A stretch of 64,000 nt of DNA from Mitsuaria chitosanitabida ATCC BAA-476 = NBRC 102408 (GTDB lineage Bacteria; Pseudomonadota; Gammaproteobacteria; Burkholderiales; Burkholderiaceae_C), in NCBI RefSeq assembly GCF_001598255.1, contig NZ_BCYP01000018.1, positions 248,001 to 312,000 on the forward strand, written 5' to 3'. Made by a program: the position numbers and the translations under genes. Below are positions 1 to 64,000 of this stretch, one piece after another (positions within the stretch are counted from its first letter, which is position 1; every line of letters begins with the position of its first letter). Under the pieces are notes generated by a model, which searched no databases, had not been told where the DNA came from, and saw only the letters and a program-made list of their open reading frames with translations.

Positions 1-393
1 GCCATCTACCAGCTGACGCTGATCATGCGCATCGTGCGCTCGGAGATGCTCGAGGTCCTGCGCGCCGATTACATCAAGTTCGCCCGTGCCCGTGGCCTCA
101 CCGACCGGACCATCTACTTCGGTCATGCGCTCAAGAACACGCTGGTGCCCGTGATCACCATCACCGGCCTGCAGCTGGGATCGCTGATTGCCTTTGCGAT
201 CATCACCGAGACCGTGTTTCAATGGCCCGGCATGGGCCTGCTGTTCATCCAGGCGGTGCAGTTCGCCGACATCCCGGTGATGGCGGCCTATCTCTGCCTG
301 ATCTCGCTGATCTTCGTGGTGATCAACCTCGTGGTGGACCTGCTGTACTTCGCCGTCGATCCTCGCCTGCGCGTGCGGGGCGGAGCGCACTGA
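1..393 (+). CDS. Dpp/Opp-type peptide ABC transporter permease, C-terminal part (5' end outside window)
   Basis: The reading frame is open from the first base, so the gene begins upstream of the window; about 130 C-terminal residues are visible. It contains the cytoplasmic EAA loop of binding-protein-dependent permeases (EVLRADYIKFARARGLTDRTI, then HALKNTLVPVIT), followed by at least two hydrophobic membrane segments and the usual DppB-type ending VVDLLYFAVDPRLRV. The family forms one half of the inner-membrane channel of a dipeptide/oligopeptide importer. It is followed after one base by an M20 amidohydrolase and then by the partner permease and two ATPases, so it belongs to a five-gene operon. 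A substrate-binding protein gene would be expected upstream. DppB/GsiC/OppB cannot be told apart from this fragment. Confidence 0.9.
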   Translation, partial: AIYQLTLIMRIVRSEMLEVLRADYIKFARARGLTDRTIYFGHALKNTLVPVITITGLQLGSLIAFAIITETVFQWPGMGLLFIQAVQFADIPVMAAYLCLISLIFVVINLVVDLLYFAVDPRLRVRGGAH

Positions 394-394
394 C

Positions 395-1615
395 ATGAGC
401 GCGACCCCCGTCGTCAGCAGCGCCGCGACCGGCACCTATCAGCGCCTCTTCGACGCTCGCGGTGAACTGGTCGCGCTGCGCCGCGAGCTGCACGCGATGC
501 CCGAGCTCGGCTTCGAGGAGCACCGCACCGCCGCACGCATCGTGCAGGCGCTCAAGGCCTGCGGCGTCGATGAGCTCCACCAGGGCCTGGGCCGCACCGG
601 TGTCGTCGCCCTCATCCATGGCCAGGCCACGCCCGGCACGCCACCGCGCCTGATCGGCCTGCGCGCCGACATGGATGCGCTGCCGCTGCGCGAGCAGAAC
701 GACTTCGCGTGGCGCTCGTCCACCCCGGGACTGATGCATGCCTGCGGCCACGACGGCCATTGCGCGATGCTGGTGGGCGCCGCCCGCTACCTGGCGCAGA
801 CGCGGCGCTTCTCCGGCACCGCGGTGCTGGTCTTCCAGCCCGGCGAAGAGGGCTACGGCGGCGCGCGCGAGATGATCGCCGACGGCCTGTTCGATCGCTT
901 CCCGGTCGAGTCCATCTACGCGATGCACAACTGGCCGCACCTGCCGCCGGGCAAGATCGGCCTGAACCGAGGCGCGATGATGGCCGCGGCCGACCGGGTG
1001 CAGATCAGCATCCAGGGACGAGGGGGTCATGGCGCGCATCCGCACCTGAGCGTCGACCCGGTGCTGATCGCCGGGCATGTGATCACGGCCGTTCAGAGCC
1101 TGGTCTCGCGCAACATCGCGCCGATCGATCAGGCGGTGGTGAGCCTGTGCTCGATGCAGGCCGGCGAGCCGAGCGCCTTCAGCGTCATTCCCGAGCTCGC
1201 GCAACTCACCGGCACCGTGCGCAGCTTCAAGCCCGAGGTGCAGCAACTGCTCGAGGAGCGGATGACGCGCCTGGTCGAGTCCGTCGCGCTGGGCTTCGGC
1301 GCGAGTGCCAAGGTCGATTACCAGCGGCTCTACCCGGCCACCATCAACAGCGCGGCCCAGGCCGATTTCGCGGTGTGCGTGTCGCAGTGGCTGGTCGGCG
1401 CGGAGAACGTCGACGACAAGCTGCCGCCCAGCATGGGCTCCGAGGACTTCGCCTTCATGCTGCAGGCGCGCCCGGGCGCGTATCTGCGCCTGGGGCAGGG
1501 CGGTCCCTGCGGTCTGCACCAGCCGCGCTACGACTTCAACGACGAGGTGCTGCCGCTCGGGTCGGCGCTGTTCGCGGCGCTGGTCGAGCAGGGGCTGCCG
1601 CTCGCGCCGCATTGA
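395..1615 (+). CDS. M20 family amidohydrolase/aminoacylase
   Basis: The product is 406 residues, the usual length for M20D peptidases (hippurate hydrolase, aminoacylase, N-acyl-amino-acid amidohydrolase). Metal-site motifs are visible: ADMDALP (residues 91-97), MHACGHDGH (114-122, Cys117 and His119), the catalytic Glu pair in GEEGYGG (151-152), AMHNWPH (His178) and, near the C-terminus, MGSEDFAFM. There is no signal peptide, so it should act in the cytoplasm. The start lies one base after the upstream permease stop, and the gene sits inside a peptide ABC importer operon. It therefore probably hydrolyses an amide bond in an imported acylated amino acid or dipeptide; the exact substrate is not readable from sequence. 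Confidence 0.9.
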   Translation: MSATPVVSSAATGTYQRLFDARGELVALRRELHAMPELGFEEHRTAARIVQALKACGVDELHQGLGRTGVVALIHGQATPGTPPRLIGLRADMDALPLREQNDFAWRSSTPGLMHACGHDGHCAMLVGAARYLAQTRRFSGTAVLVFQPGEEGYGGAREMIADGLFDRFPVESIYAMHNWPHLPPGKIGLNRGAMMAAADRVQISIQGRGGHGAHPHLSVDPVLIAGHVITAVQSLVSRNIAPIDQAVVSLCSMQAGEPSAFSVIPELAQLTGTVRSFKPEVQQLLEERMTRLVESVALGFGASAKVDYQRLYPATINSAAQADFAVCVSQWLVGAENVDDKLPPSMGSEDFAFMLQARPGAYLRLGQGGPCGLHQPRYDFNDEVLPLGSALFAALVEQGLPLAPH

Positions 1616-1742
1616 GGCGCCCGATCGCCGCGCCGTCGTCGCCTCCCGTGTTTCCTCGCATTCCCCCGTGTCGCCGGCCCGCCGGCCTCGCTTCCGCCAT
1701 CCTTTCAGACAGCCGCATGATCCCGACCGGAGAATCCGCCGC

Positions 1743-2693
1743 ATGAGTTCCACCGTACCGACCGCTTCGACCGGCCAGAAGGCGCCGGGCGCGCTGCGGC
1801 GCTTCCTCGACGGCGACGTCTGGCATTCCTTCACCCGTTCGCCGCTGGCGATGATCGCGGCCTTCGTCGCCCTGGTGTGTCTGGTGTGCGCGGTCTTCGC
1901 GACCTGGATCGCGCCGCACGATCCCTTCGACCTCTCGGCGCTCGAGCTGATGGATTCGCGCCTGCCGCCGGCCTGGATCGACGGCGGATCGACCAAGTAC
2001 CTGCTGGGTACCGACGACCAGGGCCGCGACCTGCTGTCCGCGATCATGTATGGCGCGCGCATCTCGCTGCTGGTGGGCGTGGCCTCGGTGATCCTGTCGA
2101 TGGTGATCGGCGTGGGGCTGGGTCTGCTGGCCGGCTTCGTCGGCGGCAAGGTGGACGCCTTCATCATGCGCATCTGCGATGTGATGCTGTCCTTCCCCTC
2201 CATCCTGATCGCGCTGCTGATCGACGGCATCGGCCGCGCGGTCTTCAAGAACGCCCATGACACGCTGGCCTTCGCGGTGCTGATCCTGGCGATCTCGCTG
2301 ACCGGCTGGGTGCAGTACGCGCGCACGGTGCGGGGCTCGACACTGGTCGAGCGCCACAAGGAGTACGTGCAGGCCGCGCGCGTCATCGGCGTCAAGCCGC
2401 TGGCCATCATGTGGCGCCACGTGCTGCCCAACGTGACCGGTCCGGTGATGGTGCTGGCGACGCTGCAGGTGGCCTCGGCCATCCTCACCGAGGCCACGCT
2501 GTCCTTCCTCGGCGTCGGCGTGCCGCCGACCAGCCCGTCGTTGGGGACGCTGATCCGCATCGGCAACGACTTCCTGTTCTCCGGCGAATGGTGGATCACC
2601 ATCTGGCCCAGTGTGATGCTGGTGATGATCGCGCTCTCGGTGAACCTGCTGGGCGACTGGCTGCGCGACGCGCTCAATCCGCGCCTGCGTTGA
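1743..2693 (+). CDS. Dpp/Opp-type peptide ABC transporter permease (DppC-like)
   Basis: A 316-residue inner-membrane permease. The N-terminus has the OppC_N pattern: a first membrane helix near residues 35-58, then APHDPFD. The core transmembrane block carries YLLGTDDQGRDLLS, the EAA loop (EYVQAARVIGVKPLAIMWRHVLPN) and LSFLGVGVPPTSPSLGTL, all hallmark DppC/GsiD motifs, and ends NLLGDWLRDALNPRLR. The start is ATG at 1743, preceded by GGAGA at 1729-1733; a longer frame reaches upstream but would overlap the M20 gene. It pairs with the partial permease at the window start. The 127-nt gap after the M20 gene shows no obvious terminator. Confidence 0.93.
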   Translation: MSSTVPTASTGQKAPGALRRFLDGDVWHSFTRSPLAMIAAFVALVCLVCAVFATWIAPHDPFDLSALELMDSRLPPAWIDGGSTKYLLGTDDQGRDLLSAIMYGARISLLVGVASVILSMVIGVGLGLLAGFVGGKVDAFIMRICDVMLSFPSILIALLIDGIGRAVFKNAHDTLAFAVLILAISLTGWVQYARTVRGSTLVERHKEYVQAARVIGVKPLAIMWRHVLPNVTGPVMVLATLQVASAILTEATLSFLGVGVPPTSPSLGTLIRIGNDFLFSGEWWITIWPSVMLVMIALSVNLLGDWLRDALNPRLR

Positions 2694-2704
2694 GGACGAC
2701 TCCC

Positions 2705-3760
2705 ATGACCGCCCCCCTGCTTGAAGTCCGCCACCTGCGCGTGGAATTCCCGACCCGCCACGGCACGCTGCTGGCGCTGGACGACATCTCCTTCGACATC
2801 GCGCCCGGCGAGGTGCTCGGTGTCGTCGGTGAATCCGGCGCCGGCAAGTCGCTGACCGGCGCGGCCATCATCGGCCTGCTCGAGCCGCCCGGCCGCATCG
2901 CCGGCGGCGAGATCCTGCTCGAGGGTCGCCGCATCGACAACCTGCCGCCCGACCAGATGCGCCGCGTGCGCGGCCGGCAGATCGGCGCGATCTTCCAGGA
3001 CCCGCTGACCTCGTTGAACCCGCTCTACACGGTGGGCCGCCAACTGGTCGAGACCATCACCACCCACCTGGGCCTGAGCGCGAAGCAGGCCCGGGCCCGC
3101 GCCATCGAGCTGCTGGCCGCCACGGGCATTCCCGCGCCCGAGGCGCGCGTGGATCAGTACCCGCACCAGTTCTCCGGCGGCATGCGGCAGCGCGTGGTGA
3201 TCGCGCTGGCGCTGGCGGCGGATCCCAAGCTGATCGTGGCCGACGAGCCGACGACGGCGCTGGACGTGTCCATCCAGGCGCAGATCATCGCGCTGCTCAA
3301 GCGCGTCTGTCGGGAGCAGGGCGCGGCGGTGATGCTGGTCACGCACGACATGGGCGTGATCGCGGAGACCTGTGATCGCGTGGCGGTGATGTATGCCGGG
3401 CGCGTCGCGGAGATCGGTCCGGTCCACGAAGTGATCCATCGCCCGGGCCATCCCTACACGGTGGGCCTGATGGGTTCGATCCCGTCGATGGACGAGGACC
3501 GCGAGCGACTGGTGCAGATCGACGGCGCCATGCCGCGGCTCAATGCGATCCCGCCGGGATGCGCCTTCCATCCGCGGTGCCCGAAGGCCTTCGACCTGTG
3601 CCACGTGCGGCGACCCGAGCTGATGCCGGCGCCCGCGACCACCGCGGCCTGTTGGCTGCATGCGAGCGAGGTGAACGAGGCGAGTACGTCGATGGTCGGG
3701 CCGGCGGGCGGCGGTGATCATCACGGCGCGCGAGCCGCCATGCAGGGAGACGTCGCATGA
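2705..3760 (+). CDS. Peptide ABC transporter ATP-binding protein (DppD-like)
   Basis: A 351-residue ABC ATPase starting at ATG 2705, 11 nt after the permease stop. Walker A is GESGAGKSL (residues 42-50), the Q-loop is [11 protein letters not shown], the signature is FSGGMRQRV, and Walker B continues into [12 protein letters not shown]. The H-loop is LVTHDMGV. The C-terminal extension has the oligopeptide-transporter cysteine cluster ([15 protein letters not shown]), which in relatives binds an iron-sulfur cluster or structures the tail. It would energise the importer together with the next gene, whose ATG overlaps this stop codon by four bases (ATGA at 3757). Confidence 0.93.
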
Positions 3761-4815
3761 CGGTGCTGAGCGAGAAGACGGATGTGACCGGCGACGACCA
3801 CGTGATGGCAAGACCTGGCACTCCGCTGGTCGAGGTGCGGGATCTGGCCAAGACCTTCGATGTGTCGGCGCCCTGGCTGAACCGCGTGGTGGAGCGCAAG
3901 CCGCGCCAGTTCGTCCATGCGGTCGACGGCGTCAGCTTCACGATCGAACGCGGGCGCACGCTGGCGCTGGTGGGGGAGTCCGGTTGCGGCAAGAGCACCG
4001 TGGCGCGCCTGCTGGTCGGCCTCTACGAGCCGACCCGCGGCGAGGTGCGCGTGGACGGCGAGGACATCGCGACCACGCTCAAGGGGCCGCACGCGCTGAC
4101 CCTGCGCCGCCGCATGCAGATGATCTTCCAGGATCCGTATGCGAGCCTGAACCCGCGCTGGAAGGTTCAGGACATCGTCGCCGAGCCGCTGCGCGAGCAC
4201 GCGCTGGTGCGCGACGTGGGTGAGCTCAAGCGCCGTGTCGGCGAGCTGCTGCAGTCGGTGGGGCTCTCGCCGGCGGACGCGGAGAAGTTCCCGCACCAGT
4301 TCTCCGGCGGCCAGCGCCAGCGCATCTCCATCGCGCGCGCGCTGGCGACTCAGCCGGAGTTCCTCGTCTGCGACGAGCCGACCTCCGCGCTGGACGTGTC
4401 GGTGCAGGCGCAGGTCCTCAACATCATGAAGGACCTGCAGCGCGATCGGGGGCTGACCTATCTCTTCATCTCGCACAACCTGGCGGTGGTGCGGCATGTC
4501 GCGGACCAGGTCGGCGTGATGTACCTGGGGCGGCTGGTCGAGCAGGCTGACAAGCGCGCGCTGTTCGCGACGCCGCGGCATCCGTACACGCGCATGCTGC
4601 TCGACGCGATCCCGGACATCCGGATGACCGGGCGTTCCCGCACGCCGGTGCAGGGCGAGGTGCCCAACCCGCTGAATCCGCCGAGCGGCTGCAGCTTCCA
4701 CCCCCGTTGCCCGCACGCGAACGCGCGCTGCGGCGCGGAGCGCCCGGCGCTGCTCGAGCTCCCGGGCGTGGGTATCCGCGTGGCCTGCCACGCGGTCGAG
4801 GAAGGCCGGATCTGA
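3757..4815 (+). CDS. Peptide ABC transporter ATP-binding protein (DppF-like)
   Basis: A 352-residue ABC ATPase with Walker [11 protein letters not shown]-loop [11 protein letters not shown], signature [16 protein letters not shown] and Walker [19 protein letters not shown]. The C-terminal oligo_HPY tail has [15 protein letters not shown]. It starts at ATG 3757 overlapping the upstream ATPase stop, which suggests translational coupling and a 1:1 heterodimer. It is the last gene of the operon and converges on lptM only 49 nt away, with no clear intrinsic terminator between them. DppF and OppF assignments are interchangeable at this level. Confidence 0.93.
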
Positions 4816-4864
4816 CCGCGCCCGGCCGGTCGCGCACCGCGCGCGCCGGTCAGGCGATCGGCCG

Positions 4865-5035
4865 TCAGGAGGCGGCGCTGGCCGCGCTCGCGGCCGGAGC
4901 CGCCGACGGGGTGGTTTTCGCGGCCGGGGTCTTCTGCGGCAGTTGCAGCGGTCGCTTCTGGCCGCAGGCGCTCAGCGCCAGCACCGCGCACAACATCAGG
5001 CCCGTCATGGCCTTGGCACCGCGCCGGCTGGTCAT
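4865..5035 (-). CDS. lptM: LptM (YifL) family lipoprotein
   Basis: A very small lipoprotein with lipobox LALSAC followed by GQKRPLQLP, the conserved CGxKGPLxLP signature of LptM/YifL. Characterised LptM assists oxidative maturation of the LPS translocon LptDE at the outer membrane. The C-terminal tail is Ala/Pro/Ser-rich and low complexity. The frame is open to ATG 5077 (70 residues), but a start at ATG 5035 gives 56 residues with a normal signal peptide (Arg/Arg/Lys n-region, lipobox Cys at position 24) and leaves room for a divergent promoter. Neither start has a good ribosome site. It is divergent from cyaY, as is usual in betaproteobacteria, but the customary downstream lysA is missing; the peptide importer operon lies there instead. 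Confidence 0.75.
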   Translation of the reverse strand: MTSRRGAKAMTGLMLCAVLALSACGQKRPLQLPQKTPAAKTTPSAAPAASAASAAS

Positions 5036-5113
5036 CGCGGGGGCAGCGCCTACACTTCGCGTCTTCACGTTCTTCATGGGCTCGCAGTCTAGCGAGTCCG
5101 TCCCCGCCTGCAC

Positions 5114-5461
5114 ATGATCCCGACGCCTCTGACCGACGCCGACTACGACGCCCGCACCGACGCCGTGCTGGCCAGCATCGAAACCCAGATCGATGCCTGG
5201 CTCGATGGCGATGTGATCGACGTCGATCAGCACCGCACCGGTGGGCTGCTGGAGCTGGAGTTTCCGGATCGCAGCAAGATCGTCGTGAACACGCAGCCGC
5301 CGCTGCATGAGCTGTGGCTGGCGTCGCGCCGGGGCGGTTACCACTTCAAGTTCAGCGAGGGGCGGTGGGTGGATACCAAGGACGGCAAGGAGTTCTTCGC
5401 TCGGCTGTCCGAGGAGGTCTCGCATCACGGGGCGAAGGCGCTGGTGATCAGCGAGGGCTGA
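5114..5461 (+). CDS. cyaY: Frataxin-like iron donor protein CyaY
   Basis: A 115-residue protein with the frataxin fold pattern: an acidic N-terminal helix (DADYDARTDAVLASIETQID), then DGDVIDVDQHRTGGLLELEF, IVVNTQPPLHELWLASRRGGYHF and W-DTKDGKEFFARLSE near the C-terminus. The length matches bacterial CyaY (about 105-115). Frataxins bind iron through the acidic ridge and modulate iron-sulfur cluster assembly at IscS/IscU in the cytoplasm. It is divergent from lptM, a classic betaproteobacterial pairing, and is followed by a convergent hairpin shared with ponA. Confidence 0.95.
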   Translation: MIPTPLTDADYDARTDAVLASIETQIDAWLDGDVIDVDQHRTGGLLELEFPDRSKIVVNTQPPLHELWLASRRGGYHFKFSEGRWVDTKDGKEFFARLSEEVSHHGAKALVISEG

Positions 5462-5475
5462 AGACCCTCTCCCCA

Positions 5476-5506
5476 GCCCTCTCCCGCAAGCGGGCGAGGG
5501 GGCCAT
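5476..5506. terminator. Intergenic GC-rich hairpin between convergent cyaY and ponA
   Basis: The sequence CCCTCTCCCGC-aa-GCGGGCGAGGGGG folds into a long stem between the cyaY stop (5461) and the ponA stop (5535). It resembles the repeat at 54298-54450, a family common between genes in proteobacteria. It could act as a bidirectional transcription stop, although no U-tract follows on either strand. Confidence 0.5.
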
Positions 5507-5534
5507 GCGGGCTCTCCCCCCGATCAGGACTGCC

Positions 5535-7982
5535 CTACCGCTTGAAGAGATCCAAGATGCTCTTCTTCTCTTCCTCGGTGCCCGTCGCGGGCATGTTCTC
5601 GTCGTTGCTGAGCGCCTTGACGCCGTTGTTGCCCGCGTACTCGTCGTAGAACCACTCGCCGCCGATGTTCACCACGCCTTCGGGCGGCTGGATCTCCTGC
5701 ACCGGCGTGTTGCGCAACGCGTACTGCATGAACTCCACCCAGACCGGCAGCGCCAGGCCGCCGCCCGTCTCGCGGTCGCCCAGCTTGCGCGGCTGGTCGT
5801 AGCCGATCCAGACGATGGAGACCAGCTCCGGCTGGAAGCCCGCGAACCAGGCGTCCATCGAATCGTTGGTCGTGCCGGTCTTGCCGTAGATGTCGGGCCG
5901 CTTGAGCATCGCCTGCGTGCGCGCCGCCGTGCCGCTGCGCGCCACTTCCTGCAGCAGGCTGTCCATCAGGAAGGCGTTGCGCGGCTCGATCGCGCGCTGC
6001 GAGTCCTCAAAGGGTTTGGGCTGCTGCTGATAGAGCACGCGCCCCGAGTGATCGGTGATGCGCTGCACCAGCTGCGGCGCGACGCGGTAACCGCCGTTGG
6101 CGAAGACCGAGTAGGCCTGCGCCATCTGCATCGGCGTGACCGAGCCCGCGCCCAGCGCCATCGTCAGATAGGCGGGATGCTTGTCGGCGTCGAAGCCGAA
6201 GCGGGTGACCCACTCCTGGCCGTAGCGCACGCCGATGGACTGCAGCACCCGGATCGAGACCATGTTCTTGGACTTGGCCAGCGCCTTGCGCAGCGGCATC
6301 GGGCCCTCGAACTTGCCGTCGTAGTTCTTGGGTTCCCAAGGCTGGCTGCCGGTGGTCGTGGCGTCGAAGAACAGCGGACCGTCGTTGACCACGGTCGCGC
6401 CGTTGAAGCCCTTCTCCAGCGCGGCGGAGTAGATGAAGGGCTTGAAGCTCGAGCCCGGCTGACGCCAGGCCTGGGTCACGTGGTTGAACTTGTTCTTGTT
6501 GTAGTCGAAGCCACCGACCAGGGCCCGGACACTGCCGTCCTTCGGGCTGAGCGCCACCATCGCGCCCTCGACCTCGGGCAACTGGGTGATGGTCCACTCG
6601 TCCTTGTTGTTCTTCGTCAGCTTGATCACGCGGATCACCGCGCCGCGGCGGATGCGCGTCTTGGGATTGCCCTTGTCGGACAGCCCCGAGGTCGCGGGCT
6701 TGAGGCCGTCGCCGACGATGGTCACCGATTCGCCGCTCTGCAGCGCCGCGACCACCTTCTTCGGATCCGCCTCCAGCACCACGGCGGCCAGCAGCTCGTC
6801 GTTGGCCGGATGGTCGGACAGCGCCTCGGCCACGCGGGTGTCCAGCTCCTTCGGATCGGCGGGCAGGTCCACGTAGGCCTCGGGGCCGCGGTACACCTGG
6901 CGGCGCTCGTAGTCCATGATCCCGCGGCGCAGGGCGCGGTAGGCGCGCTCCTGCTCGTCGGCGTGCAGCGTCAGGTAGACATTCAGCCCGCGGGTATAGG
7001 CCTCGTCCCCGTACTGGCTGAAGATCAGCTGGCGCGCCAGCTCGGCGACGAACTCGGCATGACTGGCCGCTTCCTGGGGCGGGCGCACACGCAACTTCTC
7101 GGCCTTGGCGGCGGCATGCTGCTCGGGCGTGATGAAGCCCATCTCCAGCATCCGGTCGATGATGTATTGCTGGCGCAACGTTGCGCGGCGCGGATTGTTG
7201 ATCGGGTTGTAAGCAGATGGTGCTTTCGGCAACCCGGCGAGCATCGCCGCCTCGGCGACGCTGATGTCCTTGAGCGGCTTGCCGAAGTAGACCTCGCTCG
7301 CGGCCGCGAAGCCGTAGGCGCGATGGCCCAGGAAGATCTGGTTCATGTAGATCTCGAGGATCTTCTCCTTGGGCAGGGCCCGCTCGATCTTCAGCGCCAG
7401 CAGGATCTCGTAGATCTTGCGGGTGAAGGTCTTCTCGGTGGAGAGATAGAAGTTGCGCGCCACCTGCATGGTGATCGTCGACGCGCCCTGGCTCTTGGCC
7501 TCGCCGAAGTTGGCCAGGCCGGCGCGGATCACGCCCAGGTAGTCCACGCCGCCGTGCTGATAGAAGCGGGCGTCCTCGATGGCCAGGATGGCGTCCTGCA
7601 TCACCTTGGGGATCTCGCGGATGTCCGAGTAGCTGCGGCGTTCCTCGCCGTACTCGGCCAGCAGCTGGCCTTCGCTGGACATCACCCGCAGCGGCAGCTT
7701 GGGCCGGTAGTCGGTCAGTCCGCTGATGTCGGGCAGCTGCGGATAGGCCATCGCCAGCGCCATGCCGACCAGCAGAACCACCGCGCCAACGCCCGCCAGC
7801 ACCAGGCCGAGGAGCCAGCCCAGCGCGCGGACGAACCAGTGCCGGCGGGGCCGGGGCGCCTTGGTCTTGCCGGCCTTGGCCGGCTTGCCGCGCTTGGCGT
7901 CGGACGAGCCGCCGGAGCCGCTGTCGGACGGGGCGTCGAAGGAGGGTTCGGAGGGCTCTGCGGGTGGTTTCTTCGAGGGCAT
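5535..7982 (-). CDS. mrcA: Penicillin-binding protein 1A (bifunctional transglycosylase/transpeptidase)
   Basis: An 815-residue class A PBP, also called ponA. A Pro/Lys-rich cytoplasmic tail (about 55 residues) precedes one membrane anchor (LGWLLGLVLAGVGAVVLLVGMALAMA). The GT51 glycosyltransferase has AIEDARFYQHGGVD near residue 136 and STITMQVARNFYLS. The transpeptidase has SSFK near residue 510, SKN in AKSKNMVSIR, and KTGTTND near residue 702. It polymerises and cross-links peptidoglycan at the periplasmic face. The start is ATG 7982 (MPSKKPP); the frame extends 33 residues further without support. The gene is divergent from pilM, a synteny widely conserved in beta- and gammaproteobacteria. 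Confidence 0.96.
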   Translation of the reverse strand: MPSKKPPAEPSEPSFDAPSDSGSGGSSDAKRGKPAKAGKTKAPRPRRHWFVRALGWLLGLVLAGVGAVVLLVGMALAMAYPQLPDISGLTDYRPKLPLRVMSSEGQLLAEYGEERRSYSDIREIPKVMQDAILAIEDARFYQHGGVDYLGVIRAGLANFGEAKSQGASTITMQVARNFYLSTEKTFTRKIYEILLALKIERALPKEKILEIYMNQIFLGHRAYGFAAASEVYFGKPLKDISVAEAAMLAGLPKAPSAYNPINNPRRATLRQQYIIDRMLEMGFITPEQHAAAKAEKLRVRPPQEAASHAEFVAELARQLIFSQYGDEAYTRGLNVYLTLHADEQERAYRALRRGIMDYERRQVYRGPEAYVDLPADPKELDTRVAEALSDHPANDELLAAVVLEADPKKVVAALQSGESVTIVGDGLKPATSGLSDKGNPKTRIRRGAVIRVIKLTKNNKDEWTITQLPEVEGAMVALSPKDGSVRALVGGFDYNKNKFNHVTQAWRQPGSSFKPFIYSAALEKGFNGATVVNDGPLFFDATTTGSQPWEPKNYDGKFEGPMPLRKALAKSKNMVSIRVLQSIGVRYGQEWVTRFGFDADKHPAYLTMALGAGSVTPMQMAQAYSVFANGGYRVAPQLVQRITDHSGRVLYQQQPKPFEDSQRAIEPRNAFLMDSLLQEVARSGTAARTQAMLKRPDIYGKTGTTNDSMDAWFAGFQPELVSIVWIGYDQPRKLGDRETGGGLALPVWVEFMQYALRNTPVQEIQPPEGVVNIGGEWFYDEYAGNNGVKALSNDENMPATGTEEEKKSILDLFKR

Positions 7983-8448
7983 GGGCCAGATGTGTGCAAT
8001 CTTGCGTGCCCGGCCGCCCCCTATCAGGGCCTGTACGGGTGACGATTCCGGCCGCGAGCGGCGATTATAGGAAGCCGGCACGCCGCCACAGCGGCCGCTT
8101 GCCGTCCCCGGTTACGGACGCTTGCCACGTGCCGGGAAAGGATCCCTTCAGTCCGCCGAAAGGTGGCCGACATACTGGGGAAACCCGGATGGCGCCCCTC
8201 CCCGGAAAGGCGGAAAACGGCTGGAAATCGGGCGATAAACGACCGAATCGAGTGGGATACCCAAGGGGAAACTGCCTGCTTTCGGGTGCTTTTGGCGTCG
8301 CATTACCACCCGTCGGTGGCGTGTATGTTACGCAACGCGGCGTTACGTGCTGTGACCGGTTTCCCTTGGGGCGACAAAGGCTTTGCTGATAGCATTCAAG
8401 TAACTTATTAACAAACCGGCGCAGAGCGGCGCGTTGGGGGAACGCATC
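7983..8448. promoter_or_regulatory. Divergent ponA / pilM regulatory region
   Basis: This 466-nt gap has no credible gene. On the minus strand a perfect TATAAT lies at 8069-8064 (attata on the plus strand), about 80 nt before the ponA start, with only a weak -35. On the plus strand TTGCTG (8383-8388), a 17-nt spacer and TATTAA (8406-8411) form a reasonable sigma-70 promoter for pilM. The middle (8100-8370) is noticeably less GC-rich than the genes and shows only short palindromes such as AACGCGGCGTT near 8336-8346. Confidence 0.5.
8383..8411 (+). promoter_or_regulatory. Candidate sigma-70 promoter for pilMNOPQ
   Basis: TTGCTG at 8383-8388 and TATTAA at 8406-8411 are separated by 17 nt, the optimal spacing, and lie 38 nt upstream of the pilM ATG at 8449. 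This is pattern matching only; no start site is demonstrated. Confidence 0.45.
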
Positions 8449-9528
8449 ATGGGGCTGTTGGACGTACTGCGTGGGCGCACGCATCCACCCATGATTGGCC
8501 TGGACATCTCATCGTCCAGCGTCAAGCTTGTGGAGTTGAGTCAAAACTCGAGCGGCGAATACGTTCTGGAACGTTTCGCCACCGAGCCATTTGAAAAAGG
8601 CTGGATTACCGACGGCCAGATCGAGAAATTCGACGAGGTCGCGGACGCGGTCCGGCGCGTGGTCACCCGCAGCGGCAGTCGCACGCGGCAGGCCGCGCTG
8701 GCGATGCCGCAATCGGCGGTGATCACCAAGAAGATCATGCTGCCCGCGGGCCTTCGTGAAGAAGAGCTCGAGCTGCAGGTCGAGGCCGAGGCCAATCAAT
8801 ACATCCCGTTCTCGCTGGACGAGGTGTCGCTGGACTTCTGCGTGATCGGCCCGAGCCCCACGTCCGTGGGCGACGTCGAGGTGCTGATCGCCGCGTCCCG
8901 CAAGGACCGCGTGCAGGACCGTCAGGCGCTGGCCGAGGCCGCCGGCCTGCGGCCCGTGGTGCTGGACATCGAGTCGCACGCCTCGCGCATGGCCGTGGGC
9001 CGCCTGGTCGAGACCCTGCCGAACGAGGGCAAGGATGCGCTGGTCGCGCTGTTCGAGATCGGCGCCGACACGACCTCGCTGAAGGTGCTGCGCGACGACG
9101 AGATGCTGTACGACCGCGACCAGGCCTTCGGCGGCTCGCAGCTCACGCAGCTGATCTCGCGCCAGTACGGTTTCTCCTTCGAGGAAGCCGAACAGAAGAA
9201 GCTGGGCGGCGAGCTGCCCGACGACTACGACACGCAGGTGCTGAACCCCTTCGTGGATTCGCTGTCGCAGGAGATCGGCCGCGCGCTGCAGTACTTCTTC
9301 ACCAGCACGCCCCACCACAAGGTGCACTACGTGATGCTCGCCGGCGGCACCGCCACGCTGCCCGGCCTCAAGGAGCGGGTGACCGAGCTCACCGGCTTCG
9401 CCTGCATGGTGGTCAACCCGTTCGAGAACATGGCCCTGGGTCCCGCGGTGCGCGAATCCAAGCTGCGCCGTGAAGCTCCCGCCTATCTCACCGCCTGCGG
9501 CCTCGCCATGCGGAGGTTCTTTCAGTGA
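8449..9528 (+). CDS. pilM: Type IV pilus assembly protein PilM
   Basis: A 359-residue actin-like protein of the inner-membrane alignment complex. It begins with the phosphate-binding type motif GLDISSSSVKLVELS (residues 17-31) and has LAGGTATLPGLKERV with NPF near the C-terminus, typical of PilM/FtsA-fold proteins. It sits in the cytoplasm and binds the N-terminal tail of PilN. The start is ATG 8449, with GGGGGAA at 8436-8442 as ribosome site; an in-frame TTG at 8434 is less likely. First gene of pilMNOPQ; the stop overlaps the pilN GTG start by four bases. Confidence 0.96.
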   Translation: MGLLDVLRGRTHPPMIGLDISSSSVKLVELSQNSSGEYVLERFATEPFEKGWITDGQIEKFDEVADAVRRVVTRSGSRTRQAALAMPQSAVITKKIMLPAGLREEELELQVEAEANQYIPFSLDEVSLDFCVIGPSPTSVGDVEVLIAASRKDRVQDRQALAEAAGLRPVVLDIESHASRMAVGRLVETLPNEGKDALVALFEIGADTTSLKVLRDDEMLYDRDQAFGGSQLTQLISRQYGFSFEEAEQKKLGGELPDDYDTQVLNPFVDSLSQEIGRALQYFFTSTPHHKVHYVMLAGGTATLPGLKERVTELTGFACMVVNPFENMALGPAVRESKLRREAPAYLTACGLAMRRFFQ

Positions 9529-10139
9529 TTCTGATCAACCTGCTCCCGCACCGCGAGGAGAAGCGCAAGCGCCGCAAGGCCGCGTACTTCGTCGGCCTGG
9601 GAATGTCCTTCGTCGTGGGTCTGCTGATCTCGGGCGTCATCTACCTGCTGCTGCAGCAGATGACGGCCGCGCAGGTCGAGCGCAACGACTTCCTCAAGGC
9701 CGAGATCGGCAAGCTCGACGCGCAGATCAAGGACATCGCCACGCTGCGATCCGAGATCGATGCGCTGCGCGCTCGTCAACGCGCCGTCGAGGACCTGCAG
9801 AGCGACCGCAACACCCCCGTGCACCTGCTCAATGAGCTGGCCCGCTTCACGCCGGAAGGCGTGTACCTGCAGGCCGTGCGCCAGACCGCCAAGGCGGTGG
9901 TGATCAACGGCATCGCGGCCTCGAACGAGCGCGTGTCGGAGATGCTGCGCAACCTCAGCCACGCCGAATGGGTCGAGAACCCCGAGCTCGTCGAGATCAA
10001 GGTCGCGCCGGTGAACGCCAAGGACCCGCGCCGACTGTTCGACTTCGCGATCAAGGTGGCCATCAAGAGCGCCACGCCGGACGCCGCGGCGGGCGCCGCC
10101 AGCGCGCCCTCGGGCGCCAAGCCCGCGAAGAAGTCGTGA
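9525..10139 (+). CDS. pilN: Type IV pilus assembly protein PilN
   Basis: A 204-residue inner-membrane protein. The cytoplasmic N-terminus has INLLPHREEKRKRRK (residues 3-17), the PilM-binding motif, followed by a transmembrane helix (about 21-43), a coiled-coil stretch and a periplasmic ferredoxin-like domain (VYLQAVRQTAKAVVINGIA). The C-terminus is Ala/Lys-rich. It starts with GTG overlapping the pilM stop, which indicates translational coupling. It forms a heterodimer with PilO that links PilM to PilP/PilQ. Confidence 0.95.
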   Translation: MILINLLPHREEKRKRRKAAYFVGLGMSFVVGLLISGVIYLLLQQMTAAQVERNDFLKAEIGKLDAQIKDIATLRSEIDALRARQRAVEDLQSDRNTPVHLLNELARFTPEGVYLQAVRQTAKAVVINGIAASNERVSEMLRNLSHAEWVENPELVEIKVAPVNAKDPRRLFDFAIKVAIKSATPDAAAGAASAPSGAKPAKKS

Positions 10140-10146
10140 GGACCCC

Positions 10147-10854
10147 ATGGCCAATCTGAAAAACCTGGACCTCAACGCCTGGTTCGCTGACTTCTCCAGC
10201 CAGTTCCAGGACCTGAACATGAAGGAGCCGGGCCAATGGCCGCCGGCCCCGAAGTACCTGTCCTTCGTCGCGCTGGCGCTGGCGACCGTCGGCCTGGGCT
10301 GGCTGGCCGTGCTGTCGGACGAGCAGTCGGCGCTGGACGCCGAGCGCGACAAGGAACCCCACCTCAAGGAAGACTACGGCAACAAGCTCACGCAGGCGGT
10401 CAACCTGCCCGAGCTGCGCAAGCAGAAGAGCCAGGTCGAGGAATACGTGCTGCAGCTCGAGAAGCAGCTGCCGGGCAAGGCCGAGATGGACGCGCTGCTG
10501 TCGGACATCAACCAGGCCGGCCTGGGTCGTGGCCTGCAGTTCGAGCTCTTCCGCCCCGGCCAGGTCGCGATGCGCGACTACTACGCCGAGCAGCCGATCT
10601 CGATCAAGGTCACGGGCCGCTACCACGACATCGGTTCCTTCACCGCCGACGTGTCCAACCTGTCGCGGATCGTCACGCTGCACGACCTGAACATCGCCTA
10701 CCCGAACGTGTCGCCCAACCAGAACACGCCGCCCCGGACGGATTCGAACGCGACGCTGACGATGGAAGCGATCGCCCGGACCTATCGCTATCTCGACCCG
10801 ACCGAGGTCGAGGAGCAGAAGAAGGCCGCCGCGGCCGCGGAGAAGAAGAAATGA
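10147..10854 (+). CDS. pilO: Type IV pilus assembly protein PilO
   Basis: A 235-residue inner-membrane protein with a short cytoplasmic segment, one transmembrane helix (about 38-56), a coiled coil (ELRKQKSQVEEYVLQLEKQLPGKAEMDALLSDI) and a periplasmic domain with GLQFELFRPG and ITVKVTGRYHDIGSF-like strands, the standard PilO layout. The C-terminus is Lys/Ala-rich. It is seven nucleotides after pilN, and its stop overlaps the pilP start (ATGATG at 10851). Confidence 0.95.
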   Translation: MANLKNLDLNAWFADFSSQFQDLNMKEPGQWPPAPKYLSFVALALATVGLGWLAVLSDEQSALDAERDKEPHLKEDYGNKLTQAVNLPELRKQKSQVEEYVLQLEKQLPGKAEMDALLSDINQAGLGRGLQFELFRPGQVAMRDYYAEQPISIKVTGRYHDIGSFTADVSNLSRIVTLHDLNIAYPNVSPNQNTPPRTDSNATLTMEAIARTYRYLDPTEVEEQKKAAAAAEKKK

Positions 10855-11405
10855 TGCGCAGCAGCGATCTTCGACGCGGCGGACGGCGCCTGGCGGCGCT
10901 GACGCTGTGCGGCCTCGCCTTGGCGGGGTGCTCGGGCAGCAACGACGAGCTGCAGCAATGGATGGAGGAGCAGCGCCAGCAGACGCGGCCCACGGTCCGT
11001 CCGCTGACGCCGCCCAAGAAGTTCCAGCCGGCGCCGTACGAGGCGACCGCGGTGGTCGACCCCTTCAGCACGCAGAAGCTGACCGTCGCGCTCAAGCGCG
11101 AGGCGGCCCAGCCCAGTTCGCTGCTGGCGGCGGAGATGAAGCGCCGCCGCGAGCCGCTGGAGGCCTATCCGCTGGACAGCATGGCGATGGTCGGCAGCGT
11201 CACGCGCGACGGACGTCCGTACGCGCTGCTGCGGGTCGACAACCTGCTGTACCAGGCCCGGGTCGGGGAATACCTCGGCCAGAACTTCGGCCGCATCACC
11301 AAGATCACCGAAACCGAAATCTCGTTGCGAGAAGTCGTCCAGGACGCTGCGGGCGAATGGATTGAACGCACCAGTACTCTCCAGCTTCAGGAGCAGGGAC
11401 GATGA
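10851..11405 (+). CDS. pilP: Type IV pilus assembly lipoprotein PilP
   Basis: A 184-residue lipoprotein with lipobox LALAGC (Cys27). A disordered Pro/Gln-rich region follows, then the PilP beta-sandwich (LDSMAMVGSVTRDGRPYALLRVDNLLYQARVGEYLGQNFGRI). It links the PilN/PilO pair at the inner membrane to the secretin PilQ. The start is ATG 10851 (MM) or ATG 10854, overlapping the pilO stop; its own stop overlaps the pilQ ATG at 11402. Confidence 0.95.
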   Translation: MMRSSDLRRGGRRLAALTLCGLALAGCSGSNDELQQWMEEQRQQTRPTVRPLTPPKKFQPAPYEATAVVDPFSTQKLTVALKREAAQPSSLLAAEMKRRREPLEAYPLDSMAMVGSVTRDGRPYALLRVDNLLYQARVGEYLGQNFGRITKITETEISLREVVQDAAGEWIERTSTLQLQEQGR

Positions 11406-13627
11406 ATAACCTTGTGAAGAACGCCCCGATGAGCTCTGCTATGACTGAAGTCGGCAGCCGCGCGAAGCGCTGGCGCACCCTGGCCTGCGCGATGGCGCTG
11501 GCCGCGTTGATGCCCGTGCAGGCCTGGGCACAGAACACGATCCGGTCGATCACCTCGACCCAGCAGTCCGGCAGCGACGTCGTCCGCATCGAGCTGGCGC
11601 AGCCGCTGAAGGAAGTGCCGCGCGGCTTCGCGGTGCAGGTGCCTCCGCGCATCGCGCTGGACCTGCCCGGCGTCGGCAACGGACTGGGCCGCAGCGCGGT
11701 CGAGATCAACACCGGCAACATGCGTTCGGCCAACGTCGCGCAGGCCGGCGACCGCACCCGCGTCGTGCTGAACCTTCGCCAGGCCAGCACCTACCGCGCG
11801 CAGCTGCAGGACAACTCGCTGCTGGTCTTCCTGGATCCGGCTCCGGCCGCCGCGACGAACACCGCGGCCGCCACGCCCGCCGGCGTCGCCACGACCGAGC
11901 CGCTGCACTTCGCGCCCAGCCAGAACGCCGACGCGCAGTCGCTGCAGGACATCGACTTCCGCCGCGGCAGCGATGGCGCGGGTCGCGTGGTCGTGAACCT
12001 GCCCAGCAGCCAGGTCGGCGTGGACATCCAGCAGCAGGGCAAGACGCTGGTCGTCGAGTTCCTGCGCAGCACGCTGCCCGAGCGTCTGCGTCGCAAGCTG
12101 GACGTGACCGACTTCGGCACGCCCGTGCAGACGGTGACCGCCTCGCAGAACGGCGACCGTGTGCGCCTGGTCGTGGTGCCCAAGGGCGACTGGGAGCACA
12201 GCGCCTACCAGAGCGACAACCAGTTCGTGCTGGAAGTGCGCCCGCAGAAGGTCGACCCGAACAAGCTGACGCAAGGTCCCGGCTACAACGGTGACAAGCT
12301 CAGCCTGAACTTCCAGAACATCGATGTCCGCGCGCTGCTGCAGGTCATCGCCGACTTCACCAACTTCAACGTCGTCACCAGCGACACGGTGTCCGGCAAC
12401 GTGACGCTGCGTCTGAAGGACGTGCCCTGGGATCAGGCGCTGGACATCATCCTGCAGGCCAAGGGTCTGGGCATGCGCAAGTCCGGCAACGTGCTGTGGA
12501 TCGCGCCGAAGGAAGAACTGGCCGCCAAGGAGAAGGCGGAGCTCGAGGCCAAGCAGCAGATCACCCAGCTGGAGCCGCTGCGCACGCAGTCCTTCCAGAT
12601 GAACTACACGAAGGCCGAGGAAGTCGCGAAGGGCCTGACCGGGCAGAACAACCCGGGCGGCGCCTCCAGCCCGCAGACCTCGCGCATCCTGTCCTCTCGC
12701 GGTAGCGTGATCTGGGAGACCCGCACGAACCAGCTGTTCGTGTCCGACATCCCGTCCAAGCTGGAGGAGATCCAGGCGTTGATCGCCAAGATCGACGTGC
12801 CGGTGCGCCAGGTGCTGATCGAGGCCCGCATCGTCGAGGCCGACGACAAGTTCGGCAAGGCGCTGGGCGTCAAGCTGGGCGCCTCCGACCTGCGCGGTCG
12901 TCAAGGCGGCATCCCGGGCTACAGCGTGGGCGGCAGCAACTACGTGACCGTGGGTGGCAACTACTCGGCCGTCGGCTCGCAGACCAATCAGCAGTCGACC
13001 TACAACTACGCCGACTCGCAGTTCGTGAACCTGCCGGCCAACGTCTCGAGCGACGTGTTCGGTCAGCAATCGGCGGCCAACTTCGCGCTGTCGCTGTTCA
13101 GCGCCACGGCCAACCGTTTCCTGAACCTGGAGATCTCCGCGCTGGAGGCCGATGGCCGCGGCAAGGTGGTGTCCAGCCCGCGCGTCGTGACGGCCGACCA
13201 GACCAAGGCGCTGATCGAGCAGGGCGAGGAGATCCCCTACCAGCAGGCCACGTCCAGCGGTGCCACGTCCATCAGCTTCAAGAAGGCTGTGCTGAAGCTG
13301 GAAGTGACCCCGCAGATCACGCCTGAAGGCAACGTCATCCTGACCGTGGACGTCAACAAGGACAGCCGCGGCACGCTGACCCCGCAGGGTTACGCGATCA
13401 ACAACAAGCATGTGCAGACGCTGGTGCTGGTCGAGAACGGCGGCACCGTCGTGATCGGCGGCATCTATACACAAGAAGACCTGGACAGCGAGAACAAGGT
13501 TCCGTACCTGGGCGACATTCCGCTGTTGGGCAACCTGTTCAAGAACAGGACACGCAGCACGGCTAAAACGGAACTGCTGATCTTCATCACGCCGAAGGTG
13601 GTCAGCGACCGTGTGACGACCCGCTGA
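11402..13627 (+). CDS. pilQ: Type IV pilus secretin PilQ
   Basis: A 741-residue outer-membrane secretin. The signal peptide ends near AWAQ (residue 43-44). Two AMIN domains (about 46-150 and 178-280) bind peptidoglycan. A secretin/TonB short N-terminal domain follows (LSLNFQNIDVRALLQVIADFTNFNVV, about 300-375), then an N1 domain. The C-terminal secretin gate and barrel has VVSSPRVVTADQTKALIEQGEEIPY, VLVENGGTVVIGGIY and VPYLGDIPLLGNLFK. It forms the multimeric pore through which the pilus exits. There are two alternative internal starts (M10, M14). Last canonical gene of the pilMNOPQ operon. Confidence 0.96.
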   Translation: MNNLVKNAPMSSAMTEVGSRAKRWRTLACAMALAALMPVQAWAQNTIRSITSTQQSGSDVVRIELAQPLKEVPRGFAVQVPPRIALDLPGVGNGLGRSAVEINTGNMRSANVAQAGDRTRVVLNLRQASTYRAQLQDNSLLVFLDPAPAAATNTAAATPAGVATTEPLHFAPSQNADAQSLQDIDFRRGSDGAGRVVVNLPSSQVGVDIQQQGKTLVVEFLRSTLPERLRRKLDVTDFGTPVQTVTASQNGDRVRLVVVPKGDWEHSAYQSDNQFVLEVRPQKVDPNKLTQGPGYNGDKLSLNFQNIDVRALLQVIADFTNFNVVTSDTVSGNVTLRLKDVPWDQALDIILQAKGLGMRKSGNVLWIAPKEELAAKEKAELEAKQQITQLEPLRTQSFQMNYTKAEEVAKGLTGQNNPGGASSPQTSRILSSRGSVIWETRTNQLFVSDIPSKLEEIQALIAKIDVPVRQVLIEARIVEADDKFGKALGVKLGASDLRGRQGGIPGYSVGGSNYVTVGGNYSAVGSQTNQQSTYNYADSQFVNLPANVSSDVFGQQSAANFALSLFSATANRFLNLEISALEADGRGKVVSSPRVVTADQTKALIEQGEEIPYQQATSSGATSISFKKAVLKLEVTPQITPEGNVILTVDVNKDSRGTLTPQGYAINNKHVQTLVLVENGGTVVIGGIYTQEDLDSENKVPYLGDIPLLGNLFKNRTRSTAKTELLIFITPKVVSDRVTTR

Positions 13628-13669
13628 GCGGCGTCGGCCGCGGCGAACAATCCGCAACGATAGGGAGAG

Positions 13670-13689
13670 ACCGCGCCTGAAGGCGCGGT
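13670..13689 (+). terminator. Short perfect hairpin between pilQ and the Ig-like lipoprotein gene
   Basis: ACCGCGCC-tgaa-GGCGCGGT forms an 8-bp stem with a tetraloop 42 nt after the pilQ stop and just before the next ribosome-binding region. There is no U-tract, so it is more likely an attenuator or RNA-stability element than a full terminator. Confidence 0.4.
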
Positions 13690-13708
13690 GTGGCTGGAGT
13701 AGCAAGAC

Positions 13709-16060
13709 ATGACGATATTCGCGAAGTACGCGCGGTGGATCAGCACCGCGTCGATGGGGGCCTTCCTGGCCGCGACGCTGACCGCCTGCGGCGGCGGCGG
13801 CGGCGCGGCGGGCACGCCCGCCGTGGGTGGTGGCGGCTCGACGCCGACCACGCCGACCGCGGTGGCCAAGCTCGTGGTCGAACTGGACAAGAAGACGGTG
13901 ACCAACACCGGCGCGACCACGGTCGACGTCAAGGTGACCTCCACCGACGCCAATGGCGCGACCGTGGGCAGCGTCCCGGTGGCCTTCGCCGTCGACTCGA
14001 ACGCGATCATCACCCCCGGGGGCACGCAGACCGACACCAGCGGCGTGCTGCACGCCACCGTGGGTCTGGGCTCCGACCACACCAACCGCACCATCACCGT
14101 CACGGTCGCCGCGACCGACGGCAAGTCGACCATCACGCAGAAGGCGTCCTTCGACGTCGTCGACAGCGTGACCGGCGGCAAGGTCGCCGACCTGTCGATG
14201 ACCACCAACCGCAGTTCGCTGCCCAACGACGGCAGCGCCACGGCGACGGTGACCATCACCTCGCTGGACGCCAGCCGCAGCGCGGTGGGCGGCTCGCCCG
14301 TGACCCTGGCGATCGCCGACCCCGCCGGCACGGCCTTCGTCTCCGCCGGTGGCTCCACCGACGCGACCTCGGGTCAACTGAACGCGACGGTCTCCATCGG
14401 CAGCAACAACACGAACCGTACGCTGACGGTCACCGCGACCAGCGGCACCGTCACGCGCTCGATCACGCTGAACGTGATCACGCCGGTCTCGTCCACGCCC
14501 CTGGCCAACGACATGACGCTGGTGCTGGACAAGCTCAGCATCGGCAACACGGGCGGTGACAAGGTCACGGCCACCGTGACCGCCGTCGACGCGCAGCGCA
14601 ACGTGATCACCGGCATCCCGGTGAGCTTCTCGGTGAACAACAGCGCGACCGTGGCCGTTCTGAACGGCACGACCAACGCGTCGGGCCAGTCGATCGCCAC
14701 GGTCACCAGCGGCGCCGACAAGTCGAACCGCCTGATCACCGTGACGGCCACCAGCGGCACGCTGACGCGCACCGCGACCTTCCAGGTCCTGGGCGCCAAG
14801 CTGACCGGCACCGCGGTGCCGCAGCAGCCGACGGCCGGTTCCGCCGGCAACCGCATCGACTACCGCCTGACGGACGTCAACCAGAACCCGATGACCTTCG
14901 TGCCGATCTCGGTGACGGCCTCGGGCCTGACGCCGGCGAGCGGTCAGACGGATGCCAACGGCGCGTTCTCGTACACCTACACCGCGCCCGCGACGGCAGG
15001 TCCGATCGACATCACCGCCACCGCCGGCGGCGTGTCGGCCGTGACGACGGTGACCGTCCCCAGCAGCACGTCGACGGTCCCGACGGCCACCCCCGCCGTG
15101 GTGTCGGCCTCGGTGCAGGCCACCCCGTCGGTGGTGAGCGTCAATACCGGCTCCACGAACAACCAGGTCGTGGTCCGTGCGATGTTCCTGGCCACGGGCA
15201 ACGCGCCGGTGCAGAACGTGCGCGTGCGCTTCGACCTGAACGGTGACGCGAACAGCATCGGTGGCACGCTCAGCGCCGGTACGCAGATCGTCTACGCCGA
15301 TACCGCCGGTATCGCGTCGACGACCTACACGCCGGCCAACCGCGCCAGTCCGACCAGCGGCGTGACCATCCGTGCCTGCTGGGACTACAACGACTTCGCG
15401 GCCGGCGCTTGCCCGAACTCGGTCCTGACGACGCTGACGGTCGTGTCCGACCCGGTGTCGGTGACGATCGGCACGAACGAGCTGATCGACACCACCACGA
15501 ACTCGCTGACCTATCGCAAGCAGTTCGTCGTGCTGGTCGTCGATGCGGCGGGCCAGCCCAAGGCGGACGTGCAGATCACGCCGGTGATCGACCTGCCCGG
15601 CTACTTCAAGGGTTACTACAACTTCGTCAGCCCCAACTGGATCCAGTTCTATGACCGGGATACGACGGGCAACACGCAGCCCATCTCGTCCGAGCCGATC
15701 TGCTACGCGGAAGACATCAACCGCAACGGCCTGATCGACGGCACCGAGGACCAGAACACCAACGGTCAGCTCGACCCGCGCAAGTCCGACGCATCGATCA
15801 CGATGAGCGGCTCGACCCGTACCGATGCGAACGGCCAGGCCGTCATCACGCTCGAGTACCCGCGCAACGTCGCAAGCTGGGTGGCCTTCACGATCAGCGC
15901 CACCGCGGGTGGCGTGGTGAGCCCCCCTGCCACCATCAGCGGCGTGCTGCCTGTTCCGGCGGCAGCGATCTCGGCCTTGGGTTCGCCGGCGTTCGTCACC
16001 AGCCCGTACGGTCGCCGCCGCGTGATCGCCGACGGCAACTTCTGCAAGAACGCCGATTGA
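13709..16060 (+). CDS. Large surface lipoprotein with tandem bacterial Ig-like domains
   Basis: A 783-residue protein with a lipoprotein signal peptide (lipobox LTAC, Cys27), then a Gly-rich linker GGGGGAAGTPAVGGGG. At least three tandem Ig-like (Big-type) domains of about 95 residues follow, starting near LVVELDKKTV, DLSMTTNRSS and DMTLVLDKLS, each with the G-x-P-V-x-F and SNRxITVTATSG patterns. A fourth related domain and two more divergent C-terminal segments come next. Near residue 675 is an EF-hand-like calcium motif (DINRNGLIDGTED then NTNGQLD). I do not recognise a named family. Such architecture suggests an outer-membrane anchored adhesin or invasin-like protein. It lies between pilQ and aroK, where these two are normally adjacent, and its stop overlaps a possible aroK TTG. 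Confidence 0.85.
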   Translation: MTIFAKYARWISTASMGAFLAATLTACGGGGGAAGTPAVGGGGSTPTTPTAVAKLVVELDKKTVTNTGATTVDVKVTSTDANGATVGSVPVAFAVDSNAIITPGGTQTDTSGVLHATVGLGSDHTNRTITVTVAATDGKSTITQKASFDVVDSVTGGKVADLSMTTNRSSLPNDGSATATVTITSLDASRSAVGGSPVTLAIADPAGTAFVSAGGSTDATSGQLNATVSIGSNNTNRTLTVTATSGTVTRSITLNVITPVSSTPLANDMTLVLDKLSIGNTGGDKVTATVTAVDAQRNVITGIPVSFSVNNSATVAVLNGTTNASGQSIATVTSGADKSNRLITVTATSGTLTRTATFQVLGAKLTGTAVPQQPTAGSAGNRIDYRLTDVNQNPMTFVPISVTASGLTPASGQTDANGAFSYTYTAPATAGPIDITATAGGVSAVTTVTVPSSTSTVPTATPAVVSASVQATPSVVSVNTGSTNNQVVVRAMFLATGNAPVQNVRVRFDLNGDANSIGGTLSAGTQIVYADTAGIASTTYTPANRASPTSGVTIRACWDYNDFAAGACPNSVLTTLTVVSDPVSVTIGTNELIDTTTNSLTYRKQFVVLVVDAAGQPKADVQITPVIDLPGYFKGYYNFVSPNWIQFYDRDTTGNTQPISSEPICYAEDINRNGLIDGTEDQNTNGQLDPRKSDASITMSGSTRTDANGQAVITLEYPRNVASWVAFTISATAGGVVSPPATISGVLPVPAAAISALGSPAFVTSPYGRRRVIADGNFCKNAD

Positions 16061-16077
16061 GCGACGTCAGGTTGGCG

Positions 16078-16707
16078 ATGGAAGGGGCGCCGCGTCGCCC
16101 GCTGGTGATCGCGCTGGTCGGCATGCCCGGCGGTGGCAAGTCCACCGTCGGGAGACTGCTGGCCAGGCAGTTGAACGCCCCTTTCATCGACTCCGACACC
16201 GAGATCGAACGCCGCCTCGGCGGCGAGTCGATCAAGGACTACTTCGCCCGTGAGGGCGAAGCGTCGTTTCGGGACCTCGAATCGCAGGTCATTTCGGAGC
16301 TGCTCGACCGCGGCCGCCAGGGCGAGGAAATGATCCTGGCCACCGGCGGTGGCGCCGTGCTGCGGGACATCAACCGCGATCGGCTCAAGGAGCATTCGAC
16401 GGTCGTGTACCTGCGCTCCTCGCCGGACGAACTCTTCCGGCGCCTGCGCCACGACACGCAGCGTCCGCTGCTGCAGGTCGCCAATCCGCTGGCCAAGCTC
16501 CGCGAGCTCTATGCCCAGCGTGATCCGCTGTATCGACGCTGCGCGCACTTCGTGCTCGAGTCGAGCCGGCCCTCGGTGCATGGCCTCGCGAACATGATCC
16601 TGATGCAGCTCGAGCTGGCCGGCCTCATCGACCCCGCACGGGTCGCGGCGACCGTCGGCGCGACGGAGGCCCCGTACACTCCGGGGCATGACCGCTCCGC
16701 TTCCTGA
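16078..16707 (+). CDS. aroK: Shikimate kinase AroK
   Basis: Phosphorylates shikimate at the 3-hydroxyl in the chorismate pathway. The P-loop is GMPGGGKST (residues 15-23), the shikimate-binding motif is [11 protein letters not shown], then FRDLE, ATGGGAV and RPLL in the lid region. From ATG 16078 the product is 209 residues, slightly longer than E. coli AroK (173), with a C-terminal tail rich in Ala. AGG at 16069-16071 could serve as ribosome site; an in-frame TTG at 16057 overlaps the upstream stop and would add seven residues. It overlaps aroB by 20 nt. aroK-aroB after pilQ is conserved synteny. Confidence 0.94.
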
Positions 16708-17818
16708 CGCCACGCCCACCGGTGCGTCCCCCACGGTCGTGCCCATCGACCTGGGCGACCGCAGCTACGACATCCTGATCGGCGCCGGCCTGCTCGACCA
16801 ATCGAGCACCTGGGCCGGCCTGCCACGCGCCAGGACGGCGCTCATCGTCACCAACGACCTGGTCGCGCCGCTGTACCTGGAGCGCCTGACGCGCCAACTG
16901 TCCACGCACTACGCGAACGTCGAATCGGTCGTGCTGCCCGACGGCGAGCAGCACAAGTCCTGGGAATCGCTGGACCGCGTCATCGACCATCTGCTGGCCG
17001 GCGCGGCCGACCGCAAGACCGTGCTCTACGCGCTGGGCGGCGGCGTGATCGGTGACCTGACCGGCTTCGCGGCCGCGATCTACATGCGCGGCGTCCCGTT
17101 CGTGCAGGTGCCGACGACGCTGCTGGCGCAGGTCGATTCGTCGGTCGGCGGCAAGACCGCGATCAATCATCCGCGCGGCAAGAACATGGTCGGCGCGTTC
17201 TACCAGCCGATGCGGGTCGTCGCCGACCTCGACACCCTGGACACGCTGCCCGATCGCGAGCTCTCCGCCGGTCTGGCCGAGATCATCAAGTACGGTCCGA
17301 TCGCCGACGTCGCCTTCCTCGACTGGATCGAGGCCCACCTTGACGCGCTGTTGGCACGAGACAAGTCAGCGCTGGCTTACGCGGTGAAGCGCAGCTGCGA
17401 GATCAAGGCCTGGGTCGTCGGCCAGGACGAACGCGAGAGTGGCCTGCGCGCCATCCTCAACTTCGGCCACACCTTCGGCCATGCGATCGAGACCGGCCTG
17501 GGCTATGGCGCCTGGTTGCACGGCGAGGGCGTGGGCTGCGGCATGGTGCTCGCGTCCGAGCTCTCCGCGCGGCTGGGTCTGGTGCCGGCCGGTTTCGTCG
17601 ACCGCATGACGCGACTGCTCGAACGTGCGCGGCTGCCCGTGAAGGCGCCGCGGATGCCGATCGAGCGCTGGCTGGAGCTGATGCGGGTCGACAAGAAGAA
17701 CGAGGGCGGCGAGATCCGGTTCGTCGTCATCGAGGGCCTCGGCCGGGCCGGCATGCGGGGAGCGCCCGATGCGATGGTGGCCGAGGTGATCGCCGCTCAC
17801 ACCGAGCGCCAACCCTGA
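16688..17818 (+). CDS. aroB: 3-dehydroquinate synthase AroB
   Basis: A 376-residue enzyme converting DAHP to 3-dehydroquinate, the second step of the shikimate pathway. It shows the NAD/substrate motif [21 protein letters not shown], then [21 protein letters not shown] and [10 protein letters not shown]. Zinc ligands are expected in LAEIIKYG (Glu), [10 protein letters not shown] (His) and [10 protein letters not shown] (His). The start at ATG 16688 lies inside the aroK end. Cytoplasmic; paired with aroK for co-expression. Confidence 0.96.
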
Positions 17819-17833
17819 AGGCCTGAACCGACG

Positions 17834-18970
17834 ATGACGATGCTGCGCGCGCCCTATGCCTCCGATCCCGCGCGCAGCCGCGGTCGCCGCTTCTTCGAGG
17901 CGCCCGCGCCCACGCGCAGCGAGTACCAGCGCGACCGCGACCGCATCGTCCACAGCACCGCCTTCCGGCGCCTGGTCTACAAGACGCAGGTCTTCCTCAA
18001 CCACGAGGGCGACCTGTTCCGCACGCGCCTGACGCATTCGCTGGAGGTCGCGCAGCTGGGGCGCTCGATCGGGCGCAGCCTGGGGCTGGACGAGGACCTC
18101 ATCGAGACCATCGCGCTCGCCCACGACCTGGGTCACACGCCCTTCGGTCACGCCGGTCAGGACGTGCTGGACGACTGCATGAAGGCGCACGGCGGCTTCG
18201 AGCACAACCTGCAGTCGCTGCGGGTCGTGGACAAGCTGGAGCAGCGCTATCCGGCCTTCGATGGCCTGAACCTGAGCTTCGAGAGCCGCGAGGGCATCCT
18301 CAAGCACTGCACCAAGCGCGACGCCCAGCGCATCGAGGAGCGCGAACCCGGCGGCGTCGCCGCGCGCTTCCTGGTCGGCGGCCAGCCCAGCCTCGAGGCG
18401 CAGCTCTGCAACCTGGCGGACGAGGTCGCCTACAACGCCCATGACGTCGACGACGGCGTGCGCTCCGGCCTGGTGACGCTGGAGCAACTGGAGCAGGTTC
18501 CGCTGGTCCACCGCTATCTGCGCGACAGCCTGACCGCCTATCCGCAACTCACCGGCAAGCGCCTGCTGGCCGAGACCATCCGCCGCATGCTGTCGCAGCA
18601 GGTCTACGACATCATCGACGCGACCCGCGTCGCGATCGAGGCCGCCTCACCGCGAGACGCGGACGAGGCCCGCCAGGCCGGTCCGCTGGTGCGCTTCAGC
18701 CCCGAGATGCGCCAGGCCAGCACCGAACTCAAGCGCTTCCTGTTCGCCAACCTGTACCGGCATCCGGTCGTGCAGGCCCAACGCGACCGGGCCGAGCAGG
18801 TGCTGCGGGAGCTCTTCCAGCTCTACCTGGGCGATCCGGCCAAGCTGCCGCCGGACTTCGCGGATGGCAAGGACCACGCGCGTGCCTGCGCCGACTACAT
18901 CGCCGGGATGACCGACCGGTTCGCGCTCAAGGAACACGAGCGGCTGACGGGGAAGAAGCTCATCGCATAA
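17834..18970 (+). CDS. dgt: dGTP triphosphohydrolase-like HD-domain protein
   Basis: A 378-residue HD-domain phosphohydrolase of the Dgt type-2 subfamily, hydrolysing dGTP (or other dNTPs) to the nucleoside and triphosphate. The N-terminal signature [19 protein letters not shown] is followed by metal-site motifs [15 protein letters not shown] and [17 protein letters not shown], and later [11 protein letters not shown] and [13 protein letters not shown] (Asp). It is 15 nt after aroB, a common betaproteobacterial arrangement. Its TAA stop (18968-18970) is the first three bases of the RAYT-associated repeat, so the element inserted exactly at the gene end. Confidence 0.94.
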
Positions 18971-18996
18971 TTGGGGTCAGACTCATGGGCGACCCC
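18968..18996 (+). repeat. Left RAYT repeat with hairpin
   Basis: TAATTGGGGTCAGACTC (18968-18984) followed by a GGGGTC (18973-18978) / GACCCC (18991-18996) stem with a 12-nt loop. It includes the dgt stop codon and ends two bases before the RAYT start. Confidence 0.65.
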
Positions 18997-18998
18997 AC

Positions 18999-19703
18999 AT
19001 GGCACGACTCCCCCGGCTGGCGCTCGCCGGCCATCTGCACCACCTGATCCACCGCGGGCACAACCTGCAGCCCATCGTCCTGGACGACGAGGACCGTCGC
19101 GCGCTGCTGGCCGCGTTGCAGGAGAGCGCGGCCACCCACAAGGTGGCCATCCACGCCTACGTGGTGATGCCCAACCACCTGCACCTGCTGGCGACGCCGA
19201 CGTCGGACGACGGCCTGAGCCGCATGATGCAGGCGCTGGGGCGGCGCTATGTCGGCGCCTTCAACCAGCGCCACGGTCGGGTGGGGACGCTCTGGGAAGG
19301 CCGCTTCCGCGCCGCGCCGCTGGAGGCCGAGTCCCATCTGCTCACGGTGATGCGCAGCATCGAGCTCAATCCGCTCCGCGCTGGGCTGGGCGTCGAGGCG
19401 GGCGACTACCTCTGGTCCTCCGCCGCGCACCATCTCGGGCGGCGGCGCGACCCGCTGATCAGCGATCCGCCCGGATTCTGGGCGCTGGGCAACACCCCCT
19501 TCGAACGGGAACTGGCCTGGCGTCGCTGGCTGGAGGAGGGGGAATCCGAGTCGGAACGCCAACGCCTGATCGACTCCGCGCTCAAGGGCTGGCCGCTCGG
19601 CTCGGCACGCTTCCTGCAATTGCTGGGCGAGGTCAGTGAACGCCCTCTGAGCCCGCGTCCGCGTGGCCGTCCGCGTAAGCCCAAGCCCGTGGATCCGGTG
19701 TGA
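18999..19703 (+). CDS. REP-associated tyrosine transposase (IS200/Y1-like)
   Basis: A 234-residue Y1 HUH transposase of the RAYT group. The N-terminus LAGHLHHLIHRGHN is the typical opening strand. The HUH motif is MPNHLHLLATP (residues about 61-71), and the catalytic Tyr is probably in GRRYVGAFNQRHGRVGTLWEGRF. IELNPLRAGL and YLWSSAAHH follow, all classic RAYT motifs. The C-terminus is basic (RPRGRPRKPKP). RAYTs cut and join single-stranded REP hairpins. The gene appears intact. It sits between dgt and gltB, not in an operon with them. Confidence 0.93.
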   Translation: MARLPRLALAGHLHHLIHRGHNLQPIVLDDEDRRALLAALQESAATHKVAIHAYVVMPNHLHLLATPTSDDGLSRMMQALGRRYVGAFNQRHGRVGTLWEGRFRAAPLEAESHLLTVMRSIELNPLRAGLGVEAGDYLWSSAAHHLGRRRDPLISDPPGFWALGNTPFERELAWRRWLEEGESESERQRLIDSALKGWPLGSARFLQLLGEVSERPLSPRPRGRPRKPKPVDPV

Positions 19704-19707
19704 TTTA

Positions 19708-19722
19708 CTCTGTCCCCAATTA
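19708..19722 (-). repeat. Right RAYT repeat, inverted relative to the left copy
   Basis: Reading on the minus strand gives TAATTGGGGACAGAG, 13 of 15 identical to the left copy TAATTGGGGTCAGAC. It begins five bases after the transposase stop. Confidence 0.65.
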
Positions 19723-19755
19723 ATCGATACCGGATCGCCACGCATCCTCTAATTC

Positions 19756-19766
19756 GAGACTGACCC
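19756..19766 (-). repeat. Partial third RAYT-type signature
   Basis: The minus strand reads GGGTCAGTCTC, 10 of 11 identical to GGGTCAGACTC in the left copy (18974-18984). It may mark the distal boundary of the inserted element or a decayed REP unit. Confidence 0.4.
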
Positions 19767-19846
19767 TATTTAGTTCTGCTTGTGCCCGTCCGGCACGGGC
19801 CTTAACCTGCGCGGGTTTCGTTTTCCGTGAGTTCAGGAGGCCACCG

Positions 19847-24622
<4,776 letters not shown>

Positions 24623-24675
24623 TCCGCGCCGTCCCCGCACGTCCCCGCATCAACACGATCTAGGAGCAAGCCGAC

Positions 24676-26163
<1,488 letters not shown>

Positions 26164-26208
26164 TCGGTCCGGATCGATTCGACGCCGGACGCGGCGCCGC
26201 TTGAATGA

Positions 26209-26245
26209 AGAAGGCCCGTCGGCGCAAGCCGGCGGGCCTTTCTCG
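26209..26245 (+). terminator. Intrinsic terminator after gltBD
   Basis: AAGGCCCGTCGGC-gcaa-GCCGGCGGGCCTT forms a 13-bp stem with one G-U pair, followed by TTCTCGTT. It lies 48 nt after the gltD stop. A run AAGAAGG on the other side makes it partly usable from the minus strand too. Confidence 0.8.
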
Positions 26246-26338
26246 TTGGCATCTGCCCCGAGGCGACGCGCGTCCCGGCGAAGGCCGCCGCTTGGGCACC
26301 CCGAGCGTTGACACCTGCCGACGCGGATCGCGGCAATG

Positions 26339-26363
26339 AAAAAGCCCGGCCGGAGCCGGGCTT
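26339..26363 (-). terminator. Intrinsic terminator of the minor pilin operon
   Basis: On the minus strand AAGCCCGGCT-ccg-GCCGGGCTTTTTC forms a strong stem followed by five U residues, about 20 nt beyond the pilY1 stop (26385). Confidence 0.85.
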
Positions 26364-26384
26364 CGTCGCTTCTGCGAGGGGCGA

Positions 26385-29300
26385 TCAGAGCGTGCCGCCC
26401 GTCGAGTTGCGCAGCGGGACCTCGCGCCAGTTGAGGATGCGGTTGCCTTGATTGGCGCCGTCCTTCAGGCAGGCGGTCGCGTTGGCGCCCGACACGGAGT
26501 AGCCGGAGCCGGAGCAGACCTGCAGGAGGCCGGAGCCGCCGGAGCCACCCGAGCCACCCGAACCGCCGCTGCCGCCGGAGCCACCCGAGCCACCGTTGTT
26601 GTTGCCGGTGTTCGTGCTGTCGGACGACCCGCCGATGCTCAGCACCACGCTCTTGTCGGTGGTGACGAACTTCAGGTCGGTGACCGCGAAGCCGGGCGAC
26701 AGGTAGGCGGCGTTGTTGGCGAACTGGGTCGCGCCGGTGCCCAGGTCCAGGGCGTACACCAGGCTGCTGCCGGTCGGGTTGCAGGCGTTGCTGTTGTTGG
26801 GCAGCGTGGCCGCGAACGCCACCGTTCCACCGTAGTAGGTCGGGTCGTTGATGATGCGGTAGCCGGAGGACACGTTCATGTACCAGCCCATCTGCTGCGA
26901 GAAGTCCAGCGTGACCGGTTGAGTCGGGTCGACCAGTTGCTGCAGATAGCTGGGCGTGATGGGGAAGGTGACGCCGGACGGCAGGTCCGCCTGGTTGTTG
27001 AAGGCGCCGGAGCCACCGTCGATGACGGCATACATGCGCTGGATCTGCGTATTGTTCAGGTCGCTGGCGGCCAGCAGCTTGCCGGTGCCGAATGCCAGAT
27101 AGCGGCGGTTGGTGCCCGGCTGGATGATGACCGAGACATGCGTCGTGATGGGCTCCACCGCGCCGGTGGCGTCCATCGCCATCGCGACCTTGACCGGCGT
27201 CGGATAGGCGCCGCTGCCCGCGCGCAGGTCGAAGCGCCACACGCCGCCGCGCAGGTCACTGCCGTAGACCGATTCGGCCAGCGCGGAGGTGACGTCCGGG
27301 TAGTAGGCCGACAGCGAGTTCATGCCGCTGGGCGCGCTCGGCGTGCCGTCGTCGGACTGCTGCGAGGTGCCGACGGGCGTGTCGATGCGCTGCAGCAGCG
27401 CGCCGGTGCGGGCGTTCAGGATGTACAGGTGGTTCTTGCCGGAGGCGTTGTTGTAGCCGCTGGGCACCATCACGACCCAGCCGTACTGCGCGGTCCTGGC
27501 CACGAGCGGCTCGCCGTACTGGTAGCCCATGTCCGCGTCGGTGAACTCCCAGAGGACCTTGGTCGCGGCGACGGCCTCGGTGGTGATGCCGCTCGTGTCG
27601 GTCAGGTCCAGCGCGTAGATGCGCTTGCCGCCCTTGCCCATGCCGGCGACGACGATCGAGCGCCAGTCGGTGCCGCTGCCGCCGACCGTCTTGCCGAAGT
27701 CCACGTCCATGGACGTGATCGGGCCGTCCACCAGGTAATGATGGTCGAAGGCCGGATTGCCGACCCACTGCGCGCCGTCGACCGACGGCGTGTTGTTCGG
27801 ACCGGTGTAGACGCCGCCAGGGACGTAGGCGAACAGCTCGTTGCCCGCGGTGGAGCCCGTCAGCGAGCCGTCGATGACGTGCACCACGCCGGCGTTGGTC
27901 GGGGCCACGACCACCGTGGTGCGCGAGGCCTTGGCCGCCTTGTACGTGGAGTAGCCGGGGTTGCTCGCGTCGGACAGGCCGAACGCGGGCGGGCCCACGA
28001 CCGCGACCTTGGCGTTCACGATGTCGCCGACCAGCGAGGTCCGCGTGCGATAGGCCTTGGAGCTGCCGGAGACCGTCGAGTTCTGCTCCTGGCTGCGGTC
28101 GCCGCGCAGGTAGTTCAGGTAATCCGATGCATCGGCCGTGCTGCGATAGGACGTGTCCAGCGCCGAGGACTGCGTGGAGCTGATGCTGGCCAGGCGGAAG
28201 GGCACCGGCGTGTTGGTCGTGGTGTTGTAGGTCACCATGTACCGGCCGGTGTTCCAGCCGGTGCCGGACGCCTGGGTGGCCAGCTTGTCGGAGAAGCGCC
28301 AGATGTCGGTGCTGGTGGTGCTGCCGCTGACGGTGTCGAAGGACAGGGTCCGCGCGACCACGTCGCCCGACCAGCTCGCGGCGTCGAACTGCGCGGCGTA
28401 GTTGGCGACGCCGGTGCCGCTGACGTTGCGCGAGGCGGTGGCGAAGGCCGTCGAGTACGCCTTCATGCGCGAGGCGATGCTGGTGAAGGCCTTGGTCAGG
28501 CCGCTCACCATCAGGTCGGGCTTGCCGGCGGTGAAGTAGGTGTCGGGGCGCAGCTGGCCACCGACGGTGTCCGACGAGTCGCCGGTATGCCACCAGCTCT
28601 GCGACAGGTCGGCGGTCCGGGTCAGCGGGTTGAAGTCGGAGGGCAGCTGGGCGCCGCCGTACTTCGTCGCCAGGTAGTACTGGTTGTTGTTCTTGTAGGT
28701 CTGCAGTTCCATCACGTCCACCCAGTAGGTCTGGACGGTCTGCATGCCGGAGGACTTGGTGTCGATGTCGGGGCGGATGTCGGTGGAGTTGGCCCAGTAG
28801 GCCATGCCCGCCATCAGCGCGCCGTTGTTGGAGCAGCAGCCGTTGTAGGGCGAGGTCGCCGCCAGGCCGCTGAGGCCGGACATGGTGCCGACGTAGTTGG
28901 TGAAGGTCGTCGCGTTCAGCGTCGTGTCGTTGGTGACCTCGGTGGGCTTGCTCGGCTCGGACGCGCCGGTCGCGCCGGGCAGGTCGCGGTCGGCGTGGGT
29001 GTTGACGTCACCGATGCCCAGGATGAAGTTCTTCTGGCACGAGTACTGGATCGGGTCGTCCCAGGTGCTGATCACCGGGAAGCCGTCCGCCTGCGTGGCC
29101 TTGGCCGACGAGGTGGATGGGGGGGTCGTGTACGCGGACACGTTGCCCAGGTTGCGGTAGTAGCGCAGCACCGTGTAGTAGAGCTCGCCCACCGGGTCAT
29201 AGGTCTTGTAGGTGCCGGAGATGGAGCCGAACTTGTTCAGGTAGTTCATCACCCCGCTGTTGGTGATGCTCGTGCCGAAGTAGCTGGTGGAGTCGCTCGC

Positions 29301-30284
29301 GTCGGTGGGCGACGGGTTGGTGACCATGATGCCGGTCGTGCCGTCCCACTCGGCGCGGACGTTGGCCGTGTCGGTGCCGCCGGGGACCGGCTGCGTCGGT
29401 CCGACGAAGGTCTGGCGCGCCCGCAGCACGCCGCCATCGCGGGTCAGCGAGCCGTCGTTCAGGTAGCCGAAGGCGCTGAAGCGGATCTGGTTGGCGTACT
29501 GCTGGATCAGGCCCTCGGGCTTGTAGTTCGAGCCGTAGGCCTTGCAGTTGGCTTCCAGGTAGTCCGTGCCCAGGGTCTTGTCGCAGACACGAGCGCGCAC
29601 GCTCAGTTCATAGGTGCCGTTGCTGGCCCAGGGGCCGGCACTCGGGTCGAAGGCCGTGATGGAACTGCCGTTGTTGTTGCCGGTGTTGGTGAAGCGCAGC
29701 TTCGCGCCCAGGCCCTGCACGCGCAGCTTCAGCGTGGTCCAGTTCAGCGGGGTCGCGGCCGCGATCACGGTCGCGTTCGTGCTGGCGGTGCGGTCGGGGA
29801 AGTTGCCGGTGCTCCCCTGGCCACTGGCATAGGCCTTCTCCAGGATGGTCGCGTAGGTGTAGTCGCCCACGCGGTAGCCGCCGGTCAGCGCCCACCGGAA
29901 CGGGTCGATGGTCTGCATCGTGGCCCAGTTCAGGAAGTTGCCGCTCCACTTGCCGACGCAGCCGTGGGCGGTCGCCTTGGCCGTCGGCGCGAAGTGGTCG
30001 AAGGGGATGGGCGTGGATCCGCCGGTGGTGGCCAGCCGGTAGTCGTAGCACTTGTCGGGGTCGAAGTAACCCAGATAGGTCGACGCCTGGAGGTAGTTGG
30101 CGTCGATGTGGGCGTTGCCCACGGCGGTGGGGTACTCCACCGACAGGGCGAGCGCCAGGTTGCCCGGCACGGACACGGAGGCGAACACCGGTTTGTCGGC
30201 CAGCGCGGTCTGCGCCTGCGCGCCGGCGGCGACGGCCAGCAGCGCCGCCAGGGTGCCCAGGGGCTTGAGGGAGGGAGTGGACAT
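26385..30284 (-). CDS. pilY1: Type IV pilus tip adhesin/assembly factor PilY1 (PilC-like)
   Basis: A 1299-residue exported protein. The signal peptide ends near GAQAQ (residue 25). The N-terminal half has the signature PGNLALALSVEYPTA, YLGYFDPDKCYDY and GKWSGNFLNWATMQTIDPFRWALTGGYR. The C-terminal beta-propeller has VYVAPTNAGVVHVIDG-like and MGYQYGEPLVAR motifs, SVYGSDLRGGVWRFDL and FGTGKLLAASDLNNTQIQRMYAV, typical of Neisseria PilC/PilY1. It acts at the pilus tip and controls extension, retraction and adhesion. A run of Gly-Gly-Ser repeats lies near residues 1230-1250, between the propeller and a short Cys-containing tail. Last gene of pilE-fimT-pilV-pilW-pilX-pilY1. Confidence 0.93.
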   Translation of the reverse strand: MSTPSLKPLGTLAALLAVAAGAQAQTALADKPVFASVSVPGNLALALSVEYPTAVGNAHIDANYLQASTYLGYFDPDKCYDYRLATTGGSTPIPFDHFAPTAKATAHGCVGKWSGNFLNWATMQTIDPFRWALTGGYRVGDYTYATILEKAYASGQGSTGNFPDRTASTNATVIAAATPLNWTTLKLRVQGLGAKLRFTNTGNNNGSSITAFDPSAGPWASNGTYELSVRARVCDKTLGTDYLEANCKAYGSNYKPEGLIQQYANQIRFSAFGYLNDGSLTRDGGVLRARQTFVGPTQPVPGGTDTANVRAEWDGTTGIMVTNPSPTDASDSTSYFGTSITNSGVMNYLNKFGSISGTYKTYDPVGELYYTVLRYYRNLGNVSAYTTPPSTSSAKATQADGFPVISTWDDPIQYSCQKNFILGIGDVNTHADRDLPGATGASEPSKPTEVTNDTTLNATTFTNYVGTMSGLSGLAATSPYNGCCSNNGALMAGMAYWANSTDIRPDIDTKSSGMQTVQTYWVDVMELQTYKNNNQYYLATKYGGAQLPSDFNPLTRTADLSQSWWHTGDSSDTVGGQLRPDTYFTAGKPDLMVSGLTKAFTSIASRMKAYSTAFATASRNVSGTGVANYAAQFDAASWSGDVVARTLSFDTVSGSTTSTDIWRFSDKLATQASGTGWNTGRYMVTYNTTTNTPVPFRLASISSTQSSALDTSYRSTADASDYLNYLRGDRSQEQNSTVSGSSKAYRTRTSLVGDIVNAKVAVVGPPAFGLSDASNPGYSTYKAAKASRTTVVVAPTNAGVVHVIDGSLTGSTAGNELFAYVPGGVYTGPNNTPSVDGAQWVGNPAFDHHYLVDGPITSMDVDFGKTVGGSGTDWRSIVVAGMGKGGKRIYALDLTDTSGITTEAVAATKVLWEFTDADMGYQYGEPLVARTAQYGWVVMVPSGYNNASGKNHLYILNARTGALLQRIDTPVGTSQQSDDGTPSAPSGMNSLSAYYPDVTSALAESVYGSDLRGGVWRFDLRAGSGAYPTPVKVAMAMDATGAVEPITTHVSVIIQPGTNRRYLAFGTGKLLAASDLNNTQIQRMYAVIDGGSGAFNNQADLPSGVTFPITPSYLQQLVDPTQPVTLDFSQQMGWYMNVSSGYRIINDPTYYGGTVAFAATLPNNSNACNPTGSSLVYALDLGTGATQFANNAAYLSPGFAVTDLKFVTTDKSVVLSIGGSSDSTNTGNNNGGSGGSGGSGGSGGSGGSGGSGLLQVCSGSGYSVSGANATACLKDGANQGNRILNWREVPLRNSTGGTL
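26531..26595. repeat. Gly-Gly-Ser coding tandem repeat within pilY1
   Basis: A 9-bp-type repeat (ggagccacc / ggaaccgcc variants on the plus strand) encodes about seven Gly-Gly-Ser units near the PilY1 C-terminus. The units differ at third positions, so the array is imperfect at DNA level. Confidence 0.75.
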
Positions 30285-30296
30285 CGGGGACCTCGA

Positions 30297-30905
30297 TCAG
30301 TTCTGGGTCGTGTACGTGGACTGGAAGAACGAGTACGCGTCGCGGGGACCGGTGACGCGCACCGTGATCCGGTAGGTCGGCTGCGGCGGCTGCTTGATGG
30401 CCTCGATGTCGGAGCCGCCCAGCGTCAGCGCGCCGGTGGTCAGGCAGTTGGCCGACGAGAAGGCGCCCTCGTTCGAGCAGAAGCGGTCGATCATGTAGAC
30501 GATGCGCAGGCCTTCGGCCGGCACGGTGATCTCGTTGCCCGCGGCGCCCTTGCCGTTGATGTTGGACGCACTGGTCAGGTCCAGCATCGCCGTCGGGATG
30601 CCGGAAGCGTCGCTGGGCAGCAGCGCGGCGCTGTAGTTGAGCGCGGCGTTCGTCGCCTGCCGGGCGCCGGTGGACGCCAGCGCGCCCGTGGTCAGCGCGG
30701 TGGTGGCGGCGCGGATGCCGAGCTCGGCCCGGTTGGCCATGTCGCGCTTGAAGCCGAAGTTGCCCACGCTGGTCAGCGAGGCGTTCATCGACCGCATCGC
30801 GATCGCGGCGCCGATCAGCAGCACCGAGAGCGTGATCAGCGCGATGACCATGATCACGCCGCGCTGACGGCGCGCGGTTCGGAAGGGAGCGGAGGTGGGG
30901 CGCAT
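30297..30905 (-). CDS. pilX: Type IV pilus minor pilin PilX
   Basis: A 202-residue prepilin-like protein. The N-terminal segment RRQRGVIMVIALITLSVLLIGAAIAMRSM is the PilX_N pattern, with the G-V cleavage site after a basic leader and one hydrophobic helix. The remainder is a globular domain with two Cys (CSNEGAFSSANC) that could form a disulfide. It starts at ATG 30905, 14 nt after pilW, and ends 12 nt before pilY1. With PilV, PilW and PilE it forms the priming tip complex that carries PilY1. Confidence 0.85.
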   Translation of the reverse strand: MRPTSAPFRTARRQRGVIMVIALITLSVLLIGAAIAMRSMNASLTSVGNFGFKRDMANRAELGIRAATTALTTGALASTGARQATNAALNYSAALLPSDASGIPTAMLDLTSASNINGKGAAGNEITVPAEGLRIVYMIDRFCSNEGAFSSANCLTTGALTLGGSDIEAIKQPPQPTYRITVRVTGPRDAYSFFQSTYTTQN

Positions 30906-30919
30906 GGCGTCCTCGGGGG

Positions 30920-32110
30920 TCAAGGGATGACCGGACGGTTGGTCGCGGTCAGGATGGCGTTGCGCAGCGGGACGGTGAACTCCACCACCTTGTAGCTGCG
31001 GTTGGTGTCGGCCGTCGGCACCGTCACCTGCGCCGCCGCGGGGAGCGACTGGAACAGCGTGTAGGAGCCCGGGTTGGACACTTCCTTCTCGATCCGGTCG
31101 CTGCGCAGCAGCACGGCCACGCGCAACGCGATGATCTGCTTGATCAAGGTTTGCGCGCCGCTGTTGGCACCGCTCATCGCCGCCACGGTGAAGCCGTTGG
31201 AGCCCGGCACGACCCAGTTGCTGATCGAACCGTTCTGCAGTCCGTCGATGCCGTAGCGCACGCGCAGGTCCACCACGCCATCGGCCAGCGGCACCGGCGT
31301 CGTGGCCGAGTTGGGCATGTTGTTCAGGCGCAGCAGGTCGTAGGCCACCAGCTGCTGCGCGGCGTTCACGCCGAGCAACTGGAAGCGCGGCGTGTTGCCC
31401 TGCTCGTTGCCCAGGTTGGACACGAAGGTGGTCGTACTGCCGACGCCGAAGGAGAGGATGCTGAGCGATCCGATCGAGGAGGAGTAGTAGTTCCCGGCCA
31501 GGTTGATCACCTGGGAAGTGCCGCCGACGTAGCCGTTGGCGGCCTGGACCACCATGCAGTTCGGTCGCGGCGCGGCCTCGGTGAGCAGCATCAGGTCGCC
31601 GCCGCGCACGCCCAGCGAGTTGATCACCTGGATGGTGTTGGCGGTGGCGCTGTTGGCGTTCACCTGGATGGGCGCTTCGCTCATGCCCGCCGAGGCGGTC
31701 ATGATCTGGATGACGTCCGAGCCGTTGGCGCCTGCGCCGGGATAGACCAGCAGCGGGGTCGCGCGCACCGCCGTGTTCACGGCCGCGAACGGGGCGGGGA
31801 AGGCGGTCGGGGACGGCAGGATCGCGGCGCCATTGGCCGACGCGAAGATCTGGCATCCGAAGGCGCCGGAGATCTGGTAAAGGCCCGAGCCGGCGCTGCG
31901 GAGCTGGCGGTCCAGATCGTAGGCCAGGTAGCCCGTGTTGAGCGTCAGGTCCGACGTCGCGGCGCTGCGGCGCTTGAAGACCTCGAAGCGGTTGATGATC
32001 ACGCCCAACGCGGCGATCAGGACCAGGCCGATGGTCATCGAGACCAGCAGCTCGATCAGCGTGAAGCCGCGCTGGCGACCGGACAGCGAAAGGGAGCGGG
32101 GCGTCGTCAT
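30920..32110 (-). CDS. pilW: Type IV pilus minor pilin PilW
   Basis: A 396-residue minor pilin. The leader ends SGRQRG, followed by FTLIELLVSMTIGLVLIAALGVIINRFEVFKRR, the class III prepilin cleavage and N-methylation motif with Glu5. The long C-terminal domain matches the PilW family size (about 350-400). It starts at ATG 32110; the frame extends upstream into pilV without support. Two nucleotides separate it from the pilV stop, indicating tight coupling. Likely a core tip subunit linking PilX/PilY1 to PilV. Confidence 0.9.
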   Translation of the reverse strand: MTTPRSLSLSGRQRGFTLIELLVSMTIGLVLIAALGVIINRFEVFKRRSAATSDLTLNTGYLAYDLDRQLRSAGSGLYQISGAFGCQIFASANGAAILPSPTAFPAPFAAVNTAVRATPLLVYPGAGANGSDVIQIMTASAGMSEAPIQVNANSATANTIQVINSLGVRGGDLMLLTEAAPRPNCMVVQAANGYVGGTSQVINLAGNYYSSSIGSLSILSFGVGSTTTFVSNLGNEQGNTPRFQLLGVNAAQQLVAYDLLRLNNMPNSATTPVPLADGVVDLRVRYGIDGLQNGSISNWVVPGSNGFTVAAMSGANSGAQTLIKQIIALRVAVLLRSDRIEKEVSNPGSYTLFQSLPAAAQVTVPTADTNRSYKVVEFTVPLRNAILTATNRPVIP

Positions 32111-32112
32111 GA

Positions 32113-32511
32113 TCAATTCAGGCGCACGTCGGTGAAGTACTGGCGCGAGGCGCCGGTCGGGGTGGTCCAGGACACCGTGATGCGGGCCACCTGGCCGGTA
32201 TAGACGATGGCGCCGACCGCGCGCGGCAGTCCGGACTGGGAGGCATTGGCCACGCGGGCCTGCCAGGCGGCGACGGTCGGCGGGTTGATCGTGCTGTACG
32301 ACCACATGTCGTTGGCCATGTCGCCGGCCAGCAGGGCGGCCCGCTGCGTGTCCTCGGTGCCGGCGGTGGCCTGAGAGGCCCGCGCCATCAGTGTCATCAG
32401 GCCGACCATGCCGATGGTCATCACCAGCATCGCCACCAGCAGTTCGATCAGCGTCATGCCGCGCGCGCGACGACGCTTCGCGGGGGAGAGGGGGAAAGAA
32501 GGCTTGCGCAT
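32113..32511 (-). CDS. pilV: Type IV pilus minor pilin PilV
   Basis: A 132-residue minor pilin with leader KRRRARG and mature N-terminus MTLIELLVAMLVMTIGMVGLMTLM, typical of PilV (Met at position 1 rather than Phe). The globular part is short and has one strand-rich end (ITVSWTTPTGASRQYF). It is seven bases downstream of fimT. PilD is expected to cleave after the Gly. Confidence 0.88.
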   Translation of the reverse strand: MRKPSFPLSPAKRRRARGMTLIELLVAMLVMTIGMVGLMTLMARASQATAGTEDTQRAALLAGDMANDMWSYSTINPPTVAAWQARVANASQSGLPRAVGAIVYTGQVARITVSWTTPTGASRQYFTDVRLN

Positions 32512-32518
32512 GATGACC

Positions 32519-33157
32519 TCAGCTCGCGGGGCAGCCGTCCGGCGCGCTGTCCGATTGCAGGCGCTCGCGGTCGCACAGACGCACGCCGCCGCCCATGGTG
32601 ACCCAGACGGACAGTCGCTTCAGCCCGCTGCTGGCGACGCTCATGCTGGTATCGACCGTGTAGATGATCTGGCCGTTGTTGGGCACGCCGCAGGCGGCGG
32701 TGCCGCCGGTGCCCGCCGCGCCGTTGGTCAGCGCGACTGGTCGGCCGTTCGGACCGAAGCACACCGCCGTCGGTCCCGCGACGGTGACCGTGTCGCTCTG
32801 CTCCGAGATCTTTCCGCACATCGCCGGCTTGGTCGTGGCGTTCGGAATCGTGAGCGCGACATTGGGGACGAGGCGAACCACCCAGTAGGCCCCTGTGGCC
32901 GACGGCTGCTCCAGGCCGGTACAGGTGTTCTGGGCGGTCCGGTAGAACGCCACCGGCTGGTAGCTCTTGACGGCCTCCGCCTGCGCCATCCGCAGCGCGG
33001 ACGCCATGTTGCTGCCCGCGCTGCGCGTCTGGGCATTGGCGCTCCAGGTGCGCAGCGCCGGCGCGGCCAGCGCGGTCGTCAAGCCGATGATCGCCACGAC
33101 GATCAGCAGCTCGATCAGGGTGAATCCGCGCCCGGCGCGGTGCGGGGGCTTCAGCAT
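32519..33157 (-). CDS. fimT: GspH/FimT-type minor pseudopilin
   Basis: A 212-residue prepilin. Leader RAGRG precedes [27 protein letters not shown], and the C-terminal GspH domain has four Cys in the second half ([28 protein letters not shown]). FimT proteins have been linked to DNA uptake and pilus assembly in related bacteria. ATG 33157 lies inside the pilE end (7-nt overlap), so translation is coupled. The frame continues upstream through pilE but is not a real extension. Confidence 0.88.
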
Positions 33158-33609
33158 GGTTCCTTGCGCATCACCCAGCGCGGGCAGTTGGCGCTGCCCC
33201 AGCCGGTGGGCGAGGACACGGTCACGCGGTTGTCGCCCTGGTCGATGGAGAACACGAAGAGCTTGAGGGTGTTGTCGGTCGACGTCGCCTGGATCGTGTA
33301 CGCGGCGGCGCCCGGCGCGGCGCACTGGATGGTGAACTTGCCGACGGTCTGCGCCGTCAGGCAGGGCGGCGAGGCGTTGCCGTTGGCCGCGTAGGTGCGG
33401 AAGTTCTGGTAGTAGGCCTCCATGTCCGCGCGGGCGGCCGTCAGGCCGCTGGCCGCGTCCGTCAGGGAGCCACGGATCGCATAGTCCCGATAGGCCGGCA
33501 AGGCGACCGCGGCCAGCAGCGCGATGATGGCCACGACGATCATCAGTTCGATCAGCGTGAAGCCGCGGGCGAGGGTCCGGCGTGCCGGCGTCGAATGGTT
33601 CCCAGACAT
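33151..33609 (-). CDS. pilE: Type IV pilin PilE (minor pilin operon head)
   Basis: A 152-residue pilin. Leader RTLARG precedes [31 protein letters not shown], the canonical class a pilin N-terminus. The C-terminal half has the [13 protein letters not shown] motif of PilE minor pilins and a D-loop bounded by Cys (ANCPRW...EPC). Ribosome site AAGGAG at 33622-33617 precedes ATG 33609 by seven bases. As first gene of the operon it could be more abundant; whether it serves as major or minor pilin is uncertain, but the operon position favours minor. Confidence 0.88.
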
Positions 33610-33861
33610 GGAGATCTCCTTATGAACAAATTATCGGCAGTCGCCCTTGGAAGGCGAGCCCGCTCGTCGCGCCTCTGAATCCGCCCGTCCCGCCAGGGGC
33701 GTCGGAACGTGAACTGCGTCACGTCCGTCAAGGCCGGTCACGCGACTGTCGCGAATCGCCATCCCGCCCCAGGTGGCCTCCGGCATCAATTCGGGCTTTA
33801 CCCTATGATCCCGGGTCCCGGACGCCAGCCGCCCGGTTCGTCCCGGATTGACCCATCGGAA
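33610..33861. promoter_or_regulatory. Divergent pilE / mlaF intergenic region
   Basis: A 252-nt gap between divergent operons. On the minus strand GATAAT lies about 28 nt before the pilE start, but I see no convincing -35 and no sigma-54 GG-N10-GC element. On the plus strand TATGAT (33801-33806) lies about 55 nt before mlaF. No gene is evident. Confidence 0.3.
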
Positions 33862-34704
33862 ATGGCATTCACCGACTCAAATTCATCAAACAAGGCGCGT
33901 CCGCTGATTGAAGTCAGGGATGTCACCGTCGGCTATGGCGATCGCGTCATCCTCAAGGATGTCAATGTGTCGTTGCCGCGCGGCAAGGTGATGGCGCTGA
34001 TCGGTTCGTCCGGCGGCGGCAAGACCACGCTGCTGCGCCTGCTGACTCGCCAGCTGCGCCCGCAATCGGGCCAGGTGCTGTTCGACGGCCAGGATCTGGC
34101 CCCGATGAATCAGACCGATCTGTACGCGCAGCGCCGCCGGATGGGCATGCTGTTCCAGTTCGGCGCGCTGTTCACCGACCTGAGCGTGTTCGAGAACGTC
34201 GCCTTCCCGATGCGCGAGCACACCCAGTTGTCGGAAGCCATGATCCGCGACCTCGTCCTGATGAAGCTCAACGCGGTCGGCCTGCGCGGCGCCCGCGACC
34301 TGATGCCCAACGAGGTGTCGGGCGGCATGGCCCGCCGCGTGGCGCTGGCCCGCGCGATCGCGCTGGACCCCGACCTGGTGCTCTACGACGAGCCTTTCGC
34401 GGGCCTGGACCCGATCTCGCTGGGCGTCACCGCCCGGCTGATCCGCGACCTGAACGACGCGCTGGGCCTGACCAGCGTCATCGTGTCGCACGACATCCAT
34501 GAGACCTTCGGCATCGCCGACCACGTGGTGATGGTGGCCAACGGCGGCGTCGTCGCCCAGGGCACCCCGGACGAGCTGCGCCACAGCAGCGACCCGCTGG
34601 TGCACCAGTTCGTCAACGCCGAGTCGGACGGTCCCGTCCGCTTCCACCAGCCCGCCAAGCCGGTCCGCGAGGACTTCGGCCTGCCCGAGGAGGCCGCCGC
34701 ATGA
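33862..34704 (+). CDS. mlaF: Phospholipid ABC transporter ATP-binding protein MlaF
   Basis: A 280-residue ABC ATPase. Walker A is GSSGGGKTT (residues 48-56), the Q-loop is LFQFGALFTDLSVFENV (diagnostic of MlaF), the signature is VSGGMARRVALARAIA, Walker B is LVLYDEPFAGLDPIS and the H-loop is IVSHDI. The start is ATG 33862, preceded by CGGAA. It powers the MCE-type system that keeps outer-membrane lipid asymmetry. Its stop overlaps the mlaE ATG by four bases. Confidence 0.96.
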   Translation: MAFTDSNSSNKARPLIEVRDVTVGYGDRVILKDVNVSLPRGKVMALIGSSGGGKTTLLRLLTRQLRPQSGQVLFDGQDLAPMNQTDLYAQRRRMGMLFQFGALFTDLSVFENVAFPMREHTQLSEAMIRDLVLMKLNAVGLRGARDLMPNEVSGGMARRVALARAIALDPDLVLYDEPFAGLDPISLGVTARLIRDLNDALGLTSVIVSHDIHETFGIADHVVMVANGGVVAQGTPDELRHSSDPLVHQFVNAESDGPVRFHQPAKPVREDFGLPEEAAA

Positions 34705-35480
34705 TCGCCCTGGCCACTTCGATCGGGCGCGGCCTGCGCCTGAAACTGACCGACTGGGGCGCCTCGGCGCGTCTGCTGGGCACGTTGGTGCTGCACCTGG
34801 GCTTCAGCCTGCGCCGCTTCGTGCTGGTGCGGGAACAGATCTTCTACGTGGGCAACCGCTCGCTGTCCATCATCGGCGTGTCGGGCCTGTTCGTCGGCTT
34901 CGTGCTGGCGCTGCAGGGCTACTACACGCTGCAGCGTTACGGCTCCGCCGAGGCGGTCGGCCTGCTGGTCGCGCTGAGCCTGGTGCGTGAACTGGGCCCG
35001 GTCGTCGCCGCGCTGCTGTTCGCGGGCCGCGCCGGCACCTCGCTGACCGCCGAGATCGGCCTGATGAAGGCCGGCGAGCAGCTCAGCGCCATGGAGATGA
35101 TGGCCGTCGATCCGATCCAGCGCGTGCTGGCCCCCCGTTTCTGGGCCGGCGTGATCTCGATGCCGCTGCTGGCGGCCGTGTTCTCGGCCGTCGGCATCGT
35201 CGGCGGCTGGCTGGTCGCCGTCCCGCTGATCGGCATCGACGCCGGGTCCTTCTGGTCGCAGATGCAAGGCGGCGTGGACGTGTTCAAGGACGTCGGCAAC
35301 GGCGTCGTGAAGAGCGTGGTGTTCGGGGTGACGGTCAGCTTCGTCGCGCTGCTTCAGGGATATTCCTGCCGTCCGACGCCGGAAGGCGTGTCCGAGGCGA
35401 CCACCCGCACCGTGGTGCTGTCGTCGCTGGCGGTGCTGGGGCTGGACTTCATCCTCACCGCCATGATGTTCTCGATCTGA
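34701..35480 (+). CDS. mlaE: Phospholipid ABC transporter permease MlaE
   Basis: A 259-residue MlaE/YrbE permease with five to six hydrophobic segments. Diagnostic motifs are FVLALQGYYTLQRYG, SLVRELGPVVAALLFAGRAGTSLTAEIGLMKAGEQLSAMEMM (coupling region) and GYSCRPTPEGVSEATTRTVV near the end. It sits in the inner membrane and contacts MlaF, MlaB and the MlaD hexamer. Coupled to mlaF by ATGA. Confidence 0.96.
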   Translation: MIALATSIGRGLRLKLTDWGASARLLGTLVLHLGFSLRRFVLVREQIFYVGNRSLSIIGVSGLFVGFVLALQGYYTLQRYGSAEAVGLLVALSLVRELGPVVAALLFAGRAGTSLTAEIGLMKAGEQLSAMEMMAVDPIQRVLAPRFWAGVISMPLLAAVFSAVGIVGGWLVAVPLIGIDAGSFWSQMQGGVDVFKDVGNGVVKSVVFGVTVSFVALLQGYSCRPTPEGVSEATTRTVVLSSLAVLGLDFILTAMMFSI

Positions 35481-35547
35481 GGCCCGATCGGCCAAGACGT
35501 CCAGAACCTCGCCATCAACAAACAAGAAAACAGATCCGGAGTTGCCG

Positions 35548-36036
35548 ATGCAATCCTCTCGTTACGACGCATGGGTCGGGTTCTTCGTGCTGCTGGGCGG
35601 CGCGGCCCTGCTGTTCCTGGCCCTGAAGGCCGGCAACCTGCTCACGCTGAACTTCCAGGACACCTACAACGTGACCGCCAAGTTCGACAACATCGGCGGC
35701 CTGAAGCCGGGCGCCGCGGTCAAGAGCGCGGGCGTGGTCGTGGGCCGCGTGGGCGCGATCACCTTCGACGACAAGTCCTTCCAGGCGCGCGTCGCGCTGA
35801 AGATGAACGCCGGCGTGGCCTTCCCCAAGGACAGCTCCGCCAAGATCCTCACGTCCGGCCTGCTGGGCGAGCAATACATCGGACTGGAACCGGGCGCGGC
35901 GGAGAAGAACCTCGCCGCGGGCGACATCATCACGCAGACCCAGTCGGCGGTGGTGCTGGAGAACCTGATCGGCCAGTTCCTCTATAACAAGGCGGCCGAT
36001 GCCTCCGCGGCACCGGCCTCGGGAGAGAAACAATGA
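35548..36036 (+). CDS. mlaD: Phospholipid transporter substrate-binding protein MlaD
   Basis: A 162-residue single-pass inner-membrane MCE protein. One transmembrane helix (about residues 9-28) is followed by a single MCE domain: YNVTAKFDNIGGLKPGAAVKSAGVVVGRV, then GLLGEQYIGLEPG. A hydrophobic C-terminal helix (SAVVLENLIGQFLYNKA) would form the hexamer pore. GGAG (35538-35541) supports ATG 35548 over an in-frame TTG at 35542. Its stop overlaps mlaA. Confidence 0.95.
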   Translation: MQSSRYDAWVGFFVLLGGAALLFLALKAGNLLTLNFQDTYNVTAKFDNIGGLKPGAAVKSAGVVVGRVGAITFDDKSFQARVALKMNAGVAFPKDSSAKILTSGLLGEQYIGLEPGAAEKNLAAGDIITQTQSAVVLENLIGQFLYNKAADASAAPASGEKQ

Positions 36037-37136
36037 CCCAAGAAGCCCCGGCCCGGATTTTCGTCCGGGCGGATCTCGCGGTGCTGCTGAGCGCCGCGCT
36101 GCTGGCCACGCCGGCCCTGGCGCAGCAGGCGCCTGAGGCGATGGCGGTTCAGCCGCCCACGCAGGCGCAGGCGCAGGCGCAGGACACGCTGGTCGCGGTG
36201 GCCGCGCCGCTCGAGACGGTGAAGGCCGATGTGGTCGTCGCCGCCGACGCCGAGCAGGCGGACGCCGCCAAGGCCGCCGACGCGGCCGCCTCGGCGACGG
36301 ACGGCGCGGCTGCGGCCGCCGACGCTCCCGCCTCGGCGCCGGCGCCGGCGCCGGCCGCTTCGGGCGCGGCCGCCGAGCCCGCCGCCGCGGGCCAGGCTGG
36401 TCAGGCGGCGGAAGCGGCCGCGAGCGCCGCGTCCGACGCTCCGGCGCCGGGCCCGCGCGTGCGCAACCGCCTCGACCCCTGGGAAAACTGGAACCGCAAG
36501 GTCTTCAACTTCAACGAGAAGCTGGACGAGAACGTCCTGCGTCCCGTGGCGACCGCCTACTCGGACCTGGTGCCGCAGCCAGCGCGCCAGGCGGTGGACA
36601 ACTTCTTCGGCAACTTCTCGGACGCCTGGTCGGCGGTCAACCTGTTCCTGCAGGGCCGCTTCAAGAACGGCGCGACGCAGACCATGCGCGTGGCGGTGAA
36701 CTCGGTGTTCGGCATCGCCGGCCTGATCGACATCGCCACTCCCTCCGGCCTGGAGAAGCAGTCCGAGGACCTCGGCCGCACGCTGGGCTACTGGGGCGTC
36801 AAGACCGGCCCGTACATCGTCTGGCCGATCCTGGGCCCGTCCTCGTTGCGCGATTCGGTGACGCTGCCGGCGAACGTCTACTTCTCGCCCGCGTACATCT
36901 TCGACGACGGCGAGTACAAGATCGGCATCACCGCGCTGCAACTGGTCAACACCCGCGCCAACCTGCTGCGCGTGACCGACATGCTCGATGGCATCGCGCT
37001 GGACAAGTACACCTTCATCCGGGACGCCTACCTGCAGCGACGCAACATCAAGTCGCACAAGGAGCAGGAAGAAGAGGATGACTACGAAGTCATCACCCCC
37101 GACGAGAAGCCGGTCAACCCGCAAGGCGACCGCTGA
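36033..37136 (+). CDS. mlaA: MlaA/VacJ family protein with long Ala-rich N-terminal linker and no lipobox
   Basis: A 367-residue protein whose C-terminal domain (from about residue 144) is clear MlaA: RLDPWENWNRKVFNFNEKLDENVLRPVATAY, VNSVFGIAGLIDIAT, DLGRTLGYWGVKTGPYIVWPILGPSSLRD and LLRVTDML. MlaA extracts surface phospholipids at the outer membrane and hands them to MlaC. Unusually, the N-terminus is a standard signal peptide (LLSAALLATPALA-QQ, cleavage near 30) with no lipobox cysteine; the protein as written has no Cys at all. Residues 31-143 are an Ala/Pro/Gln-rich low-complexity stretch. The stop and start positions look normal, so this is probably genuine rather than a frameshift. Confidence 0.92.
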   Translation: MTQEAPARIFVRADLAVLLSAALLATPALAQQAPEAMAVQPPTQAQAQAQDTLVAVAAPLETVKADVVVAADAEQADAAKAADAAASATDGAAAAADAPASAPAPAPAASGAAAEPAAAGQAGQAAEAAASAASDAPAPGPRVRNRLDPWENWNRKVFNFNEKLDENVLRPVATAYSDLVPQPARQAVDNFFGNFSDAWSAVNLFLQGRFKNGATQTMRVAVNSVFGIAGLIDIATPSGLEKQSEDLGRTLGYWGVKTGPYIVWPILGPSSLRDSVTLPANVYFSPAYIFDDGEYKIGITALQLVNTRANLLRVTDMLDGIALDKYTFIRDAYLQRRNIKSHKEQEEEDDYEVITPDEKPVNPQGDR

Positions 37137-37246
37137 CCCGTCGGGCAACACCCGGTGACGAACCCATCGCGTCACCGGTGAACCGGCGCAGCCCCCACCG
37201 CGTTGCGGAGAGGCTTCGCCGAGTCATGAAGCTAGAAAGGACAAGC

Positions 37247-37882
37247 ATGAACTCCACCAAACGTCTGATGCTGCGCCTGGTCGTCTCGATCGCGGCGCTG
37301 GGCCCGATGGTCTCGTTCGCCGCCGACAGCTCGGCGCCGGACCAACTGATCCGTCAGCTCTCCATCGAGACGCTGGACGCGGTCAAGAGCGACAAGGCCA
37401 TCCAGGGCGGCGACGTCAACAAGGTCATGGAGCTGGTCAACGACAAGGTCATGCCGCATGTCGACTTCCAGCGCATCACGTCGACCGCCGTGGGCCGCTT
37501 CTGGCGCCAGGCCACGCCCGAGCAGAAGCAGCGTCTGCAGGACGAGTTCAAGACCCTGCTGGTGCGCACCTATGCCGGCGCGCTGACGCAGGTGAAGGAC
37601 CAGACCATCGCGATGAAGCCGATGCGCGCCGCCGCCGAGGACACCGAGGTGATCGTGCGCACCGAGATCCGCGGCAAGGGCGACCCGATCCAGCTGGATT
37701 ACCGCGTCGAGAAGACCGACGCCGGCTGGAAGATCTACGACGTGAACGTGCTGGGCATCTGGCTGGCTGATCAGTACAAGAACAGCTTCGCGCAGGAGAT
37801 CAACGCCAAGGGCATCGACGGCCTGATCAAGTCGCTGGCCGAGCGCAACGCGCGCCCGGCGCCGGCCGCCAAGAAGGGCTGA
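37247..37882 (+). CDS. mlaC: Periplasmic phospholipid carrier MlaC
   Basis: A 211-residue periplasmic protein with signal peptide (cleavage near VSFAA) and the Tol_Tol_Ttg2 domain: NDKVMPHVDFQRITSTAVGRFWRQATPEQKQRLQDEFKTLLVRTYAGAL, later GDPIQLDYRVEKTDAGWKIYDVNVLGIWLADQYKNSF. It shuttles phospholipid between MlaA and MlaFEDB. The start is ATG 37247 with GAAAGG just upstream; an earlier in-frame ATG exists but lacks a signal-like start. 110 nt follow mlaA without a terminator. Confidence 0.95.
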   Translation: MNSTKRLMLRLVVSIAALGPMVSFAADSSAPDQLIRQLSIETLDAVKSDKAIQGGDVNKVMELVNDKVMPHVDFQRITSTAVGRFWRQATPEQKQRLQDEFKTLLVRTYAGALTQVKDQTIAMKPMRAAAEDTEVIVRTEIRGKGDPIQLDYRVEKTDAGWKIYDVNVLGIWLADQYKNSFAQEINAKGIDGLIKSLAERNARPAPAAKKG

Positions 37883-37886
37883 TGCG

Positions 37887-38201
37887 ATGCTGAAGCTGCC
37901 GTCGCGGCTGCGCATGGACAACGTCCCGCAGGAGTGGGCGAAGCTGGAAGGCGCGCTGCGCGCCGAGTCGGCGCAGGTGGGCAACGCCGCCGGCCGCTCG
38001 GTGAGCCTGGACGCGAGCGGCCTGAACGACTTCGACTCCGCCGCGCTCAGCCTGCTGCTCAGCGCCCTGCGCCTGTGCGGGCAGGACGGCTGGCAGCTGA
38101 CGCTGCATCAGGCCCCGCGCGAGCTGCGCGAGCTGGCCCGCGTCTATGGTCTGGAACAGCTGTTCTGGAGCGACGCCGCGGCGCCCGCGCAGGCCGCCTG
38201 A
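37887..38201 (+). CDS. mlaB: STAS-domain protein MlaB
   Basis: A 104-residue STAS protein with the conserved pattern SLDASGLNDFDSAALSLLLSALRLC followed by LTLHQAPRELRELARVYGLEQLFW. MlaB binds MlaF and is needed for transporter assembly. It is four bases after mlaC and ends the mlaFEDACB operon, just before an intrinsic terminator. Confidence 0.92.
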   Translation: MLKLPSRLRMDNVPQEWAKLEGALRAESAQVGNAAGRSVSLDASGLNDFDSAALSLLLSALRLCGQDGWQLTLHQAPRELRELARVYGLEQLFWSDAAAPAQAA

Positions 38202-38224
38202 GCGATCTCGCTCCCCCAACGACG

Positions 38225-38250
38225 ACGGGCCGCATCAGCGGCCCGTTTTC
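38225..38250 (+). terminator. Intrinsic terminator of the mla operon
   Basis: ACGGGCCGC-atca-GCGGCCCGT followed by TTTTCCTTT. The stem is perfect (9 bp). It lies 24 nt after the mlaB stop and before the convergent hexR end. Confidence 0.88.
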
Positions 38251-38304
38251 CTTTGGCGAGCGCCTTGCGTCGCCATCGAGGACCCCGCGTCGCGGAGCCG
38301 CCCT

Positions 38305-39171
38305 TCACTGCGCGTAGCGCTTGGTCCGCAGGTTGCGCTTGATCTCCTGCAGCATCGGGCGCAGGTTCTCGCCGAGTCGCAGCGCGACGCCGGTGGTGAG
38401 CACGTCCACCACGATCAGGTGCAGCAGCCGCGACACCATGGGGCTGTAGCGGTCGTAGTCCTCGGGGTGATCGACGGCCAGCAAGACCTGACCCGGCAAC
38501 TGCCCCATCTGCGCGAGCGGGGATCCGCTGGCGGTGATGATGATCGTCGTCGCGCCCTTCTTGCGGGCGATCTCCGCGGCGTCCATCAGGTCTCGGCTGC
38601 GGCCCGAGTTGGAGATGATCACCGCGCAGTCCCCGCTGTCGAGCATGGTCGCGCTCATCAGCTGCACGTGGCCGTCGCTGCAGGCGAAGGTGTTCACGCC
38701 GAGGCGGAAGAACTTGTGCTGCGCGTCCTGCGCCACGATGCCGGAGTTGCCGACGCCGTAGAACTCGATGCGCCTGTGCTGGCGTGCCGCCTCGGACAGC
38801 GCCGTGATCGCGCGCTCGAAGGCATGGCTGGCCGCGTCGTTGCGGTAATGGAGCAGCGCCGCGACGGCGTTGTCCACCACCTTGACGATGAGGTCGCCGG
38901 GCTTGTCGTCCTCGTCCACCGCGCGGTGGACGAAGGGGACGCCTTCATTGACGCTGCCGGCCAGCTTGAGCTTGAAGTCCGCCAGCCCGTCATAGCCGAC
39001 GCTGCGGCAGAAGCGCACCACCGTCGGCTTGCTGACGTGGGAGCGGTCGGCGAGCTCGCTCACCGGCAGGTTCGCGAAGGAGCGGGGATCGGCCAGCAGC
39101 AGCTTGGCGACCCGCTGCTCGGCGGGCGGCAGCGCGGGCAGCGCGGCCTTGATGCGTTCGAGCATGCTCAT
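38305..39171 (-). CDS. hexR: RpiR-family transcriptional regulator HexR
   Basis: A 288-residue regulator. The N-terminal RpiR helix-turn-helix is LPVSELADRSHVSKPTVVRFCRSVGYDGLADFK (residues about 35-67). The C-terminal SIS sugar-isomerase domain has FYGVGNSGIVAQDAQHKFFRLG and VIISNSGRSRDL, which in HexR binds 2-keto-3-deoxy-6-phosphogluconate. HexR represses sugar catabolism genes in proteobacteria. It is four bases after zwf on the same strand, so likely cotranscribed, and a HexR-like palindrome lies in the zwf-tal gap. Confidence 0.92.
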   Translation of the reverse strand: MSMLERIKAALPALPPAEQRVAKLLLADPRSFANLPVSELADRSHVSKPTVVRFCRSVGYDGLADFKLKLAGSVNEGVPFVHRAVDEDDKPGDLIVKVVDNAVAALLHYRNDAASHAFERAITALSEAARQHRRIEFYGVGNSGIVAQDAQHKFFRLGVNTFACSDGHVQLMSATMLDSGDCAVIISNSGRSRDLMDAAEIARKKGATTIIITASGSPLAQMGQLPGQVLLAVDHPEDYDRYSPMVSRLLHLIVVDVLTTGVALRLGENLRPMLQEIKRNLRTKRYAQ

Positions 39172-39175
39172 CGGG

Positions 39176-40621
39176 TCAGCACTCTTCGATCCAGGAGTGA
39201 CCGTCCCGCGCGATCAGCGCGCTGGCGGCCGGCGGGCCCCAGCTGCCGGCGACGTAGGTGCGCGGGCCGGTGCTGTCCTGCTTCCAGAAATTCAGGATGG
39301 GCTCGACCCACTTCCAGGCTTGTTCCTGCTCGTCGCTGCGCACGAACAGATTCAGGCGGCCGGCGATCGCATCGAGCAGCAGACGCTCGTAGGCGCCGAC
39401 CCGCGTGTGGGCGAAGGCCTTGTCGAAGTCCAGGTCCAGCGAGACGGGGCTCAGCGCCTCGGTGCTGGAGCCGCCCTTGTTGGCCATCAGCTGCAGCTCC
39501 AGGCCGTCCTCGGGTTGCAGCTTGATGATGAGCCGGTTGGGGCAGCTGCTGCCCGGGAAGATGGGATGCGGCACCGGGCGGAAGTTGATGACGATCTGCG
39601 CGTCGCGCGCCGCCAGGCGCTTGCCGGTGCGCAGATAGAAGGGCACGCCCGCCCAGCGCCAGTTCTGGATCTCGGTCTTGAGCGCGACGAAGGTCTCGGT
39701 GTGGCTGTCCGGGGGGATCTTGCCCTCGTCCAGATAGGCGGGCACCGGCTTGCCGTCGACGCTGCCGGCGCGGTACTGGCCGCGCACCACGTCGCGGGCG
39801 ACGCTCTCGGCGGTGAAGGGCTTGAGTGCGCGCAGCACCTTGAGCTTCTCGTCGCGGATGGCGTCCGCGTCGTTGCTCGACGGGGCTTCCATCGCGATCA
39901 TCGTCAGCAGCTGCAGCGCATGGTTCTGGATCATGTCGCGCAGGGCGCCGGTGCTGTCGTAGAACGGCCCGCGGGTGCCCACGCCCAGGCCTTCGGCCAG
40001 CGTGATCTGGATGTTGGCGATGCTCTCGCGACGCCACAGCGGCTCGAACAACGCGTTGCCGAAGCGCAGCGCCATCAGGTTCTGCACCGAGGGCTTGCCC
40101 AGGTAATGGTCGATGCGGAAGGCCTGCGTCTCGTCGAAGACCGAGCGCACCACCTTGTTGATCTCCTGCGCGCTGGCCAGGTCGTGACCCAGCGGCTTCT
40201 CCAGCACCACGCGCACCTTGGGGCCGTTCAGGCCGGCGGCGCCCAGCTGCTGGCAGATCTGCGTGAACAGGTGGGGGCTGGTGGCCAGGTACAGCACGAC
40301 GGTGTCGGCGTTGCGCTCGCTCAGCCACTCCTTGAGCTTGCCGTAGTGCTCGGGCTGCGAGAGGTCCATGCGGCGGTAGTGCACCAGCTCGGAGAAGCGG
40401 GCGAACTCCTCGTCGTTGGGGCGCTTGCCGGCTTCCACTTCCTGGAAGCGCTCCTTGAGCCACTCGCGATAGCGCTCGTCGGTCTGCTCGTCACGGGCGA
40501 CCGCCAGGATGCGGCCGCCCTCGGGCAGCTTGCCGTGGCGGAAGGCCTGGAACAGCGCTGGCATCAGCTTTCTCCAGGTCAGGTCACCGGTGCCACCAAA
40601 GAAGACGAGATCGAAGGACAT
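39176..40621 (-). CDS. zwf: Glucose-6-phosphate 1-dehydrogenase
   Basis: A 481-residue enzyme oxidising glucose 6-phosphate to 6-phosphogluconolactone with NADP. The dinucleotide motif is FFGGTGDLTWRKLMPALF (residues 6-23). The substrate site has RIDHYLGKPSVQN, where the usual Glu after DHYLGK is Pro, a known variant. Also visible are EKPLGHD and the C-terminal VPFYLRTGKRL. The start is ATG 40621 (MSFDLVFF); a 20-residue longer frame has no support. Divergent from tal, followed by hexR. Confidence 0.95.
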   Translation of the reverse strand: MSFDLVFFGGTGDLTWRKLMPALFQAFRHGKLPEGGRILAVARDEQTDERYREWLKERFQEVEAGKRPNDEEFARFSELVHYRRMDLSQPEHYGKLKEWLSERNADTVVLYLATSPHLFTQICQQLGAAGLNGPKVRVVLEKPLGHDLASAQEINKVVRSVFDETQAFRIDHYLGKPSVQNLMALRFGNALFEPLWRRESIANIQITLAEGLGVGTRGPFYDSTGALRDMIQNHALQLLTMIAMEAPSSNDADAIRDEKLKVLRALKPFTAESVARDVVRGQYRAGSVDGKPVPAYLDEGKIPPDSHTETFVALKTEIQNWRWAGVPFYLRTGKRLAARDAQIVINFRPVPHPIFPGSSCPNRLIIKLQPEDGLELQLMANKGGSSTEALSPVSLDLDFDKAFAHTRVGAYERLLLDAIAGRLNLFVRSDEQEQAWKWVEPILNFWKQDSTGPRTYVAGSWGPPAASALIARDGHSWIEEC

Positions 40622-40706
40622 GAGCGCGACGTTCCCGCGAGGGAACGGACAGTTTCGTGGGTTGCGATTCAGAACCGGCATCGCCGCCGGGAGAGGCGAA
40701 GATGTC

Positions 40707-40736
40707 TTGATGTAACGAAGTTACCGGAATTATGAT
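40707..40736 (+). promoter_or_regulatory. Candidate tal-pgi promoter overlapped by a HexR-like operator
   Basis: TTGATG (40707-40712), an 18-nt spacer and TATGAT (40731-40736) resemble a sigma-70 promoter directed at tal. The palindrome TGTAACGAAGTTACC (40711-40725) fits the described HexR box, roughly TGTAA-N5-TTACA. Its position between -35 and -10 is ideal for repression, and the same site could control divergent zwf-hexR. Confidence 0.65.
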
Positions 40737-40880
40737 GCCCCAGTTTCTTGAGGCGGTCAACGTGCCGCGGGGCATGCCGGGGAGGTCCGCGGCCCAGCGG
40801 TTCTAATACGGGGTTTCCCCCGCCACGCTCGCGGGGCAAAGCCGATTCCACCGTCCATCGCCCCCCCGGCGCCATCGCAT

Positions 40881-41831
40881 ATGAACCAGCTCGAACAACT
40901 CAAGGCCTTCACCACCGTCGTCGCCGACACCGGCAACTTCAAGCAGCTCGCGCAGTTCACGCCCCGCGATGCGACGACCAATCCGTCGCTGATCCTGAAG
41001 GCGGTGCAGTCGCCCGACTACGCCCACCTGCTGGAGGACACCGTCGCGGCGCACAAGACCGAGACGCTGGACCTGATCGTCGACAAGGTGCTGGTGGCCT
41101 TCGGCCTGGAGATCCTGAAGGTGGTCCCGGGCCGCGTCTCGACCGAGGTCGACGCGCGCCTGAGCTTCGACACCGTGGCCACGCTGGCCCGCGCGCGCCG
41201 CCTGATCGGCCTGTACGAAGCCGCCGGCATCGGCCGCGACCGCGTGCTGATCAAGATCGCCTCGACCTGGGAAGGCATCCAGGCCGCGCGCGAGCTGGAA
41301 GCCGAGGGCATCCACACCAACCTGACGCTGCTGTTCTCCTTCTGCCAGGCCGTGGCCTGCGGCGAGAACGGCATCCAGCTGATCTCCCCGTTCGTCGGCC
41401 GCATCTACGACTGGTACAAGAAGTCCGCCGGCGCGAGCTGGGACGAGGCCGCCAGCGCCGGCGTCAACGATCCGGGCGTCAAATCGGTCGCCGCGATCTA
41501 CAACTACTTCAAGAAGCACGGCATCCAGACCGAGGTCATGGGCGCCAGCTTCCGCAACGTGGGTCAGATCCAGGCGCTGGCCGGCTGCGATCTGCTGACC
41601 ATCAGCCCCGACCTGCTGGCCCAGCTGCAGGCCAACGAGACGCCGCTCACGCGCGTGCTCGACGCTGACGCGGCCAAGGCACAGGATCTGCCCAAGGTCT
41701 CCTTCAACGAGGCGGCCTTCCGCTTCGCCCTCAACCAGGACGCCATGGCCACCGAGAAGCTGGCCGAAGGCATCCGCCTGTTTGCCGTCGACGCCGGCAA
41801 GCTGGACCAGATGATCGAAAGCCTGCGATGA
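40881..41831 (+). CDS. tal: Transaldolase
   Basis: A 316-residue TalB-type transaldolase that moves dihydroxyacetone units in the pentose phosphate pathway. [12 protein letters not shown] is the N-terminal signature, the Schiff-base Lys is Lys125 in [12 protein letters not shown], and [14 protein letters not shown] and [13 protein letters not shown] follow. Length agrees with the family. The start codon follows a 259-nt divergent region, and its stop overlaps the pgi ATG by four bases. Confidence 0.96.
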
Positions 41832-43456
41832 CCGAGTTCCCGCGTTGCGACCGCAGCCCGACCTGGGCAGCCCTGCAATCCCATTTCCAGCAATCCGGCC
41901 GCGCGTTCGACGTGCGCCAGGCCTTCGCGGCCGATCCCGAGCGCTTCGCCTCGTGGTCGCTGCAGGCGCCGGAGGTCTTCGCGGATCTCTCGAAGAACCG
42001 CATCGACCGCGCCACGCTGGATCTGCTGCTGCAGCTGGCCCGGGACGTGCAACTGACGGCGCAGCGCGAGGCGCTCTTCAACGGGGATCCCATCAATGCG
42101 ACCGAGGGGCGCGCGGTGCTGCACACGGCGCTGCGCGCGCCGGCGGGGAAGGGCCCGTTCACCGACGAGGTGCAGGCGTCGTTGACGCGCATGCTCGCGT
42201 TCGCCGACGGCGTGCGCGATCAGGCGAAGAGCGGCATCACCGACGTCGTGCACATCGGCATCGGCGGCTCGGACCTCGGTCCGGCCATGGTCGTGCAGGC
42301 CTTGCAGTCGTATGTGCCGGCCGGCCTGCGCCTGCATTTCGTCTCCAACGTCGACGGGCATGACCTGGCCCCGGTACTGCGCGAGCTGGACCCGGCGACG
42401 ACGCAGTTCATCGTCGCGTCCAAGACCTTCACCACGCAGGAGACGCTGGCCAACGCGATGGCCGCGCGCGCCTGGTTCCTGGCCGCCGGCGGCACCGACG
42501 TGGCGAAGCACTTCGCCGCCACCACCAGCAACGCCAAGGCGGCGGCTGATTTCGGCATCGACACCACCTTCGGCTTCTGGGACTGGGTGGGGGGGCGCTA
42601 CTCGCTCTGGTCGGTGATCGGCCTGCCGATCGCGATCGCCGTGGGTTCGGAGAACTTCCGCGCGCTGCTGGCCGGTGCGCACGCGATGGACCAGCATTTC
42701 CGCGAGGCGCCGCTGGAGCGGAACCTCCCCGTGCTGCTGGGCCTGCTGGACGTCTGGTATCGCAACTTCCACGGCTTCACGAGCCGCTCGGTGGCCCCGT
42801 ACCACCAGGGCCTGCGCCGGCTGCCCGCCTACCTGCAGCAGCTGGAGATGGAGAGCAACGGCAAGGGCGTTGATCGCGAGGGCGATCCGCTGAGCTTCGC
42901 GACCAGCCCGGTCGTGTGGGGCGAGGCCGGCACCAACGGCCAGCACGCCTACTTCCAGATGCTGCACCAGGGCACGGACGTGATCCCGGTGGAGTTCATC
43001 GCGGTGAAGACGCCCAACTTCGGCGCGCATGTGGGCGGCGAGTGGCTGGACCGTCTGAAGGACCAGCACGTCAAGCTGCTGGCCAACTGCCTGGCGCAGT
43101 CGCAGGCCCTGATGCAGGGCAAGACCGCCGAGGTCGCGCGCGCCGAGTTCGCGCCCACGGCATCGAAGGAGCTCGACCCCGATGTCCTGTCGCGTCACCG
43201 CAGCTTCACCGGCAACCGGCCCAGCACCACCTTGCTGCTGGACGCGCTGACGCCGTCCTCGCTGGGCGCGCTGATCGCGCTGTACGAGCACCGCGTGTTC
43301 GTCAGCGGTGCCGTGTGGAACATCAACAGCTTCGACCAGTGGGGCGTGGAGCTGGGCAAGGCGCTGTGCAACGGCCTGCTGCCGCGACTGGCGAGCGGCG
43401 ATGCCGCGGGCCTGGACGGCTCCACCGCCGGCCTGCTGAACAAGCTGCGCGCCTGA
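41828..43456 (+). CDS. pgi: Glucose-6-phosphate isomerase
   Basis: A 542-residue PGI interconverting glucose 6-phosphate and fructose 6-phosphate. Motifs: [46 protein letters not shown], catalytic region [20 protein letters not shown] and the C-terminal [13 protein letters not shown]. Translationally coupled to tal by ATGA. With zwf, tal and hexR this forms one carbon-flux module. Confidence 0.97.
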
Positions 43457-43561
43457 CGCCGCGGCGAAGGTCGGGACCTGCCGGCCTTCGTCGCTCGGCC
43501 GTCCCGTTCCCGTTCCCGTTTTCATCGGGCCGCACAGGCTCGCCCTCCAGAGATTCAGAGC

Positions 43562-44182
43562 ATGAAGATTGTTTTCGACTTCGGCGCGGTGCTGTTCCGC
43601 TGGCATCCGCCGAGCTTCCTGGCCCGCGTGTGGGCCCATCGCGCGGCTGACGAGATCCAGGGCGCCGCGCTCGCCAAGGACCTGTTCCAGGACTACAGCG
43701 GCGACTGGGGCGCCTTCGACCAGGGCCTGATCGACGCGCCGACCACCGCCGACCGCATCCACGCCCGCACCGGCTGGCCGCGCGAGGAGATCGTGGCGGT
43801 GATGGACGCGGTCCCGTCGGAGCTGCGCCTCATCGAGGGCTCGGCCGCGCTGATCCAGGAACTCAAGGCGCAGGGCCACACGCTGCACTTCCTGTCCAAC
43901 ATGCCGGAGCCCTACGCGGACTATCTGGAGCAGAGCTTCCCGCTGAAGGACTGGTTCGTGTCGGGGGTGTTCTCGGGCCGGGTCAAGCAGTCCAAGCCCT
44001 CGCGCGCGATCTTCGATCTGGCGCAAGAGCAGTTCGACGCGAAGCCGGAGGAGCTGTTCTTCCTCGATGACCATCCGGCCAACATCGCGGCGGCGAAGGC
44101 GCTGGGCTGGCACACCCATCTGTTCACGACGCCCGAGCTGGCGCGCGAGGACCTGGTGCGGCGGGAACTGCTGCCCGCCTGA
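43562..44182 (+). CDS. HAD family phosphatase (YihX-like)
   Basis: A 206-residue HAD hydrolase. Motif I is VFDFGAVLF, with nucleophile Asp6; the usual second Asp is replaced by Gly (D-x-G), as in the YihX (glucose-1-phosphatase) subgroup. Motif II is FLSNMP, motif III contains KQSKPSRAIFD (Lys), and motif IV is LFFLDDHPANIAAAKALGW. The cap is helical. It lies 105 nt after pgi and before a terminator, so it may act on a hexose phosphate, but the substrate is not proven. Confidence 0.85.
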   Translation: MKIVFDFGAVLFRWHPPSFLARVWAHRAADEIQGAALAKDLFQDYSGDWGAFDQGLIDAPTTADRIHARTGWPREEIVAVMDAVPSELRLIEGSAALIQELKAQGHTLHFLSNMPEPYADYLEQSFPLKDWFVSGVFSGRVKQSKPSRAIFDLAQEQFDAKPEELFFLDDHPANIAAAKALGWHTHLFTTPELAREDLVRRELLPA

Positions 44183-44218
44183 GCCGCTCGGACGTCCAGG
44201 TTCGAGCGCTCAAAGCAG

Positions 44219-44242
44219 AACCGGCCTGACGGCCGGTTTTTT
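44219..44242 (+). terminator. Intrinsic terminator after the HAD phosphatase gene
   Basis: AACCGGCC-tgac-GGCCGGTT followed by TTTT. Perfect 8-bp stem, 36 nt after the stop, at a convergent junction with yacG. Confidence 0.88.
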
Positions 44243-44288
44243 CATGGGCGCCCGCGGGGGGGCGGGCGTGGCGCGTCGCGCGCCGAGA

Positions 44289-44498
44289 TCACTTCGAGGC
44301 TTCGTCCTCGTCGACGGTCGTGGGCGGCGCGGGCATGCGGAAGGACTCGTCGGACCAATGGCCCAGGTCGATCTGCCGGCAGCGCTCGCTGCAGAAGGGG
44401 CGCCACAGGTTGCTGGGCGCGAAGATGCTGTCGCCGCCGCAGGTGGGGCAGGGGACGATGCGCGGCGTCGGCGTGGCGGGGATGAATTTCTCGGGCAT
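44289..44498 (-). CDS. yacG: DNA gyrase inhibitor / zinc-binding protein YacG
   Basis: A 69-residue zinc-finger protein. Zinc ligands Cys17, Cys20, Cys36 and Cys40 appear in VPCPTCGG and [14 protein letters not shown], the family hallmark. E. coli YacG binds GyrB and inhibits gyrase. It lies 51 nt downstream of zapD in the conserved pilD-coaE-zapD-yacG string. Confidence 0.93.
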
Positions 44499-44549
44499 GG
44501 CGGAAGCGGGGACGGCGAGGCGCGTCGTCGCGATGAACGCGTCAGCGCC

Positions 44550-45305
44550 TCAGGAGCAAAGGGTCAGTTCGAAGGTGGCGTCGACCGGCGCCGGTTTCAA
44601 GCGGCCGTCCTCGTCCTGGCGCATCAGGCGGATGGAGACCATCAGGCGGTGGCCGCTGATCTCGGGCACCAGGCCCAGGCTGGGATCGATGCGCATGCGC
44701 AGCAACTGGAAGCTGCGGCCGGGCGGGAGGCTCTGCTGGTACTGGCCGCCGTGCGCCGCCACCTTGTGCGGCGAACCACTGTCGCGCAGCAGGCCCAGCA
44801 GCACGTTGAGCGCCTCGGCCATGGGCATCAGCGTCTGCGCCCATTGCATCAGGTCGTTGCGGCGCCGCACCGGCAGCAGCTGCTGCCAGGCGTAGTACGC
44901 GGGCAGGTCGAACTCGCAGGTGCCGCCGGGGATGGAGATCCGGCTGCGGATGCTCATCAGCCACTCGTTGGTGGTCAGGATGTGGCCGGCCTTGCCGGGC
45001 AACTGGTTGAGCTTGTCGAAGGCGACGTCGATGCGGCCGACGACTTCGTCCAGGACGGCCTCGGACACCGCGGGGTTGCCGCGGTAGCTGTTGAACTGGG
45101 TGCGGTGGCGCTCCAGATCCTTCAGCAGATCGGCCTTGAGGTCGGCCCGGGACGCGACGTCCATCACCTCGAAGATGGTGGCGAGCGCGTAGTGATGGTC
45201 CAGCGCGGTGTCGCGCGCCATCAGCTGACCGAGCCGATCGAACAGATGTTCCAGCCTGAGCATCGTGCGGATGCTCTCGTTGAACGGATATTCGTAGAGG
45301 ACCAA
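44550..45305 (-). CDS. zapD: Cell division protein ZapD
   Basis: About 251 residues from the proposed start. The N-terminus LVLYEYPFNESIRTMLRLEHLFDRL and the middle FNSYRGNPAVSEAVLDE are typical of ZapD (YacF), which cross-links FtsZ filaments at the septum. The frame is open to ATG 45335 and a second ATG at 45314, but neither has a well-placed ribosome site. TTG at 45305 has AAAGGG (45320-45315) nine bases upstream and yields MVLYEYPF, matching the usual family start. The choice is therefore TTG, with moderate certainty on the exact start. Confidence 0.88.
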   Translation of the reverse strand: MVLYEYPFNESIRTMLRLEHLFDRLGQLMARDTALDHHYALATIFEVMDVASRADLKADLLKDLERHRTQFNSYRGNPAVSEAVLDEVVGRIDVAFDKLNQLPGKAGHILTTNEWLMSIRSRISIPGGTCEFDLPAYYAWQQLLPVRRRNDLMQWAQTLMPMAEALNVLLGLLRDSGSPHKVAAHGGQYQQSLPPGRSFQLLRMRIDPSLGLVPEISGHRLMVSIRLMRQDEDGRLKPAPVDATFELTLCS

Positions 45306-45381
45306 GTCGACCATCCCTTTGCGGCAAGCGGCCATTGTTCCACAGTGCCGCGGCGCATCACCCCGATCGGGTGAGGGGTGG

Positions 45382-45975
45382 TCAGAACAGGGGACTGCGC
45401 AGCAGCGCGCCGACCTCCGCCTGGAGCGCCTCGAGCGTGAGGCCGTCGTTGTAGAGGACCGCGTCCGCGGCGCCGCGCCGCGCGGCCCGATCGGCCTGCT
45501 GCGCGAGGATGGCCCGCACGGCCGCCTCGCTCAGGCCCGAGCGCGCCATCACGCGCTCGATCTGCGTGGATTCTCGACAGTCCACCACGACCACCCGGTC
45601 CACCTGCCGGCGCCAGCGGCCGGACTCGACCAGCAGCGGCACGTCGAAGACCACGATCTGTCCCGGCGCCGCGAGCGCCGCCTGGCGGGTGGTCTCGTCG
45701 CCGATCATCGGATGCAGGATGGCCTCGAGGCGCCGCTTGGCGCCGGGATCGCGGAAGGCGAGTTCGCGCATCGCGGCGCGGTCCAGCGCGCCGTCGGCCG
45801 TGACGAAGCCGGGCCCGAAGGCCTGCGCGATCGCCGGCATCGCGGCGCCGCCGGGCAGGGTCAGGGCCCGGGAGATGGCGTCCGTGTCGACGAGCAGCGC
45901 GCCGCCCTGGATCACCAGGGCCTGCGCGACCGTGCTCTTGCCGCTGCCGATGCCGCCGGTCAGGCCGATGCGCAT
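45382..45975 (-). CDS. coaE: Dephospho-CoA kinase
   Basis: A 197-residue kinase that phosphorylates dephospho-CoA in the last step of CoA synthesis. The P-loop is LTGGIGSGKST (residues 5-15), then DTDAISRALT, FDVPLLVESG and VVDCRESTQIERVMARSGL, all standard. It is eight bases after pilD, a conserved betaproteobacterial and pseudomonad arrangement. Confidence 0.96.
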   Translation of the reverse strand: MRIGLTGGIGSGKSTVAQALVIQGGALLVDTDAISRALTLPGGAAMPAIAQAFGPGFVTADGALDRAAMRELAFRDPGAKRRLEAILHPMIGDETTRQAALAAPGQIVVFDVPLLVESGRWRRQVDRVVVVDCRESTQIERVMARSGLSEAAVRAILAQQADRAARRGAADAVLYNDGLTLEALQAEVGALLRSPLF

Positions 45976-45982
45976 GGGGGCC

Positions 45983-46921
45983 TCAGGGGTGCAGCCACCA
46001 GGTGATGATGCGGCCGGGTCCGACCAGCAGCACCAGCAGCGCGCCGCCGGCCAGGAAGGGACCGAAGGGGACGTAGCGGCCCTCGCGCAGGTCGCCGCGC
46101 CACTTCATCGCCAGGCCGACGACGGTGCCCACAAGCGAGGCGGCCAGCGCCACGGGCAGGACCAGTTGCCAGCCCAGCCAGGCGCCGATGCCGGCCAGCA
46201 GCTTGAAGTCGCCGTAGCCCATGCCTTCCTTGTTGAACAGCAGCTTGTAGCCCCAGTAGATGAGCCACAGCGGCAGGTAGCCGACCACCGCGCCGATCAC
46301 GGCGTCATGCGGGCTCACCGGCGTCCAGCCCAGCACGGACAGGAACAGGCCCGCCCACAGCAGTGGCTGGTTGATGCTCTCCGGCAGGAAGGTCGTGTCC
46401 CAGTCGATGCCGGCCAGCGCCACCAGCGCGGCCGCGAAGCCGCCATAGAGCAGGGCGACCGGCTGGCTGTTGAAGTTCCAGGCGATGCCGGCGAACAGCA
46501 GCCCGGTCAGCAGCTCGACGAAGGGGTAGCGGAACGAGATGCCCGCGCGACAGGACGAGCAGCGGCCGCGCAGCAGCAGCCAGCCCACCAGCGGGAGGTT
46601 CTCATGCCAGCGCAGCACGTGACCGCAGTGCGGGCAGCGCGAGGCGGGACGGGCCAGCGACATCGGGGGCAGCTGCTGGAGCGACTCGTCCAGCACCTTC
46701 GCGGCCTGCGCGACCTGGACCGAGCGGGCCTCGTCCAGGCCGCCGAATTCCCGCAGCTCGTCCTCGTTCTGCAGTTGCTCGGCGTACTCGCCCAGCCACT
46801 CGCGCTGCATGATCACCGGCAGCCGGTAGATCACGACGTTCAGGAAACTGCCGATGCACAGTCCGATCAGGCCCAGGAACCAGGGCGACAGCAGGGCGTC
46901 CTGCAACTCCGGGGTCAACAC
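45983..46921 (-). CDS. pilD: Prepilin peptidase / N-methyltransferase PilD
   Basis: A 312-residue polytopic inner-membrane aspartic protease. The N-terminal membrane helix has IGSFLNVVIYRLP. The cytoplasmic zinc-type cysteines lie in CPHCGHVLRWHENLPLVGWLLLRGRCSSC. Catalytic aspartates lie in GIDWDTTFLPE and MGYGDFKLLAGIGAWLGW. It cleaves and N-methylates the prepilins encoded at 30297-33609. It starts with GTG at 46921, directly abutting the pilC stop. Confidence 0.96.
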   Translation of the reverse strand: MLTPELQDALLSPWFLGLIGLCIGSFLNVVIYRLPVIMQREWLGEYAEQLQNEDELREFGGLDEARSVQVAQAAKVLDESLQQLPPMSLARPASRCPHCGHVLRWHENLPLVGWLLLRGRCSSCRAGISFRYPFVELLTGLLFAGIAWNFNSQPVALLYGGFAAALVALAGIDWDTTFLPESINQPLLWAGLFLSVLGWTPVSPHDAVIGAVVGYLPLWLIYWGYKLLFNKEGMGYGDFKLLAGIGAWLGWQLVLPVALAASLVGTVVGLAMKWRGDLREGRYVPFGPFLAGGALLVLLVGPGRIITWWLHP

Positions 46922-48157
46922 TCAGACCACCGCGCCCAGCTTGAAGATCGGCAGGTACATGGCGATCACGATGCCGCCGATGACCGTGCCCAGGAACACG
47001 ATGATGATGGGTTCCATCAGGCTGGACAGCGCCTTGACCGCCTCGTCCACTTCTTCCTCGTAGAAGTCGGCCGACTTGCCCAGCATGTGGTCGAGCGAGC
47101 CGGACTCCTCGCCGATCGAGGACATCTGCAGGACCATGATCGGGAAGATGCCGGTCGTCTGCATCGAGGTCGTCAGCGAGGCGCCGGTCGAGACGTCGCG
47201 CTGGATCTTCTCGGTCGCTTCGAGGAAGACCGCATTGCCAGAAGCGCCGCCCACGGAATCCAGGGCTTCCACCAGTGGCACGCCTGCGGCGAACATTGTC
47301 GACAGCGTGCGCGTCCACCGCGCCACCGCCGCCTTGTAGATCAACTGGCCAAAGATGGGCAGCTTCAACAGGAGGCGGTCCATGACCTTCTGCATCTTCT
47401 CGGACCGCTTCCAGGACTGAAGGAAGAAGTAGATGCCGCCGCCCAGTCCCCCGAAGATCAGCCACCAGTAGGCGACGAAGATCTCCGACATCTTCATCAC
47501 GAACAGCGTCGGGGCCGGCAGGTCGGCGCCGAAGGAGGTGAAGACTTCCTTGAACGAGGGGATCACGAAGATCATGATGACCGCGGTGACGACGAAAGCC
47601 ACGATCATCACGGCGATGGGGTAGGTCAGCGCTGACTTGATCTTGCCCTTCAGGGCGACCGTCTTCTCCTGATAGATCGCCAAGCGGTCGAGCAGCGCCT
47701 CCAGGATGCCGCCCGACTCACCGGCCTCGACCAGATTGCAGTACAGCGCGTCGAAATAGATCGGATGCTTGCGGAAGGCGGCCGACAACGACGTGCCGGT
47801 CTCGACGTCCTGCCGGATGTCGGTCAGCAGCTTGGTCAGGCGGGGGTTGCTGCTGCCGCGCGCGACGATGTCGAAGGCCTGCAGCAGCGGGACGCCGGCG
47901 CGCATCATCGTCGCCAACTGGCGCGTGAACACGGCGATGTCCTTCTGCTTGATCCGGCTGCCGCCGGAGGCTCGGCGCTTCTTGACCTTCGTGACCAGGA
48001 TGCCTTGGCGGCGCAGGGAGGCGCTGATGACGGCCTCGCCGCCCGCGCGCATTTCACCGCGGACGATCTTGCCGTTGCGGTCCTTCCCTTCCCACTCGAA
48101 GATGAATTCCTTGATGCCCTTGCCAGCGCCCTTCGCGCCTGCGGTGGTCGTCGCCAT
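46922..48157 (-). CDS. pilC: Type IV pilus inner-membrane platform protein PilC
   Basis: A 411-residue platform protein with two T2SSF domains, each with helical bundles and membrane helices. Motifs: FTRQLATMMRAGVPLLQAFDIV, LYCNLVEAGESGGILEALLDRLA, RTLSTMFAAGVPLVEALDSV and MSSIGEESGSLDHML. The start is ATG 48157, immediately preceded by AGGAGGTGAT, a near-perfect complement to the 16S rRNA tail. The frame extends 29 residues upstream without support. It couples PilB to pilin insertion. Confidence 0.95.
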   Translation of the reverse strand: MATTTAGAKGAGKGIKEFIFEWEGKDRNGKIVRGEMRAGGEAVISASLRRQGILVTKVKKRRASGGSRIKQKDIAVFTRQLATMMRAGVPLLQAFDIVARGSSNPRLTKLLTDIRQDVETGTSLSAAFRKHPIYFDALYCNLVEAGESGGILEALLDRLAIYQEKTVALKGKIKSALTYPIAVMIVAFVVTAVIMIFVIPSFKEVFTSFGADLPAPTLFVMKMSEIFVAYWWLIFGGLGGGIYFFLQSWKRSEKMQKVMDRLLLKLPIFGQLIYKAAVARWTRTLSTMFAAGVPLVEALDSVGGASGNAVFLEATEKIQRDVSTGASLTTSMQTTGIFPIMVLQMSSIGEESGSLDHMLGKSADFYEEEVDEAVKALSSLMEPIIIVFLGTVIGGIVIAMYLPIFKLGAVV

Positions 48158-48244
48158 ATCACCTCCTGCCGTCGCGCCGCCCGGGCGGCGCTCCCAATGT
48201 CTTTGACTCGTTGATCTGCCGGTCCCCACGACAGGGGTCCGCAC

Positions 48245-48280
48245 GCATGAACGCGGCGCCCGTGGGCGCCGCGTTCATGC
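48245..48280 (-). promoter_or_regulatory. 16-bp perfect hairpin between pilB and pilC
   Basis: GCATGAACGCGGCGCC and its exact reverse complement are separated by a 4-nt loop. The element starts five bases after the pilB stop and ends 88 nt before the pilC start. There is no U-tract, so it is better read as an attenuator, processing site or 3' protecting element than a complete terminator. Confidence 0.65.
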
Positions 48281-48285
48281 CGGAC

Positions 48286-50007
48286 TCATTCGTTGGTGGC
48301 CGCCAGTACCTCTTCCAGGGTCGTGACGCCCAGCCGGACCTTGACCAGCCCGGACTGGCGCAGATCCCGCACGCCGTCCGCGCGGGCCTGATCGGCGATG
48401 TCCAGGGCCGTTCCCTCGGCCAGGATGATCCGCTGGATCGCCTCGCTGATGGGCATCACTTGGTAAAGACCGACACGTCCTCGATAACCATTGTTGCAAC
48501 TTGAGCAGCCTACGGCCCGATACGGCTTCCAGCTGCCGTCGAGATCCTCTTCCGCGTAGCCCGCGCGCAGCATGGCCTCGCGCGGGAAGTCCGCGGGCGC
48601 CTTGCAGTTCTCGCACAGCCGGCGCACCAGGCGCTGGGCGGTGATCAGCAGCACGCTGGAGGCGATGTTGAACGGGGCCACCCCCATGTTCAGCAGGCGT
48701 GTGAGGGTCTTCGGGGCGTCGTTCGTGTGCAGCGTCGACATCACCATGTGACCGGTCTGCGCGGCCTTGATGGCGATGTCGGCGGTCTCGAGATCCCGGA
48801 TCTCGCCGACCATGATGATGTCCGGATCCTGACGCAGGAAGGCCTTCAGCGCGGCCGAGAAGGTCAGGCCCGCCTTGTCGTTGACGTTGACCTGGTTGAT
48901 GCCGGGCAGGTTGATTTCCGCCGGGTCCTCGACGGTCGAGATGTTGGTGCCGGGCTGATTCAGGATGTTCAGGCAGGTGTACAGCGACACCGTCTTGCCC
49001 GAGCCCGTCGGCCCGGTGACCAGGATCATCCCGTAGGGCCGGTGGATGCACTGCAGCAGCCGGTCCTTCTCGATCTTCTCGTAGCCCAGCGCCTCGATGC
49101 CCAGCCGGGCCGAGGACGGGTCCAGGATACGGATCACGATCTTCTCGCCGAAGAGCGTCGGCAGCGTCGAGACCCGGAAGTCGATCGCCTTGGAGCCGAA
49201 CTTGAGCTTCATCCGGCCGTCCTGCGGGATGCGGCGCTCGGCGATGTCCAGGCGGGAGATGACCTTGATCCGCGAGGACAGCTTGTCCTTGATCGCGATC
49301 GGGGGCTGGGTGATCTCGCGCAGCTCGCCGTCGACGCGGAAGCGGACGCGGTAGTGGTACTCGTAGGGCTCGAAGTGGAGGTCGGACGCCCGCATGTTGA
49401 TCGCGTCGACCAGCATCTTCTGGAGGAAACGCACCACCGGCGCGTCCTCGACGTCGGCGATCTCCTGCGATTCCTCGGCGGGCGCGGTCTCCTCCTCGGC
49501 GATGTCGAAGTCGAAGTCCTCGCCGGACATCGCCTCGAGCGCCTCCGAGGCGCTGGCCGCCGCGATGCCCAGCAGTTTCGCGAGCTTGTCGTGCTCGACG
49601 ATGATCCATTCCGGCGTCAGCTGGGTCGCGAACTTGATGCGCTCGACGACCTCCTGCTCGGTCGGGTCGGCGCCGCCGATGAACAGCCGGTTGCCACGGC
49701 GCGCCAGCACGACGACCTGGTACTGGGCCGCCAGCTTGGCGTCGATGATGTTCTGCGGGAGCTTGTGCGCGTCGACCGCGTTGAGGTCCATCAGCGGCAG
49801 CGCCAGCGCATGGGACAGCGTATGGGCGAGGTCGAACGACGACACCGCCCCGGCGGCGATCACGGCGTTGACGAAGCTGATCTTCTTCTCGCGCGCCTGC
49901 CGCACCAGGTCCTCGGCCGCCTGCGGCTTGAGCCTGCCGGCGTGCACGAGCACGCGGGCGACGCCGGAAAGGGCGGACTGAGGAGGTTCGGCCAGGGTGG
50001 TGTCCAC
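48286..50007 (-). CDS. pilB: Type IV pilus extension ATPase PilB
   Basis: A 573-residue hexameric ATPase. The N-terminal T2SSE_N domains are followed by the ATPase core: Walker A GPTGSGKTVSLYTCL, Asp box DPAEINLPGINQVNVN, Walker B DIIMVGEIRDLETADIA, His box TGHMVMSTLHTNDA and the zinc-binding tetracysteine (LCENCKAPADF ... CSSCNNGYRGR). The start is ambiguous: GTG 50007 (MDTTLAEPPQSALSG) gives the usual family length; GTG 50049 and ATG 50136 are longer options. It drives pilus extension at the cytoplasmic face of PilC. Confidence 0.93.
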   Translation of the reverse strand: MDTTLAEPPQSALSGVARVLVHAGRLKPQAAEDLVRQAREKKISFVNAVIAAGAVSSFDLAHTLSHALALPLMDLNAVDAHKLPQNIIDAKLAAQYQVVVLARRGNRLFIGGADPTEQEVVERIKFATQLTPEWIIVEHDKLAKLLGIAAASASEALEAMSGEDFDFDIAEEETAPAEESQEIADVEDAPVVRFLQKMLVDAINMRASDLHFEPYEYHYRVRFRVDGELREITQPPIAIKDKLSSRIKVISRLDIAERRIPQDGRMKLKFGSKAIDFRVSTLPTLFGEKIVIRILDPSSARLGIEALGYEKIEKDRLLQCIHRPYGMILVTGPTGSGKTVSLYTCLNILNQPGTNISTVEDPAEINLPGINQVNVNDKAGLTFSAALKAFLRQDPDIIMVGEIRDLETADIAIKAAQTGHMVMSTLHTNDAPKTLTRLLNMGVAPFNIASSVLLITAQRLVRRLCENCKAPADFPREAMLRAGYAEEDLDGSWKPYRAVGCSSCNNGYRGRVGLYQVMPISEAIQRIILAEGTALDIADQARADGVRDLRQSGLVKVRLGVTTLEEVLAATNE

Positions 50008-50264
50008 GGATGTCGCGATCGGGTTGGGTTGCCGTGCCCCGACAGGCACGGAGCAGCCCTGCACTGTACCCCCATGGATGATGGGTCGACGGCGGGGCCG
50101 ACCCGGTGTCTCACCGAAGACGGACGCTTCGTGCAATATCGACTTCGGTCACTGGAAATTGAGCCCGAAATGTTGCAGCGTCATGCGCTTTCCCCAGGAT
50201 CGCGTCGCCACCGCCCCGCCAGGGTCCGGTCATCGCCCCGCCGCGGCCTCCCGTCATCGGGGCT

Positions 50265-51353
50265 TCATGACCCCGGGCTGGAGACGCGGATCTCCTCGCC
50301 CACGTCCTGGACCTGCAGGCCGAAGCCCGCGTGCAGCAGGCGCGCGAAGGCCTCGACATTGCCCGCCTCGAACACACCGCCGATGACGATGCGCTCGGCG
50401 GCGGCGTCCTGGATGACCAGCTGCTTCCTGCCGTAGCGGTTGAACTGGCGGGCGGCCTCGGCCAGCGTGACCTCGTTGAGCACCAGCTTGCCCTGCAGCC
50501 AGCCCAGCCGGGCGGAGAGCTGCTGCGGCGAGACGCGGGTGACGAGCAGGTTGTCGGCCTCCGCCACCGCGGTGTCGGCGCGCGCCAGCACGGTGGGGCG
50601 GCTGCTGGCCTGATCGGCCTGCACCTGGACGCGGCCTTCCAGCACGGTCACCCGCAGCTTGTCCCCGTCCCGCTGGAGCGAGAACTTGGTCCCCAGCACC
50701 GTCACCCGCTGCTTGCCGGCGTGGATGACGAAGGGGCGCTGCGCGTCGTGGGCGATGTCGAAGAAGGCCTCGCCGCTCTGCAGCCAGACCTGGCGGGATT
50801 GCGGCGTGACTTCGGTGCGCACCTGGGTGGCGGTGTTCAGGGTCAGTTGGGAGCCGTCGGCCAGCATCACCGATTCGCGCTGGCCGCGCGCGGTGGCGTA
50901 GTCGACGGTCTCCGGACGCGGACCGACGACCTGCAGCCCCAGCACCAGGGCCAGCGTCGCCAGGCCGACGCCGGCCGCGCCGCGCCACAGGGCGGGGCGC
51001 GCGGAGAGCCAGCCGGGCAAGCCGGCCGAGGTCCCACCGGACCGCCGACCAGTGCGCCAGCCCGACATCCCCGCGGGCTTGCGGCCGGCGGCCTCGCCCC
51101 GGACGTCCAGCCCCGGCGACTCGGGCGCGGCCAGCGGCGGCGCGCCGGGCTGCAGGGCCCGCAGCCGCTCGGCCCGCTGCCAGGCCTGCTCCAGGCGCAG
51201 GTAGGCGACGCGGTGCGCGGTCGACGCGGCGAGCCACGCGTCCAGCGCGGTCCGGCGCTCGGGCGGGAGTTGCCCGTTCGAGCGGTCGCGCTCCGCGATC
51301 CAGTCGGCCGCGCAGGTCTCGATGTCGTTCAGCTCGCTGTTCTTGTACTTCAT
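50265..51353 (-). CDS. FecR-type anti-sigma factor / transmembrane sensor
   Basis: A 362-residue FecR family regulator. The N-terminal DUF4880 segment has CAADWIAERDR and LDAWLAASTAHRVAYLRLEQAW. A linker leads to one transmembrane helix (about 123-144). The periplasmic FecR domain has DGSQLTLNTATQVR, WLQSGEAFFDIAHDAQRPFVIHAGKQRVTVLGTKFSL and LEGRVQV. The C-terminus resembles an STN-like sensor. It holds the neighbouring sigma factor until a TonB receptor signals. Its ATG overlaps the sigma factor stop (ATGA). The likely partner receptor is at 59283. Confidence 0.93.
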   Translation of the reverse strand: MKYKNSELNDIETCAADWIAERDRSNGQLPPERRTALDAWLAASTAHRVAYLRLEQAWQRAERLRALQPGAPPLAAPESPGLDVRGEAAGRKPAGMSGWRTGRRSGGTSAGLPGWLSARPALWRGAAGVGLATLALVLGLQVVGPRPETVDYATARGQRESVMLADGSQLTLNTATQVRTEVTPQSRQVWLQSGEAFFDIAHDAQRPFVIHAGKQRVTVLGTKFSLQRDGDKLRVTVLEGRVQVQADQASSRPTVLARADTAVAEADNLLVTRVSPQQLSARLGWLQGKLVLNEVTLAEAARQFNRYGRKQLVIQDAAAERIVIGGVFEAGNVEAFARLLHAGFGLQVQDVGEEIRVSSPGS

Positions 51354-51928
51354 TGTGTTTTCCGTCCCTTTCGCAGCGGAGCGGCGGCCGGCGTGGCGCC
51401 GCCGCTGCCTTGCCCCGCGGACTGCAGCGCCTGGGCCAGGGCGCGCACGCCCTTGGACACCTGGCGTTCCACCGTGTCCTCGGTGATGCCCATGCGCGCG
51501 GCGACCTCCCGCTGCGACAGACCTTCGATCTTGCGCAGCTCGATCACCTCGCGACATCGCGCGGGCAGCAGGTTCAGCGCCAGCTGCAGCAGCTTGAGCT
51601 CGCTGCGGGCGGCCAGATGGCGCTCGGGGCTGAGCTCGTCCAGCGTGGGCGCCAGCGCCTCGATGTCGGCATAGGTCTCGATGGACACGATCTGCGCGCG
51701 CCGGGCGCGGTCGATCAGCAGGTTGCGCGCGGTCGTCAGCAGGAAGGCCTGGGTGGACTCGGGCTTGCAGCGGGCGCAGCCGTCGTAGACGCGGGCATAG
51801 ACCTCCTGACGCAGGTCGGGGATCTCGTCCATGTCTCGCCAGTTGCGTCTGAGAAATCGTTCCAGCATGGCCTCCTGGGGCAGCACTTCATCCACGAACC
51901 AGGCGTTCAACTCATCGGTGTTCAACAC
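51350..51928 (-). CDS. FecI-type ECF RNA polymerase sigma factor
   Basis: A 192-residue ECF sigma factor. Region 2 has FLRRNWRDMDEIPDLRQEVYARVYDGC and FLLTTARNLLIDRARR; region 4 has LNLLPARCREVIELRKIEGLSQREVAARMGITEDTVERQVSKGVRAL. The order FecI then FecR with overlapping ATGA is standard for iron-starvation/FecI-like sigma factors, which switch on TonB receptor genes. GAGGA precedes the ATG at 51928. Divergent from dgcN. Confidence 0.94.
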   Translation of the reverse strand: MLNTDELNAWFVDEVLPQEAMLERFLRRNWRDMDEIPDLRQEVYARVYDGCARCKPESTQAFLLTTARNLLIDRARRAQIVSIETYADIEALAPTLDELSPERHLAARSELKLLQLALNLLPARCREVIELRKIEGLSQREVAARMGITEDTVERQVSKGVRALAQALQSAGQGSGGATPAAAPLRKGRKTQ

Positions 51929-52264
51929 GGCTCCTCATGCCGACGGGGCTCGCCACGATCTGTGGACGGTGTCCGCCTGTCATTCAAGACGAAGCGCGCA
52001 CGCAAATCCGGTATGGGCGGCGCAAAGATTCTGCGCCCGCCCACGCGGACCGGGGGAATACCCGAAGGCGGCGCGGAAGTCCGCCCGCCCCTCGTCTTCA
52101 AGGACAGCCGCCCCATGGCGTCCGAGCCCGGGCTCCGACCCGGGCACCGACCGCCGTACCGGCGGCCCGCGGCGCCCAAGCGCCCCTGTCCCCGATCGCC
52201 CCCGGGCGCCCCGGAGCGCTCGCGATCCTTCTTCGATTTCCTTTTCTCCGCGGATGGTTCCGAC
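51929..52264. promoter_or_regulatory. Divergent fecI / dgcN intergenic region
   Basis: A 336-nt gap with no credible gene. It holds several GC-rich hairpins: GGGCGGCGCA-aagattc-TGCGCCCGCCC (about 52016-52043, one bulge) and CCGCCGTACCGGCGG (about 52150-52165). No clear sigma-70 promoter is visible. Confidence 0.35.
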
Positions 52265-53293
52265 ATGCTTGTATTGCGAAAACCCTATCTGATCTTCCTC
52301 GGCGACGTGAGTTCCGCCGTCGATGCGAAGACCGCCTTCGGCGTCGCCGACTGGTGTCCCGAGGACGTGCTGGGCGAGCTCGCCTTCCCCGACGCCCGCG
52401 TCAGCACCGGCAAGCCGGCCATGACCATCGCCGAGGCGGCGGCCGCCGGCGCCGGCTCGCTGCTGATCGGCATCGCGCCGGTCGGCGGCAAGCTGCCGGT
52501 GCACTGGCTGCCGACCCTGCTGGACGCGGTGCGCGCGGGCCTGGACATCGTCAGCGGTCTCCACCAGCGCCTGGGCGATCTGCCCGGGCTGGCCGATGCC
52601 GCGCGCTCGGCCGGCGTGCAGCTGCACGACGTGCGCCACGGCGCCTGGCCGCGCGTCACCGGCACCGGCCGCAAGCGCACCGGTCGGCGCGTGCTGACCG
52701 TGGGCACCGATTGCGCGCTGGGCAAGAAGTACACCGCGCTGGCGCTGACCCGCGCGCTGCAGGCCCGCGGCCTGGCGGCCAGCTTCCGGGCGACCGGCCA
52801 GACGGGCGTGATGATCTCCGGCAGCGGCGTGGCGATCGACGCGGTGGTGTCCGACTTCGTCGCGGGCGTGGCCGAGCAGCTCTCGCCCGACAACGCGCCC
52901 GATCACTGGGATGTGATCGAGGGCCAGGGCTCGCTGTTCCATCCCGCCTATGCGGGCGTCACGCTGGGGCTGCTGCATGGCTCGCAGCCCGACGCGCTGG
53001 TGCTGTGCCACCACGTCGGCCGGGAGCACATCGCCAGCCTGCCGGACTTCCCGCTGCCGTCGCTGAGCGAGGCCATCGAGGCCTACCTGGGCGCCGGCCG
53101 CCTGACCAACGCGGCGGTGCGCTGTGTCGGCGTCAGCGTCAATTCGTCCGCGCTGAGCGAGGACGAGTGGCGCCTCTATCGCGAGCGGGTCGAGGCCGAG
53201 CTGGGCCTGCCCGTCGTCGATCCCCTGCGCGGCGGCGTCGAGCGCCTGGCCGATGCGATCCATTCTTCCGAGGAGTTGTCCCATGCTGCTTGA
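52265..53293 (+). CDS. dgcN: DUF1611 family protein, D-glutamate N-acetyltransferase DgcN
   Basis: A 342-residue DUF1611 protein. The N-terminus has FGVADWCPEDVLGELAFPDA and TGKPAMTIAEAAAAGA. A nucleotide-type loop, VLTVGTDCALGKKYTALAL (residues 143-161), is followed by FRATGQTGVMISGSGVAIDAVVSDFVAG and EGQGSLFHPAYAGVTLGLLHGS, hallmarks of the family. The characterised homologue acetylates D-glutamate as the first step of the DgcN-DgcA route to L-glutamate. The dgcA start lies inside its end (11-nt overlap), reinforcing the pairing. The start is ATG 52265; the long upstream extension of the frame is not real. Confidence 0.88.
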   Translation: MLVLRKPYLIFLGDVSSAVDAKTAFGVADWCPEDVLGELAFPDARVSTGKPAMTIAEAAAAGAGSLLIGIAPVGGKLPVHWLPTLLDAVRAGLDIVSGLHQRLGDLPGLADAARSAGVQLHDVRHGAWPRVTGTGRKRTGRRVLTVGTDCALGKKYTALALTRALQARGLAASFRATGQTGVMISGSGVAIDAVVSDFVAGVAEQLSPDNAPDHWDVIEGQGSLFHPAYAGVTLGLLHGSQPDALVLCHHVGREHIASLPDFPLPSLSEAIEAYLGAGRLTNAAVRCVGVSVNSSALSEDEWRLYRERVEAELGLPVVDPLRGGVERLADAIHSSEELSHAA

Positions 53294-54269
53294 ATGCACC
53301 CTGGCCGGCGAGAGCTGGCCCCTGCGCGAACCCTTCGAGATCTCGCGCGGCGTGATGACCGAGATCAAGGTGCTGGTCGTGCGCCTGCGCGATGAGCAGG
53401 GCAGGAGCGGCTATGGCGAGGCCACCGGCGTGCCCTACAAGGGCGAGACGCAGGCCACGATGGCGGCGCAGATCGAGGCCGTGCGCGGGCGGCTGCAGGT
53501 GGATCTGAGCGGCGCCGATCTGATGAGCCTGCTGCCGCCTGGAGGGGCGCGCAATGCGCTGGATTGCGCGTTGTGGGACCTGCGGGCGAAGCAGGCGGGC
53601 AGGGCGGCTTGGCAGATGGCGGGGCTGTCGCGGGTGGAGCCGGTGCTGACGGCCTACACGATCGGTCTGGGGAGCGAAGCGGATGTGCGGCGCAAGATTC
53701 GCGCGGCGCGGCATCTGCCGCTGCTCAAGCTGAAGGCGGATGGGACGCGGCATCTGGACATGGTGCGATTCGCGCGGGAGGAGCATCCGGAGGCGCGCCT
53801 GGTGATCGATGCGAATCAGGCGTGGAGTCGAGAACTGCTGGAGCGCATCCTGCCGGAGCTGCAGGCGCAGGGGGTGGAGCTGATCGAGCAGCCGGTGGAG
53901 CGTGGGCAGGATGCGGCGCTGGACGGGTTGGTCTCGCCGATTCCGCTGGCGGCGGACGAGTCGTGCGTGGATCGCGGCTCGTTGTCGGCGCTGGCGGGGC
54001 GGTATCAGTACGTGAACATCAAGCTCGACAAGTCGGGCGGGCTGACCGAGGGCTTGGCGTTGGCGGCCGAGGCGAAGAGGATGGGCTTCGGGCTGATGGT
54101 GGGGAATATGGGCGGCACGTCGTTGGCGATGGCGCCGGCGCATCTGATCGCGCAGGAGTGCGCGTATGTGGATCTGGACGGGCCGATGCTGATGAGCGCG
54201 GATCGGTCGCCGGCGATGCGGTATGAGGGGGCGATGCTGGAGGGGGCGGAGGTGGGGCTCTGGGGCTGA
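53283..54269 (+). CDS. dgcA: N-acetyl-D-glutamate racemase DgcA / dipeptide epimerase family
   Basis: A 328-residue enolase-superfamily enzyme of the muconate-lactonising subgroup. The catalytic Lys pair lies in KLKADG (Lys149, Lys151), metal ligands are in VIDANQAW (Asp176), ELIEQPV (Glu202) and LAADESC (Asp225/Glu226), and a second acid/base Lys in NIKLDKSGG (about 247-250). Similar proteins epimerise L-Ala-D/L-Glu dipeptides; linkage to DUF1611 instead points to N-acetyl-D-Glu racemisation. Both substrates contain D-Glu. The start is ATG 53283, within the dgcN end. Confidence 0.88.
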   Translation: MLLECTLAGESWPLREPFEISRGVMTEIKVLVVRLRDEQGRSGYGEATGVPYKGETQATMAAQIEAVRGRLQVDLSGADLMSLLPPGGARNALDCALWDLRAKQAGRAAWQMAGLSRVEPVLTAYTIGLGSEADVRRKIRAARHLPLLKLKADGTRHLDMVRFAREEHPEARLVIDANQAWSRELLERILPELQAQGVELIEQPVERGQDAALDGLVSPIPLAADESCVDRGSLSALAGRYQYVNIKLDKSGGLTEGLALAAEAKRMGFGLMVGNMGGTSLAMAPAHLIAQECAYVDLDGPMLMSADRSPAMRYEGAMLEGAEVGLWG

Positions 54270-54297
54270 GACCTTTCGATCCCCTCGCCCGCGTTAG

Positions 54298-54450
54298 CCC
54301 CTCGCCCGCTTGCGGGAGAGGGGTTGGGGTGAGGGCCGGTGCAGACAGCGAGCGCTACTGGCCTTCGCAAGCGCCATCGGGATTCGAAGAGGGCTGAGGC
54401 TCTGGTGTGCCACGGCCCTCACCCCAACCCCTCTCCCACTCCGTGGGCGA
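54298..54450. repeat. Inverted intergenic repeat pair between convergent dgcA and the FAD oxidoreductase gene
   Basis: Two arms, 54314-54337 and 54414-54437, are perfect 24-nt reverse complements (GGGAGAGGGGTTGGGG... against its complement), about 76 nt apart. Each arm also folds locally (CCTCGCCCGC-tt-GCGGGAGAGG on the left). Similar sequence occurs at 5476-5506. This looks like a dispersed GC-rich intergenic repeat acting as a convergent terminator. Confidence 0.7.
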
Positions 54451-54454
54451 GGGG

Positions 54455-55648
54455 CTAAGAACGGCCCATCAATCGGGTCGGCGACAACATCGACGCGCTC
54501 AACCCGAAATCCACCAGCCGCTGCGGCAACCGCCGCCCCAGCGCCAAGGCCGCGCAAGCCTCCCCCATCGCGGCGCAAGTCTGGATCCCATAGCCGCCTT
54601 GCCCGGCCAACCAGAAGAACCCCGCCGCCTCCTCATCGAATCCCCCCACCAATCCCCCATCCGCGACGAAGGACCGCAGTCCCGCCCAGGTGTGGCTGGG
54701 CCGCCGGATCGTCATCGTCGTCATCTCCTCGATCCGATGAATGGCCAGCGCGATGTCCAACTCCTCCGGCTGCACATCGTGCGGCGCCACCGGATCGGCA
54801 TTCGCGGGCGACCCCAGCAGCAAGCCCGCATCCGGCTTGATGTACCAGTCCTCGTCCGCCCCGAACACCAGCGGCCAGGCATGCGTGTCCATCCCGGCCG
54901 GCGCCGCGAACATGAACGCCGAGCGCCGTCGCGGCTCCAGCCCGATGGGCCGCACGCCCGCCAGTCCCGCGATCACGTCGGCCCAAGCCCCGGCCGCATT
55001 GATCAGCACCGGCGCCTGGTAGACCTGCCCGCCGGCCCGCACGCGCCAGTCGGCGCCATGCCGCTCGATCGCCGTGACCTCCGCGTCGCAGACCAGCCGC
55101 CCGCCTTCCCGCCGCAGCTCGCGCAGAAAGCCCTGATGCAACGCATGCACGTCCATGTCGACCGCCTCGGGCTCATGGATCGCGCCGTGCAGCAGCTCGC
55201 GCCTCAGCACCGGCACCATCGCGCAGGCCTGGTTGGCGCTGAGCCGATGCGCGTTCGGCGTGATGGCCCGCAGCACCTCCCAGTGATGCTCGTAGGGCTC
55301 GCGCTGCGCCTCGGTGGCGACGAAGAGCGCGCCCCGCGGCGTCAGCAGGGGATGGTCGGAGTAACCCGCCGGCGGCTGCTCGAAGAAGGCGCGGCTGGCG
55401 CGCGTCAGGGCGCGCACCTGCGGATTGCCGTAGCTCTCCATGAACAGCGCGGCCGAGCGGCCCGTCGCGTGGTAACCGGGCTGGCTCTCGCGTTCCAGCG
55501 CGATGGTGCGCGCGTGCGGTGCCAGCCAGCGCGCGACCGAGGCGCCCGCGATGCCGCCACCGATCACCAGGCAGTCGGCCGAGGTGATGGCCGACCCCGA
55601 GGTCTCGCTCCCGGCGATCTCGCGTGGGGTGATGTCCGACGAATTCAT
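54455..55648 (-). CDS. FAD-dependent oxidoreductase, D-amino-acid (D-arginine) dehydrogenase-like
   Basis: A 397-residue DAO-family flavoenzyme. The dinucleotide motif is CLVIGGGIAGASVARWLA (residues 26-43), followed by GYHATGRSAALFMESYGNPQVRALTRASRAFF, which resembles D-arginine dehydrogenase DauA. LINAAGAWAD and the C-terminal FFWLAGQGGYGIQTCAAMGE complete the FAD fold. The family oxidises D-amino acids to keto acids. Its ATG overlaps the M81 peptidase stop (ATGA), so it is the third gene of a tight operon. Substrate preference is inferred. Confidence 0.85.
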   Translation of the reverse strand: MNSSDITPREIAGSETSGSAITSADCLVIGGGIAGASVARWLAPHARTIALERESQPGYHATGRSAALFMESYGNPQVRALTRASRAFFEQPPAGYSDHPLLTPRGALFVATEAQREPYEHHWEVLRAITPNAHRLSANQACAMVPVLRRELLHGAIHEPEAVDMDVHALHQGFLRELRREGGRLVCDAEVTAIERHGADWRVRAGGQVYQAPVLINAAGAWADVIAGLAGVRPIGLEPRRRSAFMFAAPAGMDTHAWPLVFGADEDWYIKPDAGLLLGSPANADPVAPHDVQPEELDIALAIHRIEEMTTMTIRRPSHTWAGLRSFVADGGLVGGFDEEAAGFFWLAGQGGYGIQTCAAMGEACAALALGRRLPQRLVDFGLSASMLSPTRLMGRS

Positions 55649-57261
55649 GCGTTCGCTCCGTCCTGGGTGGCGAAGCCGTGCGGATCGGCCACGCGCGGCC
55701 AGTAGTCGAGGTCGCGCACGCGGTAGGGCAGCCGGGCGAAGTCCATGTCGATCGCGCCGGGCGTGGTGACGTAGAGGATCTCCTTGGCCAGCGGCGCGAA
55801 CTGCGCATGGAAGTGCTGCGTCGACTTGACGACGATCACCCGCTTGGCGCTCAGGTCCATGCCCAGGCCGGTGAAGACCGTCGGCGAGAAGGTCTGGCTG
55901 CGCACGCTGACCAGCACGATGTCCAGCCCGCCACTCGTCCGCACCCAGACGCTGGGGCCCAGCGGCGCGATCTCGTCGTTCGAGTTCAGCCCGATCTGCT
56001 CATGGTGGTCGAGCATCACCATCACCGTGACGTCCAGGTCGACCGGCGTCCCCGAGGCCGGTCCGCACTTGCCGCCCAGTCGCAGCGCGATGCGCGCGCC
56101 CACGCCGGCATCACGGCACAGCTGGATCCCGCCGAGATCCCAGAACGCGCCGATCGCCGCGTCGCTCACCTGGCGGGCCAGCAGGGCTTGCAGGATGAAG
56201 CTGCTGTCGCTCATCGCGCCGCCGCCGGCGTTGTCCGCGATGTCGGCGATGACGACCGGCCCACCGACGACCTGGGCGGCGCGGTCCAGCGCCGCGTCGA
56301 TCTCCAGCATCGGCGTGGCGGTCTGCTCGCGCAGCGCCCAGAACTCGCGGCCCAGCTGCTCGGCCAGCGAGGCGGCGAGCGCCGCATCGTTGTCGGTGAC
56401 GACCCACAGCCGCGCGCCCGATTCGGGCACGTCGCCCCAGGGGAAGCCGTGACCCAGCGACACCGACAGCACGCCGGGCTGCTGCTCCACCGCCTGCATG
56501 CGCCGGACGAAACCGGCCATGGGCTCGCGCGTCGTGTGCCACAGGCCGACCATCTTGCAATCGAACATCGCCGCGGTGGGTTTCACCCGACCGGCGCTCG
56601 CGTCGAGCACGATGCGCAGCAGCTCCTGCAGGCGCGGCGTCGCGTCGATGTGCGGGTACTCCTTGTAGGCAATGATCACGTCCGCCGAGCGCTGCATCAG
56701 CGCGGTGTAGTGGCAGTGCAGATCGAGCTCCACGCCGATGGGCACGGCGGGGCCGACGATCTCGCGCACGCGGGCGATGAGGTCGCCCTCGCAGTCGTCG
56801 TAGCCGTCCGCCACCATCGCGCCGTGCAGGATCAGGATCACGCCGTCCACCGGACCGGACGCGCGCAGGTCGGCCAGGATGTCGTCGCGCAGCCGCTCGT
56901 AGACGGCGCGCACCGTGCGGCCCAGCGGCTGGGCGAAGGCGCTCAGGCTCTCGATCAGCTCATGGCCCTCGGCGCCGAGCAGGCGGCGCAGCTCGACCAT
57001 CGAGCCCCCGATCCCCAGCGGGTCCCGCGTGCTGGCGTCGCCGCGGTGGATGCCGTACTCCTCGAAGCAGCCCCAGCCCGTCGGCGCGGCGGCGTAGGTG
57101 TTGGTCTCGGTGGCCAGGAAGGCGGCAAAGATCGTCTTCTTGCCGCTCGCGCTCGTGGTGCTTGTCGTGCTGCTCATGCTGGTCATGCTGCTCTCGCTCT
57201 CTTTGTTCTTGCTGGTCGCGCTGGTGCTGCTGGCGATGCTGGTCGTGCGCCCGCTCTTCAT
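55645..57261 (-). CDS. M81 family metallopeptidase (MlrC/microcystinase C-like)
   Basis: A 538-residue zinc peptidase of MEROPS family M81. Putative ligands are Glu52 (ATETNTY), His146 (ILHGAMV), Asp180 and His182 (ELDLHCHY) and His204 (YPHIDATP); their spacing equals that reported for microcystinase MlrC as I recall it (56, 150, 184, 186, 208). NAGGGAMSDS and SLGHGFPWGD are also family motifs. The first about 40 residues are a Ser/Thr-rich low-complexity extension absent from typical members. ATG 57261 has GGAGG upstream and overlaps the preceding gene stop; internal ATGs at 57186 and 57177 are alternatives. No signal peptide, so cytoplasmic. Confidence 0.9.
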   Translation of the reverse strand: MKSGRTTSIASSTSATSKNKESESSMTSMSSTTSTTSASGKKTIFAAFLATETNTYAAAPTGWGCFEEYGIHRGDASTRDPLGIGGSMVELRRLLGAEGHELIESLSAFAQPLGRTVRAVYERLRDDILADLRASGPVDGVILILHGAMVADGYDDCEGDLIARVREIVGPAVPIGVELDLHCHYTALMQRSADVIIAYKEYPHIDATPRLQELLRIVLDASAGRVKPTAAMFDCKMVGLWHTTREPMAGFVRRMQAVEQQPGVLSVSLGHGFPWGDVPESGARLWVVTDNDAALAASLAEQLGREFWALREQTATPMLEIDAALDRAAQVVGGPVVIADIADNAGGGAMSDSSFILQALLARQVSDAAIGAFWDLGGIQLCRDAGVGARIALRLGGKCGPASGTPVDLDVTVMVMLDHHEQIGLNSNDEIAPLGPSVWVRTSGGLDIVLVSVRSQTFSPTVFTGLGMDLSAKRVIVVKSTQHFHAQFAPLAKEILYVTTPGAIDMDFARLPYRVRDLDYWPRVADPHGFATQDGANA

Positions 57262-58940
57262 GCATGCGCCTCCTCGCGAATGAAGCGCAGGCGGCTCAGG
57301 CGCGGCGCGTCCAGGCGCAGGCCGACGACCCGGTCGCCTTCGCGATCGATGTTGACGATGCTGGCGCCGCCCATGCCGGCGAACAGCCCATCGGTGGGCA
57401 GGGCCAGCATCACGTCGGACGACAGCGGTTCCAGGCGATAGGCGCTGCGGCCGTGCGGGCCGTGCAGCTGCACGACGATGCGAGTGTTCGCGCCGTCCCC
57501 CTCCAGCTCGACCGGGACCTCGATGCCCAGGTCCGGAACGCGGTAGCGGCCGGCCAGCGACGCCGCCAGCGACGCGACACTCGGCGCCTGCTCGGGCAGC
57601 AGCGTGCAACGCAGCAGCCGGCCACCGTCGTCGAGGGTCAGGACTTGCGGCGCGGTCTCGCTCGCGAGCTCCTCGAGCGACAGGGCCAGCGGGCTCAGCG
57701 CGCTGTCCTCGCAGGGCACGACCGCCGCGCCGTCGATCTGGCGCAGCGGTATGCCGCGACCCCCGAGCCAACTCAGCGCGAGCTTGCCGCCGGCGTCCTC
57801 GAGACCGAACACCGCGCCGGTCTCCGGCGAGTGATAGCGGCGACCCAGCAGCGCCGCATGGGGCTCGGCCGGGACGTGGACGGACGGCTCGCCCAGCGCA
57901 TCGCCGAGCAGCGCATCGATGATCTGGAAGGCCAGCGCCACCGGCGAGACGGGCGCGCCGTTGACCAGGATGACGATGTCCAGCCCGTGCGCGGGGACGG
58001 TGATCATCTGCGTGGTCGCACCCAGCACCGCGCCCGAATGCTGGATCACCTCGACGCCGCGGTAGTCGTGACGGATCAGGCCCAGCGCGTAGGGCAGGCG
58101 CACGCCGGTGGACAGGGTCGGCCGCTCGATCATGCTCGCCCAGCTGGCGGCGCTGCCCACGAGCTTGCTCGGGCTGCGCAGATGCGCCAGCCAGCGCAGC
58201 ATGTCGTCGACCGTGGAGACCAGCGAGCCGCTGCCGCGCAGCTCGCTCGGATAGATGCCGCGCCGCAGGCCGCCGCCGACCGAGGCGGGCTGCGCCTGGT
58301 ACTGCATCGCCATGCCGGGGCGGATCTCGAGGTCGCTGGTCAGCGACTCGGTGTCGTGCATGCGCAGCGGCGCGAAGATGCGCTCGCGCAGGAAGTCCTC
58401 GAAGCTGCGGCCGCTCAGGCGCTCGACCACCCGCGCCAGCAACTGGTAGCCGGTGTTCGAGTACATCATCCGCGTGCCCGGCTCGAAGTTGAGCTCGCGG
58501 TTGGGATCGGCGATGGGCTGGGACCAGTCCACCGTGGGCAGCAGGGCCAGGCCTTGCGCGACCGAGGGCAGGTCGGTACGCCATCCCCCCAGGTGCTGCA
58601 TCAGCTGGCGCAGCGTCGGGCCGGCCGGATGCAGCACGGTCAGCTCCGGCAGATGACGGTAGACGAGGTCGTCGATGTCCAGCAGGCCGTCCTCGGCCAG
58701 CAGCAGCACGGCCAGGCAGGTGAACTGCTTGCTGGTGGAGGCGATGCGCACGCGCGTGCGCGGCGACATGGTCACGCCCTGCTCGATGCTGGCCAGCCCG
58801 ACACCGCGTCGGTAGAGGATCCTGCCGGCGCGCGCGATGCCCACGACCAGGCCCGGCGCGTCGCTGCGATTGAAGGGCTGGAGCAGGGCGTCGACGGCCG
58901 CCAGGCCGGTCGGTTGCGGGGTGTCGGGGGTGGGGGTCAT
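57258..58940 (-). CDS. Serine hydrolase, beta-lactamase/MlrB-like
   Basis: A 560-residue class C beta-lactamase-fold hydrolase. The nucleophile motif is Ser68-Thr-Ser-Lys71 (ASTSKQFT), the second motif is Tyr160-Ser-Asn162 (MMYSNTGY), and an HxG motif occurs in QHSGAVLG near residue 305. The C-terminal 200 residues form an extra beta-rich domain. No signal peptide is seen, so it probably works in the cytoplasm on small peptides, as D-aminopeptidases and MlrB do. The start is ATG 58940; 16 extra upstream residues lack support. First gene of the minus-strand operon with M81 and the FAD enzyme. Confidence 0.88.
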   Translation of the reverse strand: MTPTPDTPQPTGLAAVDALLQPFNRSDAPGLVVGIARAGRILYRRGVGLASIEQGVTMSPRTRVRIASTSKQFTCLAVLLLAEDGLLDIDDLVYRHLPELTVLHPAGPTLRQLMQHLGGWRTDLPSVAQGLALLPTVDWSQPIADPNRELNFEPGTRMMYSNTGYQLLARVVERLSGRSFEDFLRERIFAPLRMHDTESLTSDLEIRPGMAMQYQAQPASVGGGLRRGIYPSELRGSGSLVSTVDDMLRWLAHLRSPSKLVGSAASWASMIERPTLSTGVRLPYALGLIRHDYRGVEVIQHSGAVLGATTQMITVPAHGLDIVILVNGAPVSPVALAFQIIDALLGDALGEPSVHVPAEPHAALLGRRYHSPETGAVFGLEDAGGKLALSWLGGRGIPLRQIDGAAVVPCEDSALSPLALSLEELASETAPQVLTLDDGGRLLRCTLLPEQAPSVASLAASLAGRYRVPDLGIEVPVELEGDGANTRIVVQLHGPHGRSAYRLEPLSSDVMLALPTDGLFAGMGGASIVNIDREGDRVVGLRLDAPRLSRLRFIREEAHA

Positions 58941-59282
<342 letters not shown>

Positions 59283-61715
59283 ATGAAGAAATGCGTACGC
59301 GGTCAGTCGCTCCGTCGACTGGCCATTGCCTGCACCCTGGCCGTCGCGGCCGCCACCGTCCATGCGCAGAGCCGCGATTTCGACGTCGCCGCGGGCGACC
59401 TGAAGAGCGCGCTCGATGCCTACATCGCCCAGGCGGGCGTCCAGCTGATCTACAAGGTCGAGGACCTCCGGGGCCTGTCGACCAAGGGCCTGAAGGGCAA
59501 GCTCTCGCCCGAGGACGCGCTGGCGCGTCTGCTGGAGGGCACGCGGCTGAAAGTGCGTCGCGACGAGAGCGGCGCGATGGTGCTGTTCGTCGGGACGCCC
59601 GAGGATCCGAAGCCGCGCGCCGATGTGTCGACGCTGGACTCGGTCGTGGTCAGCGCGGCGCGCCGCCGCGAGCCGGTGCGTGAGGTGCCGCTCAAGGTCG
59701 ACGTGCTGCAGACCGAGGCGCTGGAGCGCAACGGCGCCCGCGAGTTGGCCGACTACGTGGCCAACCAGCCCGGCGTCACGCTGACGCACGGCGGCGCCTA
59801 CGCCGGCGCGCTGAGCATCCGCGGACTTGCGACGGCCTCGGTCGGCGCGTCCTCGGTCGGCGTCTATGTCGACGACGTGGCCACCGGCTCCAGCGCCCCC
59901 TACGGCCTGGGCGCGATGACGCCGCTGGACATGGGCCTGCTGGACCTGCGCCACATCGAGATCCTGCGCGGTCCGCAAGGCACGCTGTACGGCGCCGGCG
60001 CGATGGGCGGCCTGATCAAGTACGTGACCAACGAGCCGGACACCGGCGAGTTCTCCGGCAACGCGCGCGTCGCGCTGACCTCCACCCGCTACGGCGGCAT
60101 GGGCCACACGGTCAACGGCGTCGTGAACGTCCCGATCAAGCAGGATGTGGCGGCGGTGCGCGTCGCGGCTTACACCACGCGCTTCGGCGGCTACGACGAC
60201 ACCGTCGGCGTGGCCGCGCAGACCAACGTCAATCGCGGCACGACCACCGGCGCGCGGATCTCGGCCTTGCTGACGCCGGCCCGCAACCTGACGATGCGTC
60301 TGACCTTGACCTCCCAGGAGGCCACGCGCGTCGGCAGTGACTACGAGGACCTGAACCTGGTCACCGGCCAGCCCACGCTGGGCGAGCGTCTGCGCAAGCT
60401 GGACGCCGAGGAGCCGAACAGCGTCCGCACCCATCTGCTGGGCCTGGACATCGAGTACGACATGGGCTGGGCACGGCTGAACGCCATCACCTCGGTGCAG
60501 GACGTGAAGCTGCACGCGCTGTCGGACGCGTCGGCCAGCATCCTGCCGGTGCTGGTGCGCGCCGGCCTGCCCGCGACCTCGGTCTGGGGCGACAGCCGCG
60601 GCAAGCAGCATCGCGTCAGCCAGGAATTCCGCCTGACCTCGCGCGCCTCGCGCGACATCGAATGGCTGGCCGGCCTGTACATCAACCGCGAGCGCTCGAG
60701 CGTGGACGGCGGCATCCGATACGCGACCGCCGCCGGCCCCGGCTCGCTCAAGCTTTACGAGACGACCAAGCCCGCGACCTACCGCGACCTCGCGGCCTAC
60801 GGCGACGTGACCTGGCACGCCACGCCCGCGCTGGCGCTGACGGGCGGCGTGCGTGTGGGCCGCATGGAGCAGCGCTTCACCAACACCTCCGACGGGCTGC
60901 TCTCCGGCGGCGCCTCGTCCAACGGCGGCGAGTCGAAAGAGACCGCCACGACCTGGCTGGCCACCGCCGGCTACAAGATCGACGCGCAGAACTCGGTCTA
61001 CACCCGCGTCGCCAGCGGCTACCGGCCCGGCGGCCCGAACGGTTTGCTGCCGACGACCTCGCCGACCATCAAGCCGATGTTCAAGTCGGACTCGCTGTGG
61101 AGCTACGAGGCCGGCTACAAGGCGGCGCTGCTGGACCGCACGCTGGTGATCGATGCCGCGCTCTACGACATCGAGTGGACCGACATCCAGCAGATCGTCT
61201 CCGACGGCAGCATCTTCAGCTTCTTCACCAACGCGGGCAAGGCGCGCATCCGCGGCGCGGAGCTGGCGCTGAGCTGGCTGCCCAGCGCGGCCTGGCGCTT
61301 CGATGGCGCGCTCTCGCTGATCGACGCCAAGCTGCGCACCGACGCCTCGGGCCTGGGCGGCCATGCGGGCGACCGGCTGCCCGACACCGCGCGCGTGAGC
61401 GCGTCGCTGGCGGCCACGCGCAACCTCGAGCTCTTCGGCCACCGGGCCTATGTCGGCGCCAACCTGCGCCACACGGGTGAGCGCAATGCTGGCTTCCCCG
61501 GCAGCACGGTGGCGCGGCCCTACCGCCTGCCGGCCTACACGGTGCTGGGCCTGCAGGCCGGCATCGACTACGAGCGCTTCCAGCTCTCCGCCTACGTGCG
61601 CAACCTGGCCAACAGCCGCGGCCTGGCCGCCGTCGCCGTCGCCTCCGCCACCGCCGGCAAGGCGGTGGTGGTGGAGCCGCGCACCATCGGCGTGGCCGTC
61701 AACGTCCCCTTCTGA
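59283..61715 (+). CDS. TonB-dependent outer-membrane receptor with N-terminal signalling (STN) domain
   Basis: An 810-residue receptor. The signal peptide ends near VHAQ (residue 28-29). The STN domain spans about 31-103 (FDVAAGDLKSALDAYIAQAGVQLIYKVEDL...), which in transducers contacts FecR in the periplasm. The plug has SIRGLATASVGASSVGVYVDDV and IEILRGPQGTLYGAGAMGGLIKYVTNEP. The barrel ends with Phe (NVPF), the usual outer-membrane sorting signal. The start is ATG 59283. It is followed after two bases by an MFS gene. The substrate is unknown; the gene context suggests a peptide rather than a siderophore. Confidence 0.93.
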   Translation: MKKCVRGQSLRRLAIACTLAVAAATVHAQSRDFDVAAGDLKSALDAYIAQAGVQLIYKVEDLRGLSTKGLKGKLSPEDALARLLEGTRLKVRRDESGAMVLFVGTPEDPKPRADVSTLDSVVVSAARRREPVREVPLKVDVLQTEALERNGARELADYVANQPGVTLTHGGAYAGALSIRGLATASVGASSVGVYVDDVATGSSAPYGLGAMTPLDMGLLDLRHIEILRGPQGTLYGAGAMGGLIKYVTNEPDTGEFSGNARVALTSTRYGGMGHTVNGVVNVPIKQDVAAVRVAAYTTRFGGYDDTVGVAAQTNVNRGTTTGARISALLTPARNLTMRLTLTSQEATRVGSDYEDLNLVTGQPTLGERLRKLDAEEPNSVRTHLLGLDIEYDMGWARLNAITSVQDVKLHALSDASASILPVLVRAGLPATSVWGDSRGKQHRVSQEFRLTSRASRDIEWLAGLYINRERSSVDGGIRYATAAGPGSLKLYETTKPATYRDLAAYGDVTWHATPALALTGGVRVGRMEQRFTNTSDGLLSGGASSNGGESKETATTWLATAGYKIDAQNSVYTRVASGYRPGGPNGLLPTTSPTIKPMFKSDSLWSYEAGYKAALLDRTLVIDAALYDIEWTDIQQIVSDGSIFSFFTNAGKARIRGAELALSWLPSAAWRFDGALSLIDAKLRTDASGLGGHAGDRLPDTARVSASLAATRNLELFGHRAYVGANLRHTGERNAGFPGSTVARPYRLPAYTVLGLQAGIDYERFQLSAYVRNLANSRGLAAVAVASATAGKAVVVEPRTIGVAVNVPF

Positions 61716-61717
61716 TC

Positions 61718-63187
61718 ATGACGCTCTTCGCAACGACCGCCGACCCGGCGGCTTCCCCCTCGCACGTCCCTACGACGGCGATTCCGGCCCGCAAGGCCGG
61801 GGCCGCGTCCTGGTACACGCTGGCCGTGCTGCTGGTGGCGACCATCCTCGGATCGGTCGACGCGATGCTGGTCACGCTGCTGACCGAGCCGATGCGGGCC
61901 ACGCTCTCGCTCAGCGACACCCAGATCGGGATGCTCAAGGGCGGCGGGCTGGTGCTGTTCACCGGGCTGGCGACGCTGCCGCTGGGCTGGCTGGGTGACC
62001 GCTACGACCGCCGCGTGGTGCTGGCCGCCTGCGTGCTGGTCTGGAGCGCGGCGACCGGGCTGCGCGGCACGGCGATGGACTACACCATGCTGTTCGTCGC
62101 GTCGATCGGACTGGGCGTGGGCGAGGCCGGGCTCGGCCCCATCACCAACAGCCTGATCCCCGATCTGTTCCCGCGCGCCCAGCGGGTCCTGGCCAACGCG
62201 ATCTTCGGCATCTCGTCGATCTTCGGCAGCGCGCTCGGCGCGGTACTGGGCGGCAGCATCGTGCTGGCGGTGGAGAAGTCCCGTCATCTGATGCCGGCCG
62301 GCTGGCAGGGCTACGAGACCTGGCGCCTGACCTTCTTCGTGATGGCCTTCGTCGGACTGCCGGTGATCCTGCTGGTGCTGACCATCCGCAGCGCGCGCGG
62401 CAAGGCCGCCGCCGGCTATGAGCCGCCGACCGTCGAGTCCGCCGAGGGGCATGCCAGCGGCGCGAGCGCTGGATCCGCCACCCGCGCGACCGCCACCGTG
62501 GCCGCGGTCGGCGCGGACGGCGCCGAGCTGGGCGGCATCAGCTTCCGCGACTACCTGCGCGCGCATTGGCGCACGCTGGCCTGTCTGGTGGCGGGGTCCG
62601 GCCTGGCCTCGGTGGGGCTGAGCTCCATCGGCAGCTGGATCCCCATCGTCGCGGCGCGTCAGTTCGGCATCCAGCCGGCGCAGCTGGGGCAGGGCATCGG
62701 CATCGCGGTGATGGCCGGCACGCTGGTCGGCGGCGTGCTGGGCGTCAAGGCGATGCGCGTGGCGCGGCGCCGCGTCGGCCTGGCCGCGCCGGTGCGGGTG
62801 CTGGTGCTGGGCTACGCCGCCGCCGCGCTGATCTCGATCGGGCTGCTGTTCGTTCGCTCCGCCACCGACGTGTTCGTGCTGCTGTCCATGCTGCTGGTGC
62901 CGCTGATCTGCGGCGCGGTGGTGCTGCCCAACGTGCTGCAGGAAGTCGCGCCGCCGCACCTGCGGGCCCGCGTGATCGGCGTGCTGTCCATGGGCACGCT
63001 GCCCTTCGCGGTGCTGGGTCCGCTGGCCATCGGCGTGATCTCCGACGCGGTCAGGAACATCCCCAACGGCCTGGCCATGGCCATCGTGGCCGCGACGCTG
63101 ACCGGCTGCCTGTCCGGCGCCTTGCTGCTGCGCGCCACCGAACCCGCCTTCGTGCGGCTGCTCAAGAAAGTCAACGCCACCTCATGA
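61718..63187 (+). CDS. MFS transporter
   Basis: A 489-residue major facilitator with about 12 hydrophobic segments. Motif A is LGWLGDRYDRRVV after helix 2, and GLGVGEAGLGPITNSLIPDLFPRAQR follows helix 4. A long cytoplasmic loop (about residues 225-275, Ala/Thr-rich) separates the halves. The spinster-like pattern suggests organic substrate transport. It is tightly coupled to the TonB receptor upstream and overlaps the next gene by four bases, so it may move the imported compound across the inner membrane. Confidence 0.9.
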   Translation: MTLFATTADPAASPSHVPTTAIPARKAGAASWYTLAVLLVATILGSVDAMLVTLLTEPMRATLSLSDTQIGMLKGGGLVLFTGLATLPLGWLGDRYDRRVVLAACVLVWSAATGLRGTAMDYTMLFVASIGLGVGEAGLGPITNSLIPDLFPRAQRVLANAIFGISSIFGSALGAVLGGSIVLAVEKSRHLMPAGWQGYETWRLTFFVMAFVGLPVILLVLTIRSARGKAAAGYEPPTVESAEGHASGASAGSATRATATVAAVGADGAELGGISFRDYLRAHWRTLACLVAGSGLASVGLSSIGSWIPIVAARQFGIQPAQLGQGIGIAVMAGTLVGGVLGVKAMRVARRRVGLAAPVRVLVLGYAAAALISIGLLFVRSATDVFVLLSMLLVPLICGAVVLPNVLQEVAPPHLRARVIGVLSMGTLPFAVLGPLAIGVISDAVRNIPNGLAMAIVAATLTGCLSGALLLRATEPAFVRLLKKVNATS

Positions 63188-64000
63188 CTGCGATGAACAC
63201 CTCGACCTCCGCTTCCCGCCCCGGCGCTTCGTCGTCAACCGCCACTTCCGCGGCGGCCTCGTCCGCGGCGGTCGAGGCCGCCAACGCCGCCGCCGCGACC
63301 GCCTCCACCAAGGCCGAGCTGGTCAAGACCATCGACGCGGCGCTGGAACCGCTGTGCCGCGCCGACGAGCCCGGCATGGTGGTCGGCGTCAGCCGCAACG
63401 GCGAGCTGCTGTACCGCCGCGGCTTCGGCCTGGCCAGCCTGGAACTCGGCGTGATCAACACGCCGCGCACGCGCATGCGGCTGGCCTCGACCAGCAAGCA
63501 CTTCACCGCGCTGGCCATCCTGCTGCTGGCCGAGGACGGCAAGCTGGACATCGACGACATGGCGCGCCGCCACCTGCCCGAGCTGCCCGAGCTCAGCGCC
63601 GCCGGGCCGACCTTGCGCCAGCTGATGCAGCACACCGGCGGCTGGCGAGGTCATGAGGAACTCTGGGCCTGGGCCAACGGCCTGAACCCGCAGCCGGCGG
63701 GCATCAGCCTGTCGATGATGGCGCGGCAGCGCGAGCTCAACTACGAGCCCGGCACCCGCATGATCTACAGCAACGGCGGCTACCTGATGCTGGCGCGCAT
63801 CGTCGAGCGGGTCAGCGGGCTGAGCTTCGCCGAGTTCCTGCGCCAGCGCATCTTCGAGCCGCTGGGCATGCTGGACACCGAGTCGACCGCCAACGTGCTC
63901 GACGTGCGCGAGGGGCTGGCGGGGCTCTACCTGCCGGTGCTCGGCGCCGCGCCCGGCGCGCGCGGGCGCTGGACCCGCGCGACCTATCCCACGGAGTTCG
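63184..64000 (+). CDS. Second serine hydrolase, beta-lactamase/MlrB-like (3' end outside window)
   Basis: The frame is open from ATG 63184 to the window end (272 codons visible). The nucleophile motif is Ser102-Thr-Ser-Lys105 (ASTSKHFT) and the second motif is Tyr195-Ser-Asn197. It is clearly paralogous to the 57258-58940 gene (shared LRQLMQH-GGWR, LLAEDG-LDIDD, NYEPGTRM-YSN). The N-terminal 45 residues are an Ala/Ser/Thr-rich low-complexity stretch with no signal peptide. Its ATG overlaps the MFS stop (ATGA), making it part of the receptor operon. Confidence 0.88.
   Translation, partial: MTAMNTSTSASRPGASSSTATSAAASSAAVEAANAAAATASTKAELVKTIDAALEPLCRADEPGMVVGVSRNGELLYRRGFGLASLELGVINTPRTRMRLASTSKHFTALAILLLAEDGKLDIDDMARRHLPELPELSAAGPTLRQLMQHTGGWRGHEELWAWANGLNPQPAGISLSMMARQRELNYEPGTRMIYSNGGYLMLARIVERVSGLSFAEFLRQRIFEPLGMLDTESTANVLDVREGLAGLYLPVLGAAPGARGRWTRATYPTEF

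Follow-up and report, generated by a model that had tools for sequence, protein, structure and literature searches.

A candidate acquired gene block for the sensing, uptake and breakdown of peptides with D-residues in Mitsuaria chitosanitabida

The right end of the window, i.e. the whole stretch of 64,000 nucleotides analysed here, raises the question whether the genes gathered there form one functional unit and, if so, which substrate they serve. A preliminary description had listed a FecI/FecR pair, a TonB receptor, an MFS transporter, two serine hydrolases, an M81 metallopeptidase, a flavoenzyme and DgcN-DgcA, all of which are indeed present about where it had located them (Table 1). The block comprises twelve genes (~19 kb), from fecR to an amidase gene that ends 4.9 kb past the window end, as the same contig carries it on with the remainder of the gene for the second S12 hydrolase (S12b), a gene for an M81::alpha/beta-hydrolase fusion and the amidase gene.

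Table 1. Features of the block; positions are those of the window, and those beyond 64,000 are window-equivalents on the same contig.
Feature	Position	Strand	Remarks
Inserted segment, ~18.8 kb	50174 to ~68957		right end beside tRNA-Pro/ispB; comparison with empty site
FecR-type anti-sigma/transducer, 362 aa	50265..51353	-	PF04773 79.5 bits; one hydrophobic segment near residue 125 (hydropathy)
FecI-like ECF sigma factor	51350..51928	-	TIGR02937 87.2 bits; 4-bp overlap with fecR
ECF-type promoter motif ACCGGAT-N14-CGTCT	51987..52012	-	58 bp upstream of fecI
DgcN-like D-Glu N-acetyltransferase (DUF1611)	52265..53293	+	NF041892 450.7 bits, below cut-off 480
DgcA, N-acetyl-D-Glu racemase (enolase superfamily)	53253..54269	+	NF042940 419.1 bits, cut-off 400
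DauA-family FAD D-amino acid dehydrogenase (DAO flavoenzyme)	54455..55648	-	483.5 bits to 3nyc
M81a metallopeptidase	55645..57261	-	start 57261 or 57186; PF07364 286 bits, PF07171 165.5 bits
S12a serine hydrolase	57258..58940	-	PF00144 207.8 bits; D-aminopeptidase-like over full length
ECF-type promoter motif before S12a-M81a-flavoenzyme operon	58988..59013	-	47 bp from ATG 58940
TCGGTG/TCGTTG hexanucleotide repeat	59020..59094	+	12.5 copies, between the two divergent promoter motifs
ECF-type promoter motif before receptor operon	59212..59237	+	45 bp from ATG 59283
TonB-dependent receptor with N-terminal signalling (STN) domain	59283..61715	+	PF00593 119 bits, PF07715 67.5 bits, PF07660 23.8 bits
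MFS inner-membrane transporter	61718..63187	+	PF07690 121 bits; 9 hydrophobic segments (simple scan)
S12b, second S12 serine hydrolase	63184..64000, on to 64986	+	
M81b, M81::alpha/beta-hydrolase fusion	65062-67440		past window end; follows S12b
Amidase	67448-68869		past window end; follows the fusion gene

At the corresponding site the block is absent in five genomes of the same genus and thus behaves as one unit of ~18.8 kb. Genome G011 of this genus has 55 bp in place of the inserted segment, and detailed alignment to it places the junctions just outside fecR and the amidase gene. In these sequence comparisons the block is present or absent as a whole, and it is most likely one acquired catabolic unit. 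The neighboring tRNA-Pro was considered as attachment site with a duplicated end and rejected, since no exact 10-18 bp repeat of the tRNA is found near the left junction. No integrase is encoded among the block's genes, and the G+C content (0.70-0.72 in the block vs. 0.66-0.70 alongside) is not decisive for a foreign origin.

The pattern ACCGGAW-N14-CGTCT occurs three times in the whole 5.8-Mb genome, always inside the block, i.e. upstream of fecI, of the S12-M81-flavoenzyme operon and of the receptor operon. In four genomes all eight motif sites lie inside M81 blocks; the backward control pattern has 13 matches (positions not given). The motif is present in 14 of the 32 M81 loci that also hold S12 and TonB receptor genes, vs. 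0/101 other M81 loci and 0/40 controls. Where FecI is at least 65% identical, 14 of 15 loci contain it, as opposed to none of three with a distant FecI; loci L009 and L116, both with a distant FecI, lack it, and L027 has a FecI that is 69% identical, yet no exact motif. The hexanucleotide repeat of the divergent spacer was not found in the related loci L007 and L008. DgcN-dgcA has no motif copy of its own, so that its membership in the regulon is only putative. The elements of cell-surface signalling occur together, i.e. an ECF sigma factor, a FecR with a transmembrane helix, an STN domain on the receptor and a shared promoter motif. The STN domain had been part of the preliminary description and is borne out by structure, as residues ~31-98 match the solved signalling domains 2a02, 6ovk and 2m5j, whereas its Pfam score stays under the cut-off of 28.4 bits. 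Given the motif sites observed, fecI and the two divergent operons are predicted to form an ECF-sigma regulon with a private promoter, and a sensor encoded in the block probably activates it.

Siderophores are the classical ligands of FecI/FecR/STN-receptor sets, and many peptide siderophores hold D-residues. The receptor and the MFS protein might thus import a foreign peptide siderophore, which the hydrolases would open in the cytoplasm to free the iron. In line with such a role, the receptor is closest, among solved structures, to the pesticin and ferripyoverdine receptors, a PQQ transporter and FecA, and its top NCBIfam match is TonB-siderophor (144.2 bits, cut-off of 223.5 not reached). 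Likewise, Variovorax loci carry a gene that matches only 3-hydroxy-D-Asp aldolase in NCBIfam at 1e-8 (123.5 bits, cut-off 690), hydroxyaspartate being found in siderophores. However, the block's genes include neither a ferric reductase nor a siderophore gene, and a crude Fur-box scan, based on an E. coli consensus and run without a positive control, gave 9 and 10 of 19 upstream of fecI and in the divergent spacer at a background mean of 9.7 (up to 11/19 in longer Variovorax stretches). Moreover, a catabolic D-amino acid dehydrogenase, DgcN-DgcA and an amidase would suit feeding better than iron release, and we consider a xenosiderophore system rather unlikely.

Conserved co-occurrence in other Burkholderiales, named as a check in the preliminary description, was assessed in 58 M81 neighbourhoods from 31 other genomes and in 40 control regions, 38 from those genomes and two from that of the window. 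The 58 loci were not chosen by neighbourhood: from 70 M81 matches, four own ones and two fragments were removed and the remaining 64 merged; a separate set of 78 loci was selected for resemblance to the M81 of the window. S12, TonB and MFS are broad families. Near M81 vs. in control regions we found S12 in 15/58 vs. 0/40, TonB receptors in 16/58 vs. 1/40, MFS in 8/58 vs. 0/40 and DAO in 11/58 vs. 0/40, with both S12 and a TonB receptor in only 14/58 and MFS as well in 8/58; as the loci are related, such counts overstate independence. Thus, a core of TonB receptor, S12, M81 and often MFS is kept in relatives, i.e. it recurs in Burkholderiales (Roseateles toxinivorans, Variovorax and others) beside D-amino-acid enzymes, whereas the complete set, DgcN, DgcA and DauA included, was seen only in the window and two relatives (L007, L008). 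Relatives with the block's set are Burkholderiales C2 and, over the stretch examined, Paucibacter PLA-PC-4; in both, block and pilB lie on different contigs. None of eight frames picked by length from the flanks of L011 and L008 matched a family.

At least one D-amino-acid enzyme is encoded in 26 of the 32 M81 loci with S12 and TonB receptor (19/32 without the D-Ser-dehydratase-like gene, which was added to the count after having been sighted in one locus) and in 13/95 other M81 loci, five repeat loci and all M81 frames that contain a stop or fall short of 380 aa being left out; six of the 32 have none. All eight Variovorax loci carry a D-Ser-dehydratase/3-hydroxy-D-Asp-aldolase-like gene and none carries a Dgc gene. 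In L015 the D-Ser-dehydratase-like gene is matched in two frames. In the block and 11 further loci, a single frame encodes the M81::alpha/beta-hydrolase fusion. That all families are common and broad and that the full set occurs in three genomes only would be compatible with a chance neighbourhood of unrelated metabolic genes, but the empty-site comparison, the conserved core, the gene fusion and the genome-unique promoter motif make such a coincidence very unlikely. The proposed logic of sensing, import, hydrolysis and conversion thus finds support in the conserved core, the unit behaviour and the private motif.

The resemblance of S12a to D-aminopeptidases covers positions 11-506 of 518 of the PRK13128 profile (143.8 bits, cut-off 443); as its start we prefer the ATG over the TTG at 58988, because the latter overlaps the promoter motif. 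S68, K71, Y160, N162 and H301 of S12a, the counterparts of the SxxK, YxN and His residues of MlrB, are invariant across 21 S12 proteins, and so are D245 and D246; the mechanism residues of MlrB (S, K, Y, N, D and H), including the Asp, were taken from PMC11070527 and not from an MlrB sequence. Plasmid searches for mlr clusters, in which the window's M81 and MlrC served as queries, found nothing at 60% identity or above, so that MlrB was compared through published residues only. M81a, the stop of which overlaps the start of the flavoenzyme gene, matches the MlrC structure 7ylq with 305 bits, and both M81a and M81b keep all five residues of the MlrC zinc site (Glu, His, Asp, His, His) as given in PMC12474180. 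While families and catalytic residues are seen directly, the reactions of the S12, M81, alpha/beta-hydrolase and amidase proteins on a peptide are putative.

Microcystin, named in the preliminary description as a model for one of several possible substrates, contains D-Glu, and with genes for an MlrB-type S12, an MlrC-family M81 and an MFS protein next to one another the block itself might be a microcystin/nodularin pathway, i.e. a betaproteobacterial mlrBCD. Moreover, R. toxinivorans (Paucibacter/Roseateles), an mlr-negative degrader of microcystin whose mechanism is reported as unexplained in PMC8068134 and PMC5127115, has several loci related to the block. Nevertheless, both M81s fall outside the MlrC pair and into a separate clade in two trees (built without frames that are shorter than 380 aa or interrupted by a stop, near-copies of some loci being retained in one tree), score 313 and 301 bits against NF041767 (cut-off 999) and are not regarded as MlrC orthologues. 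No mlrA homologue or CPBP (PF02517) protein is encoded in the block, the five PF02517 copies of the genome lying on other contigs, and in the block's S12s no signal-peptide-like N-terminus is seen by hydropathy, whereas MlrB has a signal peptide according to PMC12474180. The transporter matches MFS_1 and, weakly, OATP in Pfam, but not PTR2, the MlrD kind. The M81 of R. toxinivorans that comes closest to MlrC (51%, L110) is another gene. An Rce1-like protein of this species was considered as MlrA, but its residues, read by eye, fit its own family and its sole PDB match is the Rce1 structure 4cad, which does not identify it as MlrA. Thus, microcystin is not upheld as the substrate of this block, and an mlrBCD-like identity is very unlikely.

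The flavoenzyme, previously described as D-amino-acid dehydrogenase-like, can be placed more precisely, as it is 59% identical over 371 residues to D-arginine dehydrogenase from P. aeruginosa. Five of the seven active-site residues of DauA (H48, Y53, E87, R222, E246, Y249, R305; PMC11193025) are kept, H48 and E87 being replaced by L and A, respectively (compared without rows that contain stops or have fewer than 300 aa); with these two lost, its specificity may differ from DauA, and we assign it to the DauA family rather than as D-arginine dehydrogenase. A known member of the family oxidises D-amino acids except D-Asp and D-Glu. Going by the published specificities of the homologues, the DauA-type enzyme would take most D-residues and DgcN-DgcA the acidic ones; the DgcN-like protein matches 7xrj with 348 bits. 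D-Glu, presented earlier as the best supported residue, is thus one likely product, but it does not define the system, as the DauA-type enzyme suggests a wide range of other D-residues and the Variovorax loci lack Dgc. The D-Glu handled by DgcN-DgcA would also fit the scavenging of peptidoglycan fragments, i.e. of a muropeptide with L-Ala, D-Glu and D-Ala, as would the D-Ala peptidases among S12 enzymes and the relation of DgcA to L-Ala-D/L-Glu epimerase (240 bits to 1jpd). Yet DgcA passes the DgcA cut-off and fails that of the epimerase (257 vs. 343 bits), the twelve genes include no NagZ, LdcA or AmpG, and Dgc is missing from the Variovorax loci, rendering this substrate unlikely.

Taken together, the block is probably an acquired catabolic unit for oligopeptides with D-residues, the likeliest being nonribosomal peptides made by cyanobacteria or other bacteria. 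The preliminary description is confirmed as an observation and partly supported in its interpretation. An external ligand would bind to the TonB receptor, the STN domain of which would signal via FecR to the ECF sigma factor, and this may turn on fecI itself and the two divergent operons through the private promoter. The peptide would pass the outer membrane by the receptor and the inner membrane by the MFS protein, and in the cytoplasm the two D-aminopeptidase-like S12s, the two M81s, the alpha/beta-hydrolase domain and the amidase may cut it. Of the D-amino acids freed, most would go to the DauA-type dehydrogenase and the acidic ones to DgcN-DgcA.

Peptides with D-residues, e.g. cyanotoxins, lipopeptides, siderophores and cell-wall pieces, withstand ordinary peptidases, and a locus for their sensing, import and catabolism would show how they get recycled. 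A literature search, with most subscription journals outside its coverage, found no title describing an M81/TonB/D-peptide locus. We speculate, tentatively, that such loci might be an unrecognised family of 'D-peptide utilisation loci', with a putative core of FecI/FecR, STN receptor, MFS, S12 and M81, often fused to an alpha/beta-hydrolase, and exchangeable D-amino-acid enzymes matched to the substrate, and that their multiplication in R. toxinivorans, along with the separate MlrC-like M81 island, might explain how this mlr-negative species degrades microcystins and a large number of other cyanopeptides. M81, S12, TonB receptor and ECF motif offer a searchable signature and candidate genes for the mlr-independent degradation of microcystin by this species, a gap according to PMC8068134 and PMC5127115.

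Among known systems, FecI-FecR-FecA shares with the block the ECF sigma factor, the FecR-domain regulator, the STN-bearing TonB receptor and one motif before fecI and the receptor gene, but the block's motif also precedes hydrolase and D-amino-acid genes, and the crude scan gave no Fur-box-like site in it. As in the dauBAR and DgcN-DgcA routes there are a DauA-family dehydrogenase, DgcA and a DgcN-like enzyme; unlike there, they are joined to peptide uptake and hydrolysis, H48 and E87 of the DauA pocket are changed and the twelve genes include no dauB. With mlrABCD of sphingomonads the block has in common a D-aminopeptidase-type S12, an M81 with the same zinc-site residues and an MFS transporter, whereas it differs in the missing MlrA-type CPBP protease, in M81s that are not MlrC orthologues and in S12s without a visible signal peptide, and goes beyond it with the TonB receptor, ECF sigma/FecR, the DauA-type enzyme, DgcN-DgcA, the amidase and the M81::alpha/beta-hydrolase fusion. 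Finally, the block would work like polysaccharide utilisation loci, where one locus senses, imports, depolymerises and catabolises one polymer class and several paralogous copies may occur per genome, with peptide hydrolases in place of their glycoside hydrolases and an MFS protein in place of their SusCD.

The candidate D-peptide locus comprises twelve genes between pilB and a tRNA-Pro/ispB pair (see the table), the final ones lying outside the window, beyond the view of the preliminary description. Stops and starts overlap or adjoin at fecI/fecR, S12a/M81a (a serine hydrolase and a metallopeptidase), M81a/flavoenzyme, receptor/MFS and MFS/S12b, which is compatible with two operons plus fecIR. 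The gene set had been described correctly, and the proposed logic, i.e. sensing, import, hydrolysis and conversion of D-residues, is well supported by conservation, by the block forming a single unit and by a shared motif. The N-terminus of M81a carries a low-complexity Ser/Thr-rich extension with an 18-bp repeat, reflecting either a true start further downstream or a local expansion.

Features of the block and of related loci (window, bases 248001-312000 of contig C18 of the 5.82-Mb draft genome, G000; window coordinate = L005 coordinate + 60000; G, genome; C, contig; L, fetched locus)
Feature	Location	Strand
pilB, left neighbour	window 48286-50136	
fecR + ECF sigma gene		minus
dgcN-dgcA		plus
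S12a-M81a-flavoenzyme, after dgcN-dgcA		minus
TonB receptor-MFS-S12b-M81b::alpha/beta-hydrolase-amidase, divergent from S12a-M81a-flavoenzyme		plus
tRNA-Pro, right neighbour	L005:9014-9090	
ispB, right neighbour	L005:9107-10237	
M81a extension	window 57159-57261	
Hexanucleotide repeat	window 59020-59094	
pilB/ispB stretches	G012:C26:31731-42696; G008:C22:445439-452264	
Second Variovorax receptor match	~2,000-2,700 in L010, L011, L013-L015, L022, L029	
Further S12/M81/TonB loci, L114 and L115	G000:C36:83-92 kb; G000:C16:149-157 kb	
Broken M81 gene, R. toxinivorans	L112:17199-17766	
MlrC-like M81, R. toxinivorans	L110:16095-17558	
C16 island, R. toxinivorans	L110:5172-19809 + L111:1425-13959	

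We sought pilB and ispB in 16 same-genus genomes, that of the window included. In the window's genome 18,973 bp separate the two genes, compared with 285-705 bp in G011, G003, G007, G005 and G001 and 3.4, 6.8 and 11.0 kb in G013, G008 and G012, respectively; in 5/16 they are distant from each other or on different contigs, and 2/16 gave no match at the thresholds used. The stretches in G012 and G008 differ in size at the same site, and the site may be a hot spot. In a flank alignment 55 bp of G011 replace window 50174 to L005:8957, so that the junctions lie immediately beyond fecR and the amidase, with dgcN-dgcA inside the unit. Burkholderiales bacterium C2 (L007) shares this set and has one more S12, its third; Paucibacter PLA-PC-4 (L008) shares the set as far as fetched (the stretch stops within fecI). 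In both genomes pilB is on a different contig. From the empty sites and these two loci we infer that the block acts as one mobile or replaceable unit. M81 relatives in five other same-genus genomes sit elsewhere than at pilB/ispB sites. The block's genes include no integrase, and comparison of the tRNA-Pro sequence with the left junction region revealed no duplicated tRNA end.

Related loci, 78 in total, were gathered and their genes mapped by tblastn. The order FecI-FecR-TonB receptor (TBDR)-MFS-S12-M81::alpha/beta-hydrolase (ABH) is found in 7/8 Variovorax loci, the exception (L021) being without FecI/FecR, and, followed by DgcA-DgcN, in L009 from Roseateles toxinivorans DSM 16998; the remaining loci differ in gene order, and among the loci compared only the window, L007 and L008 have the complete set with DgcN, DgcA and DauA. 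As a sample selected without regard to neighbourhood, 120 family genomes were searched with PF07171, and M81 was present in 32. We compared 58 M81 loci from 31 genomes, window's genome excluded, with 40 control regions, taken for the most part at a distance of 60 kb; 38 of these came from the same 31 genomes and 2 from the window's genome. S12 lies near M81 in 15/58 loci (controls, 0/40), TBDR in 16/58 (1/40), MFS in 8/58, a DAO-family flavoenzyme in 11/58, DgcA in 6/58 and DgcN in 2/58 (each 0/40), and none of the 44 M81 loci without the S12+TBDR pair has a Dgc gene. As S12 is absent from 43/58 loci, most M81 genes occur in other settings and the association is confined to part of the family. 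In a FastTree phylogeny of 147 M81 rows, some near-copies, both window M81s fall within a 32-row clade (support 96), 30 rows of which have S12 and TBDR neighbours. IQ-TREE on 58 rows agrees on an inner 15-row clade (support 96) and gives a 31-row group (support 93) with S12 and TBDR in 29, the exceptions, L017 and L020, coming from contigs of only 3.2 and 6.0 kb.

The pattern ACCGGA(A/T)-N14-CGTCT is common to the upstream sequences of many receptors. A whole-genome search for the exact pattern in the window's genome found three copies, all within the block: 58 bp upstream of fecI, 47 bp upstream of S12a and 45 bp upstream of the receptor gene; dgcN-dgcA lacks a copy in the matching orientation. 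Across four genomes (window, R. toxinivorans, C2 and PLA-PC-4) 8/8 sites lie inside M81 blocks, and the reversed pattern, as control, gives 13 matches. The motif occurs in 14/32 S12+TBDR M81 loci, 0/101 other M81 loci and 0/40 controls; as the pattern was derived from S12+TBDR loci, finding it in them is partly circular, but this does not apply to its absence from the rest of the genomes. It accompanies FecI that is at least 65% identical in 14/15 distinct loci (exception, L027) and distant FecI in 0/3 (L009, L110, L116). Between the two divergent motifs lie 12.5 copies of a TCGGTG/TCGTTG repeat; the motifs are 198 bp apart in the window, but ~50 bp apart and without repeat in the two closest relatives, L007 and L008. 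The repeat could vary promoter spacing. Seven Variovorax loci contain a second TonB receptor match, directed away from fecI and with its own motif copy.

The flavoenzyme matches P. aeruginosa DauA with 483.5 bits (59% identity over 371 residues) and retains 5/7 named active-site residues; H48 is replaced by Leu and E87 by Ala, and 0/27 other homologues in the alignment keep either of them, which makes D-Arg unlikely as the main substrate. The known DauA enzyme oxidizes D-amino acids other than D-Asp and D-Glu. DgcN is described as central to a pathway that handles acidic D-amino acids and the corresponding amides (PMC12363236, in part), and flavoenzyme and DgcN route together would cover nearly all D-residues. 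The M81 fusion is followed by a PLP-enzyme gene in 8/8 Variovorax loci (matched in two frames in L015), with Ala_racemase_N and D-ser_dehydrat domains in L011, the one scanned, whose nearest NCBIfam, 3-hydroxy-D-aspartate aldolase, scores far below cut-off. At least one D-amino-acid enzyme is present in 26/32 S12+TBDR M81 loci vs 13/95 other M81 loci, the PLP enzyme having been added post hoc (19/32 without it).

The evidence names D-residue oligopeptides as substrate class and indicates no single molecule. The window's genome contains four M81 genes, distributed over three settings that all include TBDR and S12; of the two further loci, one has MFS and a DauA-type enzyme, the other a DgcA relative. 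Among 120 family genomes R. toxinivorans has seven M81 matches (six full genes and one fragment), as has one other genome, there all apparently full. According to the parts consulted of PMC8068134 and PMC5127115, R. toxinivorans, which has no mlr genes (tested by PCR in the latter), breaks down microcystins, anabaenopeptins and aerucyclamides as well as several peptides of non-cyanobacterial origin. Three of its loci (L109, L112, L113) contain the TBDR-MFS-S12-M81 core with DgcA; in L112 a broken second M81 gene lies in pieces behind an S12 remnant, perhaps the double arrangement in degenerate form. Its M81 nearest to MlrC (51% identity) is distinct from the core-locus M81s, groups as a pair with MlrC in both trees (support 99) and, at E<=1e-160, a strict threshold with at most five candidates per genome scored, was found in 1/299 family genomes, R. 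toxinivorans itself. The surrounding island on contig C16 encodes this and a second M81, a TonB receptor, an Rce1-like protease, an S58 peptidase, an M55 D-aminopeptidase, parts of an oligopeptide (Opp-type) ABC transporter, a flavoenzyme, a CoA-transferase, a thiolase and an acyl-CoA dehydrogenase, and is a candidate locus for microcystin breakdown in this degrader without mlr genes. In the literature covered, outside which most subscription journals lie, a search listed no title describing such loci.

S12a covers residues 11-506 of 518 of the D-aminopeptidase profile (143.8 bits, cut-off 443), and its second PDB match is the D-aminopeptidase 1ei5, on which MlrB was modelled, with S77, K80, Y171, N173, D245 and H307 as key residues (PMC11070527, in part). 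By comparison with these published residues, S68, K71, Y160, N162 and H301, the counterparts of the MlrB SxxK, YxN and His, are invariant in 21 S12 proteins. M81a matches MlrC (7ylq) with 305 bits, and both M81a and M81b retain five of five zinc-site residues (list from PMC12474180, in part). M81b continues in the same reading frame into a fused alpha/beta-hydrolase domain, whose GHSLGG motif is invariant in ten aligned fusions; the fusion recurs in L007-L011, L013-L015, L021, L022 and L029, and the two are separate in L012. A simple hydropathy scan found no signal-peptide-like start in any S12, M81 or amidase, suggesting that hydrolysis is probably cytoplasmic and follows MFS import. The block resembles mlrBCD combined with a TonB/ECF sensor and D-amino-acid catabolism; it does not belong to the mlr family, and its predicted cytoplasmic hydrolysis differs from the mlr pathway, where MlrB is reported to be periplasmic (PMC12474180, in part).
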